64,000 nucleotides of DNA from Dioscorea cayenensis subsp. rotundata. Lineage: Eukaryota > Streptophyta > Magnoliopsida > Dioscoreales > Dioscoreaceae. The position numbers were made by a program, and so were the translations under genes. Positions 1 through 64,000 of the stretch are shown here, in pieces (within the stretch, counting starts at the first letter, position 1; each line of letters opens with the position of its first letter). The stretch spans positions 30,255,016 through 30,319,015 of the forward strand of contig NC_052475.1 in assembly GCF_009730915.1 (NCBI RefSeq), written 5' to 3'. Under the pieces are notes generated by a model. That model was not told the origin of the DNA, ran no database searches, and worked only from the letters and a program-made list of their open reading frames with translations.

Positions 1-113
1 CTATATTACTTGGGTGGGTGCTGGATGACTCACAATTTAGTTTCTTTGGAGGCAAAGAAGTACAATAATGTTTCTTATCAAACATGAATTGTAAAGGGGG
101 GGGCCAAAATGAC

Positions 114-1644
114 CTGGTTAATCTTAGGAAGATCTGAAAGTCTCCTGTGCTTGATTAATTCATGAATCAGTTCTGTTTTCTCTTGTAAATAATCAGTGCA
201 CATCACCTGCAAAGGGAACACTAAATTCAGCAATCAAATCAACTTTTAACCCCAAAATAAGATGTGTTAAGCATAATCAAATCTCAGGTGTTATTTCATC
301 ATGAAAACAAAATCAAAATAAAGATCAACAGAATGATTAGTAGGCCTTAATCATAAAACTCCTCTCAACAAATCATGAGTCTTATGCAAGATCTTAAGCA
401 AGTATATTGCTAATCCATAAAATGAAAATTATTGGAAGAATAGAAACATGAAATATTTACAAGTAAAGACTGAGACTTTATAATCTTATAGCCATGCCTC
501 AACTGCAGGTAGTTCTTATACAGAAAGGCACAACCTCTATGTTTGAGAGAAAATTCCCAAATTATTGGAAGGCCACACATGAATTTTTTGCTATTTCAAT
601 GAGTACCATGCCTCATGTGAGGAAGCTTTCTTAAATGGAGGGGCACACAACCTTTATGGGACTAGCATGGGCACAGACCACAAGAACATCATTGCTATCT
701 TAATTTAACATGTCCAAAGATGAAGCCTCATCTCTTCCAACAAAAAGCTTCCTGCCTCCATCATGGGCAGCTCTTGTATAGAAAAGCACAACCTTTATGC
801 AATTACTACGGGTAAAGAACATCATTAATTTGTTATTTCAACGTGTCCAAAGAGTTTCAGATCGCTATAGACCAGAAAACAATAACTATAATCCTATTTA
901 TTGCTTTTGTTAGGCCAACGTCTACGTTCTGCTAATCATACCAGAAATTCCAAATAAACAAAAGAAGCAAAAGAAAACGCATGATGAAAAGAACTTATAG
1001 ATGATACAAATGCTTACATGAATGTAATCAGCGAGGAACAAGGATGGAATGGCCGGGGGAGGCTTAACAAAGGATAAACTAACAAGCCTCCGGAGACGAT
1101 CAGGTGTCTGGGGGAGGAGGATGCTGGCAGCCTCGTTCACATCCCTTACCACAAAAAGCCCGTCCTCCAGGTCTCTCTCCTCAAGGCACACACCGGCACA
1201 GCAAAGCACCAATCTTTCAACTGCCTCCGGGTACATGGCTGCCATCCAGTACCCAACGAAGCCACCATAACTGACCCCCACCAGGCCGAAGCGCTCCACT
1301 CCAATGGATTCCATGAAGGACATGAGAGTCTCGGCCTGGAAGGAGTCCGAACGGGCGGGGAGGGAGGTGAACGAGCCGCCGAAGAAGAGCAGGTCTGGGA
1401 CGTAGAGGTCGAAGCCGGCGCGGAGGAGGGGCCGGATGTGGGGAGTCCATTGCCAGGTAGCGTTGGCACCGAAGCCATGGATTAAAAGGAGCTTGGGCTT
1501 GGCCGGTGACGGGCGGCTAGGAACCCAGCAACGGACGATGGTATCACCGGAGAGATTGACGGTGATGGAGCGGAGGCCAGCGACGGAGAAGTAGAGATGG
1601 TTGCAGCGGTCGCGGGTCGCCGTGAAGCTTAAGCAGGCGGCCAT
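114..1644 (-). CDS. alpha/beta hydrolase-fold protein, partial at left edge
   Basis: Serine-hydrolase-fold protein read from the ATG at 1644. Exon 1 is 1018-1644 (209 codons, phase 0, donor GTAAGC) and exon 2 is 114-206 (31 codons, acceptor TTTGCAG, donor GTCATT). The rest of the gene lies left of the window, so the C-terminal part with the acid and histidine residues is missing. Visible motifs are the oxyanion-side HGFG near residues 56-59 and the nucleophile elbow GVSYGG with Ser at about 125. Exon 2 encodes VMCTDYLQEKTELIHELI, a cap segment I recognise from plant homologues annotated as hydroxymuconic-semialdehyde-hydrolase-like. The substrate cannot be told from sequence. Arabidopsis At4g39955 is the likely counterpart, because the next gene resembles At4g39952. 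Exon 1 is GC-richer than its surroundings, as often seen in monocot first exons. Confidence 0.9.
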
Positions 1645-2071
1645 ATCGGATCTTCTCCGAGAAGATCCGATACGGCGAGTTATTGAACCTCTCTAAGGGC
1701 ATGTTTGCGAGAAGGCTCCCAAATTATCGGATGTGACAACAACCAATCAAACTGATCCGAGTCATCCTTTCTCTTTCCTCTTTAATTGCCCCGAACTTTT
1801 TTTTAATCGTATAAAAAAAGAAGGCAAAACAGAGAATTTGATTATTTGGCAGGGCAGATAAGCAATATGAGAATGATAGCTAACTTTTGATAATGAATTT
1901 CAAGTTAAATTATCAAAATATCAAAAAGAAATCCATTAAAGAAGCTTCTCAATTACCTATTCACCTTTCATTGTCCCACCCTTCCATCAATTCTGCATAT
2001 GGTTATGTGATAAGGATCGGCATAAATGTTCTTTATACTTGAGATCATATGCAGTAGATATCCAAGAAAGA
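1645..2071. other. intergenic gap between PPR and hydrolase genes
   Basis: About 430 bases between the PPR stop and the hydrolase start; both genes are read on the minus strand. It should hold the hydrolase promoter (near 1660-1800) and the PPR 3' UTR. No further ORF or repeat was seen. Confidence 0.6.
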
Positions 2072-4534
2072 TCAGTATATGTCACTTGAGATGTTGATAG
2101 ATAATTCATTTTCTAAATTGTAGCATGATGCCTCCATTTGCCTGCATAAGTTTTCCAACAAAAGTGGCATTGATTTGGAATATGGACGAGATATATCTCC
2201 CACTGTGAAGATGAGAACTCTACCATCAAGCTCCAATGCACTCCAACCAGCTCTCTTCCTCACTCCCCTATCTTTCATTAGACCCCTTATCCTCCCCACC
2301 TCTTCCCATCTTCCAGCAGAACCATACATATTGGATAACGAAGTGTAGTATCCTTCGTTCTCTGGGTCTGACTCCAAGGCCATTCTGGCTGCATGTTCAC
2401 CCTTGTCAACATTGTTATGTGCTCTGCATGCGCCAAGCAAAGCCCCCCATATTCCTCCATCAGGTTTGATTGGCATTGAGAGAACCATAGCTTCTGCATC
2501 TGATAAATTTCCTGACCTGCCAAGAATGTCTACCATGCAAGCATAATGCTTTACTGTGGGAGCAATGCCATAGTCTGACATTCTTGCAAATATAGTTTTA
2601 CCCTCTTCAATCAATCCCCCATGACTGCATGCAGAAAGAATGGCAAGAAAAGTAACTCCATTAGGCTCGAGACCACTCCTCTCTACTTCTTTGAAAATTT
2701 CCAATGCCTCATTGGCATAACCATGGATCCCGTATGCTGATATCATCACATTCCAAGCTACAATATCTTTCACAGGCATAGAATCAAAGATTTCTCTTGA
2801 AGTTTTGATCTGCCCACACTTTGCATACATGTCAACCAGCGCTGTACAGACGGATACATCACATTCTAATCCCATTTCTCTAATGTAGTTATGCATCTGT
2901 GTTCCACGGTGAAGAGCGGCTATATTTGAGCAAGCTGAGAGGGCACTCATCAAAGCAGCAGAAGTAGGTTTGATGTCTTCTGCAAGCATTTGATCAAAAA
3001 GAGACAAAGCTTCATTAGAATATCCCAGATGAGCATAAGTGGCAATTAGTGTATTCCAAGTAACAACATCTCTGCTCATTCCATCAAAAATGCTCCTTGC
3101 CAGGTCAAATCTACCACACCTTCCATACATACCGACAAGTGCATTATGAACCGAAGTTGCATCATTGGGAAGTATGTTTTTCAACTTGTAGCAATGCACA
3201 GACTGACCTAAACTCAATGCACCCAATTGAGAACATGAAGAAATCACAGGAACCAAGATATTACAATCTGCCACTGTATCAAGGCCATGGGCATACATTT
3301 CTCTGAACAAATCCAAACACTTCACATCGGATCCCATCTTACCATATCCACAGATAAGCAAATTCCATGATTCTGTGTTCCGCTCAAACATGTTATAGAA
3401 TATCTTTTCTGCAATGCCCAATTTCTCAAACTTACAGTACATCGATATCAAAGAATTACCAACCAAAGTATCAATAAGGAAATTTCTCTTCAATATCACA
3501 CCATGAAATGCCTTTCCATCAGTAATACTACCTGAATTCACAAATCCAGTGAGCATGCAACCAATGAACACTCCATCAGGTTCTAAACCAGAAACCATCA
3601 TGTCTCTGAACAGCTCCAAGCATTCAGCAGTAAGGCCCTTTCTAGCATAAACACCCACCACTGCAGTGTAGGACACCACATCCTTCTCCGGCAACTCCTC
3701 AAATGCAAGAACCACATCTTCCAAACTATCACACTTGGAATACATGTTTACAAAGGACAATTCAATGCCAATTTTCAAACAAAATCCATGCACACACCTC
3801 CCTTCCTGCAATGCAGCAAGACCAGCACAAGCCTGCAACACACCATCAACAGTTCTCGAATTCACCCTCTCTCCAACGCATAGCATCTCCCTAAAGCAAG
3901 ACAACCCTAAACCAAACTCTCCATTCCGCACACAGCCAACAATAAGCGCAGTCCAAGACACCACATCTCTCAGCGGCATTTCATCAAACACCTTCAACGC
4001 ATCACAAACCAACCCAAACTTGCAGTACATATAAACAAGAGAAGACCCAACAGCAACGAAATCACCTGAAAGCAATCCAAACTTGACACAGTCACCATGA
4101 ATGCAAGAACCGAAGCACACCCAAAGGAGTTCAGCGCAAGCAGAGACGACCATGGGGGCAGTGAAATGGTCAGGCGGGAAGCCAGACGCCCGCATGAGGC
4201 GGTAGAGGCGGAGAGCGGCATTGAAGTCGGAGTTGGAGAAGCGAGCCTTGACAATGGAGTTCCATAAGAAGGCATCGTGGAGCTCGGAAGGGAAGGTGGA
4301 GAAGAGAAGGGAGGAGAGGTCCGGCCGACGAAAAGAAGCGTAGAGGGAGATGAGCTTAGAGGTGAAGAAGGGGTTGGTAGAGTTACCGGAGGTGAGGATA
4401 AGAGCATGGATTTGCAGGAGGGTTTGGAGGTGGAGGTTGGGAGAGGAGATGAGGTTGTGGAGGGTGAGAGAATTCAGTGGCGAAGAGGCGGAGGAGCGGA
4501 CCGCAGCCAAGAGTGGTATGCTTCTTTTGAGCAT
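2072..4534 (-). CDS. E-class pentatricopeptide repeat (PPR) protein, probably mitochondrial
   Basis: Intronless 820-residue ORF, as usual for this family. The N terminus (MLKRSIPLLAAVRSSASS) is rich in Arg, Ser and Ala and fits an organelle presequence. Tandem P, L and S type repeats run from about residue 50 to 660, with recurring signatures such as VVSWTALIVG, NALVGMYGRCG, DVVTWNTLIATYA and ALVDMYAKCGQI. The C terminus carries the E/E+ region (GGIWGALLGACRAHNN, YYTSLSNMYGSAGRWEEVGRIR) but no DYW deaminase domain. Such proteins bind organellar RNA and often specify C-to-U editing sites together with a separate DYW partner; the RNA target here is unknown. It looks like the counterpart of Arabidopsis At4g39952 (from memory). 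The reading frame is uninterrupted. Confidence 0.95.
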   Translation of the reverse strand: MLKRSIPLLAAVRSSASSPLNSLTLHNLISSPNLHLQTLLQIHALILTSGNSTNPFFTSKLISLYASFRRPDLSSLLFSTFPSELHDAFLWNSIVKARFSNSDFNAALRLYRLMRASGFPPDHFTAPMVVSACAELLWVCFGSCIHGDCVKFGLLSGDFVAVGSSLVYMYCKFGLVCDALKVFDEMPLRDVVSWTALIVGCVRNGEFGLGLSCFREMLCVGERVNSRTVDGVLQACAGLAALQEGRCVHGFCLKIGIELSFVNMYSKCDSLEDVVLAFEELPEKDVVSYTAVVGVYARKGLTAECLELFRDMMVSGLEPDGVFIGCMLTGFVNSGSITDGKAFHGVILKRNFLIDTLVGNSLISMYCKFEKLGIAEKIFYNMFERNTESWNLLICGYGKMGSDVKCLDLFREMYAHGLDTVADCNILVPVISSCSQLGALSLGQSVHCYKLKNILPNDATSVHNALVGMYGRCGRFDLARSIFDGMSRDVVTWNTLIATYAHLGYSNEALSLFDQMLAEDIKPTSAALMSALSACSNIAALHRGTQMHNYIREMGLECDVSVCTALVDMYAKCGQIKTSREIFDSMPVKDIVAWNVMISAYGIHGYANEALEIFKEVERSGLEPNGVTFLAILSACSHGGLIEEGKTIFARMSDYGIAPTVKHYACMVDILGRSGNLSDAEAMVLSMPIKPDGGIWGALLGACRAHNNVDKGEHAARMALESDPENEGYYTSLSNMYGSAGRWEEVGRIRGLMKDRGVRKRAGWSALELDGRVLIFTVGDISRPYSKSMPLLLENLCRQMEASCYNLENELSINISSDIY

Positions 4535-4595
4535 GTATGAGTATCAATGCCCCTGTCTAGTGTTAATGGGTTCTCATCAACATTATAAACATTTT

Positions 4596-4825
4596 GCCGA
4601 CCACCTTTGGGTCTATTGGTATACGGATCACCGATAGAGCTCTCACCGAATGGTGAGAGTTCGATTTTTGGCTGAGTTCATATTTCTGGGAGTTGTGAAT
4701 AGTGATTGTATACGGGTGGTTCCACGTGAGCGTGGCCCCGTCCCCACTTATTCCACTGAGGTTTGTCACGACGTCCCCAGGGCTCTCAGTGGGTTCGCCC
4801 CGCTCCTCTTCCAAAAAAAAAAACC
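4596..4825 (+). mobile_element. tRNA-derived SINE with target-site duplication
   Basis: A non-coding insert of about 230 bases ending in an A-rich tail (4813-4823). It is flanked by a perfect 13-bp direct repeat, TTATAAACATTTT, at 4583-4595 and 4826-4838. Near its start lie a box-A-like stretch (TATTGGTATACGG) and a box-B-like stretch (GAGAGTTCGATTTTT), as in tRNA-derived SINEs transcribed by RNA polymerase III. It sits about 60 bases upstream of the PPR start, so it may lie in that gene's promoter or 5' UTR. The exact repeat suggests a recent insertion. Confidence 0.8.
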
Positions 4826-4838
4826 TTATAAACATTTT

Positions 4839-6239
4839 TTATTTTTTATTTATTTTTATTTTTAATTTTTTACATAGAACTCATCTTGTCATCTCTAACA
4901 CAAATATCGGAAGGAATTTCATGTATTTTTGTTTTAAAATTTTGTTTTAATAATAACATGGTAAAAGGATGATTTTTTTTTTTTTAATTATATTTTAATA
5001 TTGATATTGATAGTCACTTGGATGTCGTGCTACAATTCATTAACTTTGATACAGAAAAATTGATAATATGCCTTTTTTTCCTACCATTAAAAACATGATT
5101 GAGGATTTAGAGTTTAGGGTGTACGTATGTGGGGACATGCCATGCTAACACTAAACTTACCACATGTTATGCTATTCTAAGTATTTAGGCCAATAAAAGT
5201 GGTGAAGTTTTCTTAGCTTGTTGCACCAATCCACCAAGGTTTTTTAGAATATATATATATATATTAAAAAAAATTATAACGTGATAAGTCGATGCACACG
5301 TCCATTTACATTGCAAATACATATTAAGAAAGAGTTGAACCCTTAACCTTTAACATAAGAGTCAAATGTGATTATTAATTTTTTTTTTTTTTTATATGGC
5401 GACAAGTGCCTATCAGGGACGTGCACGTGTATAGAGCAAAGCTTAACGTCATCATGTGATTCATGTGCCCTCACCTTATCTGAACATGAGATTCGATCTC
5501 TGGTCCCCCTTGAAATAAACGTCCTATACAAGAGACTCTGTACCAATTGACCCAAAAATCGTTGGTAAATTTTTAAAATTTTCATTTATTTAACTTTTTT
5601 ATTTGAATTTTATATTTAAAAATAAAAATAAAAATTTTGGAAATGTTTTAAAAATTTAAAAAAAAATGGAGATGTTTTATTTTTTCATTTTTTTATTTTT
5701 TAAAATAAAATAGAATTATGCATTTGGGTTAGTGGTAGTATTATTAACTCCTGTGCTAAAATATAATTGCGAATTTGGGCAATCCTGAAACCGCTTATCT
5801 ATATTATAAAATAAAAAAATAAAAAAAAAACCGTTGTTGGGTAAGGGACAAGAAGTACCATTTATTTAATTTGCACAACAAGATTATTTCAAGCATTAAT
5901 TGTCATGTTCGTTTTTATTTTTTTTTTTAATATCATATGCTTCTTTGAAAAGTATTATTTCATCGGATTTTATTTAAAAATTCTCTGGCATATGCACGTG
6001 CACATATATACATATATATAGTAACTAGTAAGCGCGCTCCTTTGTGTTAAAAACATTATATAAGTAAATTATAATAAATTTATTTTATAAAAATATAATT
6101 ATGTTTCACAAGTTTCTCATCTATAACCAGCAAATTATATATATATAAAGAAAATCATTAATTATATCTGGCAATGATACCACTATCTATGCTAGGAACC
6201 TTGTTATTATGATGTGGCTAATGAGTCAAGTGTTAATGA
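4839..6239. other. AT-rich intergenic region
   Basis: Homopolymer-rich, AT-rich sequence without a credible gene. It contains a second SINE-like element (listed separately) and short (TA)n runs near 5252 and 6125. Confidence 0.6.
5383..5558 (-). mobile_element. second SINE-like element, minus strand
   Basis: Read on the minus strand it starts near GGGTCAATTGGTACAGAG (box-A-like), continues to AGAGATCGAATCTC (box-B-like), and ends in an A-rich tail that appears as the T-run at about 5378-5393 on the plus strand. Length and layout fit a tRNA-derived SINE. It differs in sequence from the SINE at 4596. No clear target-site duplication was found, so it may be older. Confidence 0.6.
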
Positions 6240-6244
6240 TTTTT

Positions 6245-7405
6245 TTTTTTTAAAAAAAAAAAGTGGATAAACCACATTCATTAAAATAAAAAGGAACCAG
6301 AATAAAAGGGGGCAAAGAAGGAGCCGAGACTCTACAAAAGAACCACAAGGAGTGGTGAACAAGGACTAAAACAATAGAGAACAACAAGGAAGAAAAAGCA
6401 GGAGAAAAACCCCCTACAGGGAAAAAGGATCCCGGAGGGGAACATCATCTAGAGACTAAATCTACGCTGAGCGGGGGACGCTCCAAAGGTGCCTCTCGCT
6501 CCGCATTGTTTGGCGAGACAAAAAAACTCAAGGCTACGCTTGACCTTTGCTAGTGGCTCCTCAATCTTTACCCTCTTAGCTTACGGAGTGCGAGAAAACC
6601 ACAAAAAGAACCATACGCTCAATTTTAAGAATCGAGTAGTGATCGAAAGACAATTAGCAGTGAAAATGCGTGCATTTCTTTTTAGCCAAATGTTCCGATT
6701 GATAGCCCTCACAAGCAAATCCCAGAAAGGGAGCAAGGATTTAGGAACGGCGCGTCGCCAATCTCCCCATAAGTCAACAAGAGACCTAGGAATGTGGCGG
6801 GCACCTAATAAATGAGCGAAGAAGGTCCAAATATGAGTAGCCAAAGGGCAGTGGAGCAAGAGGTGTTCAGCAGTCTCAACATCCGCATGGCACATAACAC
6901 AAGTAGTCGTAGGCAAAACATTGCAACCACGCAAGGCAAGGTTGTCCAGTGTCAGGATTTTATTGTCTAACGCAAGCCAGTTGAAGAGATTAACTTTTTT
7001 GGGGCAATCTCCTTTAAGGATGACTTTGGTCTTATCACAACGGAGACCTCCATCGTTCAAGAAGTTATAAAAAGTTTTGACTGAGAACTTTCCATTTGAA
7101 GATAGCTTCCAACGCCTTTCATCAATCCCAGAAGAGGGTTGAGAATGGAGAGTGTTGAGAACGGTACTCACCGTAGACAAGTAATAAACAGTGGGATCAG
7201 GACCCCTGTTCAAAAAATCTACAATAGTTTCTTCCTTAGACTGAGCTAAAAGAAAGAGGTGAGGACAAATGTCAGCAAGAGCACATCCCTCCACCCAGTT
7301 GTCAAGCCAAAACATAGTGGAGGACCCGTTTTTGACGATAGAGATAGAATTCTTTTTAAACGCCGATAGCGAGTGCAAGATACCGTTCCAGAAGAAGGAT
7401 ATTGA
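6245..7405 (-). mobile_element. 5'-truncated LINE (3' end of ORF2 with zf-RVT domain)
   Basis: The minus-strand ORF at 6581-7378 encodes the reverse-transcriptase zinc-binding region of a plant L1-type LINE: GSSTMFWLDNWVEG, FSVKTFYNFLNDGG, FNWLALDNKILTLDNL and the metal-binding CVMCHADVETAEHLLLHC. Coding similarity continues to about 7403 (ISFFWNGILHSL). The 3' end carries the tail GTGGTTTATCCACTT followed by a T/A run. It shares protein and tail sequence with the LINE at 21788-22925, and the tail with those at 10853 and 8535. It is truncated at the 5' end, lacking the endonuclease and RT core. No clear target-site duplication was seen. Confidence 0.9.
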
Positions 7406-8075
7406 GGTTATAAAAATAGATGAATTATTGCTGTGTTTTGCATAAATAACATATATTTTGTGTTTATTTATAGTATCATTAATGAAATTGTTTATTATTC
7501 TAAAAGACTTTCATGGTTTTAAAATTAATTATTTGAAATAATAACCATTATAACCAAATAATGGCATTCTATTCTCATTAGACTTTTGATGACACTCGTG
7601 TGCACTATCAGTCATAGATTTTTGGCATGCATGCATATCTATGATTGCTGTAATTAACGAGAGGCGAAAAAAAAAATCTATGTACAGATTCAATAATTCA
7701 ATCTTATTACAAAGGGTATATATATATATTTTAATATCGATATTAGCTTCGGTTTATATATATATATATATATATATTTACAAGGGGTTTATAAAAGTAG
7801 ATAAATATATAATTTGATAAAAGTGGATAGTCACATTATATTGAGGGAAAAAAATCAATAGACAACTAGGAGAAAGAATAGCAAACAAGGGAATATCACA
7901 ATAAATAACAAAAGCTAAAGAAGACATTAAGATAGAAATTACAACAAAACTATGTAAGTGACCAATTTTTTAGAAACAAATCAAATGAGATATTAAGAGA
8001 AATGGAGATATAACGTCCATGTCTAGATTAGTAGCCCGTGTGTGCAAGAACAAAGAAGTTTGGATTTTTTTTTAA

Positions 8076-8110
<35 letters not shown>

Positions 8111-9079
8111 GCATTAATAACAAAATTTATTTTGCATATGTAACGCTGTACACACAAAAATGGTGGCTTGAGAGGTATATGTATTATTACAAATTTTAAA
8201 ATACTATACAGGTAAATGAGATTTAAAAAATTCTCCATATAGAATGAAAAAATTAAATTAAATCAAGAGTGACAAATTTATTTATCAGTAAGTATATATG
8301 TGACAAGATAAAAATATATATTCAATTTCTTATAATTTTTATGCAGAACAAATGGACTAAAACATTTGTGCATCACAAGGTTTATCTTTATTTTTTCCAT
8401 TTAATCATCAGATAATTAAAAAAATATAATTTCACATGATTTCTCAAAAACATCTTATGAAAATGAATTATAGTATTTGTATTTCATAAAACGGTTCGAT
8501 TTAGATTATTTATATATATTTAAATCTTAATTATTTTTTTAAGGTGTGGATAAACGATGAATTCATTAGAATTAAATCTTAATCATTTGTTTGTTGGCAA
8601 TTCTATATGCTAAGAAGTAAGAACTCATGCTATGCATTGAACAACTCCTCTAGAGTATTCAAGATGTGAACGATGTTTTGTTTGCTGGTTCTAACATCAT
8701 TGACTATTACATACACACGCATATATAATTGTTGTGCATGCATGGTGGAGAGGTTGGCCATTAAACTTGTCTTCATGGGATTCACATGCATAAAGCTAAA
8801 AGTGAATGACTATTACTTGTCAACTTTTTAGATACATATATATATATATATATATATTATATGCTGCCAACTTTTAGATGCATGTATGCTATCAGTTTTG
8901 TCTATCAACTTTGGTCAAGTTTTGTCAAGCATGCATGACTTATTGGTGGACCTTCCAAAGGCCACTATAGATGACAATACTCTTGCTATTTATTATAATA
9001 ATAATTATTATTATTATAATAATTATTATTATTGTTATTTTGAGGTCATTGTTATCTTTTATTTATTAATCAAATGGTA
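7406..9079. other. AT-rich intergenic region with (TA)n tracts
   Basis: No credible gene. (TA)n tracts occur at about 7755-7778, 8079-8106 and 8837-8858. A stretch from about 7818 (AAAGTGGATAGTCACATT) resembles a diverged 3' tail of the LINE family seen at 6245 (AAAGTGGATAAACCACATT), but this is weak. A 38-bp LINE scrap lies at 8535-8572. Confidence 0.5.
8535..8572 (-). mobile_element. ultra-short LINE 3' end (about 38 bp) with target-site duplication
   Basis: Only the terminal tail of the LINE family is present (plus-strand AAGGTGTGGATAAACGATG with a T-run on its left). It is flanked by TAAATCTTAATTAT (8521-8534) and TAAATCTTAATCAT (8573-8586), which match at 13 of 14 bases. This fits target-primed reverse transcription that stopped almost at once. 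Confidence 0.65.
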
Positions 9080-10540
9080 AGTTTGATAACGTGAATTGAC
9101 ATTATATGACAAGCCATATAGTGACATGGCAAGAGAATGATGACGTGGCTAGAGATGACTCATCAAAGAAAGAAGTGACTAGGATGATGATGTGGCAAAA
9201 GATGATGTCATAACATGTGATGAAGATCAACGTGGAGATTTTATTTAGAGGGTTATGAAGATCAAGGTTGAAGGTTTTATTTAGTAGATATTCCTCTCAA
9301 TACAAACCTCTCAGTCAAAGTAATGTGATGATAAACTATTTTTGGAAAGTACATCAAGTTTATATGATCTCTTCAAAAAAGATAAGTTTTATTTTATGTA
9401 TGATTGTCTATCCTTGGTAAGATTCAGGATGAGAATTCATATATTTGATAGAACTCTTTTTTATAAAAATCTATTTGAAGAGAGAGGAATATTCTATCAT
9501 TGGGAAGAATTCAACATCATAAACTTGGTATGAAGCTTTTAGAAGACACAAAATTTAGTTTGGTGTGAATCTATTTGAAGACACAAACTAAATAAAGTAA
9601 GAAGACATGCCAAGGAGATTATAAAGACTATATTTAGCAAACACAATTTGAAAAAAAGATCCAAGAGCTATTGATGGGCGGAACTATTCATGGAGATTTA
9701 TCATGTGAGGAGATTGTTTAAAGATTGCATGAGATATGATTGAAGATTTGGAGATCCTAGCATGGATGGTTGAAGATCATGCTGGAAGATATTGAAGGCT
9801 AAACTTGGATAAAGATGAGATCAAATTAGTAACAATATTTCCATAAGTCAAACGAAGATCATTTGGGAAGACCAAACTTGGGTCAAGTTTGGAAAGAAGA
9901 TCGGAAGATCTTATGTGGCTATCTTTTGTGAGATGGTCACGTGTGCCTTGGTGGGCACGTCCCTCAGGAGAGGGAGACCTACTGAGGTGACCTGAAGGAA
10001 GCAGCTGCAGGCAAAAGGACTCGGGTCGAATCAACTACTACGAGGTGGACTGAAGGAACCGGGAGGTTGAAGGTCGCAGATTCTGGTGCATCTGCCTAAA
10101 ACGCAGTCATGTTCAGTAAGATGGGCCATGTTGCAACTGGGTGTTGCAACATCTAACTTTGGAAGGTGTCCAAGTTAGGAAGCCGCGGAGAATTCTAAAA
10201 GAGGTAACTGTATGAGACGTCGGTGCGTCTATATAAGAGATCCAGCTTGAAGATTTAGGATGAGCCAACCACTGAGAGATTCTTTGGTGAGAGTTGAGTG
10301 TGTGGCCTTCGGGCAATCTAGAGAGGATATTTTTTGTGTTGTGAGAGTGAGTGAGTATTGTACTCCTTGTTCTTATACCTCTTTTAGTGAATTGTTTCTC
10401 CGGGCCTGACCCCCCAGATGTAGAAAAGGTTGTGCTGAACTGGATTATCAATTTGATTGTCTCCTTTCTCTTGTTTTGATTGTGTGTGTTTAATTCTTGA
10501 GTGAGTTTTTGAGTAAACTTAGCGCATCACACCCCATCAG
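9080..10540 (+). mobile_element. LTR-retrotransposon long terminal repeat remnant, probably Ty1/copia-type, solo
   Basis: About 1.4 kb of non-coding sequence with the look of a long plant LTR. It has a TATATAAG promoter motif at about 10229-10236, a downstream leader-like region (GTGAGTGAGTATTGTACTCC, TTTAGTGAATTGTTTCTCCG) typical of copia-type LTRs, and an end near ACTTAGCGCATCACA. No gag or pol coding region lies on either side, so it reads as a solo LTR or LTR fossil. Boundaries are approximate and I found no target-site duplication. It appears old and non-functional. Confidence 0.6.
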
Positions 10541-10852
10541 AACCATCATCAAACAAGGGGAAAAAATTAATTGTTACTTGATTTCTTAGAATTAATTCTG
10601 CATGAACTTTGAATAATTTTCAGAAATTTATAAACTATTTAAACTGAGCGTGTTTCATCACTTCAGTGTTTCCCAAGTCAGTACAAAGCAATGATAGAAC
10701 ATTAGAAAATAAGAACAAAAATGAAAAGTTTAATGCATTATTGTTTTTCTTATCATTTTCTTGCTGACTTGTAACCATTCAAGTCATAGAAATCTTTTTC
10801 CTTTTATTTATTTATTTATTTTTCCAATTTTTCAATTGTATAATATATATGA

Positions 10853-11202
10853 TTTTTGAAAAGGTGGATAAAACCACTTCAAATTAAAGAAAGATAAACA
10901 GAAACAATGACACCCCCACACCGGGGAAGAAAACATCGCAAGCGGCATACCACTAGATGTGGTACCTCCGCTCAACCAAAAGACAAAAACAACAGGCACC
11001 CAGAGGAACAGCTGGCCTCCTCTCTGACCAAAAAAACTAGAAAAAATCTAATCCCTGCCAGCAGAGGGAGCCTCCTCGGCCACAGGAGCATCAGCACCGA
11101 CCTCTGAACGAGAACCCAAACATTCCAGACTCCGTCGCACAGTCGCCATAGAGCTTGAAATCTTCTCTTTGGGACCCTCTTCAGAGCTATCCCCTTTCAG
11201 TT
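10853..11202 (-). mobile_element. 5'-truncated LINE 3' end with target-site duplication
   Basis: Insert of 350 bases flanked by TAATATATATGA at 10841-10852 and 11203-11214. On the minus strand it holds the last roughly 50 codons of a LINE ORF2 (ends APVAEEAPSAGRD then a stop), a short 3' UTR and the family tail GTGGTTTTATCCACCTT plus A-rich end. It belongs to the same tail family as the copies at 6245-7405 and 21788-22925, and is more heavily truncated. Confidence 0.75.
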
Positions 11203-11214
11203 TAATATATATGA

Positions 11215-12715
11215 ATTTAGACCCTCGAGTAAGTTTTTCAGTGCTAAAATCTTTGTTTAAAGTGTTAATTATTTTGGGGATATAAAAAAATATTTTTTAA
11301 AAATAGTATAAGGTTGGACTTATCCACCCTTGTCGTGTAATTATAATTTATTGCCAGGGGCAATTTGCTAGGGGAATGTACGTTCTTAGTTGGAAAGTTT
11401 TGTCTCCTTTCATGACGTCATCTTCCGCGTTGGCATCGTCATGATCATGGGCCCCGCCCTTATGCATTTTGCTTATAAGCGGATTCGGGTTTTATGGCAT
11501 GGAACCGATACCCGATACCGATAAGTGACAATTTCAGATTAATATTAAAATGATCGGATCCAATAAGAAGTCACAGATCAAGAGTTGAAAAATAAAAATA
11601 AAATCAGTACAATTAATACCATATTAATTTTAGTTTGGGTGATTAGTGGCCCCTTTGAATGCAAATGTTTATCATCTTTTTAAAAGTAAATAAAAATAAA
11701 ATAAAATCCTTGTGATTTGTAAGATTTTTAAAATAAAGAATTATTTTTTTTAATGACGTATGGTTTCTCATATTTGTAAAAAAAAGAAAAATCGTTAACG
11801 GTATTAATTTTGTCATTTTTGACAAAACAAAATTATCCATTCATGTAAAAATCACTCTGTTGTATTAAAAAAATTAACTTTTAATATAATTTTATTTAAT
11901 AGGGTTTAAAAGAGATTAATAAACTTAAAAAATTCTAATATTGGAAAAACAATCAACTATTGATGGTTTAAAAACCAGAGGAAGATAAAAAGGGGAGAGA
12001 AATATTCAATCAATTACAAAAACCGATGTTCAACATAGTAAGAAACCATGCCAACTTTTTACTCTTTACTTTATTTAACATGAAAAAAAATAATATATAT
12101 ATATAGTATATATTTATAACTGACACATTACTATATCCCTCTCTATATATGTCTGTCAATGAAAACAAACCTTGGGAGTTGGGACCAACACTGAACACCT
12201 CCTTGCCAAAGTGTGATGCTATTGAAAACGGTGCAACATTAAGCACAGCCATCTTTAAATTGGTTAGGTGGAGTTTGGAGAATGGAGAATTTCCATATTA
12301 ATTCCCATAATACACCAACCTTTCATATATATATATATATATAAATAATATTATAGATGGAAAATTTGAAAACACTGTTGTAACAGAATCTTGTTGCTCT
12401 GTTTACTAACATTAACTACACTGAACTTTAACCGAGACCATTCTCATTTTGTCCACCTTTTCCTTTTTTTTGACATCATTATCTTTTCCCTTCTTTTTGT
12501 ATATATAACATGTCACATTTTTCTTTTCTTTTGTTATTTTGGCTTTTGTTTGGAGAGCGTCATGTCATGCATCTCTCCAAGTTTAAAAAGCTGATCAAAT
12601 ATTTATTTAATTTCTTTTATCCACTATAAATTACGATGGAAAAACGTAATATAATTTCTTTTCAAATTCTGAGTTGAGGAATCTTGGATTGCACTTTGAG
12701 GGTAATTCAATCATT

Positions 12716-12746
<31 letters not shown>

Positions 12747-13224
12747 ATAATAGGGGCAAATTGGTCATTTGGGAAAGGTGGCAAAGCGTGGCCGAGCCGG
12801 GCCCATACCTCGCTGTAGATCGTTCTCTTCATTAAGAAAACATGCCAGCGTTCCAGTGCTCCTCCGGAACACCTTAGCTATCAATTTCAATAATATTCAA
12901 AATAATTCTTAATAAATTACTAGTCCACTAAATATAATTATGGAAAAAAAAAATTTAACATATAACTTGCCAAGAATAATTCCTCATTTCCACCATTCTC
13001 ACCCTTTCAACAAACAAATCATGTTACTCAAATTAATTACCAAAAATAAATAAATATATTCCATTATTTTTTTCATTTAATTACTTTGTCCTATTCATGA
13101 GCTCTACTTAACTAAGTAGCTGATGAGAAACAACTCAACCATACATACTTCTCTTTAGTACTTCTCCCTCTCCTTCATCCATTCCCTCCACTCTCTCTTT
13201 CTCTCCACCTTCTTTGTCTGGATC
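11215..13224. other. intergenic region upstream of the metal-binding gene
   Basis: No credible ORF. There is a palindromic bZIP-type site ATGACGTCAT at 11412-11421 within a less AT-rich patch (11390-11530), but no gene starts nearby. (TA)n tracts occur near 12325 and at 12719-12742. A CT-rich stretch at 13145-13215, directly before the next start codon, is probably that gene's 5' UTR. Confidence 0.5.
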
Positions 13225-13926
13225 ATGAGGACCAAAAGCAACGGCAACAGAGTGCCCGGAATGCTATGCCGATCAGAGGCGGCGACGGCGGTGTGTGTTC
13301 CAAGAGAAAGATCAGTGATAGTACCACAAAGAGCAAAGAGATCAACACTTGTTCATCATGAACATGCAAGGCTTGGTTATGACTTGAGGTATTCAAGGCT
13401 CAAAGATTCCCGTAGTTTCACTTCCGGTGATCACCGGCGTGCTGTGACCTTGCCTATGGTCACCAAGAGACAAAACCTTCAAGTTAAACCTTCTTCAACC
13501 TCCAATGACGGCCAACTCTTTCAGGTAGTACTTAGTGCTCTTATACTTACTTTTAACTGATTATTTACTATATGCGTTCGTTTCAAGTTATATATACATA
13601 CTTTTTTGTGTGATAGGTTGTGGTAATGAAGGTCTCAATTCATTGCCAAGGTTGTGCTGGCAAAGTGAAGAAGCATATCTCCAAAATGGAAGGTATAGAT
13701 ATATATATATATATATCTTCTCCAAACAAATAAATCATATATAGCATCATATATTATATATTAATGTTAATGTATATATGTATGAGGATGCATGAAAATT
13801 GCAGGGGTGACATCTTTCAGTATAGATTTGGAATCCAAGAGGGTGACTGTGATGGGGCATGTGTCTCCTGATGGAGTTCTTGAAAGCATATCAAAGGTGA
13901 AGAAGGCTGAGTTCTGGTCTTGCTGA
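13225..13926 (+). CDS. NaKR/HIPP-like heavy-metal-associated (HMA) domain protein
   Basis: Three exons join in phase: 13225-13524 (100 codons), 13617-13692 and 13805-13926, giving about 165 residues. The first 100 residues are basic and of low complexity with no recognised domain. The C-terminal HMA domain (about residues 101-165) has a beta-alpha-beta-beta-alpha-beta pattern with the metal ligands in HCQGCAGKVKKHI, then MEGVTSFSIDLESKRVTVMG, and ends KVKKAEFWSC. This matches the SODIUM POTASSIUM ROOT DEFECTIVE (NaKR) group and related plant metallochaperone-like proteins. NaKR1 acts in phloem ion loading and long-distance movement of FT in Arabidopsis; the role here is inferred only. No CaaX prenylation box is present, so it is not a classical HIPP. 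Intron 2 contains a (TA)n tract. Confidence 0.92.
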
Positions 13927-14510
13927 GGAGTACTAGTACTGAAAGAGATCATGATGTTGTAGTGTAATTCCATGGACATGAATATTGTTAATTAATGTAG
14001 TTGTTTAACTGATGATTCTGATCTTTCCTTTTAGTTTTTACCAACTACTGATCCACTGACTCATGTCATTAAAACTAAGAATTTAATCATGGAGGACCAC
14101 TAGCATGACAAGAGGCATGATGCAATACAAGATCATTGGAACACTAGTTAGCTAGCTAGCTTCTTATATTATAGATTCATGTCCTGTTGATCAGTCTGAC
14201 AGGGCAGCTTCCACTCTTACTGTACCCTCCACTTTCACTATGAATTGCAAAACCTTTTCACATGGTTGGTACAGAACACTGCTTGTCCTCTTTTTTGCTT
14301 TAATGAATCACCAGACAACTTAATTAACTGATCATAAAAAAACTATATACGTATACACATCCATTAATATTAATGTCTCATTAATGTTTCAAGATAAAAT
14401 GAATTTATAAAACAAATTAAGAGTGAAAGTAAAGAATAAGTAATTTAATTAAAACAAAAGAATATATAAGTATATTTAAAAAAAAAAAAATTCTTCTCTA
14501 TGATCATGAT
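13927..14510. other. convergent intergenic region
   Basis: Shared 3' flank of the metal-binding gene (+) and the DnaJ gene (-). AT-rich with no ORF of interest; it should contain both polyadenylation sites. Confidence 0.6.
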
Positions 14511-14969
14511 CTAATCCTTTGAAACCATATTTCTCTGCCTCTTCTCTGACCGCAGTCTCAGTCCACAAAGCTGAGCTTCCCATCTCTCTTTCCAAAACTT
14601 TGTTGGCACAGTCTCGTTGACTTTCAACTCCTTATCATATAAAGCTCGCAAAGCAGGATTAGATAACGTCTGATAAGCTTGATGAAGCTCTACAAACAAC
14701 CTTGTATACTCATCCTTATTTGAAGGAGGACAAACATCAGGGTGGTAACGTATAGCCATGCTTCTGTATGCCTTCTTTATCTCATCAACCCCAACAGTCT
14801 CTGAGTCAAGTGATAGCACTTTGTATAAGTTGTTCTCCTTCTTTCCATTAACGTTCAAGCAAGTTCTGCCAGCTTTGCATGAGATGGTAGTGTTGCCTTT
14901 GGAGTACCCTCCATGCAACGTAGAAACCGTACTGAAAGAGCTTGAAGTTAGTGACGAAAGAGAAGCCAT
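14511..14969 (-). CDS. small plastid J-domain (DnaJ) protein
   Basis: Single-exon 152-residue ORF. The first 40 residues are Ser/Thr-rich with few acidic residues (MASLSSLTSSSFSTVSTLHG), fitting a chloroplast transit peptide. The J domain spans about residues 47-112: NNLYKVLSLDSETVGVDEIKKAY, then YHPDV with the HPD motif at 76-78, then LFVELHQAYQTLSNPALRALYD. HPD stimulates the ATPase of Hsp70 partners. No Gly/Phe or zinc-finger region follows, so it is a type III (DnaJC) protein resembling chloroplast J20-like proteins, though shorter. The C-terminal tail is basic (RLRSEKRQR). It is divergent from the CP24 gene and convergent with the metal-binding gene. Confidence 0.92.
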   Translation of the reverse strand: MASLSSLTSSSFSTVSTLHGGYSKGNTTISCKAGRTCLNVNGKKENNLYKVLSLDSETVGVDEIKKAYRSMAIRYHPDVCPPSNKDEYTRLFVELHQAYQTLSNPALRALYDKELKVNETVPTKFWKERWEAQLCGLRLRSEKRQRNMVSKD

Positions 14970-16574
14970 GATTATTTCACCTCACAAATTAAGAGAGGAG
15001 ATACATTCAATTTCATACCATATATATATATATATATACTTGTTCAAAAGATTGAACGCGTGTGTGTGCATTGGAAATAACGATGATGAGAAGGAAAAAG
15101 GCTATAACATTGGAAGGGTCTTCAAGAGAAGCCATTTGGGTGGAAGCCATGCATTGCATGAATATATATAATAATATTATATATATGTTAATCACCAGTT
15201 GGCTATGTTAATTTTATTTGTTTAAAGGGCCGGACCATTAAAAAATATTTGAGTGAAGCTTTGTTTACGAGGTTTTGATTGTGCATATCATGTTGTTTTT
15301 ATTTGTGGTATACGAATCTAGTATGGTAATAATATATTTCAGATTTTCTGTGTCCGCGTTATATATATATATATATATATTATTAATTTAATAACCATAT
15401 AATAAGATTCCATGTTACATTCCGAGTCTTTGACCAAAAAGTTGTTATCAGTCTTTGACCAGTTTAATAATTTGTTATTATGCATTCACGATGCCAAAAG
15501 GGTGAATTAAACTAGATTCATACTCCCTTCGATATAAACTATACATCATATAATTAATTTTGAGAAAAAAAAATAAAAGTGTTACTAAATTTTTTTAAAT
15601 TTTAAAACATAATACGATAGGATAATTTTTTTATTAGAATTATTTACTCCAACTAATATATTTTTTTAATAAAATTTATTAAATAGAATGAGTGAAATTC
15701 ACAAATCATAATTAATATTTATAATTTTTTTAAAAATAACAATTAATTTGAAAAAGGAAATTCAAAGCTTACTCAGGCACTCCGAATGCCAAAAAAGTTG
15801 AACTAAAGTAGCACATCCTGATAATCAAGCGGAGCCTCGATTTTACAAAGCCTTTTTTACCGTCCATGCAGGATCATCTAACACCCTTGAATAAAAATCC
15901 AGATCTACTCATCTAACAGTTTTCACCTTTTTTATTACTTTTGTGGCCTAATATAACTCTTTTCTCCATTTTTGGTGGACAAAGACTTTTTTTCTCAGTG
16001 TTTGTTGTTTTACCCTCATGATTAATAGTTTTTGTTGTGTTGTACTTTTAATCTCTTGCTTTAATTTAAATTGTAGTTTATTCATTTTTATTTAAAAAAA
16101 TCATAAAATAAAATGATAGATAATTTAAAATATTAACAACAATAATGATTACAAATCCCTTCTTAAAAACAAATACCTTCTAGGGAATCTCCGAGATATT
16201 ATTTACTAAGCCATAAAACAATCTTCCAAAAAAAAAAAGAGGGAAAATGAATGTGAGGCTAAGAGAATGTCCACATGTAAGGCAAATGGTAAGAAGAAGT
16301 GGATGGAGAGCTCACTCTCATTGGTTAGCAATCTATCCTTCTCCACCTCCTAGATTTCCTCCTCAAATCTTGTGGCTCCCCACCTTTCCCTTCCCTCTCT
16401 CTCTATCTCTCTTTCTTCTACCTCCAAACACACTACTACTATCGATCATTTATAAGTTATAACAACTACACATTCTCTTTATCTCTAACACCAACATCGA
16501 TCCACTACTAAATTATTTAGTAGTCTATCTTTTTTATTCATAAAATTAACTACTCAACCTAGCTAGCTTCACAA
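14970..16574. other. divergent intergenic region between DnaJ and CP24 genes
   Basis: Upstream region of both the DnaJ gene (-) and the CP24 gene (+). It contains (TA)n tracts near 15020 and 15360, and two TTTGACC W-box-like motifs around 15430-15462. No gene was seen within it. Confidence 0.55.
16300..16574 (+). promoter_or_regulatory. probable CP24 promoter and 5' UTR
   Basis: A CCAAT element on the minus strand (ATTGG at 16320-16324), a TATA-like TATAAGT at about 16451-16457, and CT-rich sequence (16385-16425) lie upstream of the start codon at 16575. The order fits a light-harvesting gene promoter. The transcription start is inferred, not shown. Confidence 0.45.
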
Positions 16575-16811
16575 ATGGCAATGGCAGCAGCCACCTCTGC
16601 TGCAGCTCTACAAGCCATTGGCACACCTTTCCTTTCTGGCTCTAGAACCTCCAGGTTACTCCTCGCCGGAGCCAAGACCACCACCGCCACCGCCGTCTCC
16701 GGCCAACGAAGGCTTGTTGTCACCGCTGCTGTGCCTCCAAAAAAATCTTGGCTCCCCGGTGTCAGATCTGGTGGCAACTTTGTCGATCCTGAGTGGCTAG
16801 ACGGCTCGTGA

Positions 16812-16846
<35 letters not shown>

Positions 16847-17892
16847 TTTTACTCATCCCTGACTTCTAGTAATTGAAGTGACATATAGAATTGGTTAACT
16901 TGTGAGTTAAACTAATTTATTAGAAATTTTAGTTATAATCTTTTTTTATGTTCGTCCCAAGTTGCTTATTTGTTGAGTCTATAAGGTCATTTACTTACTA
17001 ATCTTGTTTTATTAGCACAATGTCAGCATTCTAGTTCAAGCTCAGCACTCACCTTAAAGTTACAGCATTTGTAAAAAAAATTAAATTATGTTCTATGATA
17101 AAACATAAAATTCTATATATAAAAAAAAAATAATCAACATGGTAAAACTTTAGGTCATTTAAAGTGGTGGTTAATTTCGTGGTAAAATTCTTGTTAACTC
17201 TGAAAAGTCAAAAAGACTAAATATATATATATACTGAATAAAGCTAATAAATAAACTCACAAAATATATGTTTGACATTTTACATAAAACCCCCTACAAA
17301 AATAAATATTTAAACAACAAGCATCATCATCATCATGGACAGGTTGCCCGGAGACTATGGCTTCGATCCACTTGGCTTAGGCAAAGACCCAGCATTCCTG
17401 AAATGGTACCGAGAAGCAGAGCTGATCCATGGCCGGTGGGCCATGACAGCCGTCGTCGGCATCTTCGTCGGCCAAGCCTGGAGTGGCGTGCCGTGGTTCG
17501 AAGCCGGCGCCGATCCTCGAGCTCTGGCTCCCTTTTCCTTTGGGACACTTCTGGGAACTCAACTGCTGCTGATGGGTTGGGTGGAGAGCAAACGTTGGGT
17601 GGACTTCTTCAACCCTGAGTCACAGTCAGTGGAGTGGGCCACACCTTGGTCCAAGACCGCCGAGAACTTCGCCAACGCCACCGGTGAGCAAGGGTACCCC
17701 GGTGGCAAGTTCTTTGATCCATTAGGGTTGGCAGGGACGTTGAATAATGGGGTTTATGTGGTGGACGTGGAGAAGCTTGATAGGTTGAAGGTGGCTGAGA
17801 TTAAGCATGCAAGGATTGCCATGCTTGCTATGCTTATCTTTTACTTTGAGGCTGGACAAGGGAAGACTCCTCTTGGAGCTCTTGGATTGTGA
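16575..17892 (+). CDS. LHCB6: photosystem II minor antenna protein CP24 (LHCB6)
   Basis: Two exons, 16575-16807 and 17343-17892 (split Ser codon), encode about 260 residues, the normal CP24 length. Residues 1-50 form an Ala/Ser/Thr-rich plastid transit peptide. The mature part has [13 protein letters not shown], first membrane helix [19 protein letters not shown] with the conserved Glu/Arg chlorophyll-binding and salt-bridge pair, a middle helix ([20 protein letters not shown]), and the last helix [20 protein letters not shown]. It stops soon after GALGL without the extra amphipathic helix of major LHCII, as expected for LHCB6. It binds chlorophyll a/b and carotenoids and links trimers to the PSII core. 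The intron begins with a (TA)n run 9 bases after the donor, and another (TA)n tract starts right after the stop. Confidence 0.97.
16816..16842. repeat. (TA)n microsatellite in CP24 intron
   Basis: About 13 TA units starting nine bases inside the intron (donor GTGAGTTT). Likely polymorphic in length. Confidence 0.95.
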
Positions 17893-18926
17893 GTTATATA
17901 TATATATATATATATATGTTCTTGAAATGATGATTATGGTTATGATTTCTTGTTGTTAATGTTGTAATTGTGAATGTTGTTGTTGTTCATGTTCATGTTG
18001 ATCTTGATCTTGATGTTGATGAGATGGTACGTACGTACGTGTTCATTTTGGAAGGACAACATGCATGCAGTGTATAGAATATATGGAAACAGGTTGGAGT
18101 TGATCAATGCATGCATGCATGTGTCTACACTTTGTAGGGTTTTATTTTTAACATTAATTGTTTTCTTGATTACTTAATTAGTTTTCCTCTTTTATGTTAT
18201 GGATGGCTTCAGTGGTTTCTTTTTTGTTCTTCATCGATCCTAGGGTTTTAATTAGTTTTCTGTCTCTCCTGCCTCTGTTTCTTTCTTGCTTCTTTTCTAA
18301 TATTTTTATGTTTGTTGAAAATTTAATTTTATAAACAAGTCTGTATTATACATGTTTTAGTGATAGGGAGAAAATTAAAGTTATCACTGTTGTTTTAATA
18401 CCATTAGGATTTCTTTTTTTTGGTTATCACAGTTTTGAAATCAGAGAAATGCTAATGCATGCTATATTATTATCAAATCCCTGGTAGACTTTTTGTTTTT
18501 TCTTTTTGTTATTTTTCAAATATTATCACTTTTTTCTCTCATTCACTCTCATTCAAGATCTTGAATGTCCTTTTAAGTTTTTCATGTTAAGTTTCGGCTT
18601 ATTCTTAAATAATTACTTTTTTGTTATTTTTCCCCTCTCTTGTTATAAAATATATATGCCTATATCTGTCAATATGTGCTTCTATATTTACATATCTATG
18701 CCTTTAGTTCTTAAGCATTTAGGTTAATTATATGGAAAAATATTCATATTCACAGTGAGAACCATAGTTTTAAAGAACTTATTTCTATTTGTTGGTTGGA
18801 ATGAAGAAAATACAATGAGCCGTTTAGTTAATCACCATTTTAAGAGATCCATTCTCTTTCTTTATAATTTTTAAGCATAGGAAAAGAGAAAACATGGCTA
18901 CTTCATTAGTATGTAGTGAATGAATG
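17893..18926. other. CP24 3' flank
   Basis: A (TA)n tract at 17895-17917 lies in the presumed 3' UTR. The remainder is T-rich without a credible gene, up to the LINE target-site duplication. Confidence 0.55.
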
Positions 18927-18945
18927 AAAACAAAGATAAACATAA

Positions 18946-19797
18946 TCACCATTTTGATGCCTGTTGAGCAGGAAATTTCTTGGGCTAAATTGGTGTGGTC
19001 TCATTGTAATATGCCTAGGCATTCTTTCATCTTTTGGCTTGCTCTGCATAATAAGCTTTTGACAAGGGACAAGTTATTTGCATGGAAAGCTATAGATTCA
19101 GAAACTTGTGTTTTCTGTAATAAAGCCAGGGAGGACGTGTCTCATCTTTTTTTCAGTTGTGTTTTTTCTCATGAAGTGTGGGTAAGGGTGTTAAAGGCTG
19201 TGAACATTCAAAGGAGACCTTTTCCTTGGCAAAGGGAAGTCAGTTGGTTCCAAAAGAAAGCCATGGGAAAGACTATGCTTGCTAAGATGAGGAGAAGTGT
19301 GTTTATTGCTGCTGTATATTTGATTTGGAGGGCAAGGAACTTGATGATTTTTCAGCAGAAATGTATTACTGTGGATCAGGTGTTTACTCAAATTAGGGAG
19401 GTGGTTTTTATTCAAATTTTTCTGTCAAAAATTCAAAGTCACTTGATAATCCTCTTTTGAGCAAGTGGTTGCAGTAATTCTGACAGAGGGTGTCTGATTT
19501 CAGTAGAATGCTCTGTTTTGAAGGTTTGGGCAGTTACTCTATTAATTGGTGTTGTTTTACTTGTGTGGGAGGTTAAGTTTGATTAGTGAAGTCCATTTTA
19601 GAGTGGATTGTATGGCTGCTGCTTGGTGGATGTCTTGTTGCTGGAGTGATGGGAATTGTGGAGGAATTGATGTTTCTGTTTGAGTGGTGGTGGTTTAGTG
19701 TTGCAATTATGTACTTCCTAATGCATTAATTTGTAGTTTGGTTTGTATCGAATTTGTTTGAGCTTAATAATAATTCATTTTGGTTTGACCAAAAAAA
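18946..19797 (+). mobile_element. 5'-truncated LINE with perfect target-site duplication
   Basis: Insert of about 850 bases flanked by CAAAGATAAACATAA at 18931-18945 and 19802-19816. Adjoining A residues may extend the repeat to 19 bp, which makes the 3' edge uncertain by a few bases. It carries an intact 3' piece of ORF2 up to a stop at 19460. Visible parts are the RT-associated zinc-binding region (HSFIFWLALHNKLLTRDKL, CVFCNKAREDVSHLFFSC, VYLIWRARNLMIF), then a 3' UTR ending TTCATTTTGGTTTGACC and poly-A. The tail differs from the GTTTATCCACC family at 6245 and 21788, so this is a second LINE lineage. The exact repeat suggests a young insertion. Confidence 0.92.
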
Positions 19798-19816
19798 AAA
19801 ACAAAGATAAACATAA

Positions 19817-21299
19817 CGGCCCATATGTCAAATCACTAAGCAAGGGAGTGACCATAAGTCACATGTTTTAAACCAAGATTATATATATATATATATATAT
19901 TTATGTAATATTGATCCAACGGCTCTAGATTCAAAATCTAAGTACTCCCCAGGAGACAAGGGCCGCCTGTATGTACATATATATCTACATGATTTATAAT
20001 CATGGTTCTGCTCACTAGCTAATTAGACCAGCCCATAAGATAGGAAATTTAATATACAAAATTAGATTAGCCACATAATCTAATATTAATCTCTAAATAA
20101 TATATATATATATATATATTGATGAACTTGAACTTATAGATTGCTAATTAAACGTGAATAAACCATGTGCTAATCTTCATAAATTATGTTACAACTTGCA
20201 AGAAGACAGATTGATATATGAAGATGATCCCTGTGGTTGCACACTTGTAGGTTGTGCACCCCATAATTAATGATCACAGAATATATGTACCTTCTAACAC
20301 AACACTAATTAATCTCTCCGGCCATTAATTAATTATCATTAGAACATGTTCAACTGAGTTCAAGATAGATATATTCTATCTGGATATGCACCCATATGCA
20401 TTTCATTCCCTTCTTTTGCTTCTTCCTTTCTACTAAACTATATATGCCTAATTAAATTTCATCAAACATGGATGAACTGTCAAAGAAACAAAAGAACTTA
20501 CAAGTTAATGGTTCAGATCAATAATAATATTAATGATTGGAACATGAAATAGACAAAAGGCCACGTACAAAGCCATAAAAGATGGACTATAACAAACACC
20601 TTCATGGATTACGTCTGCACTGTTACTGAATATGAATTAATACATATTATTCACTCAATTCAACTTTTACAAGTAAAGACAATGAAATAAAACAGTTTAA
20701 CTTATTCATGATATAATTAGCTTGTAAGAGATGTGGACATAGGCTTGCATCCACTTGCACTCTTTAATGGCTCAAAGCATGTGATGTTCTTAAATTGTTT
20801 GCAACCACTGCCAACCACTTTCTCCAAAAGATATTCATAGTATATATATATACACATCACCATGAAGCAAGGAACTAGTTGCAATATTGTTAAAGTGAGT
20901 TGTGAGATCATGTGCATGGCTTCTTTCTAGAGCACTGAACCTCACCCTAATTAATTAATTAATTAATTATCTAGTCATTTAATAAGAACATCAATCATCA
21001 AAGAAATTAAGAAAAACTCCAAACTTTGTTTCAATTAAAAGACACAGGTAAAATGTTGCTATTTGTTTTGAAATGAAATGATTTGATGTATTGTGTTTAC
21101 TAATAATTAATTAGTCATAATTCTAATCTCACTAATGACTCTGACTATTTCCATATAAACAAGCTACTTTGTCAACCAGGTTTCTTTCATGAATATTAAA
21201 AATTTATTGAAGAGAATCAATGAAGTCATGGGGTTGGCAGTCTACCTCCAATGGACTTTGTTTGCAAGATGATGGGAATATCTTTTGATCTATACATAA

Positions 21300-21365
<66 letters not shown>

Positions 21366-21771
21366 TTTCTATTCCTATTGGCTCTTCAGCCTTTGGAGGA
21401 TCACATTATATTAGTTATACACATATATATATAGTTGATAATTCACAACTACTTCCAAATGGAACATAAAAGCACTGTTGGTGTTGAATCATTTTCATGA
21501 TTCAAGTTGATGAAACTTTAGGGTTAAAGGCCAACAATTTCTTAAAGAACAGTATGTGTTTAAATGAAGGATGTTGCTCAAAGATGAACAGTCTAATATA
21601 TGTGACAGAGGAGCAACTTGTAAATAATAATAAGAAATTTTTAATTTTTATATATTTCTAGCATATTCATATTATGCTTGTTTTGTGGAAAAAATGGTAG
21701 TTGAGCATATACGGAAGGAGGAGAAGTTTGGATGAATCTTTTGATAAAGATATTGTACCAAATATAAACGT
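19817..21771. other. AT-rich intergenic region
   Basis: No gene could be supported. It holds (TA)n tracts near 19880 and 20100 and a composite (TA)n(TG)n tract at 21300-21361. A 66-codon minus-strand ORF at 20717-20917 starts with a hydrophobic stretch and contains four later Cys residues, but it has no recognisable family. A segment near 19912-19950 (GATCCAACGGCTCTAGATTC) resembles one end of the TIR element at 23661. Confidence 0.5.
21300..21361. repeat. (TA)n(TG)n composite microsatellite
   Basis: About 7 TA units followed directly by about 23 TG units. The longest dinucleotide tract in the window. Confidence 0.98.
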
Positions 21772-21787
21772 AAGAGTTTCTAATTAA

Positions 21788-22925
21788 TTAATTAATCAAA
21801 TTAGTTGGTAATGCAGAAAATACTTTATTTTGGTTTGATAGATGACTGGAGGGCCAATCTCCCAATAACTGCTGGGCATCTCTTTTGTTGGACTGTCCGT
21901 ATCCTTGGATTACTTTAAAACAATTTATCCTCATACTCAATTCCCATGGTAATCCATTTAGAAATGATTTTGCCATTTTAATAAACTCCTTATCGGATTG
22001 TGCAAATGATCTTGAAGATTCCTACTCCTGGTCTTTAGATAAAAATGAAAAATTCTCCGTCAAATCCTTCTACAATTTCTTAATCGATGAAGGTCTTCGC
22101 AACCAACTCTATTCCAAATTTTGGAAAACTAAATCTCCTAGCAAAATCACTTTATTCTGTTGGCTTGCCTGGGATAACAAAATCCTCACACTTGAGAACC
22201 TGTTCAAAAAAGGTTGTAACACATTTGCCACTGACATATGTATAGTATGTCACAATAACTCAGAATCAGTGGACCACCTTTTTTAAATTGTACCTATTTT
22301 GGTCGCATTTGGTCCTTTTTTAAGTGTATATTTGATTCTAAAACTCTACCTTCCTCAACTTCAAATATCTGGACCAATTGGATACCCTCTCTAAACCCTT
22401 ATCTCAGAAATCTTTGGGACCTCTGTTCCAGAGCCATCTTCTGGAATATTTGACTGGAACGCAACAATTGTATTTTAACCAAATCTGTTCACCTATCTCT
22501 TCAACACTTTACAAAACAGCTAATATGGTTCCTTCTTGGATTTTTGTAGACTCGGAATCCCACCAACATGAAGCCACAGAGGTTACTCAGAAGATCAAGC
22601 GTTCCTTAAATTTTCTGAGCTCCAGATCCACTGACTTCACCGGCGATATGGCGCCTAACTCGACTCAGGAGTAATCCGCTTCTTTTGTCACTGAGCAGGG
22701 CTGTATCTCCAGATGGTGGACTTCGCCGGCTCTAGTTTCTCCCCTTCTTTCTCTTCCTTCGTTTTTTGCTTTCTCTGTTCACTGTTCTCATCATCTCTGG
22801 TGAAGATTACAGTTTTCTACTTTGTTTGTTTTACTTTTCGCCTCTACTTTCTGTAATATATTTTCCCCTGTTTTCCCATGTTTTTCTCTTTTAATAAATT
22901 TGTGGTTTATCCACCTTATTCAAAA
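21788..22925 (+). mobile_element. 5'-truncated LINE, GTTTATCCACC-tail family
   Basis: Insert of about 1.14 kb flanked by AAGAGTTTCTAATTAA (21772-21787) and AAGAGTTTTTAATTAA (22926-22941), 15 of 16 matching. The coding part is the 3' end of ORF2: GNAENTLFWFDR near its start, then SVKSFYNFLIDEGLR, LFCWLAWDNKILTLENL and CIVCHNNSESVDHLF. It is interrupted by several stops, including a TGA soon after the 5' end. The 3' UTR ends AATTTGTGGTTTATCCACC and an A-run. It is close kin of the LINE at 6245-7405. Confidence 0.9.
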
Positions 22926-22941
22926 AAGAGTTTTTAATTAA

Positions 22942-25900
22942 ATATAATACTCGAATCTAAGTTTTACATACACTTATATGCACATTGTATTTATAAGTTG
23001 ATAAAAAAATCTAGTCTGAGTTTTTAACTCATGTTAAATTTGTAATTTTTTTTAATGGGTTACTACACGCGACTTGTTCATATTATCTAAAGAATCTAAG
23101 TTAATTTGTTTAATATTAATAAATAAAGTGAATACTTTGATTAGAACAAGTTGCAAAGATATATGACTTTGGGGTTTGGAATAAGAGATAGAAAACTAAG
23201 AAAAGATAAGCCACTTTTTAAGGTGGTGGAGCATGGCGATGACACAAGTATAACCTGGCACTGACTTGGAATCAATAAATAAAAATAAATAAATAAATAA
23301 AATAAAATAAATAAAACAGCGATCTAAGATATATAGGTACTTGAAACCCTAACCCTAAAATCTATACATATTGTTGGTACGTGAAAACTATTTAAGTAAG
23401 CTTTGGTTTCTGATCCGCGGACAAAGGATGATGCACAGCAGGAGACATAATTGGGGATACTTAAAAACAAGTTGGTTCATAATTAGTATTTTGGTTGGTA
23501 AATGGAACATGTTTGGTTTTCACTGTATTATGTGTGCTATGTTATTGTTACAAGGAATTTATTTAATTAATATTATATATCAATAGTAAAATTCATATAA
23601 AATAATTTTAAAATCAGAAAAACACTTGTAAAATTAGTATATATATATATATATATATATGAGAATCCATCATCTAAAGACGTCCCTAAATTTCAAATCT
23701 AGGGATGTCCATAGTAGCCATCGGATGAAAATTTGACGGCTCTTATCATTATGAACAGTAGAAACCGCGTTCTACAGTGTTGTACAGTGATCATGAACAG
23801 TAAAAAATATACAGTGTTTATATAATCAATCAACCATCGGATGATGATCCAACGGCTTAGATTTAAAACGTCCCTAGATTTCAAATCTAGGGACTTAGAT
23901 GATGCTTTCCCTATATATATATATATATAATAAATATTGATGATGAGCAATTAACTTTGAAGACTCCATTTAAGGCATCGAATAAACAAATTTTTGTTTA
24001 TAAAATTCTTGATTGATGAAGAGTGAAAAAAAATGATTTTATCTTATTAACTAATTTTTAACTCAAATAAAATCAAATTTTACTTACTGTATTTTTAATA
24101 TATATCTTTGGGTAATGTTCATATTTCATATAAAATTAAATTTTAATCTTTTAATTCTTAGAGAAGAAAAATTTTCAATTTTTTTTATTGACGTTTGGAG
24201 AACATCACGATGATTTTATAAAAATAAAATATTAAAAACAAAATAATAGTAAAATTAGTATAAAAAATAATTATTGATGATGAGCTTAAGATGACAAGTA
24301 CATCTAAGAAAATGAGCGAGCAAATTTTTGTCCATAAACTTCTCAATCGTTAATAGAAGAAAGTTCAATTTTTCGAGTTGATATTTTAACACTTTAAGAA
24401 TTAAAGTTATAAATTAATATTTATGAAACGTAATCTATGACCAAGCTCGTGATCTTATATATATTTAGTCAAGGCATAAGTGTGTTTTCAATGTAGATAC
24501 ACATGTATCACAATCAGTTGAATAACTTATTAAGGTCATTAGCATTAATAATATTGACTGTTTAATTAAAAAAAACAATATTATGCCTTAATTTGAAGAT
24601 GCAAGTTAACAACCACTTCTTTTCCCAAGTGAGAATAAGAACCCTAACTAAGCTTTAGAGATTCCTTGGCTATCCCCACCCAATTGGCCCACTCTTATGT
24701 AATATAATAAGAGAAACTCTATTCCTTTACTTAATTTCTAGATCCTATTCAATTATTTAATATCCATGATATATATGCCATAAACATATGATTGAATGAA
24801 CATTGAAATGAAATTATGGAAATAGGATTTTTTTTTGTTTAAATTATTTTTTGATTTTTGACTTGCAAGTTTATCGAGAGCTATAATGCTAAACCAATTC
24901 AGATAAAAATACTAAAATTCATATAAAGTAATAAATATTTTTTAAGGCAAATTTAATAAATATAAGTAATCAAATTTTAAACAACTTGTTTGAATGACTT
25001 AACTCAAGATATTCTAATTATACAGTAAAAATAGGTCATATATAAGCATAGGGCTTTTGCCGATGAATTATATAATTATTGATGTGCTAATGAATCTAAA
25101 TTTTTTTTAAGAACCAAATTTTGAAAAAGAAATTAATGCGTTTGAATTTCAAGAGTTTTAATGCATATCGCTCTCAATCATGCATTACAAAAAATTATAC
25201 CATTAACTACTAACAACTATACTTTAAAACATTAACCTTTTGTATTTATATATATAAACCCAAGAAAGAACTCCTAACTACTAATCTCTTATTAAAAAAA
25301 CCTAGTGGAGAGCAAGATTATGTGCCAAAAAGTAAAGGGAGATTTATTTGGTGGCTTTCATTGCATCTTTTCATGGAGGTCCCTCTCCACCATAAAAAGT
25401 CCCCAAAAAGTCCCAATTGGATCTCTCACTCTTTTTTTTTTTCCCTCACTCTCTCTCTCTAGACTTATTACTTATTAGCACATTCTCATGCAAGTTGAAC
25501 ACCTTCCATTTCTTCATATATTCCCATTCTCTCCGCACAAATATATTAATTTAATTGATAACCAATGGAGTAAAATGAACGCTTTTCAGATGTTTAAAAT
25601 CTTAATAATGTCTTCTAAAACATAATTAATTAAGTTGCCAAATTGTCACAAGGATTGATGCTGTATCAATCCATCTGAGTCGGCTATATGGCCCATGAGA
25701 GTGATGCTTGAGTTTGACACCATTAATAATGGTATTGGTGACTACAACCATTTTTTAAATTTTTTCTGCATTTTTTAGAATAAAGTTTTCTAACAATATA
25801 AATATATTCATGTGGACTCAATAATCTTTCATCAGCCAAGACTTCATCCAAGGTTGTTTAACTCCCAATTTTGTTGGAAGATTTATTACAAGACATAACA

Positions 25901-26412
25901 AGTTTATATTTATTATTGACATTGATTAATGTCCTTCACAGCACAGCAGAACTTTTACTTCATTATATATATATATATATGTATATATAATTCAATATAA
26001 ATGTTCATGTGGACACAATCTTTCATCATTTTTTAACTTCTCAATTTTGCTTGAAGACAGACACATGTTGAATTTTCTTATTGACAATATTGATTGATTT
26101 GTTCTTCAATGCAGTAATTTTGCTGCAACATTTTTGTTTGTTCATTCTTGAATAAATTAAAATGCAAAACAAAGTGTTTAAAGTATCATCACATCTTGCA
26201 ATTCTTCTCATTTCTTCTCATCATCAAGAACAAAAAGGATAGGATAAGGAAGTAGAGAAGCATCAAGCTTGCATTACATAATTCTGATTGCTAATCTTCA
26301 TTGATGCTGTAAAGTCTATTGTGGCTTGCATTCAGGCCTTACAAATAATATATATAGTGCTTCTTCGGTCTTGTTTAAATGACGTCGGAGAAGATCTCTA
26401 CTCCCTTGATTT
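22942..26412. other. AT-rich intergenic region
   Basis: No gene supported. It includes the TIR element at 23661-23911 and a promoter-like patch at about 25330-25500 (CT-rich, CATAAAAAG) with no ORF behind it. A short hairpin, GGATTGAT-GCTGT-ATCAATCC, lies at about 25653-25673, and a (TA)n tract near 25963. The last part, from about 26230, is the presumed 3' UTR of the FLZ gene. Confidence 0.5.
23661..23911. mobile_element. MITE-like element with terminal inverted repeats
   Basis: About 250 bases with imperfect terminal inverted repeats of about 45 bp. Left end GAGAATCCATCATCTAAAGA then CGTCCCTAAATTTCAAATCT; the right end in reverse complement reads GGAAAGCATCATCTAAGTCC then CTAGATTTGAAATCTAGGG. 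It lies inside a (TA)n tract on both sides, so a TA target duplication (Tc1/mariner-like) is possible but cannot be proven. It has no coding capacity. The repeated phrase CCATCGGATGATGATCCAAC occurs near the right end. Confidence 0.7.
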
Positions 26413-27829
26413 TCAAGCTGCTGCAACAGTTTCACCACTGCCAGAGGAATCAGTTCCGGTGGACACCGACGGAGTGTCTTTCTTCATCGATGACAATGAG
26501 CACTTTTCTTTCCGTTCATCATAGTTCATCTGCTGTTGCCTGCATTCCAGACTGCAGAAGGCCATCTCACCCCTGAAAATTTAGATGAGAAATGAAGATC
26601 AGCAAATAACTTATATACATATATATATTTTTTTAATTTTTAATATGAACATGCTTCTAAGTAACGTTTAATCAATCCAAATTAAAGGTTTTCTTCAACT
26701 TGTTAGTGACATTGAATTGCAGAACAAGAATATTTGCTTGTTGATCAAGAGGTTGAATATTGAAAACTTCAGAAGAATGATAAGAATAAACTGGTACAAT
26801 GAACTGATTTGCATATGGTTTTCTCGGATCTAGAAAGGCTCTTCATTATATAACACAATAAAATGTTAAGAATGCATAGTAATATATATAGTGTTGCTTA
26901 GATTCCACAAGAACTAGAACAAATATAAGACCTGTGACACATCATCATGAGTTACGTGTTTGACATAAATCGTGAGAGGATCCATAGATCCATGAGAAAG
27001 CAGTCACTTTGAACACTAAGAAGTAAGAAAAGAAGTTCATATTCATCAAACAATAGCTGTCATAGAACTAAAACTATCTCCTTTTTTTCATCACAGAATG
27101 AATAGAGTTGATGCAGCAAAATACTTTATCCTTCTGAATCTTTAAACAGACAAGCAAAATAACAAAAAAGATAAAAATATTCATCTAAAATAGATCCTTC
27201 TCTTTTTTTCTTCTTTAATAACAAGTAAATGAAAATAGAGTCAACCTTTCTTCTTCTTCTTCTTCTTCTTCTTCTCTCTCTCTCTCTAAGAATACATATA
27301 TATATACATAAAGGGCACAACATCTATACATGAAGATCGAATTAATCATTCAATTTATCAGAGTAAACAAACGTAAACAAAAGCTAAAAATCCGATCTTT
27401 TAACACCTCCAAACTCAAAATCCCATTTTTTTACCGCAAAAATCACTTAAAAAAACCAGAAAAAAAAAGAAAAAGAAAAAAGACACTTGCTTTCTTAATT
27501 AATACGGAGAAGAGAATAAGTTAGTACCTATACATGAAGATATCTCTACCAGGCCCAAGCCTACGCTTGCAAAGACCACAAGCCTTGAGAAAAGGCGCAG
27601 TATCAACAACAGAGAAATCCGCAGAATTCCTCCGGTGCCCGGCTCTGGGCGTGGCCACCGCCGCCACATACCTCGAGGTAAGCCACTCGGGGACATCCAC
27701 CGGCGCAGCCGTTCTCTGGTTTTGCTCAGCCTGAGGCTTTGTCGTTTCAATGACTCCAACATCAGGGATGAACTCGGTCATACTCGTCGTCCGCCGCATC
27801 GGAGGCCGAGGTCTCTTTCCAAGCAACAT
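26413..27829 (-). CDS. FCS-like zinc-finger (FLZ, DUF581) protein
   Basis: Two exons, 27528-27829 and 26413-26572 (split Arg codon, donor GTACTA, acceptor TTTTCAG), encode about 153 residues. The N-terminal part has the family's MRRTTSMTEF motif. The FLZ domain spans the intron at about residues 83-125: FLKACGLCKRRLGPGRDI, then AFCSLECRQQQM, giving the C-x2-C ... C-x3-C zinc ligands and the FCS signature. FLZ proteins are plant-specific adaptors that bind SnRK1 kinase subunits in sugar, energy and ABA signalling; that role is inferred from the family. The tail is Ser/Thr/Gly-rich. A G-box-like ACACGTGGC lies about 900 bases upstream. The neighbouring cyclin T gene is divergent and more than 5 kb away. 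Confidence 0.95.
27250..27289. repeat. (CTT)n(CT)n microsatellite in FLZ intron
   Basis: About eight CTT units followed by about six CT units within the single FLZ intron. Confidence 0.9.
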
Positions 27830-30800
27830 GCTTTGTTTCCCTCCTTTTTACTTGCTTCTCCGATGCTATAAGAACCCAAGCAGAAGGAGGAGCTCAAGAT
27901 CAGCAATGGCGGTGGAGCTCTGAAACTCTCAGCCAAAAGAGAAGAGAAAGAAGAGAGTAGAGAGACGAAGGGGAGAGACAGAGCTATAAGGGAGAGAAGA
28001 GAAGATCTTAGCCGTTCATTTCAAGCTCTTCATCCGTGACGTACACGTCATCATATTTCTTTTTTTGTTTTTTTTATACATTTTATTTTTTTGAAATTGA
28101 AATAAATGGTTTTTTTGTTGTACAGTATCCAATGATTTTCCACACTCCGTGGACGGTTTAGCACGGGCATAGCCGGTGGATAGTGGCTGGTCACCGGCAA
28201 CTACCGGTGAACCTCAGTAACCGCCAACCTCGGGCCAAGGCCCAAAGCCTAATCCATCGGTAGATTTTAAATCGAACGGTTGATCTTCAACCAGTGGTAG
28301 ACCCAAAGGCTCAAGATGAGGGCCCAATGGTATCGCGCTTTAGAAAGTGGGCCTTGAGGAATCATGACTGTTGGGTCCCGTGGTGGGCCCAGATCCGAGT
28401 TGTCACGAGAGCGATAGGAGAACATAGTGTGGGCCCGGATTATTCCATTGGGCTTTCTTTTTCCATAAAAGCACCTACAAAACTTGTAATTGTTGGCGTG
28501 TACTATAATACAAACCCCCCTCCATTAAGTAAGTAATCATTAATTATTAGAAAATAATAATTTAAATTAATTTCTTTAAAGATGTAAAGGCATCTGTATA
28601 TGTATTGATTTGGTACACATCCATATTTAATACGATATAATTAGAGTATAATAATATAGTATTTTTATAGAAGATATTTTTTTAAAAAAATAAATAAATA
28701 AATGTGGGGCCTGGTTTCGATGAATTAAGTGAGTACACGTGGCGAGGAGGGTGAGGGTGCATGGGGGGGTAAACGCACCGTGAGGGTAGGGGACCAGGAG
28801 AGGGCAATTTGGAGTGATGTTTTGGTTAGGGGACAAAGTTGGGCTGGACCATCATCAATGGCCTTATGTGCAGATGAGGGTACACGCATTGCCATTACTG
28901 GGCCCCCCTTACCTTCTCTTCCACCAATTCATTTTACTTATAAATTATAATTTTTTTATTTTTATTTATTAATTGTATTTTTTTTAAAAAATTTATATAG
29001 TTGGAGAAAAATAAGGAGAAACTTACAAAAGTGAAAATAGACTTTCTTATAAAATTACTATAAAATACATAGGTATTAAATGTTTATAAATGATTCTAAA
29101 TAGCCCAACAATTTAGGTTATCATTCTTTCTTGGAGTACCTATCAATACCGTATTTATGTAAATATAAATCATTCAAATTTTTTTTTTTAAAAAGCAAAA
29201 TAAACAATGACCTTAAATTTAAAAGTAAATAAGAGTCCTATACAAGTATGGTGAATAGTATAAATAATGGTTTGTCAACTCTGTAAAAAAAATTATATGT
29301 ATATATAATAATTTGTAGTAATTCTTAATGTATCAAGCAAGTGAAATTATTATTACTAATAATTTTTAACTTGTTATTATGTATTTTAATATAATTTTAT
29401 ATTAAAATATATTGTACTGGTAATTGTCAAAAACACTTTGGAAATTTTTTTTATGCACACTTGGTCCTCTCAAATTTAGGTATTCCAAAAAAAAACATTC
29501 GTTTTTTTTTCTGAAAACTTATTTTTAAATACCTATGACGTAAAAAAAGGTAACGTTAACAGAAATGATCATTATCTTTTAATTAAAAACACATAATATT
29601 AAATGGAAAAATATGATATTAAATTAAAAAAAATATATATTAAATGAAAGCCTATATGGTTATACATAAACATGTAATGTTAAATAAAAATTATAATTAT
29701 TAAATAAAAAATAAATATTTTAAGATAAATTAAACTCACGAAAAAAGAAGTTTACTGAAAAAAAAAATTATATGAAAAATTCAAATATCAAATGGACTAT
29801 TTACGTGCAAAAAAATAATTTTCCCTACATTGTATTTTGAGTTAGTTTTTCTTTTTTTTTTTATTTTATAAATAGTAAATTCTTGTAAGGAAACTGGTGA
29901 TAGCCGGTGAAGGGACCCGAGCGTGTGAGTCAGGGCATGCGTGGGCCCACTGCCAGCAATAATTCGTGGCTGGTATCCATTATTGGGCTCCGGTCCACTG
30001 CTGTCCTTTTGTTTATATATAAATTATTTATAATTTATCTTTATTTTTTTATTATAAATTATTTTTTTTTAAAAAAAAGAGCAAAAATGGAAAGCTTGCC
30101 AGCCAATGAGCAACTACTTCTTTAATCTCACTTGGTGAAGGGCCCCACGCTTACTCAGCTTTGTTCTCTTGGTCTCTTCCTTAGTATTTTACTTGTCTTA
30201 ATTATTCATATTATTGAAATAAGCATGCTATTAATTAATCATGTTTTGCACGAAGTTGTATGCTTTAATAATAATGCAGATTTTTTTTTATATATACAAT
30301 GAGATAAATATACGATTAACATCATGTTTTTGTTTGGGATAGCAATTACTCTTCTCTAGCCAAATAGGGAGAAATAATTTAATTATTTAAATAAATTTAT
30401 TTGTTATAAATTAGAAATTAATTTTTTTATTTTTTTAGAAAATATTTAATTTTTATATTATTGGTTTAAGTCAATATTGTTAAGCTTAAATTTAATTTCT
30501 TTCTAGAACAACATTTTTTTAAAATATATATATATATATATATATTAACCTCACAATATTTATCTTCTAATTAAACATTTAACCCAATATTAGAAAAAAA
30601 AATCTCTTAATCTCACACTCTTTCTATCCTAACCAAACACTAGAGAAGTTGTGTTAGTTGAAAATTCAAAAAGTTGAATTGTGAGAAATGTGCTGCAAAT
30701 ATAAAATAAAAAATATAACAAAAATAGCAAAAAAACTAATTTAATCCCATTACATTTAAATGACATGGTCTCTCGGTTTCTAACACAACGACCACACATA

Positions 30801-33194
30801 CACTGAGAATTGGAATTTTATTCCCAAATAAATAAATAAATAAATACAGTATTGCACTAGAAAACAATTCTGTCTATTTATTTGTTAAACTTTGAACAAA
30901 TTAGCATTAGATTGTGTTTGACATATTTAATGTCAGCAGCCACATGAAAGTGATGAAACTTGTGTAGTAAAAAAAATGTCAAATTTCAAGTAACATAAAG
31001 ACTTTTTTTTTTTAATTATTTATCATTTATAGTTTGGATTTATTTCACTACTGATCCTTAAAATTTCAAATTTAGCAACTAAAACATGTAAATTCATTAT
31101 ATATAATAAAAATAGTTTTTTTTTGTTTAATAAAATGATTAAAATCCTTGGATACGCTATCACGTATAATGCTAACTTAGCAAGTGTAGATATTGCAACC
31201 AATTTGAAACAAAGGAAAATTGATGATATATATATATATATATTTACATTATGCAGGAGTTCATGTATATATATAAAGTATAAACAGTTGTTAGAGACAG
31301 CATTAAAAAGTTGCAGTAAAAATATCAGAGAAGAACTAACTGAATGCAGTAAATGAATAATGCTATTTATCTTGATTTGGAAAAAAAAAAAAACAGTACA
31401 ATGATGAAGACTAACAAAATCAAGGAATCAAAGATGAGCTGGATTTCTGAGCAGAGGACATGGAGTTTAATGCCATGAACTGATAGTCTCATAAATTTTA
31501 ACTTCATTTCAAGTAAAGAACACACAGAAACACAGAAGATGACTTCACAAAGAAACAAACAATTGATCATGGTCAGTAAAAAGTAGATTTTTCAGTTAAT
31601 AAAATAAAAAAAAAGTAAAAAAATCTCTTCCAATTCAATTCAAAGGAATCTCAATCCATATCCTGAGAAATTCAGTAGCCCCAAACTTTATTCTTCATAT
31701 CTTGCTTTACATTTTCATGGTGTTCCCCACTTGAGGTAGAGAAGAGAGACAAGAGCATTTAGAACCTCTCAATTCATTCATGCACTCAATTTCAACTCTC
31801 TCTCTCTCTCACTCACTCACTCACTCACTCAATGTCTAGTGGCAGAATTCATTCCATTCTCTCTATCTTTTAATTTTTTTTTGTTTTAGAGTTTCATTTA
31901 TAGGAATTACAGCTCAGGGACAAGTCCCTCTAGCCACTAGTTTTGATCTTATGTGCTCTTTGCTTGTGCTTTAGAAAGTTAAGGAGGAGATGGCAGATGC
32001 ACAATGAGCTCATTATGGTCCTACCAAGAGAAAACAAAATACCAAAAAAGGGCCACACTTATGACTCATATCCCACTCACCATGCATCAACTTTAAGCTC
32101 ACATTTGTCTTTCAGAATCAAAAATATCCTTCACATAACTATCCCAAAATTTTTAAAAAATAATAAAAAGTAACAAGAATGGCAAGCATTAGCCAGCAAC
32201 TCTTGTTGTTTTTTGGGACTTTGAGAGAGTTAAATAATGATAGAACATGTTGTTTTTTTGTACGGTCTCAATGGGAGCAACATGGGACAAGAGTCATACA
32301 TTCAATCAAACAGTTAATAGATTGCTGAATTATTTGTTTTGCTAAACCATGTACTGTTCTGAGCACCTACTTCTCTGTTTATACTTCATAATGCATTCAA
32401 CGAAACTTCTAATTAAACACGCTGAAGAATTAATTCATCTAGGCATCAATTCAGGAAACAGAATAGAGAGGAAACATATATCATGTTATTATCATTCTGC
32501 ATTCAAACTCCATTAAACAATGTTCTTCACTAGCATAAGAAATAAAGCTAAAAAAATTCAGCAAGATAAAAAAACCAACTAATGAATGTGTAACTATAGA
32601 CTATAGTAAGATGAACACCTTATTCATTCAAATCTTGGCCTTAATTCTCATGATTACATCGAGTTATCTACTTACTTAGCATTGGAAAAAAACCGACACA
32701 TACCGAAGTATCGAGACTCACAGTTAAGCAGCAGAATCAAAAGAGGCAATTCTTCGGAATTCATGCTAAGACTATCATGATCCAATCAATGTCACAACAC
32801 ATTCAGTAAGACATTAAAAGATGTAACAATGGATTAAATCATAAGCAAGTAACATAAACAAATCACATGCAATACCAAATCATTATAAAACACAATCTCA
32901 AATTGCAGACCAGTCTTTAACAGTCCCCACCAAAGCACTAGATAGCTCATGTAAGATTAAAAGTAGTGTGTATCACTCAGCAGCTTTTCAGCAAAACACA
33001 TGAGACTCATTTCATGACTTTCACAAAAGCAAACTTTTGAACAGTTGAGTGTCATTGTAGTGAGAACTTTAGTAGCAATATGCTGATGCTAACATGCTAT
33101 TTACACAATTAAAATAATAATTTAATTATTTAATTTATTTTTTTTAGGAACTAATTTGAAGGTTGATCTCTGAAAATAATTCGAATAATATCCA
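27830..33194. other. long intergenic region between FLZ and cyclin T genes
   Basis: No gene supported in about 5.4 kb. 27830-28000 is the purine/pyrimidine-rich FLZ 5' UTR. 28130-28480 and 28700-28930 are less AT-rich patches; the first has the hairpin TCACCGG-CAACTA-CCGGTGA near 28190-28210. The rest is AT-rich with (TA)n near 30525 and 31227. A CT/ACTC-rich patch at about 31795-31830 has no ORF after it. Confidence 0.5.
28735..28743. promoter_or_regulatory. G-box/ABRE-like site upstream of FLZ
   Basis: ACACGTGGC, the core recognised by plant bZIP factors in ABA-responsive promoters. It lies about 900 bases upstream of the FLZ start codon; function is inferred from the motif alone. Confidence 0.4.
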
Positions 33195-33387
33195 GAATTC
33201 AGGCCCATACTCGTTGCATGTAATGGGCCTAATGGATGGCCTATAAGCCCATGTTTCTACCGCCGGCTTCATTAGGAATCCTGAACCGCAAAAGTGCCTC
33301 GAGATCATAAATACATCATTGAGTATTATTCTATTCTATTTCGCCTCCAACTCTCGAAGCCTCGCATCCCGGGTTCCTTTTGGCCCC

Positions 33388-33425
<38 letters not shown>

Positions 33426-35160
33426 GTTTGGGACGAGGGCGCTCGGAGACGACGCAGCCGGAGGCATAGAAGGTAGGATTGTAATCTCTATCTACTTATC
33501 CATGTCTCTTTATCTATGAATCAAGCTATATATCGATCTATCTATCTATATTTGGATTGGATGATTTGGTTTGGGATGTCTTCAATTGTTTTTAATGCGG
33601 AGATTTCTGTGATTTTGGCTTAAATTTAGATTTTTTTTTTTCAATTTGAGCAAAATCTAGGGTTTTTTTAGATGGGTGGTGATTGGGGATTTGAGCGGAA
33701 TCTAGGGTTCTCTTCATGATTAGTGTTTGGTCGTTAGGGATTTTATTTTTAATATACTTAATGGATATGAACTTCGGTAGTGAGTGATTCGTGGGAGGAT
33801 AGAGGAGTTTTCTTCGTTGTTGATACGTTTACTCTTACGAAGTATATATTTTTAACAATTTGATCATGATTTTCTTCTTCCCCGCTTAGTTAGTGCTGAT
33901 CCTCCTAGGTTGGATTTTGATGATGGGTAATTATTTGATGTAATGTGGATGAATTGTGTGGAAATTGAATTGTGTAGTGGATGAGGTGATTATTTTGATG
34001 AATGAAGACAAAGAGGTTTAGGTGGATGCTAGCTGAAACCATGGTGGAAGGGTTTGAAATGAGAAGCTTCTCTGTTTGGGTTACTGTTTGAAGTGCTCTG
34101 TTTCAAAGGAGGGAAACTGTCCTGAGTATGATTTACTAATAATCATTGCGTTTTGGTATGAGAGGATTTGGATTAACCCTTTTGTTCAAGAGTCAGTGAG
34201 GTCAATTAATTGATTCTATATTTCATTATGAATCCTTCTTCTGACCAATCTTCTAGAAGTGCTGGAAAACCTAAGTAATCAGGACAATCTAATGTAGCTT
34301 TAGAGTCTTGCGTGCTATTTGAAATAACTTTGAAAGCAATCACTGTTGTTACTCAATTCACACATTATAAGAGGTATGCATGACTATGGTGTCATCTTTA
34401 GAAAAAAAGATTATTTGCAAATCATGTCCTTTGTAGTCTATGTTGACTCTGTTAGTAGGTTGTTTCTCTTATATTATCATCTATGATGAATGATTAGTGT
34501 GCTACTTAGTATCATATGAATCATGACTTGCCCAATTTAAAGAGATGTAGATAAAGGGAATATAGTTTGGCATTTTTGACATAGACTATGAAGACTTTCA
34601 GTGAAGAATATTAAAAGTGACAGGCGTAGTTGGACCTTGAAACTATTTATATGATTTTGTCCTTGTTACTTGAAATCTAAATGTGACATTCATGCTATTT
34701 AAGATTCTTGATTTTTTGGCAAAAAGACCAGAATAGTAATGTTACCAGGAAGTAAATGATACTGATGTGCTTGCTTTATGTATTAACTCATAATCATTAG
34801 AAAGAGAGAATTTTGAGTGATAAACTGTAAAGTACAATTTAAGTTGATGGTGTAATAAAGGACTTTTTTATTTTGCTTAGGTTCTCATGGAATCAAGTTT
34901 TTTTTTAATTTTGCATTTAAATTACGATAGCCGAACCTTCTTTTTTTGTTTCTACATGCATGTGCATGGAATCACCAAAAGTTCATGCTTGGAACAACTA
35001 GGGTTCTCGTGGAAGTCTTTTAACCCTGAGGACCTTTAACACCAAGGTAAAAACTTTGGGAATTATATATTTCATCAGTCAATTTTTTAGGTCCAAGTTG
35101 CATTTTTACAGCTTGATGTCTCAATACACACCACTTATATGTTTTCTTATTCAAAAATCC
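33195..35160 (+). repeat. cyclin T leader region, copy A (promoter, 5' UTR exon, intron start)
   Basis: First of two tandem diverged copies. It contains a promoter with three TGGGCC/GGCCCA-type elements (33203-33252), a CT-rich 5' UTR with (CT)16 at 33391-33423, a donor at 33473 (AAG|GTAGGA), and about 1.7 kb of intron. Its partner is at 35803-37870. Shared landmarks include GCCT(C/T)GAGATCAT, the CTATCTA pyrimidine run, ATTATTTGATGTAATGTGGA, and CAGCTTGAT(G/A)TCTCA near the end. Confidence 0.85.
33391..33423. repeat. (CT)n in cyclin T 5' UTR
   Basis: Sixteen CT units in the presumed 5' UTR of copy A. Copy B lacks the long array. Confidence 0.95.
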
Positions 35161-35802
35161 TTTATATGAACGTATAATTGAGATCTAAGAATGTGTTCTA
35201 GATTTGAAGAAAGATGTTTAGAAGATGATATGTTTTGAGAGGATTGTGCCCAAAGGGGTCATAATTTATGGCAAATTTTGGATCATAAACAAACATGTTG
35301 TATGGAGCACAAATTGTATACATTGATGTAACAATGTATTTAAACAGCATAAGAAAATTACTTACAATATCAAAACTCACATGTTACTTAGACCCTATAA
35401 GTGAGATTAAATTGATAAACACAAACCGAAGTCATAATTCAATCTTTATAACCCACAATATAATAAGTGTTTATATATAGTTCATGCAAATTTAATTATT
35501 ATGTATCAGTACCCTGCTTTTCAGCAACAATATAAGAATTCAAGTCCTGTATTACAAATTTCAGGCATTTATATAAAGAAACTTCTGCTCAGAGCTTTAT
35601 AGTTGAAAGATTTTAGTTTTCATGACTTAAGACCCTGTAAAATAGTCCCTAAATTTTGGATTAGGCCCTATGTTTTGTGTCATTTTACTGAAATTTATCA
35701 TAAATGGGCTTGTGTAGGCATGTTATTGAATTCTTGAATCTATATTTTTGGGACTATTTGTTTATTTTCCTTAATGAAAAAGTAGAATAAGAACACGTAA
35801 AA

Positions 35803-37870
35803 TTTAGGCCAATATTTGTATTTGATATGCTTCACGCGCATAGGTAGTAAAGCCGGTGTTTGCACTGCCGACTTGAAGAGGAAGCCTGGTAGAATCTCAG
35901 CTGTCAAAGATGCCTTGAGATCATTAACCAAATCAATGCATTTTATTATTTTTGGTCTTTAACTAAAGAAGTGTTGCCCTAGGGTTTATTTTGCCCCTTT
36001 CTTACTCTCTCCCTGGTGCTCCCTTGTTTGTGACAAGGGCACAGAGACGCCGCCACCTAAGGTCTCTCTCGCTTGCTCTTGCTCTCGCTGTGTGTATGCA
36101 CGCTTGTGCATCTATCTACCTACCCATCCGTCTGCCTCTATGTATCAATCGGTCTATCTATCCATATTTTGATTGGTTGATTTGATTTGAAATGTCTTCT
36201 CTTATTTTCTAATTTGCATGTTTGTGGTAATTTTTTGGGCAAAATTTGACTATTTGTTTCTTTTCAATTTGAGCAGAATCTAGGCGTGTTCATAGTTGTG
36301 TAATGCTTTTTCAATGAGGATTAGGGATTTGATCTGATTAGGTTTTCTGTGGATCTAAAGGGTTGACAGCCTCATTTCAATTAGCATGTGGTTTTTAGGA
36401 GTTCTCCTTGTTACATTTGCTCTTACTAATACTTTTATGTAACATTTCAACCATGATTTATATTTTTGCGCTTAGTCATATTGTTGGTTCTCCTAGATTG
36501 GCTTTTGTTGATGGATAATTATTTGATGTAATGTGGATGAATTGTGTGGAAATGAAATTGGTATAGTGGATAAGGTGAATGTAATGAAGATGAAGATATT
36601 CAAATGGATGCAGGCTGAAGCTGCTGAACTGCTGGTAGAAGGGTTTGAAATGAGAAAATCATTTGTTGGGGTTATTGTTGGAGTGCTTTGTTTTGAAGGA
36701 ATGGAATGCCTTGATTCTTGAGTACAATTTGTTGGAAATTGCTGCCTTTTGGGAGATATTGAATAAATCCATCTTTTTGAGAGTTGAGTGTGGTTAAGTG
36801 ATTCATTATATATAGGAATCCTTCGTTCTGATCAATTTTTTACAAAATTTGGGCAAACCTAAGTAATCAGGATTATCTAATGTAGCTCTAGTGCCCTGCA
36901 TGCTATTTGAAATAATCATTATTGATACTTATTTTGCACATTATTAGAAGATATCTAACATAATTATTACTGCTGCCATCACTACTCACTTGAATCATTT
37001 GAGGTGTTTAGGAAGGCATTTTGATAGTTTTGGAGGTTGTATGTAAGATAATATAATTTAAGTGGATAAAAATATGCTGGCTATGGTCATTTAAAAAAAA
37101 TTACTTGCAAATCATTTCTTTTAAGATTTACATTGACTGTTATCTCAAGTAGTTCTTTGCCATTTCCTAGTTTTTGATTCATTGATTAACAGCTTGCTTT
37201 CTTATACTGTTGGTTATTATGAATAATTATTTCACTACAACATATCATATGGATGAAATCATGACACACTCAACTTTAAGAGATCTAGATGAGGGGAATA
37301 GAGTTAAGGTTAGGATTTTTGACATAACAAAGACATTGATCAATGAAGATTAAAAGTGATAAGATAGGTTGGATCATGAAACTGCCTGTCAAATTTTCTC
37401 ATCACTTGTGGTGTAAACATGAGGTTCATGCAATTTAAGATTGTGAACATTGGCAAAACGACAATAATAGTAATGCTGCTTGAAGTAAATGGGAACTTAT
37501 TGTCTGCTTTGTGCTGTAATCATTTATGGGGAGAAACTGTGAGTAATAAACTGTAAAGTACCATTTGAGTTGGTACAGATGGTATAATAAATGTCTTTAT
37601 TTTGCCTAGGTTCTCATGGAATCTTGTTTTTATTTATTAATTTGAATTACAGTATCCTTGGGTGCCTTTTTTTTGTTTCTATGTGCTTGTGCATGGAATT
37701 GCCAAAAGATTCATGTTAGGAACTACTAGGATTCTTATGGGGGCCCTTTTAACACCAATGGAAAATCTTTGGGAACTAAGATTTCATCAATCAATTTATT
37801 AGGTTCAAGGAGTATGACAGCTTGATATCTCAGTACACATTACTTAAATTGTTTCTTATGTATGGAATTT
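35803..37870 (+). repeat. cyclin T leader region, copy B
   Basis: Second copy of the region at 33195-35160. The offset is about 2.6-2.7 kb, with about 640 bases of unrelated sequence between copies. It retains the CT-rich leader, a possible donor at 36062 (AAG|GTCTCT, weaker than in copy A) and the intron sequence. The TGGGCC elements are mostly lost. It could be an alternative first exon and promoter, or a decayed duplicate inside the first intron. Confidence 0.8.
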
Positions 37871-38672
37871 GGTCAGATTTGTCCATTGAATAATGCAAGT
37901 CATATGATCTATCAATTTGTTTGTGTGTAAAATAGATTGTGTGTTTGAGCGACCCTGATTTTTTTTATTGAACCTCATCTCTTTTCCTCCTTACAAAAGT
38001 AACCTCTGTAGAATAAAATTCCTACCACTTATTTCTATGGAATTATTTATTTACCAAAGTTATGGCATTGGTTGTTTGATATGAGCGTATATAATTATGC
38101 GTTTTGATGCATAACATGAGGTGGATGCATTCGTATACTGGACAATGTGAATGTTTACCTTGTTAATCATTACATAGGCATTGTATGGTTGCTATACAAG
38201 ATGGTGTTATTTCTTGATAATCGTGGGTCACAAGCTCATTACTTAGCATTTGCTTTTTAGTCATGGTTATGTAGTGCAAGAAACATTTAGCTTCTATGCT
38301 AGATGTAGTTGATTGTTTTCATCAATGGTATTCATAACACACAAATTCTAACAAGTTGAACCTGTTTGTTATTATCTACTTCATCAGGACAAAGACTTAA
38401 GTACCTGATCTTCTATAGGTTTAGCTGAACAATTAATTTTTGTGCTCTTTTAATGGAACCGACTTTTTCTGCAAAAGCACTATACTTTAATTTTTTTTTT
38501 AAGTTGTACTCAAGATTTTGAAGTGCTTTTATCCGAACCTGCTTGAGAAAGAATCTTGTCATTAACACCAGTCAATTATGTATGCAGATTTTCTTAAATT
38601 TAATATTATATCTGTTTATTTGACTACATAAGTCTTTTAGTGTAAGCTGGTCAGGAAGATTAAAAGGTCCAC

Positions 38673-41600
38673 ATGGCCACGGTGCTACCTGGGGATTCCT
38701 CACATCATGATATGGACCTCGATGACTTTGGGTCTAGGTGGTATTTCTCTCGGAAGGAAATTGAGGAAAATTCTTCTTCTAGAAAAGATGGCATTGATCT
38801 GAAGAAAGAGACATATCTCCGGAAATCTTATTGCACATTTTTGCAGGACTTAGGCATGAGATTGAAAGTGTAAGCCCACTCTTACTTCTTTCCGATTATC
38901 ATGAATTAGTTGAGTGGCATTTAACCTGTGATTGAGAGCAGTGTATTTGAATAATGGGAGATTGCAATAGTTGACATTATTATGAAATTTTATTCTGTTG
39001 TGGATTACAATTTTGGTGTAAAGTTTGTGGCATGATATAAAAGGAATATGCGTAATATAGAATCCAGATAATTTATGTCTTGAAGATGTGTTCTGTTATT
39101 AGTTATTTATTTCTTGTGCTATGCATTGACTGCATAGTATGTTGTGGACACATCGTAAGAATACCATGTAAAAGTTTGGGTATCTAGGGAGTGATTATGT
39201 ATATGTGGTCTTGTTGTGCTAACCTAAATCCAAGAGTCTCTCTCTGTGGCTGAAATCAGACTTTAATACACTAACCGGAATGGATTGTCAAAATTGTTTA
39301 CTGCTTATTGATGAGTTGTCTATAGTTTTGCTATAATGATTACCTTGCATTTTGCAGTACTGCATACTGTTGCATTATGAGGACCTCTCTCCTCTTGTGA
39401 TGCCTTTTTATATCACTGACATAAACTACACATATTGCAGACCTCAGGTGACAATAGCTACAGCGATAGTATTTTGTCATCGTTTTTTTCTTCGGCAGTC
39501 TCATGCCAAGAATGATAGAAGGGTGAGCATCTAAGCTGTCACATGTCTTATTTACTTGTTCCAAATTGCATACTAAGCAAACTTGTGGTTGCCATTGATT
39601 CAGTTTTGTTTTGTTCTCATCAAAATGTCATCATATTCCCTGATACAGTACTTTTTATTTATTCTGATGATTTGAGGGATGGTGATCTGGAGACTATACT
39701 TTTTATTGGACCGTCAATATTTCTGAATGTTGCAAGTAATGCATATGGCATTAAGAATGTGATTATCTTCTACTGAAGATGTTGACTGTTCTGTGCCTTT
39801 TGAAATGGTTTCTATACAAGCAGTAGATGGGATGGATGTGCATGTGTAATGGAATTTACCGATTGTGTGCGACTGCTGACTAATCATGAATATAAATTTG
39901 ACTAGGTATTAAATTAAGCTCTTCTATTAGTCTTCTGTTTTGTTCTTCTTGTATCCTCTTGTTCAGATTGCCACAGCTAGCAGCCCATGTGGAACTACAG
40001 ATCTAAAATCAGAAATTATTATTTCACCAATTCTTTTAGAAATGCGGACGAGCCACTATTGGTTCTTCCCCCTTTTTTTTGGCATCATTCATGCTGGTCG
40101 TCATCCTCCCTTGTTTTTCCTTTTTCTTGGCCTTATTTTTCTGTTTGCTACAGAGTCCTTTTCTTGTTTGTTTCATCATGGAACCTTTCTATGAACCCTT
40201 GGAAGTCTAGCTCACTTCATCATTATTATTGCTATTATTTTAAAAAATAGACCTAACTCTATGAAGACCCAAACATGCAAATTTTCACTGTCTTCGAGTT
40301 TTTTTTTTCTGACCATGTTCTTTTTTAGAATTTAGCCAAGGCTACACATGTTGCATTTGAATTAGGGCAAGGTAGACGGATGTTGATTGAGGATGTGATC
40401 GTTAGTTCTGAGTCTAGCAAGATATAAATGATATGAATAGGGATTTAGATTGGTTATGTATTTGACACCAGCATCTGCCTTTTAAACAAGGAAAATAAGA
40501 TTAAAGGGCGAGAGAATTATTCTAGAAGAATTATTAGATATGGAAAAGGACTAAATAACACAATAGGATATAAACAGAAAGGCTTTCAAAGCTATGCATT
40601 TTGGGGAACTTGTCTGTTACAAGATCATCCCAAGTGGCAAGTATGTTTTTTTTAAGTTCGTTATGTTACAGTTGCCAGGCCTTCAACCTATGCTTGTTTT
40701 CATGTTTGGCAACCTTATTCTTTTAGTTGGTATTTCAAGATCATTTCGTTGCTTTGTCTGATCGTGTTGGCCCTCCCAACTTATTTCTTGGTGATGAACG
40801 AACGATGATATGTCAACTGTGTTTATTAAGTCAAACTTGTCTATGGGCAGTTTTATCAAATTCTCTTATTTGTATGTAAATGTTTTGTGCAAGAGTTGAT
40901 GGCTGTGCTACAATTAATTGATTTTGGTCAAGAAAATGGTCAGATGAACTTCCACATCTTTCTTTGATCTCTTCCTTGAGTAATTATTTTTTTTCTGCTT
41001 TCAAGATGAAGCAGTTGATTGGTTTTTGTTGTTGCTTTTGGGTAGCATTGACTATTGGGAATTGTTGCTTCTTTAACATTTTGGTTTGGTTTCAAGCTGT
41101 GTTACTTGTTTTGATTCTGCTATAAGTGTAGCTTCTTGTTGTTGAAATAGTGGTTCTACTTTGAGTGAATTAGCTTACTACTTTTTGTCAGTTTTTAGCC
41201 TATTGAATGATGAAAGATTAGCATTTGATTGGTTACCCTCATTCTCATGTAACTTGTGCATCTATCTTACAGACCATTGCAACAGTGTGCATGTTTCTTG
41301 CTGGGAAAGTTGAAGAAACTCCTCGTCCGTTAAAGGATGTCATTCTTGTCTCTTATGAAATTATACATAAAAAAGATGCATCGGCTGTCCAGAGAATTAA
41401 GCAGAAGGTACTCATACTTGTTGTGGGTTTATTGATTAAGAACCTTGTTGCAAACCATGATAAAGGCTGATGAATATGGTAAAAATTGTCATTTTGTCCT
41501 CTCTTATAATTTAGTCCAAATTCCATCCCTCCCCCACTCTTTATCTCTTAATATATATATATATATATTAGATACTTGCCAAACTTCGAAGGCTACAACA

Positions 41601-43248
41601 AGTCTTATTACCCTTTTGTAGGAAGTATATGAACAACAGAAAGAGTTGATACTACTGGGAGAAAGGGTTGTTCTCGCCACACTTGGATTTGATCTTAACG
41701 TGCACCACCCTTATAAACCCCTGGTAGAGGCGATAAAAAAATTCAAGGTTGCGCAGAATGCTCTTGCTCAAGTTGCATGGAATTTTGTGAATGACGGGTA
41801 TGTTAAATCTTCTGCAACTATTTTTCAAGACAGCTATGGCATAAGATTACATTGGCTTTGTCATTTTATATTTCTTCACACATTTAGAAGGGGTTTGCAG
41901 GCTGCGGACATCGCTCTGCTTGCAGTTCAAGCCCCACCACATAGCGGCGGGTGCCATCTTTCTTGCTGCCAAGTTTCTTAAAGTGAAGCTGCCATCTGAC
42001 GGGGAGAAGTTTTGGTGGCAAGAATTTGATGTCACACCACGGCAATTGGAAGGTTCAATCTATTCTTTGTGCAGTAAAGATGGTTCTTATGAATGTACAT
42101 AAATAATCATGCTCATGTGCCTGGAATTTGGTTAATTTACAGATGTCAGCAACCAAATGTTGGAACTGTATGAACAAAATCGGCCCTTGCAGTCTTCACA
42201 TGCAAATGAAGTTGAGGGAAGCACCAGTGGTGGGGCTAATCATCCTGCTATGAATAGCTCTACCTTGAATGATAATCCTGTATCTTCAAATGGACGTTCA
42301 CATGCTAGCGAGATGGTTAATGTGAAGCAAGGAACCCAAGTTCCACAAACTGGGAGGCCAGGTGTGCCTCAAGCATCCTCTGATCACAGGACATTGCCTC
42401 AGAGAAGTTCACAAAATCAAAGCAATGAAGATGGAAAAATTGATACTAAGAATGGGGCTTGGGATCGTACCATCGGAAATGAAGTGAAGGATAGCATGCA
42501 TGATGAAGTGGAACCACATTTCCGCAGCAGGGAGAACACTACAGACGCTTCAACCCGGGCAGAGAGGCATTTTCGAGATACTGCAACAAATGAGGCCAGT
42601 GAAGCCCTTGAGTCAAGGGAACAGAAGGATGAAGCTTCGGCTTCAAAAACTCAGAGCCCCCTAGATGCTCTTTCAAAAATCGATAAAGATAAGTACAAGG
42701 CTGCTCTTGAAAAAAGGAGGAAGCTCCGAAATGATGTTTCTGTCAAGTCTGACTTAATGAATGAGGATGATCTCATTGAAAGAGAGATTGAAAATGGGAT
42801 TGAGTTGGCAGTTGAAGATGAGAAAAAGCAGGAGAAAAGGCAAGGATGGCCAAAGCCCCTGAATAGCCAACAATCTAAAAATCAGAATTTTGGCATGGAG
42901 CAAGGTAGCACTAGGGACAAAAGAAACTTATCAGAGCAGCAATCACTGAATGGGAAGAATAGCTCAAAATATTCTGATTCTGAAGATAGAAGAGCCACTC
43001 CAAATCGTTATATTGAACAAGAGCACCTTAATGCAGAGGAAGGGGAGCTATCTTCTCTTGATGAACATGAATTACCTTCTTCTCTCAAGTCATTGAATAA
43101 TAGTGAGAGGGCTGCCAATGCAGGAAAACCTTTTGAAGGCAAACGACCACATGACATGCCTCATCAATTGAGAGAACCAGCTGGGAGAACATGGATGGAA
43201 AATACTGATAGAGATCATAAAAGGTTCAGACGTGAGAGTCATGTATGA
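38673..43248 (+). CDS. CYCT1: cyclin T1 (P-TEFb cyclin, CYCT1;4/1;5 type)
   Basis: Coding exons are 38673-38869, 39441-39522, 41273-41407, 41622-41797, 41901-42052 and 42143-43248. All phases join, giving about 615 residues. A 5' UTR exon near 33290-33472 is spliced to an acceptor at about 38654, leaving a leader intron of about 5.2 kb. The double cyclin fold spans about residues 20-250: [91 protein letters not shown]. The remainder is hydrophilic and disordered, with the conserved [17 protein letters not shown] near residue 430. It partners CDK9/CDKC kinases to phosphorylate the RNA polymerase II C-terminal domain in elongation. The sixth exon's donor is GTTCAA, unusual but required by phase. 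Confidence 0.95.
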
Positions 43249-45059
43249 CTGCACCTGCTGAATTTGTTCCTTCAAAATCTGGGGCCTGGTATGAAGCCGC
43301 CTTTTATGTTCTGCTTGTGTGACTTTAGATTCAAATGGTACATTTCATTAAATATGTTGAGGCAAATGAGAAGCACCTCTTGACATCTTCTACGGCCCAG
43401 TTACACCCATATCTGGGATGGGCCGTGTCTTTAGATTTTCAGGTTTACTTTACAGTAAATTTTCTAGGGAATGTTTTTTTTTTTTATGCGGTCATCATCG
43501 TGAAAAAGCAATCTGTTGTTGTATTTATGCATGTATAAGATTGACCCCCATCCCACCCCCCAAAAAATGCCATTTAAATCAGCCTTGGACATAATGTTAG
43601 GAATAGGCTTAAAGTACTGTGTATTTGAGTTTATAAGCAATTTTAGCGAATTTTATATGTGAGACTTGTCTGGCATCCTTGTCCAATTTTCTAGTTACTG
43701 TTTAGGTGGTCTTCTATGTAGACACTTTGTCCATAACTCCTGTTAATGTTTACAATTTTGTTGTTGAGTCATTTCTAATTTATGTGGCTGGAAATGCACT
43801 AGTTGACAATTTCGAATTTTTTAAGTGTGATGCTTTGTTTTGATAATCACAATTGCATCAATTTAATTGTTGTATTCAGTACATAACATTAGCCTTTAAA
43901 TGTTTGGAAATTAGTTTGTTGCATCCTGAATTGTTTGCCTGCTACAAGTTATAAAATGGTATGCTGTTGGTGGTGCTTTTCACTGAATGGAGATTTTTAC
44001 AATTGTGAGCCATTACTCTAGGCGTATGCAAGGGAATATCCGAATATCTATTCTTTATATATCGAATGAGATCGTCTCATATCACTTATCGGTTGGGTTG
44101 GTTGGTTGATCTTCTCTGTTCATCAAAGTTTTGGTTTATATCTTCTTCTGTAAGAATGTTAGTTATTGTTTTTGAGTAGAAATAAGTACTATTTTGTAGT
44201 ATGATTCATTTTAGTTATTCCAAGGTGCCAAGAATCACAAGAGTGGATATTCATTCCATTGTACCTACTTCCCTTCATGCAAGTTCTCAAAGTTCACAAG
44301 TTAATGAAGCAGAACAGATCAACAACATTCAAAATGGAAAACTGAAGAGTCCCACCTAATTTGGTCTTTTGGTTTGAATTCCAACCAATCAAATCCTAAC
44401 AAGCATTTGAATGCATAATTGAAGTACAGTGAGACCACTCGTTCCTTGACATTCACATGTGAAAAACTTAAAAACCGAATCAACGCTTGAAAATTTAAGT
44501 ACTATTGTCAATGAGAGGGAGATGAAGATTTTTAGAGCCTGAAAAGTTTGGTCAAATGAGACCACAATCTACACATGTTTTAGTTGTTTGGTTGGTTGGT
44601 TGGCTGTTTGTTTGGTTGGCTGTTTAAGAACTTGAAGAGCTGTTTGGAAATTGGTCCTTCTTTGAGGGTTGGTGGAAGAGCGAGGAGCATCCTTGCCTTG
44701 TTCTCCTTAATTCAACTAACAACTTCTCAACTATACTTTTGTGTATTTATTTATTTATTTATTTATTTTATCACTCGAGAAGTATGTTTTATAAAAATTT
44801 AAAAAAAAATGTTTATAGTATTTATCTCATTTTTATTTTTTGACACAAAAATAATCCAATAAATTACAAAATAAAATCGATTTTTTAATGAGAGAAAAAT
44901 TAATGAATTTAAATTTTTAAAAATTCTTAAACACCCCCCTAGTTCACAGTGACACACATCCACCGTAAGTGTGTCTTGGGATCTGCATGCAATGCGGATC
45001 TAGAGGCAAAATGAACGGTTGAAAAAGAAGAGACCCTTTGTCCGCGTGTCTATAGTATA
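43249..45059. other. intergenic region between cyclin T and mutase genes
   Basis: 3' UTR of cyclin T, then AT-rich sequence. A (TTTA)n run lies near 44745-44768. A TATA-like TATAAAATT at about 45055 marks the probable start of the next gene. No other gene seen. Confidence 0.55.
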
Positions 45060-46006
45060 AAATTCTCCACCAACCCCTCCGTGCTTCTCCGCCGAGTTTA
45101 GCGACGCCTCCCAGAACTCCATTTGTCTCCTCTTCCTATATAGACTCTCACGTTCGCCTTCTCCTTCTCCACGCCAACCTTTCTTCGGTTTTCTCACCAC
45201 CTTGGCGATCCATTCTACAATCCAGAGATTCCTCCTTGTGTTTCTATGTGATCATCCTGGTTGAGATCCCTTTTGTTTCTTTTGGTTATAAAAGGTGAGC
45301 TCTTTGGCATCCTTTGCGCTTCAGCTAGGTTTCTTTGCTCCAAAGTTTGGATCTTTTTGCTTGTTTTAAGTTTTCATGTATGAGAGTGCATAATTGGTGT
45401 TGTTTGTGTTTTTAATTCTGTGTTTATGTTTAATTTGTAATTAGCATTTGGGATTTTGTTTGGTGTCCTGTTTTTTGTCATCATGGAGATTGGGATTGGT
45501 TTGATTTATGATGTTCTTTGATTTTGATGTAGAATATAGGGGAAGATCATAGTTGAAAGATGGGTTCTTGATCCAGCTTTGATTGGGATTGGTTCTGTTT
45601 TCTCTCTTTTCTCTTGAGGTTTTTTTTTTTAATCGGATTGTAGCAGTTAGGACGTTTGTATGGGCTTCTTGTTTATTATTAAATTATTTGCCTTTTTAGC
45701 TTCGAGATATGCTCGCCACCTTCTTGTTGTTGCTTTTATAAATCATTACTGTATGCATTGCTTTTCTTTAATGTGGTTTGTTAGAATTCATCCAAATCAA
45801 GGGAAATGTATATAAAGAGTTGTGTTTGCTGCTTGTCTTGTTATTTTATTTCCATCTCACTCATTGAATTCTTTGTGTGGATCATTTAGAATAATATCTT
45901 TGTTTATATCCCTATGTTGTTGGGGAAATTATCACACTAAGATACCGATTTACCATTTATTCATATCTGTTTAGAAAATGATTTTTTATGTTACTGTTAT
46001 TACAGA

Positions 46007-48655
46007 ATGGCTGCTTCTACATTTCAACATGCCCTTGGTACTGTTAAATTCCTTGGCTGGGATAGTAGCCCTGGTTCTCAAAATGGCATTAGTACTTTCT
46101 CTGTGAAAATGGTTTCCAAGGATTTTGGCCTAGACATGAGGCTGCTTAAAAGAGGGAATTGCAGCTCTGGTAGCTGTAAGTTGAGAATGGTTCATGCATT
46201 AGCCTCTCATTCATCAGTTGCTGATCCAGTTCAGGCACCATCAAACCAAAACTCAAGTGATTCTCAGAAAAAGACCAGTAAGTCCTGCACATTTTGTTTC
46301 AGCTTCCCCTGTTCTCGTGAGTTTAAATTACAAAGTCAACATAATTTTGGGATATACTGAAATTTTCCTGGTTGACAAATTGCAAGAATTATTGGTAATT
46401 AATCTATATGAGATTCTAAGCTCCTGAGTTAACTTGCTTTTCCATAAGTATGTGCCATTTTAGGTTACATATTTTGTTCTAGAAACTGAATTGTTCTTCA
46501 AATAAATATCTAACTGTATATTTGTGCTCATTGCAGATGAAACTGCACTTATATTAATTCGCCATGGTGAGTCCTTGTGGAATGAGAAAAATCTGTTTAC
46601 AGGATGTGTTGATGTTCCCTTGACCCAAAAGGGTGTGGAGGAAGCAATTGAAGCAGGAAAACGTATAAGCAATATACCTGTCGACATTATCTATACATCT
46701 GCACTGATTCGTGCTCAGATGACTGCTATGCTTGCCATGACCCAGCATCGACGGAAGAAGGTTTCTTTTCTGAATCTGCTTTGTTCCAATAATGAATAGA
46801 TAGAAAATCCCCATATAACCAGATATTAAATTATTTTTGTTCCTTGTTTTTACTATTGTTGGTTTTCAGGTTCCTATTATCATGCACAATGAGAGTCAAC
46901 AGGCCAAGACATGGAGTCAGATATACAGTGGAGATACGATGAAACAATCTATCCCAGTCATAACTGCTTGGCAACTGAATGAAAGAATGTAAATAGCTTG
47001 ACTGCTTCATGTTGAATATTGTTACTTGCATAGCAATCCATCTTTCTTGAATGTTTCTTATTCTCTCTTCCGTCATGCTGCGGCATTTCTTTTAGGTATG
47101 GTGAACTGCAAGGTCTCAACAAACAGGAAACAGCTGATAGATTTGGAAAAGAGAAAGTCCATGAGTGGCGCCGTAGCTATGATATTCCTCCTCCCAATGG
47201 AGAAAGTCTAGAAATGTGTGCTGAAAGAGCTGTGGCCTATTTTAAAGAGCAAGTGAGATTACTCTATAAACACTCTGTATAACTAAGAATTAGTTGTTTT
47301 CTTTATCATGCAGCACCATGTGACCTTTTTCTCTATCTAATTTATTTTATTCATGTCCCTTAAAATTTCTTAGTAAAAGAAGGTTGATTATAATTATTTC
47401 ATATACCAAAAATCATGCCATTAATGGCAAAGAAAAGAATTATATTCCACTTGTCAGGTATCTAGCAAAATCTAGCTGATGCCAACATGCCATAGTTGGT
47501 GAGATGCTTTTTGAAAATTATAAACTACATGTGTGAAAGTTAATCTTTATTAGAGGACTTGTACTTTTTGGTTTCTTTTCCTCCTACAATGAATATAGGG
47601 CACTCTCTGTTACCAGAAAATAATTTCCCTGGGTCAGAACTTTCTCGATATTTGCTCATAATCTTTATCTTAAACTAGTCTCACCTGAATATTTTCTTCT
47701 AATGGTTCTCGGCACTAAAGGTGATTTTTCCCTTGCAATCACCAAACTCTCTGGCCCTTCATGAGTTGGTTCATAGAAGTCACTGTATTATGATCAATTG
47801 GTTAGGCACAAAGAATGTCATGTATGTATATTGAATTTCTACAATTTTAGCTTGTGTGCTCTGTTCATCTGTCATTAGGATTGACATTTTCATAAATCAG
47901 GCATCTGAATGATATTTTCAAAATGACATGTGCTGATAGAAAGTTCACTGTTTCTTTGAATTATTTACATAAACTTACAACATGACATTTTACCTCACTG
48001 TAACTACCCTGGTATCCCATGTATTATTTGGGCTACTTACAGTTATATTTATCAGTATTGTTATTATTATGGTGGCAGATTCAACCTGATCTTTTGACGG
48101 GAAAGAACATAATGATTGCTGCCCATGGAAATTCACTGAGGTCTATAATTATGTATCTTGACAGGTTGACTTCTCAGGAGGTGATATTTCCATGAACTGT
48201 GTCACTTAATGAACTCATACATAGTTCTTTGAAAATCGCTGAATTCCATGTAATGTTTCTATTTAAGATGCAAAACTAATTTTCTTACAGGTGATTAGCC
48301 TTGAGCTGTCAACTGGCATTCCTATGCTTTACATATTCAAAGAAGGAAAGTTCATCCGTAGAGGAAGCCCCGTTGCGCCTTCTGAAGCTGGAGTTTATGC
48401 CTATACCCGGGTATGTAAAATCTTCAGTCTGTTATAACCTTTTACTGTTGTTTATTCACAAAATAGCAACATAGATTTGATGGTATCCTGTACTTTACAA
48501 GCTGAATTTTACACCTTCGTAATGTATGAAAGTCACATTAAGTGTGGTCACCACAATTATGTCACTTTTATGGGTAGTGGCTGATTGATCTTCTGCTTCA
48601 TATTATGCAGAAACTCGCTCTCTACCGACAGAAGCTAGATGAGATGCTTCACTGA
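46007..48655 (+). CDS. plastid 2,3-bisphosphoglycerate-dependent phosphoglycerate mutase-like protein
   Basis: Seven coding exons, 46007-46277, 46537-46760, 46870-46988, 47096-47252, 48079-48180, 48291-48410 and 48611-48655, join in phase to about 345 residues. A 5' UTR exon ending near 45294 (AAAAG|GTGAGC) is spliced to an acceptor just before the ATG. The N-terminal 90 residues lack a domain and fit a plastid transit peptide. The histidine-phosphatase fold follows: catalytic His100 in [17 protein letters not shown], then [35 protein letters not shown], and second His273 in [17 protein letters not shown]. The family interconverts 2- and 3-phosphoglycerate through a phosphohistidine. Plant cytosolic glycolysis mainly uses the unrelated cofactor-independent enzyme, so this is the plastid-type paralogue; its physiological role is inferred. 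Confidence 0.95.
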
Positions 48656-49560
48656 TGCTATGAACCGGTAGCCTTTGATTACAGAAGACCTCCATTTTTG
48701 CTAATTTGTGTGAATCTTCTTTGATGAAACATTCACGACATACAATATATGATCCAGTCATTATGTATGAGAGACTGTCTTGTTCTTTTTTGTATCTGTC
48801 AACCACACTTCAATCACTTGATCGACAAAGATATTGTCGAGACCTGTAATTTTACATTTTGAATGTTAATTCTTGTTCAACATTGTGATGAAGAAGTTAA
48901 TGAAAACAGAGTTTGTATTTTATCCACATCTTCACTTCTTGTCATGGTTTCTGTTCTTCAATTTATTTCCAGTCTGTGAATTAAAGTTCAAAGATGATAA
49001 CATGACATAAAAAAAACTTTAAAAAAAAAAATTACAGCCAAGAAGAAAAAACTAAAAAAGTGGTTCTCTCGGTTTAATTAATTTAATTAATTCTAAACAT
49101 GAGAATGATGTTGAATTTTATGAATCTCATTCATTGATTTCAGAACTAATGGGAATTAATAGGAAAGTCAGTCCAACGTTTTCCAACTTCCACACCGGTT
49201 TTTCCTCTCCTCAATTCCCGGGGAAACCTTGAGAAAGAACAATTTAAAAGAGAAGACTTGGTCTTCCGTTTCTCTCGTTAATGAATGTTTTTGGATCCCA
49301 AAAGGAGTTAATTGTTTTTCTTTGACAGCAGATAACAACACAATGTAAAACAATTTACAATGCAACAGAAAACAGAAAACAGAAAATTTTCTCCATTAAT
49401 CCAATCCTTCTCTCCATCTCCCAATTCTCTTGCTCTTCTTCTTCTTCTTCTTCTTCTTCATCATCATCATCATCTTATCCTTCTTCTTTCCTCTGTACAA
49501 CATGAAAACCATGAGATTTTCTGTTCTTAACTGGAGACTCCTTCATCCTTGAATGCATGC
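48656..49560. other. intergenic region between mutase and 5-phosphatase genes
   Basis: 3' UTR of the mutase, then AT-rich sequence. A (CTT)n(CAT)n tract lies at about 49437-49475, in the probable 5' UTR of the next gene. Confidence 0.55.
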
Positions 49561-50027
49561 ATGTCAAATTTGGATACTCCTCCCACAATGACAAAATGCA
49601 GAAATTCTGAAGATTCTAACAAAGGTGACAAGAAGAAGAAGGTATTTATTAATCATGTGCTTATGTAATTTTGTTACTACTTTTTCTGTAACAATGCAGA
49701 GCATGTCAAACTATTGCATTCATTCTCTTCTTTCTTTATTTCTTTGTTCTTTTCTAGTCCATTATTACAAACATATTCAGCAAGAAAGGCAAGAATGGCA
49801 GAAGCACCGACGATGATATATTCCAAACAAGGGATTTTGTAGTTTCTAATGGTATTATTCTCTGTTTTCTCAATCTCTATTAATCTTCAGTTTATGATAG
49901 ATCTCATCTATATATTTATTTATGTGTTTGAATTTAATTTCTTGAATTGAAATAGATGTGGAAAGGAGATTGATGGCAAGAAGGAACTTCTTGGATTCTT
50001 CTCCCATTGTTCGGAAAAGCTTTTCAG

Positions 50028-50058
<31 letters not shown>

Positions 50059-51978
50059 CAAATCATGCTTAAACTGGAAAGCTTTTATTCATTTTGTTTT
50101 TGTTTCTCTTCAGACAGGCATCAGAGTGCAAGAATTGAAAGCCTAAACTTGTGTAGTTTAGACAAACCTGTAAGAAAGTTGTTCGAAGTTCATGAGTTAA
50201 GGTATATATATACATACATATATATAAGGTGTTCAAAATTTAGTTAACTGATGAGAGACTACTATATCTAATACGATATCGATGAAACTTGCAGAATATA
50301 TGTAGGGACATGGAATGTAGGAGGAAGAGCTCCACACAATGAGCTTAACCTTGAAGATTTCTTACAAGTTGAAGGCTCTCCTGACATCTATGTTTTAGGG
50401 TAATTGACCACAAAAAAAAAAACTATCATATGAGTGAAATGTGTGTGTAAATATATGTATGATTTAAAATAATTTGGAGTTTGTTTTGGATGTTCATCAG
50501 GTTTCAGGAAATAGTTCCTTTAAATGCAGGCAATGTGCTAGTAATTGAAGACAATGAACCTGCAGTAAAATGGCTTGGCATCATAAGCCAAGCAATCAAC
50601 AAACCAAGAGATCAAACATCTAAAGAAGACTCATCAAATGGTGGATCAAAACACAGCACCAAGGACTCCAAATCAGGCCTACTCTTCTTCCAAAAACCTT
50701 CACTTAAGGTCCTTAGCAAGAATTACCGTTCCGACGGTGCTGCAGTGAAGTCCTGCAACTACTCTTCGGAGGCATCGAGTGTTCGTCGTGGAAGAGAACT
50801 CAGAGACTTCTTGCGGAGGACTGATTCAAGCTCTGACGATGATTCTTTTCCGGCTTTTTGCATGTCTGAATCTCAATACCAAATGCCTTACTCACTTATA
50901 TCAAGTAAGCAAATGGTCGGCATTTTCTTGTCGGTGTGGGTGAAGACGGAGCTTGTCCCTTATGTTAGTCATCTCCGATCATCGACAACTGGAAGAGGCA
51001 TTATGGGTTGCCTAGGCAATAAGGTAAGAACCCTAACCCTAACCCTAATAGCTATAAAGAATCACACCAAAACCCTAATTCACCTGACTATGGTCACTGC
51101 ATGCAGGGTTGCATTGCCATGAGCATGTTGGTACACAGGACAAGCTTTTGCTTCGTCTGCAGCCACTTGGCTTCCGGCGAGAAGGAAGGTGATGAGCTAA
51201 GGAGGAATTCAGATGTCGCCGAAATCCTCAAGAACACTCAGTTCCCTAAAACATACAAGTGTTCATGCAGAAGATTCCCTGAGAAAATTCTTGATCATGA
51301 GTATGTTACTAATTTAAACCCAAACCATACACTCACACAAAAGAGTACATATATATATATATATAAAAATAGATACTAATGCATCCATGAATGCAATACA
51401 GCCGAGTAATATGGCTTGGAGATTTGAACTACAGAGTAGCTCTAAGCTATGATGAGACAAGAACATTGCTTGAAGATCATGACTGGGAAGCACTCTTGGA
51501 GAAAGATCAGGTGTGTGTATATATATATAAACATTGGTTAGTTATGAAGCATGTTGATTGAAAATTTGGAATGGATAAATAATTTTGTTGAATTGTGTGA
51601 CAGTTGAGAATAGAGAGGGATGCAGGAAGAGTGTTTAATGGATGGAAGGAAGGGAAGATATACTTTGCTCCTACTTACAAGTACTCACATAACTCAGACT
51701 CTTACGCCGGAGAGACGGTGAAGTCGAAGAAAAAAAGGCGAACACCGGCGTGGTGTGATCGGATATTATGGTATGGAGATGGGATTGAGGAGGTGCAATA
51801 CATAAGAGGTGAATCAAGGTTCTCGGATCACAGGCCAGTGTGTGCAGTGTTCATGGCTCAGGTGGACAAGACTAATAATGTTAATGGGAGAGTGAGGAAA
51901 GGCTATTCCGGTGTGGTTGGTGCAAGGTGCCATTTTGATGACGCTATTCCACAAAGACATAGCTTCTATGAGTTCTGA
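49561..51978 (+). CDS. type I inositol polyphosphate 5-phosphatase
   Basis: Nine exons join in phase: 49561-49641, 49758-49851, 49956-50027, 50114-50201, 50295-50399, 50501-51023, 51107-51300, 51402-51510, 51604-51978 (about 546 residues). The catalytic domain shows [20 protein letters not shown] (from about 112), [14 protein letters not shown] with the metal-binding Glu (about 147), WLGDLNYR (390-397), PAWCDRILW (470-478) and SDHRPV (496-501). The last three are hallmark 5-phosphatase motifs. A low-complexity insert of about 120 residues lies between the second and third motifs, as in plant type I enzymes such as CVP2/CVL1. It removes the 5-phosphate from Ins(1,4,5)P3 or phosphoinositides, limiting calcium signalling; exact substrate unknown. 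The first start in this frame was used; Met11 (49591) is an alternative. Confidence 0.94.
51029..51048. repeat. short telomere-like CCCTAA run in 5-phosphatase intron 6
   Basis: Three CCCTAA units, starting just inside the intron after the donor GTAAGA. Similar single AACCCTAA telo-box motifs are common near plant genes. Confidence 0.8.
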
Positions 51979-52210
51979 TTCATATATGCTTTGTATTATA
52001 ATTAATTTTAATTTAATTTAATTAATTATAATGTTTGTGGATATCTATTTCTTTGTTGTTTTAAATAATTATTATGTATTATTTCATTATCAATATGTAT
52101 AAATCACTGTTTGATTGGAAAACATACTAGAGTCACATAACAAAAAAAACATAAAACGAACTAATAATATAAGGAAAAAATACATTCATAATCCATCAGA
52201 GGTGAAAGGT

Positions 52211-52522
52211 ATAATCACTAAAATAGTCCTTGTATTTTTCTCTCTTTTCTCTTTTGGTCCCTCTACTCAGAAATGCTCCCGATTAGTTTTTTTACTTTTG
52301 AAAATATGCCCACTTAGTTATAAATGCTCCAAACTAGTCCTTCTATTTTTAAAAATGACCCACTATGTCATTTTTAAAAATAGAATGACTAGTTGAGAGC
52401 ATTTTCTAATTAGGTGAGCACATTTTCAAAAGTAAAGAGACTGGTCAGAAACATTTCTGAGTAGAGAGATAAAAAAGGAAGAGAAAAAAAAAGTAGAGGG
52501 ACCAATTAGGGTACATGCAACC
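52211..52522. mobile_element. long foldback (inverted-repeat) MITE
   Basis: Two arms of about 145 bp meet at about 52370 with almost no loop. The left arm ends TTCTATTTTTAAAAATGAC; the right arm begins GTCATTTTTAAAAATAGAA. Further matched pairs include GTCCCTCTACTCAGAAATG on the left against CATTTCTGAGTAGAGAGAT on the right, and ACTTTTGAAAATATG against CATTTTCAAAAGT. The arms differ at scattered positions. It has no coding capacity; no target duplication could be fixed. The transcribed form would fold into one long hairpin. Confidence 0.85.
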
Positions 52523-53384
52523 TAAAAGATGATTAACAAAAGTAAATCATCCACCAGGAAAAATATTGAGACAAGTTAGTGATTAGGCGTTTTTTCAGGT
52601 TCGTCGGTTCATCAAGAATTGGTGGTGAGAGAATTAAGGAAGTTGGGGCTATTTTTATTTAAAAAAAAAATTTCTTCGATGGTGTTATAATTAATAATAA
52701 TTGAGCTATTATTTATATAGTGGAATGACCATGATAGCCTCACCTGGAAGAAAGAACTTCCATTTGGCCCTTTTGACAAGTGGAGGAGGTGACCCACTTC
52801 CCCATAAAAACAGTACAAATATTTGAGAGACAGAGAGAGAGAGATGTTAGAAAGCAGGGGTATTTTAGTCACAGAATGTTAACCAAAGTTTTTTGTACTA
52901 CAATATCAGTCTAGGCACCATCAATGGACCATAGAACAAGTCACCAATTCCATGAAAACTCTAATTTTTATTTTATTTTTAATAAATGTATTTATTGGGA
53001 TTTCAACCATATGTTATCATCCATAAATATATTCCTTCTATTCAATCATTAGAACATCCATCATTAATAACGGATTAACCACACTTTCAATCCAAATTTA
53101 ATGAATGACATGTTTCGGGTGGCATTGAGTAGCAACACTGCCGATGGTTAATCCCTTCAGAGAATCGTGGGTCCCATTGCTTCTCATGGGGTGCATTCTA
53201 TTGGTCGGTTCCATTTTATGGTCACTTTTTATGTCTTTCTCTTTCTAAACCGCCATTAGAGGCATGAAGAAAAGCTTTATTAATAGAGCTCTCTGGAGAG
53301 AGAGAGAGAGAGATGGAGTTCTCTTTTCCGGGGTTCTCCTTGCTTTTCCTGGAATTGGACTTCACGTAGCTCGAGGTTTTCTCT

Positions 53385-53425
53385 CTCTCTTTCTCTTTCT
53401 CTTTCTCTTTCTCTTTCTCTTTCCC
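53385..53425. repeat. (CTCTTT)n in DUF632 gene leader
   Basis: About six to seven copies of a pyrimidine hexanucleotide in the presumed 5' UTR. Confidence 0.9.
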
Positions 53426-54127
53426 TCGTTTTCTCATTTTCTCTCTCCCCACGTTGCTGTGGGTCTAAAATTCTTTGAGATTCCTATCTTTTTCACATTT
53501 GTCTCTTTCTTGCAACGCGTCGTGGGGTTTTATAGAGTGGAAAGGAGAGTTCCATCGTGGAGGCGCACTTCCGAATCGTAACTCCAAGGGGTCGCCTCAC
53601 GCATTGCCATTGTTTGAGAGAGGTATGGGAAGTGGGTTTTGATGTGTGTTTTGAGCGTTTTTGGGAATTTTGGGACTGTGGGGTTCGAAAAGGTGGCGTC
53701 TTTACTTTGGGTTTTTGCAGAACACAGGGTTGAAAAATAGGGTTTGGGGGAAAGGTGTGAGTGAGCTTCTGATAGTTATTAGGGTTTGGTGATGTTGGAG
53801 AGCAAGTGGGGTTTTGGTTTCTTGCTGAGCTTCTAGGCTTTTAGTCGTTGGATTCTTGTGGAATCGGGTAAATGCTGGTTGGAGAGAAAATTTTCCGAGT
53901 ATTTTTTTGTGCTTTTTTTTGTGGGAGGTGAGAAAAAAAAAAGGAATGTTTTTGTTGGATTTATCAACTAAAGTTCTCAGCTTTTCTTGATTAGGGGTTT
54001 CAGACTGAAGAGAAGGGACTGATTTTTACTGCATTGTTTGGATCTGATGAGTAGATATGTCTGAATGGTTTGCCATTAGTGTTCATTCTGATTCTTGAGA
54101 AGCTCTGGAGCTTTTCTAAAGAGTATC

Positions 54128-56812
54128 ATGGGTTCTTCTGGATCAAAACCAGAGAAGAATGAACCTTTAGTTCTTTGCAAAGAGCGCACAAGATACATCA
54201 AGCTAGCAGTTGATGCGAGGTATGCATTATCTGCTGCTCATTTGGCATACATTCAATCTCTTCGCAATGTAGGAAGTGCTCTAAGACGATTTGCAGAGGC
54301 AGAGATCTTGATAGAGTCCTCATTGTCAACCTCTGAACCAGACAAGAGTCCTTCTCATTCATCTTATGCATCACCATCTCCATCCCGCATTCCTGAGCAT
54401 GTTGGTTCACCATTATCACCACGGTTGTCCAATTTGAGTTATGTTAGAGCTACAAGGAGTAATGCAGTGACGGTGACTATTAATCCAACCTTTGATAAGT
54501 TTGCTGGAGATGAACACATGGACTTCCCCATGCCACCTCCTCCTCCGCCACCTCCGGGATCCTCTTGGGACTACTTTGATCCTACTGATGTTATAGAGAA
54601 TGTTGGTTTGGTTAATGGTGAAAGTAGTCCAAACTTGAACTTTAGTAGGTGGACAGGTTTGAGAGAGTTCAAGGAAGAGGTAATGGCTCCTTTGTTTGAG
54701 GATGAGGTGAAATCTTCTCAAAGAGATGTAGATAAGTTTGCCTCCTCAGTGTTGAACGATGATTTTGGTGGTAGAAATGCATTGGCTAATTCACGTTCTA
54801 TCAATGGCGGGGAGCGAGTGCAGAAGTTAGAACGTGGTAATTCTAATGGATCTTCTGAAGTATTGACTAGAATTGCTTCTTCAGAGATAAAAGGTGCGAA
54901 GGCTGATTTGGAGAAGGAAATTTGCACAGAAATGGAGGACCCTTCGGAGTTTATTACTCACAGGGCTAAAGATTTCCTGTCAAGTATAAAGGACATTGAG
55001 CATCGGTTTCTACGGGCAGCTGAAGCTGGAAATGAGGTCTCAAGGATGCTTGAGACCAGCAAGATTCAGCTTGGTGTTTTATCCTGTACTACAGGTGAAT
55101 CATTCAGTATCTGAAGTTTTGATATATATATATATATATATATGTACCTTTGAATTTTTCTGTGATAGATTTGATTAAAATGTTCGTTCAGTGCACTTAA
55201 TATTTCTCTTGGATCATCAGGAAAATCTTCTGTTTCACTGTTTCTCTCAGTTCTCCATCCTGGCTGTTGCAGAACAGATGATGACTCAGAGCATGGTATG
55301 ATGGTTTCAGTCTTTCATAATAGTTGAATCTATCAACTTTGCATAAGAATGATTTGGATCAATAGAATCAGTTTCTTTCTTTCTGTCCTTGTCTATAGAA
55401 TCTGCTCAGCATGTAACAAAGATTATGACATGGAACCGCTCAATCTCATCAAGGTCATCGTCATCCAAAAATCCCCTGACCGCAGCATCAAAAGATGACC
55501 ATAGTGAAAAAGGTAGTGATTTTATTGAAGAATTTTCCATGATATCGGGAAGTCATTCTTCAACATTGGATAGATTGTATGCCTGGGAGAGAAAGCTTTG
55601 GGATGAAGTGAAGGTATCTTGTTGTGAACCTTGCATACTTTAATATGCTGCTTGTTTCTTGAATTATGTCGATTTTTTATTTTTCCAACTCTTTAAGTAT
55701 CACGGTTGAGTAAGAAAAATATTGCAAGTACTTGAAGACTCCACTTCTGATGATTATCAAGCTTTTGATGACTCTTTTCTGTTATTTTTGACTCCTTTAG
55801 GCTAGCGAGACCATCAGGAAGGCTTATGACCAGAAATGCATTCAGCTCAGACACCAATGTGCAAAAGATATGAATGCCCAAGCAATTGACAAAACCAGAG
55901 CAATCGTCAAAGATCTACATTCCCGACTAAGAGTAGCCCTTCATGCAGTTGACTCAATATCTAAGAGAATTGAGAAGTTGAGGGATGAAGAGCTGCAACC
56001 ACAACTATTCGAACTCATCCAAGGGTATGATCATTCATTTCATTTGAGCAGAATACAACTTCCTGATGTACCAATTGCGGAATAAAACCACTTTTAGCAA
56101 ATAAACATTTCAAATTTTTACATTGTATGGCTCTTGCAGGTTTATCCGCATGTGGAGATCAATGCTTGAATGTCATCACTCACAATACATCACAATCTCA
56201 CTAGCCTATCATGCCAAGAGCTCAGCAATAGGACCACAAAGTGAACCCCACAGGCAAGCACTGACAAACCTTCGCGGCGAAATAGATTGCTTTGGCTCTA
56301 GTTTTGCAAATTGGGTCTCAGCTCATAAATCCTATGTTGAGGCACTCAACTCCTGGCTTCAGAAATGTATTCTACAACCACAAGAACGGCGCAGGGGAAG
56401 GAAAGTGCCATTCTCCCCTTATCAATTTCTTGCACCACCAATATTTGTTCTGTGTCATGATTGGTTAAGCGGAATCAATTTTCTTCCTTCCGATGAGCTT
56501 TGCAGCTCTATCGAGGACTTGAGATGGGAATTGCATGCACATGCTTGTTATGAGCATAAAACAGAAGAGAAACCAGTTGATACAATACCTGAAGAGGTGC
56601 AAAATGCAGTGGAATTAGCAGAAAAGAAAGACGGCAAAGAAGAGGAGAAGAAACAGGGGAAGAGTTCTAACTTGGGTGCAATGCAGACAAGCTTGACGAG
56701 GATGTTTGATCGGCTGACAAAGTTTGCTGAGGCCTCACTGAAGGTGTATGATGAGGTGAAGAAGGGAACAGAGAGTGCCCGAATCGCATACAGTAATGGA
56801 AGAATCAGGTGA
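54128..56812 (+). CDS. DUF630/DUF632 protein (NRG2-like)
   Basis: Five exons, 54128-55094, 55221-55295, 55399-55613, 55801-56024 and 56140-56812, join in phase to about 717 residues. The start at 54128 was chosen because it gives the family's MGSSxSK N terminus, with Gly2 available for myristoylation; many family members start MGCSxSK and are membrane-linked. The DUF630 region covers about residues 1-60 (LCKERTRYIKLAVDARYALS, AHLAYIQSLRNVGSALRRF). A proline run (PMPPPPPPPPG) follows near 140. The DUF632 region covers about 280-660: FLSSIKDIEHRFLRAAEAGN, LDRLYAWERKLWDEVKASET, YDQKCIQLRHQCAKDMNAQA, FIRMWRSMLECHHSQY. An Arabidopsis member, NRG2, regulates nitrate signalling; whether this gene does so is unknown. 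A charged coiled segment lies near the C terminus. Confidence 0.94.
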
Positions 56813-57159
56813 AGGAATGATTATATATATATTTATATAAATGAGATGGGTTTTGATTGTTGAGAGACCAACCTTTTGTAGTAGTGGCTTTGTAAATTCT
56901 CATCAATGAGTGAATTCCTTTCAGATTGTTCTTTTCAGATATTAAAATATATAAATACATGTAAGATTTCTTTCTTGGCAAATAGTGTTTATTATCTGAA
57001 TGCCAGGTTTTTCTACCAACAAAACATCAGAAGGATTTTTACAAACTGTTATCATGTTGAAGATTGTTGAATTGTATGTCTTGCCTTACACAAGGCATTA
57101 TTATAGATTAAAAACAGAGGGTAATAACTGTCTACACAACTGCCAGGCTTGAGGATTCT

Positions 57160-57340
57160 GGCTCAACACGTTGGACAGTACCAATGCCACCAATTTTGTA
57201 GACATCTTCCAGGTTTGCATATCACCTGATCATGTTGTCACCTATGAAACCAGAGGTAGGCATGAAGGTGATCTTCTCAGGGAAGTAGCCCACCTTTTTG
57301 AGGTATGAATAGACCTATTTCACAATCTCATTCTAAGCAT
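57160..57340 (-). pseudogene. elongation factor 1-alpha pseudogene fragment
   Basis: Minus-strand translation gives EIVK[18 protein letters not shown], [16 protein letters not shown], then after a jump of about 40 expected residues LEDVYKIGGIGTVQRVE. These match EF-1-alpha ([17 protein letters not shown]..., SGFEGDNMIERS, LQDVYKIGGIGTVPVGRVE). The in-frame stop, the internal deletion and the lack of the rest of the gene show a decayed, probably retroposed copy. Confidence 0.85.
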
Positions 57341-57730
57341 TTGAGAAAAATATGGACTTCAAACAAAAAGGAGTGGGAAAATATTATTAAATGTTCATAA
57401 GTTGGCCATGACAACCAACAAGCTTTCTAACTAAAATCTAACGCTCAACTACATAATTGTCTCTCCATGTCAAAAATTCTTTAACTCTTGAGTAAAAAGG
57501 TCTGACAACATTCTCTGACATTCCTAAATATCAGCTGGGAAACGCTATGCAGTAACAACAACGTAATGCCATTCCTTAAGAACAGACAAGATATCAAATT
57601 GGATACCAAGTCAACCATAGACTGAATTCTATTATTAAACAGACACAAAGAAATGGGTTTTGATTATTGCCCCATCCATGTCAAACATAGCATTAGTTTC
57701 CTTGCCATTTTTATCAATCTGAATTTACAA

Positions 57731-57825
57731 GCAGTAACAACAACAACAAGACATCAGTCTCAACTATTTTGGGATCAGCCGGTATGAATTTTTTCCTCCT
57801 CCTACGTTACTCTATTAAGAACCAA
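57731..57825 (-). mobile_element. SINE-like 3' fragment with (TTG)n tail
   Basis: On the minus strand it ends CTTGTTGTTGTTGTTACTGC, preceded by CGGCTGATCCCAAAATAGTT. This resembles the 3' part of plant SINEs and related repeats with a GGTCGGCT core and a TTG-repeat end. The 5' part is not recognisable. Confidence 0.5.
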
Positions 57826-59496
57826 AAAAAGTAAATAATCTAAGCTTTGCCATATCATGTTGGTTGATATTCATATAAAAAAAAATGTCCCAAAAAACAC
57901 TTAATTTTGCATCATGGAAAAAATAGCTGAAGATAAGAAGACCAGTGAAGTGATCCTTGTATAATAAATACAACCGTGCCTATGCATCAGCAAATTAGCA
58001 AAGTTAATACCATCATCTTCATTCATTATTGACAAAGAGCATTACTGTTCCAAAATCTCCATTGCATTATATGAATTCAAACATCAAGAAAACATCTGTA
58101 GTAGAAATTAATAACTCTATTCATCCATTAAAAACATATGAATATTTCACTAAGCAGACGCAAGTCATACAACCAATGAACATAAATCATACTAGCAACA
58201 AATAATTAGGTCACATTGCTAGAATTAATGACGCAAAATAACTATCTTAAATCAACCCAAAATTCAAGAAAGAACTTTTTATTCTTCAATATAACACCAC
58301 AAAGCTGAACTTTTTATCAAGCAAAAGTTCAGTGGTTTCTCAACCGGTCAAGTTCCCGTAATGAAAAATGAACAACCTGTAAAGGGAACAAACATCAAAC
58401 AGTTAAACATCATCATCTTAAAAAAATTAGCAACTATTAATAGTAGCCAAAGCAAAACTAGATCAAAGAGAGACCTCAAATCGTTGGCAGAGAGGGCTGA
58501 GCTCAGCTGAGAAGCCCCAGCATGAGTAACAAGTGATATTTACAACAAGCTGGATGACGGAAACACCTTCACGTCTTTGCTAGTCAACTGCGGCGGTTTT
58601 GTCTTTCACAAATGTCCTTTCTTGTCTGCATGTAAATAAATATAGGAGGTTTTTAAAATTTGTCAACCTCAACATAGCGTAATTATGTACCTTTTTGAAT
58701 CTTCAAATATTATTTATTTTGAATATTTGTTAATATTTTAATATGGAATAAATTATTTTTTACAATAACTGTTATCCTTTATATTTTATAATATTAAATA
58801 GTAAACAAATAATTGATTTCAATAGGTAAATCATGGAGTTTTATTAAAATAACTTTAAAATACATTACATTTTATAGTAATCTAGAAATTAGCTAAAAAT
58901 TACCCAAATTAAAACATCAAAATTTACTACGGGAATAACAAAAATAAAATAAAATTTCAGAAATACTAAATAATATCTGAAAAATCTTCACTATTTTTTA
59001 GAGGGTGGCATATAAAAGCCTCATATCATAAATATATATATAACATAACTCATATATACACATATAATACATGTGTGTAATACTTAAAAAAAGAAAAAAC
59101 ACACACATCAAAACGGAACCTCTGCCATCAACATGCTACTTCCAAACTGAATGAAAAAAAAAATTACAATATATAGATTACAATATCTAGCACCCAATAT
59201 AGTTTAGACGAACACTGGAAGTTACATTAACCCCTGCAAATATCTGCAAATCAGTAAATAGCATATAATTTTTAGGTCATAATTGATGCCAGAATTGGCC
59301 ATTCCTGAATCTTGGCAGCGACCATTGCCGACTTTAAGTAACTGGTAGCGAAGGACAAACAAATGCAAGTACAATCTGGAAATGACAGTCGTGAAGGCCA
59401 CCTTTGCTTCTTGGCTCACTCAGCACACTTCAAACATTTAAACTTACATCTGGAGGACAAATATTCACTAGGCCACTCATAACTGAAGTATATATT

Positions 59497-62400
59497 CTAC
59501 TTTCTATCTGAAGCAACGCTGACCATTTCGAGATCTTTCCTGCATTTTTCCTTCAGATCTTTTAACTTCAGAAGACTGGCTTGCTGGTGTGATACACAGA
59601 AAACATAGTTTAGAGAAATTGATAAGCATAATTTCCACAGGAAGTGAACTCTTAACTTACATCATATGTCTGAATGTTGGCACTCTGGAATAGTAAAAAA
59701 AGAAAATAAATAAATAGAAAAGCATTAATTAAAGAAACATGAAAACAAAAACAGGAACATCATGAAACGTGATACAAAGAATTTCCTTATAAAACGAAGT
59801 TTAAATATTTCTTTCAGAAAGTTTTTCTGGAAATTGTCTCATGATTGAGTACCATATTAAAGTCTATGATAGCCTGAAGTTTTCCTAAATTACTCAAAGA
59901 CATAGTATCTTTATGACTCTGTGTGGATGAATTTCAATTAAAAACCAAAATAACCTCTTCCATAAAAAAAACTAAAGATAAAAATAGCTCACAATTGAAG
60001 ACATTTTTATTAAGATGCAGCAAAAGATCCAAGGTAGTAGCAATGGGCTTCTTCAGACTCTAAAGTTTATACTGGGAACATCAAATACTGATTAAATAAC
60101 CGAAAGAGATCTCATTATATGAATGATGGCAGCCGCATACACCAAGGAATAGAAGTTTGGCATCTAAGAGATAAATTTACCATGTCAAAGCACAAGTATA
60201 CTAACCAGCATCAGATAATAAAGATCATATATTTGGCACAACTGGAAATGGACCACTGTAATCTTACAAATATTCCACATTATAAAGGTACCATCAATAT
60301 CCCAATGAAAACTACATGGGTAAGACATAAAATCTAAGAATGTTTTATCAAAAATTTTAGGATGTCACAGGATAAGGTTATACATCATGTGACTTGTGAT
60401 AGCATAGGAGAACAAGGTTCTATCTCAATTGACAATCTATTTTAAGCATAAGCAACATTGCAGCTACAGGAAGCAATGTTTGAAAAATGAAACCAATAGG
60501 AAGAAGCCTAGTGCTTGTCAAGACTCAAGAGGGCTCTCAAACAGAGATGCAGCTGGAGAAAGATATCTCTGACAAGGGTGTCCAGTGGAGTATGAGGGGA
60601 TTCGGTATAGCAGCAAAAATGTTCAAACACAACCAAGTTGCAATCTGAATTAGATTAAAGATATTACTGCAACTATTTTAATATAATAGTTGTCTAGTTA
60701 ATGTTGTCATCACGTGATCCTAGCTTTTCAACATCCTTTGGTTACATCCAAACTATATATATATATATATATATATATACTTACAAAGAGAGAATATGAA
60801 TTAACAAAAGAATTGTGAAAAAAGAAAACACAATGCATGCTGAAAAAGCCAATAAAATACAATTAGTTTAATAGCTCTCAAGGGGCAAATGTGATCGATA
60901 AAACATTAACAGACTAGTGCTTCAGCATAAAGATTAACATCTAAGAGATACCAAACATCAAGCACATCTTGAAGATTTAAAAATAAATAAATAAATAAAT
61001 TGCCCAAATACTAGGTAAAATATGTAGAATCCCTAAAACAACAATCAGAATCAGCAACATTAGATGTCAGAACAAGCAAAATTATTTAAATGTGTGCTAC
61101 AATTATGGAGAAGCTGATCCTAAAGATTCTGATATCCAGCCAAATGCATACCCTAGATTGCTTATTTAGTATATATCCATCAATCAAAGGCTATCATATT
61201 AGAAGACAAAAGACAAGAAGAAAAGAATGGTAAACTTTCACTCACAATCTGTGTACTTTCAACAGTAAGGATGTTCTCTGTGTGAACAAACAGTGATCTC
61301 CAATGTTGCATGAGATCAAACTCCAGTTTATTGGACAAATCAGAGTTATCTTGATCTAGTTTGGCAATGAAGTCATGACTGGGAAATCTTTGATCTATAG
61401 ATTTTGCATATCTCCTGCTTTTCTTCAGAGCTGAAAAAAAAAAGTATAATGTCACAACTCACCAAACCCCTATAAAATGACAAATAGACAACAAAGGGCA
61501 CAAGGTTATTTGTTTCATATCTGCATTATCATACAAATCTTGGGCACTAATCATTAAACAGAATAAAAAGTCCAGAATTTCCAGAGGTTGGCTTACCAGA
61601 AAGTCGGCCTCTCGCATCCTGATAATGAAGATCCATCCACATATAAGCAGCTATGGACATAGCAAATAAAAGACACATTTAAGTGAAAGAATTTCATATC
61701 CACATTAAATCCATAACAACAATTCAAACTGCCTATAATCTGTCATGGATGCCAAAAAATGGATTAAACCGCGTATTATAAAGGAGAACTAGAACAGTTA
61801 AATACCTTTCAAACAGAACGAACACGAACAACTATTTTCAAACCCTATATTATCTTGAACTTTGACAACAGCATCAATGTTAGATGTGTCATGCACATCA
61901 TTGAGCCCTGCTAAGTTTCCTGCATCAAATTCAGATGGCCTTAAGCAACTCCTTGAAAAAGATTTTCCCAGCAAATCCTGGGTCAAAAGCTCATCATCCT
62001 CATCATCATCCTCGTCATCATCCTCAACAACACCATGCACCTTCATTTGACTGAGATCAGAATCAGTATGATTCAAAGGGAAAGACTTCATGTCCTCCCT
62101 TAAGTTCTTCATGGCATGTTTGGAAAAATCAGCATTATCTGTTTCATAGTCCTCTTGGAGTTCTTCAGATTTTTGTGAGTAGTCTTCTGAAAGAGGTGAA
62201 GAATCTTCTGATTTATTGTGTTGATCATGCAAACATCCATGAGAAAAACAGCTATAACTAGACTTGCCAGTATGTGCTGCATTACCACTTCTCCCAGGCA
62301 ACAACTCAGGAGTTAACGAACAAGGGGCATCTTCAGACACCTTACTAGACTGTGACAGATCCAAGCTTAAATTCTCTTTCATAGTCTGCGGAAACAGAGG

Positions 62401-62679
62401 TCCATGGTTCTTAGAAGAATTAAAGAAAAGGGAAAATTTCCTGCCTACATTCTCAGCAATTCTATGGTTTGCCAGCATACTACCAACTTTCTCCTTTCCT
62501 TTGGTCAAAATTTCCTTCTCTACTTGGCTGCAACTCCCAGAAGTGGCACCTATTGCATCCATTTCTCCCAACCTACCAAATTTGTACTGGTTTTCAAATT
62601 TATCTAAGACTATCTGGGGAGGCCTCTTCCGTTTGTTGGTTAAATCACCCAAAACATGTCGTTTATTGCCCTCGGTCAT
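59497..62679 (-). CDS. plant protein of unknown function with CSCSFC motif and microexon
   Basis: Five coding exons on the minus strand: 61806-62679, 61597-61650, 61246-61430, 59661-59684 (24 nt) and 59497-59583. All phases match, giving about 407 residues. A 5' UTR intron is likely at 62722-63395. The N terminus has HVLGDLTNKRKRP, similar to a short basic, possibly nuclear, motif. The middle is Ser-rich and acidic (DDDEDDDEDDE near residue 225). The C-terminal part looks most conserved: CSCSFCLKAAYMWMDLHYQD, ARGRLSALKKSRRYAKSIDQ, then EFDLMQHWRSLFVHTENIL and a coiled tail (LLKLKDLKEKCRKDLEMV). I believe similar proteins exist in other plants, but I cannot name a function. The Cys cluster might bind metal. 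The (-) start at 62679 is the first Met of the exon. Confidence 0.85.
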
Positions 62680-63399
62680 CAGTCCTTAAAGACACAACTC
62701 AACCAGAAACACAAGATTTACCTGCCAAGAAAGCACACATTTCAATTATGACAACAACACACATCAAGAAAACGAAATTCAAGATAGTTTCTTGAAGTCT
62801 CAAACAAGCTTAATAAATTACTGAAAAGAAAACTAAAAACCTAGTTCAAAGAGTAAAAAGAAAGCCATTTTCAAACAAGCCAAGCTCAGCAAACCAAAAA
62901 AAAAAAGACATCTTTTCATTAATGTACATCACAACCACTTCCCATAGACGCAATCTGTTGGTAAGCCAACAAGTTTCAAAGCAGACAATCAATAAACACC
63001 CACAGATCACCAAAAATAAAATAACTTTTGTAAAATATCCAAACCATACGGCTTGCTAAAGAAAACGAAGTTCAAAATCACATCAAAACTGCAAGTAACC
63101 CCTTTGAGACACAAGAAAAACAAAGATGAGAAATTTTCCAGAAAACACGACCAAGAAAACCAAGGAATGGTTTAATTTTCAGTCAATGCACATACAAACA
63201 CTTCACCCAAACGCGATCTGAAAGAAAGCGAGAAAATCTCAAAGAAAAATGACAACTATTAGCACGAATTCCACTCTAGGGTTTCACTCACTCCGATTTC
63301 ATTCACGAACGGATCAAGATTCGCTCAAAATACAAAAATTACACATAAGAGAAGAGCAATAGATGAAAAAAATCGATCGAATCTTGGATACTAACCTCC

Positions 63400-64000
63400 A
63401 GATTGAAGATGAACGACGAGAATCGGGGTTTTGGGGAAGGGGCGAGAGCGGGGGAGCGAGGGTTTTGGGAGGGAAATATTATCTTTAGAAGGGACGTGAT
63501 CGCGCGCTTCTCGTTTCATTTATGTTTCACGGGGCGTTCCGTTACGAAATATCCACCGTTTATTTGCTTCGGGATTGATTACATAATGCCACGTGGCGAG
63601 AGCCTTTTCAGATGCCGGGATAATTACGCGGCTAAAGAGTTTGAACAGCTGCTTTTTTTGGGCCGGGCTTTTAAACTGGACTGCAGCGGCCCAAGTTTAC
63701 TTTTTTTCTATTTTAGGATATTGTGTAATTGCGTATATACCCTAAAAAGGTTTAAATTTGAGTATATTGGTGAATCATATATTTCGCTAATTGCCCACCT
63801 AACCCTTTAAATTTTGTATGAGTTATCAGATGTGACAGTAGATTTAAAATTAATATATGAAATAACATGTATTTGCAAGTATATTTATCAACAACATCTT
63901 GACCTATATATTGGCACCAAGTTTTTTTTATAGTGTGTTTTTTTGGGAAAATCATGAGATCAAACTCAAAAGTCTGTGCAAAATAAGAACAAGTATAATT
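63400..64000. other. promoter side of the unknown gene and right window edge
   Basis: Upstream of the unknown minus-strand gene; its 5' UTR probably starts near 63400-63500. A G-box lies at 63588-63597. The last 250 bases are AT-rich with no gene seen. Confidence 0.5.
63588..63597. promoter_or_regulatory. palindromic G-box
   Basis: GCCACGTGGC, a perfect 10-bp palindrome and a strong binding site for plant bZIP/bHLH factors. It lies about 150-200 bases upstream of the probable transcription start of the unknown minus-strand gene. Confidence 0.6.

Follow-up and report, generated by a model that had tools for sequence, protein, structure and literature searches.

Upstream of a cyclin-T gene in the window (the whole stretch of DNA analysed, 64,000 nucleotides; all features lie on the + strand) is a real tandem repeat, of which the first copy, A, is likely the working first exon and the second, B, a decaying intronic relic of an old duplication of the gene's 5' end. 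Copy A (33171..35150), comprising a promoter, a non-coding exon 1 and the first 1.7 kb of the leader intron, and its diverged second copy B (35775..37859) align collinearly on the same strand, with start points ~2.6 kb apart. Global alignment of 33170-35160 with 35770-37870 gave 2,220 columns, 1,872 of them ungapped and 1,313 of these identical (70.1%, or 30% divergence; K80 0.389). Self-BLAST recovered two blocks (33487-34327 vs 36111-36915, 69%, E 2e-73; 34457-35150 vs 37191-37859, 70%, E 4e-81), the only same-strand matches at E <= 1e-6 in the window. The promoter-plus-exon block (z 17.1), the two cores (z 37.6 and 44.9) and the middle block (z 7.1) all exceeded shuffled sequence, the real score being reached by 0 of 100 shuffles in each. 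A sequence-only reading had described two continuously matching stretches with a shared order of landmarks, to be checked by self-comparison; the two collinear blocks bear out the match, and all landmarks were found in both copies. The collinear homology also supports its claim that promoter, 5' UTR exon and first-intron sequence were duplicated upstream of cyclin T, with exon boundaries that are predictions. The sole further self-BLAST match in the window was one inverted pair (23642-23708 / 23868-23929).

The size of ~2 kb claimed for each copy holds for the copies themselves (2.0-2.1 kb), but the unit is probably larger, adding an upstream arm in A and the spacer in B. The strongly diverged, probable upstream arm (32628..33168) matched the spacer (35151..35769) at z 4.2, a score reached by 0 of 100 shuffles, and each was the other's best match among 1,240 and 1,238 windows (z 3.6 and 4.2, against 3.2 and 3.0 for the next unrelated windows). 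The spacer is thus probably a diverged copy of 32.6-33.17 kb, and because of this the duplication looks contiguous and head-to-tail, ~2.6-2.7 kb long; the A/B junction would then fall near 35150/35151. We rejected the spacer as a cyclin-T coding remnant or 3' flank (z -1.3 against the gene body, -0.1 against the 3' flank), so the unit shows no sign of coding sequence, in agreement with the earlier claim. The downstream coding exons are likewise single-copy in DNA self-comparison of the window.

The first coding part of the host gene lies at 38673..38870 and later exons within 41222..43248. An exon-by-exon scan reached the cut-off for Cyclin_N (26.4 bits, cut-off 23), while CycT2-like_C scored 23.8 bits, under its cut-off of 27; one exon matched nine PDB sequences (six of cyclin K, two of cyclin L, one of cyclin T1). 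On the sub-threshold CycT2-like_C match, we take it as a putative plant cyclin-T gene, encoding the P-TEFb cyclin. The 5' UTR part of exon 2 (38587..38672) begins at an acceptor, CAATTATGTATGCAG before ATTT, that aligns with CAATTATTTGTGCAG before ATTT in a paralogous cyclin-T gene that the genome carries on contig C19 (Ks 0.885, 545 codons). This acceptor region scored 141, and the highest score among 300 single-base shuffles was 125.

A single leader precedes the C19 paralogue; the start of its intron matches both copies, and its promoter shows a match to B and a weaker one to A. When the two copies were searched by ordinary blastn against four cyclin-T-like paralogue stretches including C19, nothing was returned at E <= 0.01; the C19 match comes from more sensitive window ranking and shuffles. 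When 1,700 300-bp windows were ranked against the C19 leader intron, A came out on top (z 6.2), followed by B (z 5.7), with 4.5 for the highest unrelated window; against the C19 promoter the order was B (z 6.2), then A (z 3.5), with 2.9 for the highest unrelated window. Promoter scores were 120 for the B core, 93 for the A core and 88 for the best unrelated window; none of 300 shuffles reached the B promoter or either intron, and three of 300 reached the A promoter core. For C19 exon 1, A came first (z 5.6) and B 368th of 1,700, but an unrelated window reached z 5.5 and B's missing match is therefore weak evidence. Window ranking was applied to C19 and to one C17 stretch, where A was no higher than seventh (z 3.8, against 5.9 for the top unrelated window); the other two stretches were compared by blastn only.

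The A/B region is thus very probably the cyclin-T leader, as had been proposed from the letters alone. It is very unlikely that A and B belong instead to another transcript, such as a non-coding RNA, with cyclin T starting just 5' of 38.6 kb. Relatives of the leader core on contigs C1 and C10, where the 51 and 53 kb examined downstream gave no match to a cyclin-T exon, speak for such a transcript; the matching leader intron, promoter core and acceptor at C19 argue against it, as do the AT-rich composition of 37860-38672 (CpG o/e 0.34) and the lack of any Rfam match at gathering score across the 64 kb. One Rfam match in 33150-38700 (E 0.41) was far under its gathering score.

In A, a promoter core containing the CCTCGAGATCAT block (33278..33336), also present at C1, is followed by a predicted non-coding exon 1A (33331..33472, start estimated), with a (CT)16.5 tract inside or adjoining it (33391..33423). 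Exon 1A ends in AAG before GTAGGA, and the predicted leader intron (33473..38586, 5,114 nt) extends from this donor as far as the acceptor that C19 also has. Upstream ATGs are absent from the predicted A leader, as they are from 14 of 941 neighbouring 228-nt windows, which were not matched for composition. The interval from the FLZ gene to cyclin T has its four CpG-richest windows, by count, at 33.1-33.7 kb.

Copy B has its own promoter core (35889..35946), to which the C19 cyclin-T promoter matches better than to any other place in the window, and an exon still partly recognisable when compared with A and likewise free of ATG up to 36061. In the global alignment, only 48-52% identity is left between the copies where the exon ends and the donor follows; C1 and C10 have the exon end and GTA donor as in A, and B has neither. 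The relic donor of B (36062..36067, AAG before GTCTCT) scored 3.8 and ranked 35th of 319 GT sites, against 8.5 for the A donor at 33473, confirming the suggested contrast between a good donor and a weaker one. A parallel claim, that TGGGCC elements are kept in A and mostly lost in B, stands in its counts (TGGGCY or RGCCCA, three against zero in the scanned promoter stretches); B instead carries one TAGGGTTT that the A stretch lacks. CpG o/e was 0.61 in B and 0.99 in A, with seven sites where CG in A faces TG or CA in B and one in the reverse direction; other G/C-to-A/T differences were mixed (50 v 34, 43 v 52, 69 v 49, 68 v 75), and the direction of CpG change between the copies is not established. 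Changes specific to B outnumbered those specific to A (61 v 16 with C1 as reference, 37 v 14 with C10, 32 v 8 at sites where C1 and C10 agree), a count that presumes C1 and C10 to be outgroups to A and B; they may derive from A, and the tree is weakly supported (51 and 71). When C19 served as the reference, only a small asymmetry was seen (11 v 3 in the promoter, 32 v 20 in the intron). The intron-enhancement motif TTNGATYTG was uninformative, with no exact match in A and two in B.

The earlier alternative between two first exons and a dead second leader tips towards the dead leader because of B's eroded exon end, poor donor and CpG deficit, which fall short of proof. We propose that the promoter, the non-coding exon 1 and the 5' portion of the leader intron were duplicated head to tail long ago as a unit of ~2.6-2.7 kb. 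This would probably postdate the genome duplication that gave rise to the C19 paralogue. Copy A still has a promoter rich in CpG, its exon 1 and a donor that scores well, and transcription most likely starts there. A transcript begun in A would be spliced across the 5.1-kb leader intron, B included, to exon 2 at 38587, leaving B, with its eroded exon end and donor, probably as a decaying leader. Against this reading of B weigh its promoter core, the closest in the window to that of C19, its TAGGGTTT absent from the A promoter, and the persistence of conserved islands in its intron sequence.

These islands reflect identity that is patchy beyond chance, reaching 83-95% locally and including the longest exact run of 38 nt (33928-33965 = 36516-36553; P 0.0008 by column shuffling), so that part of B may be constrained. 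The run lies in an intron island of A (33883..34008) that is identical to its counterpart in B (36469..36590) at 105 of 119 columns. Parts of the B intron sequence may survive as regulatory sequence. An RNA gene or hairpin in the islands was rejected: there was no Rfam match at gathering score, and the folds of six island pieces were ordinary (z -0.09 to -1.47). There is a weak case for the 33883-34008 island as a cassette exon, with a donor kept in both copies (scores 6.4 and 7.3) but acceptors that rank only 26th and 55th of 272 AG sites by position weights. In 16 comparisons of the islands with C1 and C10, two at C10 rose weakly above shuffles (z 2.7 and 3.0) and none at C1. A scan of viral contigs, a collection not expected to contain plant DNA, gave no match to the 38-mer.

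Partial 5' duplication with shared downstream exons is a kind of structure already known in plants. A close precedent is PEP1 of Arabis alpina, in which a ~2 kb tandem duplication takes in the first exon and portions of the promoter and of intron 1, with sequences upstream of the first exons diverged as here; both first exons lie upstream of one downstream exon set and both start transcripts by 5' RACE (PMC3527215). The structure can thus yield two transcripts, and A and B might work as alternative promoters in the same way, sharing the acceptor at 38587, with B spliced from moderate donors at 36227 (6.1) or 36575 (7.3). We think this unlikely, though it is a serious contender: B's C19-like promoter core and the island kept in both copies fit it, while B's eroded exon end and original donor and its CpG depletion do not, and a B exon extended to 36226 would contain four ATGs, although one ending at 36061 would contain none. 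PEP1 also differs in that its exon 1 is coding and its copies are 6.3 kb apart, against a predicted non-coding exon 1 and starts ~2.6 kb apart here, and in that both first exons are transcribed, whereas here B's exon end and donor are eroded at 30% divergence, judged from sequence (PMC3527215).

Plant leader introns and intron-mediated enhancement share a non-coding exon 1 and an intron ending shortly 5' of the ATG exon, as predicted at C19 (PMC2682935, PMC3095359). The predicted leader intron is ~0.4 kb at C19 and 5.1 kb here. HvARM1 of the Triticeae is likewise a partial gene duplication long retained, but there duplicated coding sequence gave a new gene, unlike the in-place duplication of a 5' end described here (PMC6092874). 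No clear additional leader was seen 5' of the one at C19; because of this and of Ks 0.885 against an A-B distance of 0.389, the A/B duplication is probably later than the one that made the paralogue. The A-B distance equals the median Ks published for Dioscorea alata against D. zingiberensis; if the plant is a yam, as is probable, D. alata and D. dumetorum would be expected to carry both copies. The locus offers a datable example of how a doubled promoter and leader fare where one might suffice, the outer copy retaining its features and the inner copy eroding at exon end and donor inside a 5-kb leader intron, with C19, its single leader and its short predicted intron as a reference within the same genome.

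Unexpectedly, relatives of the exon-1/intron-start core occur on other contigs of the genome: at C1, C10, C6 and C11, and, for the exon part only, at C20, C18 and C9. A separate comparison found a promoter piece at C1 related to copy A. This dispersal over several contigs would suit two transposable-element copies, a reading we hold to be extremely improbable for the repeat. The A-B homology is collinear over 2 kb with the spacer as a tandem duplication predicts, C19 has a related leader, and outside the exon-1/first-200-bp core copy A matched no place besides A and B at E <= 0.001 in the genome search (seven matches, five candidates scored; a lower bound). Within that lower-bound search the core matches were partial only, and no full unit with defined ends was found elsewhere. 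A further apparent leader copy (C16:13516198) was dropped as a TCTA simple repeat. Pfam searches of six C1 frames gave one retrotransposon gag and otherwise a sub-threshold transposon match or nothing. A quite speculative possibility is that the core is a dispersed first-exon module, consisting of the CT-rich exon 1, the donor and the first 170-200 bp of the intron, tandem-duplicated here and spread elsewhere. Such a module could give other transcripts ready-made promoters and leader exons, and its relatives pose a testable question about spreading first exons.

Self-BLAST of the window returned a single pair of same-strand repeats at E ≤ 1e-6 in the 64 kb: copy A (33171–35150) and copy B (35775–37859), collinear stretches that both precede position 38673, where cyclin-T coding sequence begins (E 2e-73 and 4e-81). 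In a global alignment, 1,313 of 1,872 ungapped columns were identical (70.1%; K80 0.389), and for every block compared (promoter, exon, core, middle) the score exceeded 100/100 shuffles. These results confirm the tandem duplication that a sequence-only reading had proposed upstream of cyclin T; the landmarks it named are found in both copies. If the duplication were a simple tandem one, the stretch directly 5' of B should copy that directly 5' of A. The spacer between the copies (35151–35769) and the sequence 5' of A were reciprocal best partners among 1,240 and 1,238 windows (z 3.6 and 4.2), with a score reached in 0/100 shuffles. Because unrelated AT-rich windows followed close behind (z 3.2 and 3.0), we consider it only probable that the spacer is such a copy and extends the duplicated unit, which would then span ~2.6–2.7 kb of non-coding sequence. 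The spacer resembled neither the cyclin-T coding sequence nor its 3' flank, consistent with the earlier proposal that no coding sequence was duplicated, and the sequence 3' of B showed no likeness to that 3' of A (score reached in 12/100 shuffles).

We searched the genome containing the window (584,211,761 bases, 2,249 contigs), in which the window occupies C5:30255016–30319015, and found the closest cyclin-T paralogue on contig C19 at 2.44 Mb, with protein identity of 80–86% in four exon pieces and 59% in the last. For this paralogue a single leader is predicted, in which a CT-rich exon (end near position 9327 in the joined stretch) precedes an intron of ~0.4 kb; the acceptor of this intron aligns with window positions 38572–38586, scoring 141 where 300 single-base shuffles reached at most 125. 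Ordinary blastn found no match to A or B at the C19 locus. When pieces of the C19 leader were compared with 1,700 sliding windows across the 64 kb, which were then ranked by z, the intron picked out A (6.2) and B (5.7) ahead of the best unrelated window (4.5), and the promoter picked out B (6.2) ahead of A (3.5), with the best unrelated window at 2.9. Exon 1 gave A 5.6, an unrelated window 5.5 and B rank 368. In shuffle tests, scores for the B promoter and both introns were reached in 0/300, those for the A promoter, alone and with exon 1, in 3/300 each, and those for the promoter and exon of a leader-like locus on contig C1 in 14/300 and 18/300. Combined with the homology between A and B, these comparisons make it very probable that what was duplicated is the native leader of cyclin T; the intron, promoter and acceptor matches support its earlier assignment to this gene.

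The window gene and its C19 paralogue differ by Ks 0.885 (545 codons); the published median Ks for the yam delta genome duplication is 0.869 (PMC9010478). With an A–B distance (0.389) below half of that paralogue Ks, and no clear sign of a second leader in the 9.1 kb read 5' of the one at C19, the duplication is probably younger than delta. If the intron evolves at the synonymous rate, A and B are probably about as diverged as D. alata and D. zingiberensis (published median synonymous Ks 0.389).

Given the contrasting condition of the copies, we take the likeliest state of the locus, with reasonable though incomplete confidence, to be A as the working leader and B as a relic inside the intron. 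With hand-written splice weights, the A donor scored 8.5, second among 319 GT sites, and that of B 3.8 (rank 35), in line with the stronger and weaker donors noted earlier. A also retains TGGGCC-type elements, as had been claimed, three in all, as well as a CT tract, and its predicted leader is free of upstream ATGs (the transcript start being an estimate); from the FLZ gene to cyclin T, CpG counts peak in A. At the exon end and donor of B, identity to A drops to 48–52%; the C1 and C10 leader-like loci share the exon end of A, and B does not. CpG o/e is 0.61 in B versus 0.99 in A, and CG in A facing TG/CA in B outnumbers the reverse 7 v 1 in promoter and exon and 5 v 1 over the next 400 bp. 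A and B could instead be two live promoters, as at Arabis alpina PEP1, a published case of the same kind in which both first exons are live. Against the relic reading, the promoter core of B is closer than that of A to the C19 promoter, B carries a TAGGGTTT element, and the remaining G/C-to-A/T differences show no steady direction. The eroded exon end and donor of B and its CpG deficit argue against two promoters, an arrangement that we regard as unlikely. Our confidence in the relic reading, and the weight left to two promoters, reflect a C19 exon 1 comparison that does not tell A and an unrelated window apart, and the state of the B exon, which is eroded rather than absent and still partly recognisable. 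Among the papers listed by literature searches in a limited library, none dealt with this cyclin-T locus, and we claim no priority.

Conservation between the copies is patchy: the variance in identity was reached by 0/2,000 column shuffles at each of three window sizes. Four tested islands are 83–95% identical, the strongest by score (33883–34008; 88%) containing a 38-nt exact run. Constraint on one copy only would give ~83% identity; three islands are compatible with this, and 34867–34907 gives P 0.035. Under one-copy constraint, the 38-nt run has P 0.014 within 120 columns and 0.19 across the full alignment. The pattern could reflect local gene conversion or constraint acting on both copies.

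As a genome query, copy A gave seven matches, a lower bound: itself, two B pieces, one locus on C1 (C1:3291269–3291551, 73%), two pieces on C10 (C10:13265026–13265139, 81%, and a separate 30-base CT run) and a C16 simple repeat, dropped as a leader relative. C1 and C10 retain the exon end and GTA donor, and at C10 the exon unit, read by eye, is in triplicate. C1 also has a promoter piece, separated from exon 1 by a ~0.65 kb insertion (L016, about 3614–4270) that looks transposon-like by eye; about 4.4 kb 3' of the C1 leader donor there is a retrotransposon gag frame. No cyclin-T exon pieces were found at E ≤ 1e-6 downstream of C1 (~51 kb) or C10 (~53 kb). The C10 leader, itself counted, had 28 genome matches at E ≤ 0.1. 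Eight of at least 150 bp lay outside C10 and the window (C6, one; C11, two; C20, two; C18, two; C9, one); C6 and C11:10833010 alone extend into the intron past the exon end, and each of the remaining six ends at query position 223–224, inside exon units. At C6 the donor has decayed, and the flanks are shared with C10. The dispersed relatives may be either fragments captured from the cyclin-T leader or members of an older repeat. Leader-like matches recur on C20 (three, ~3 kb apart, at 15347180, 15350370 and 15353172), C18 (two) and C9 (two, 5.7 kb apart), a low-copy, dispersed family resembling cyclin-T exon 1 that includes L018:8000–8450 (C10:13264999–13265449).

Elsewhere in the window, a divergently oriented FLZ-type zinc-finger gene (27524–27847, minus strand; zf-FLZ, 41.5 bits) lies ~5 kb upstream of copy A, and a histidine-phosphatase superfamily exon (46506–46796, plus strand; PF00300, 70.7 bits) lies downstream of cyclin T. 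Near the window end, 63201–63800 is CpG-rich (o/e 1.3–1.7, GC 0.42–0.50).
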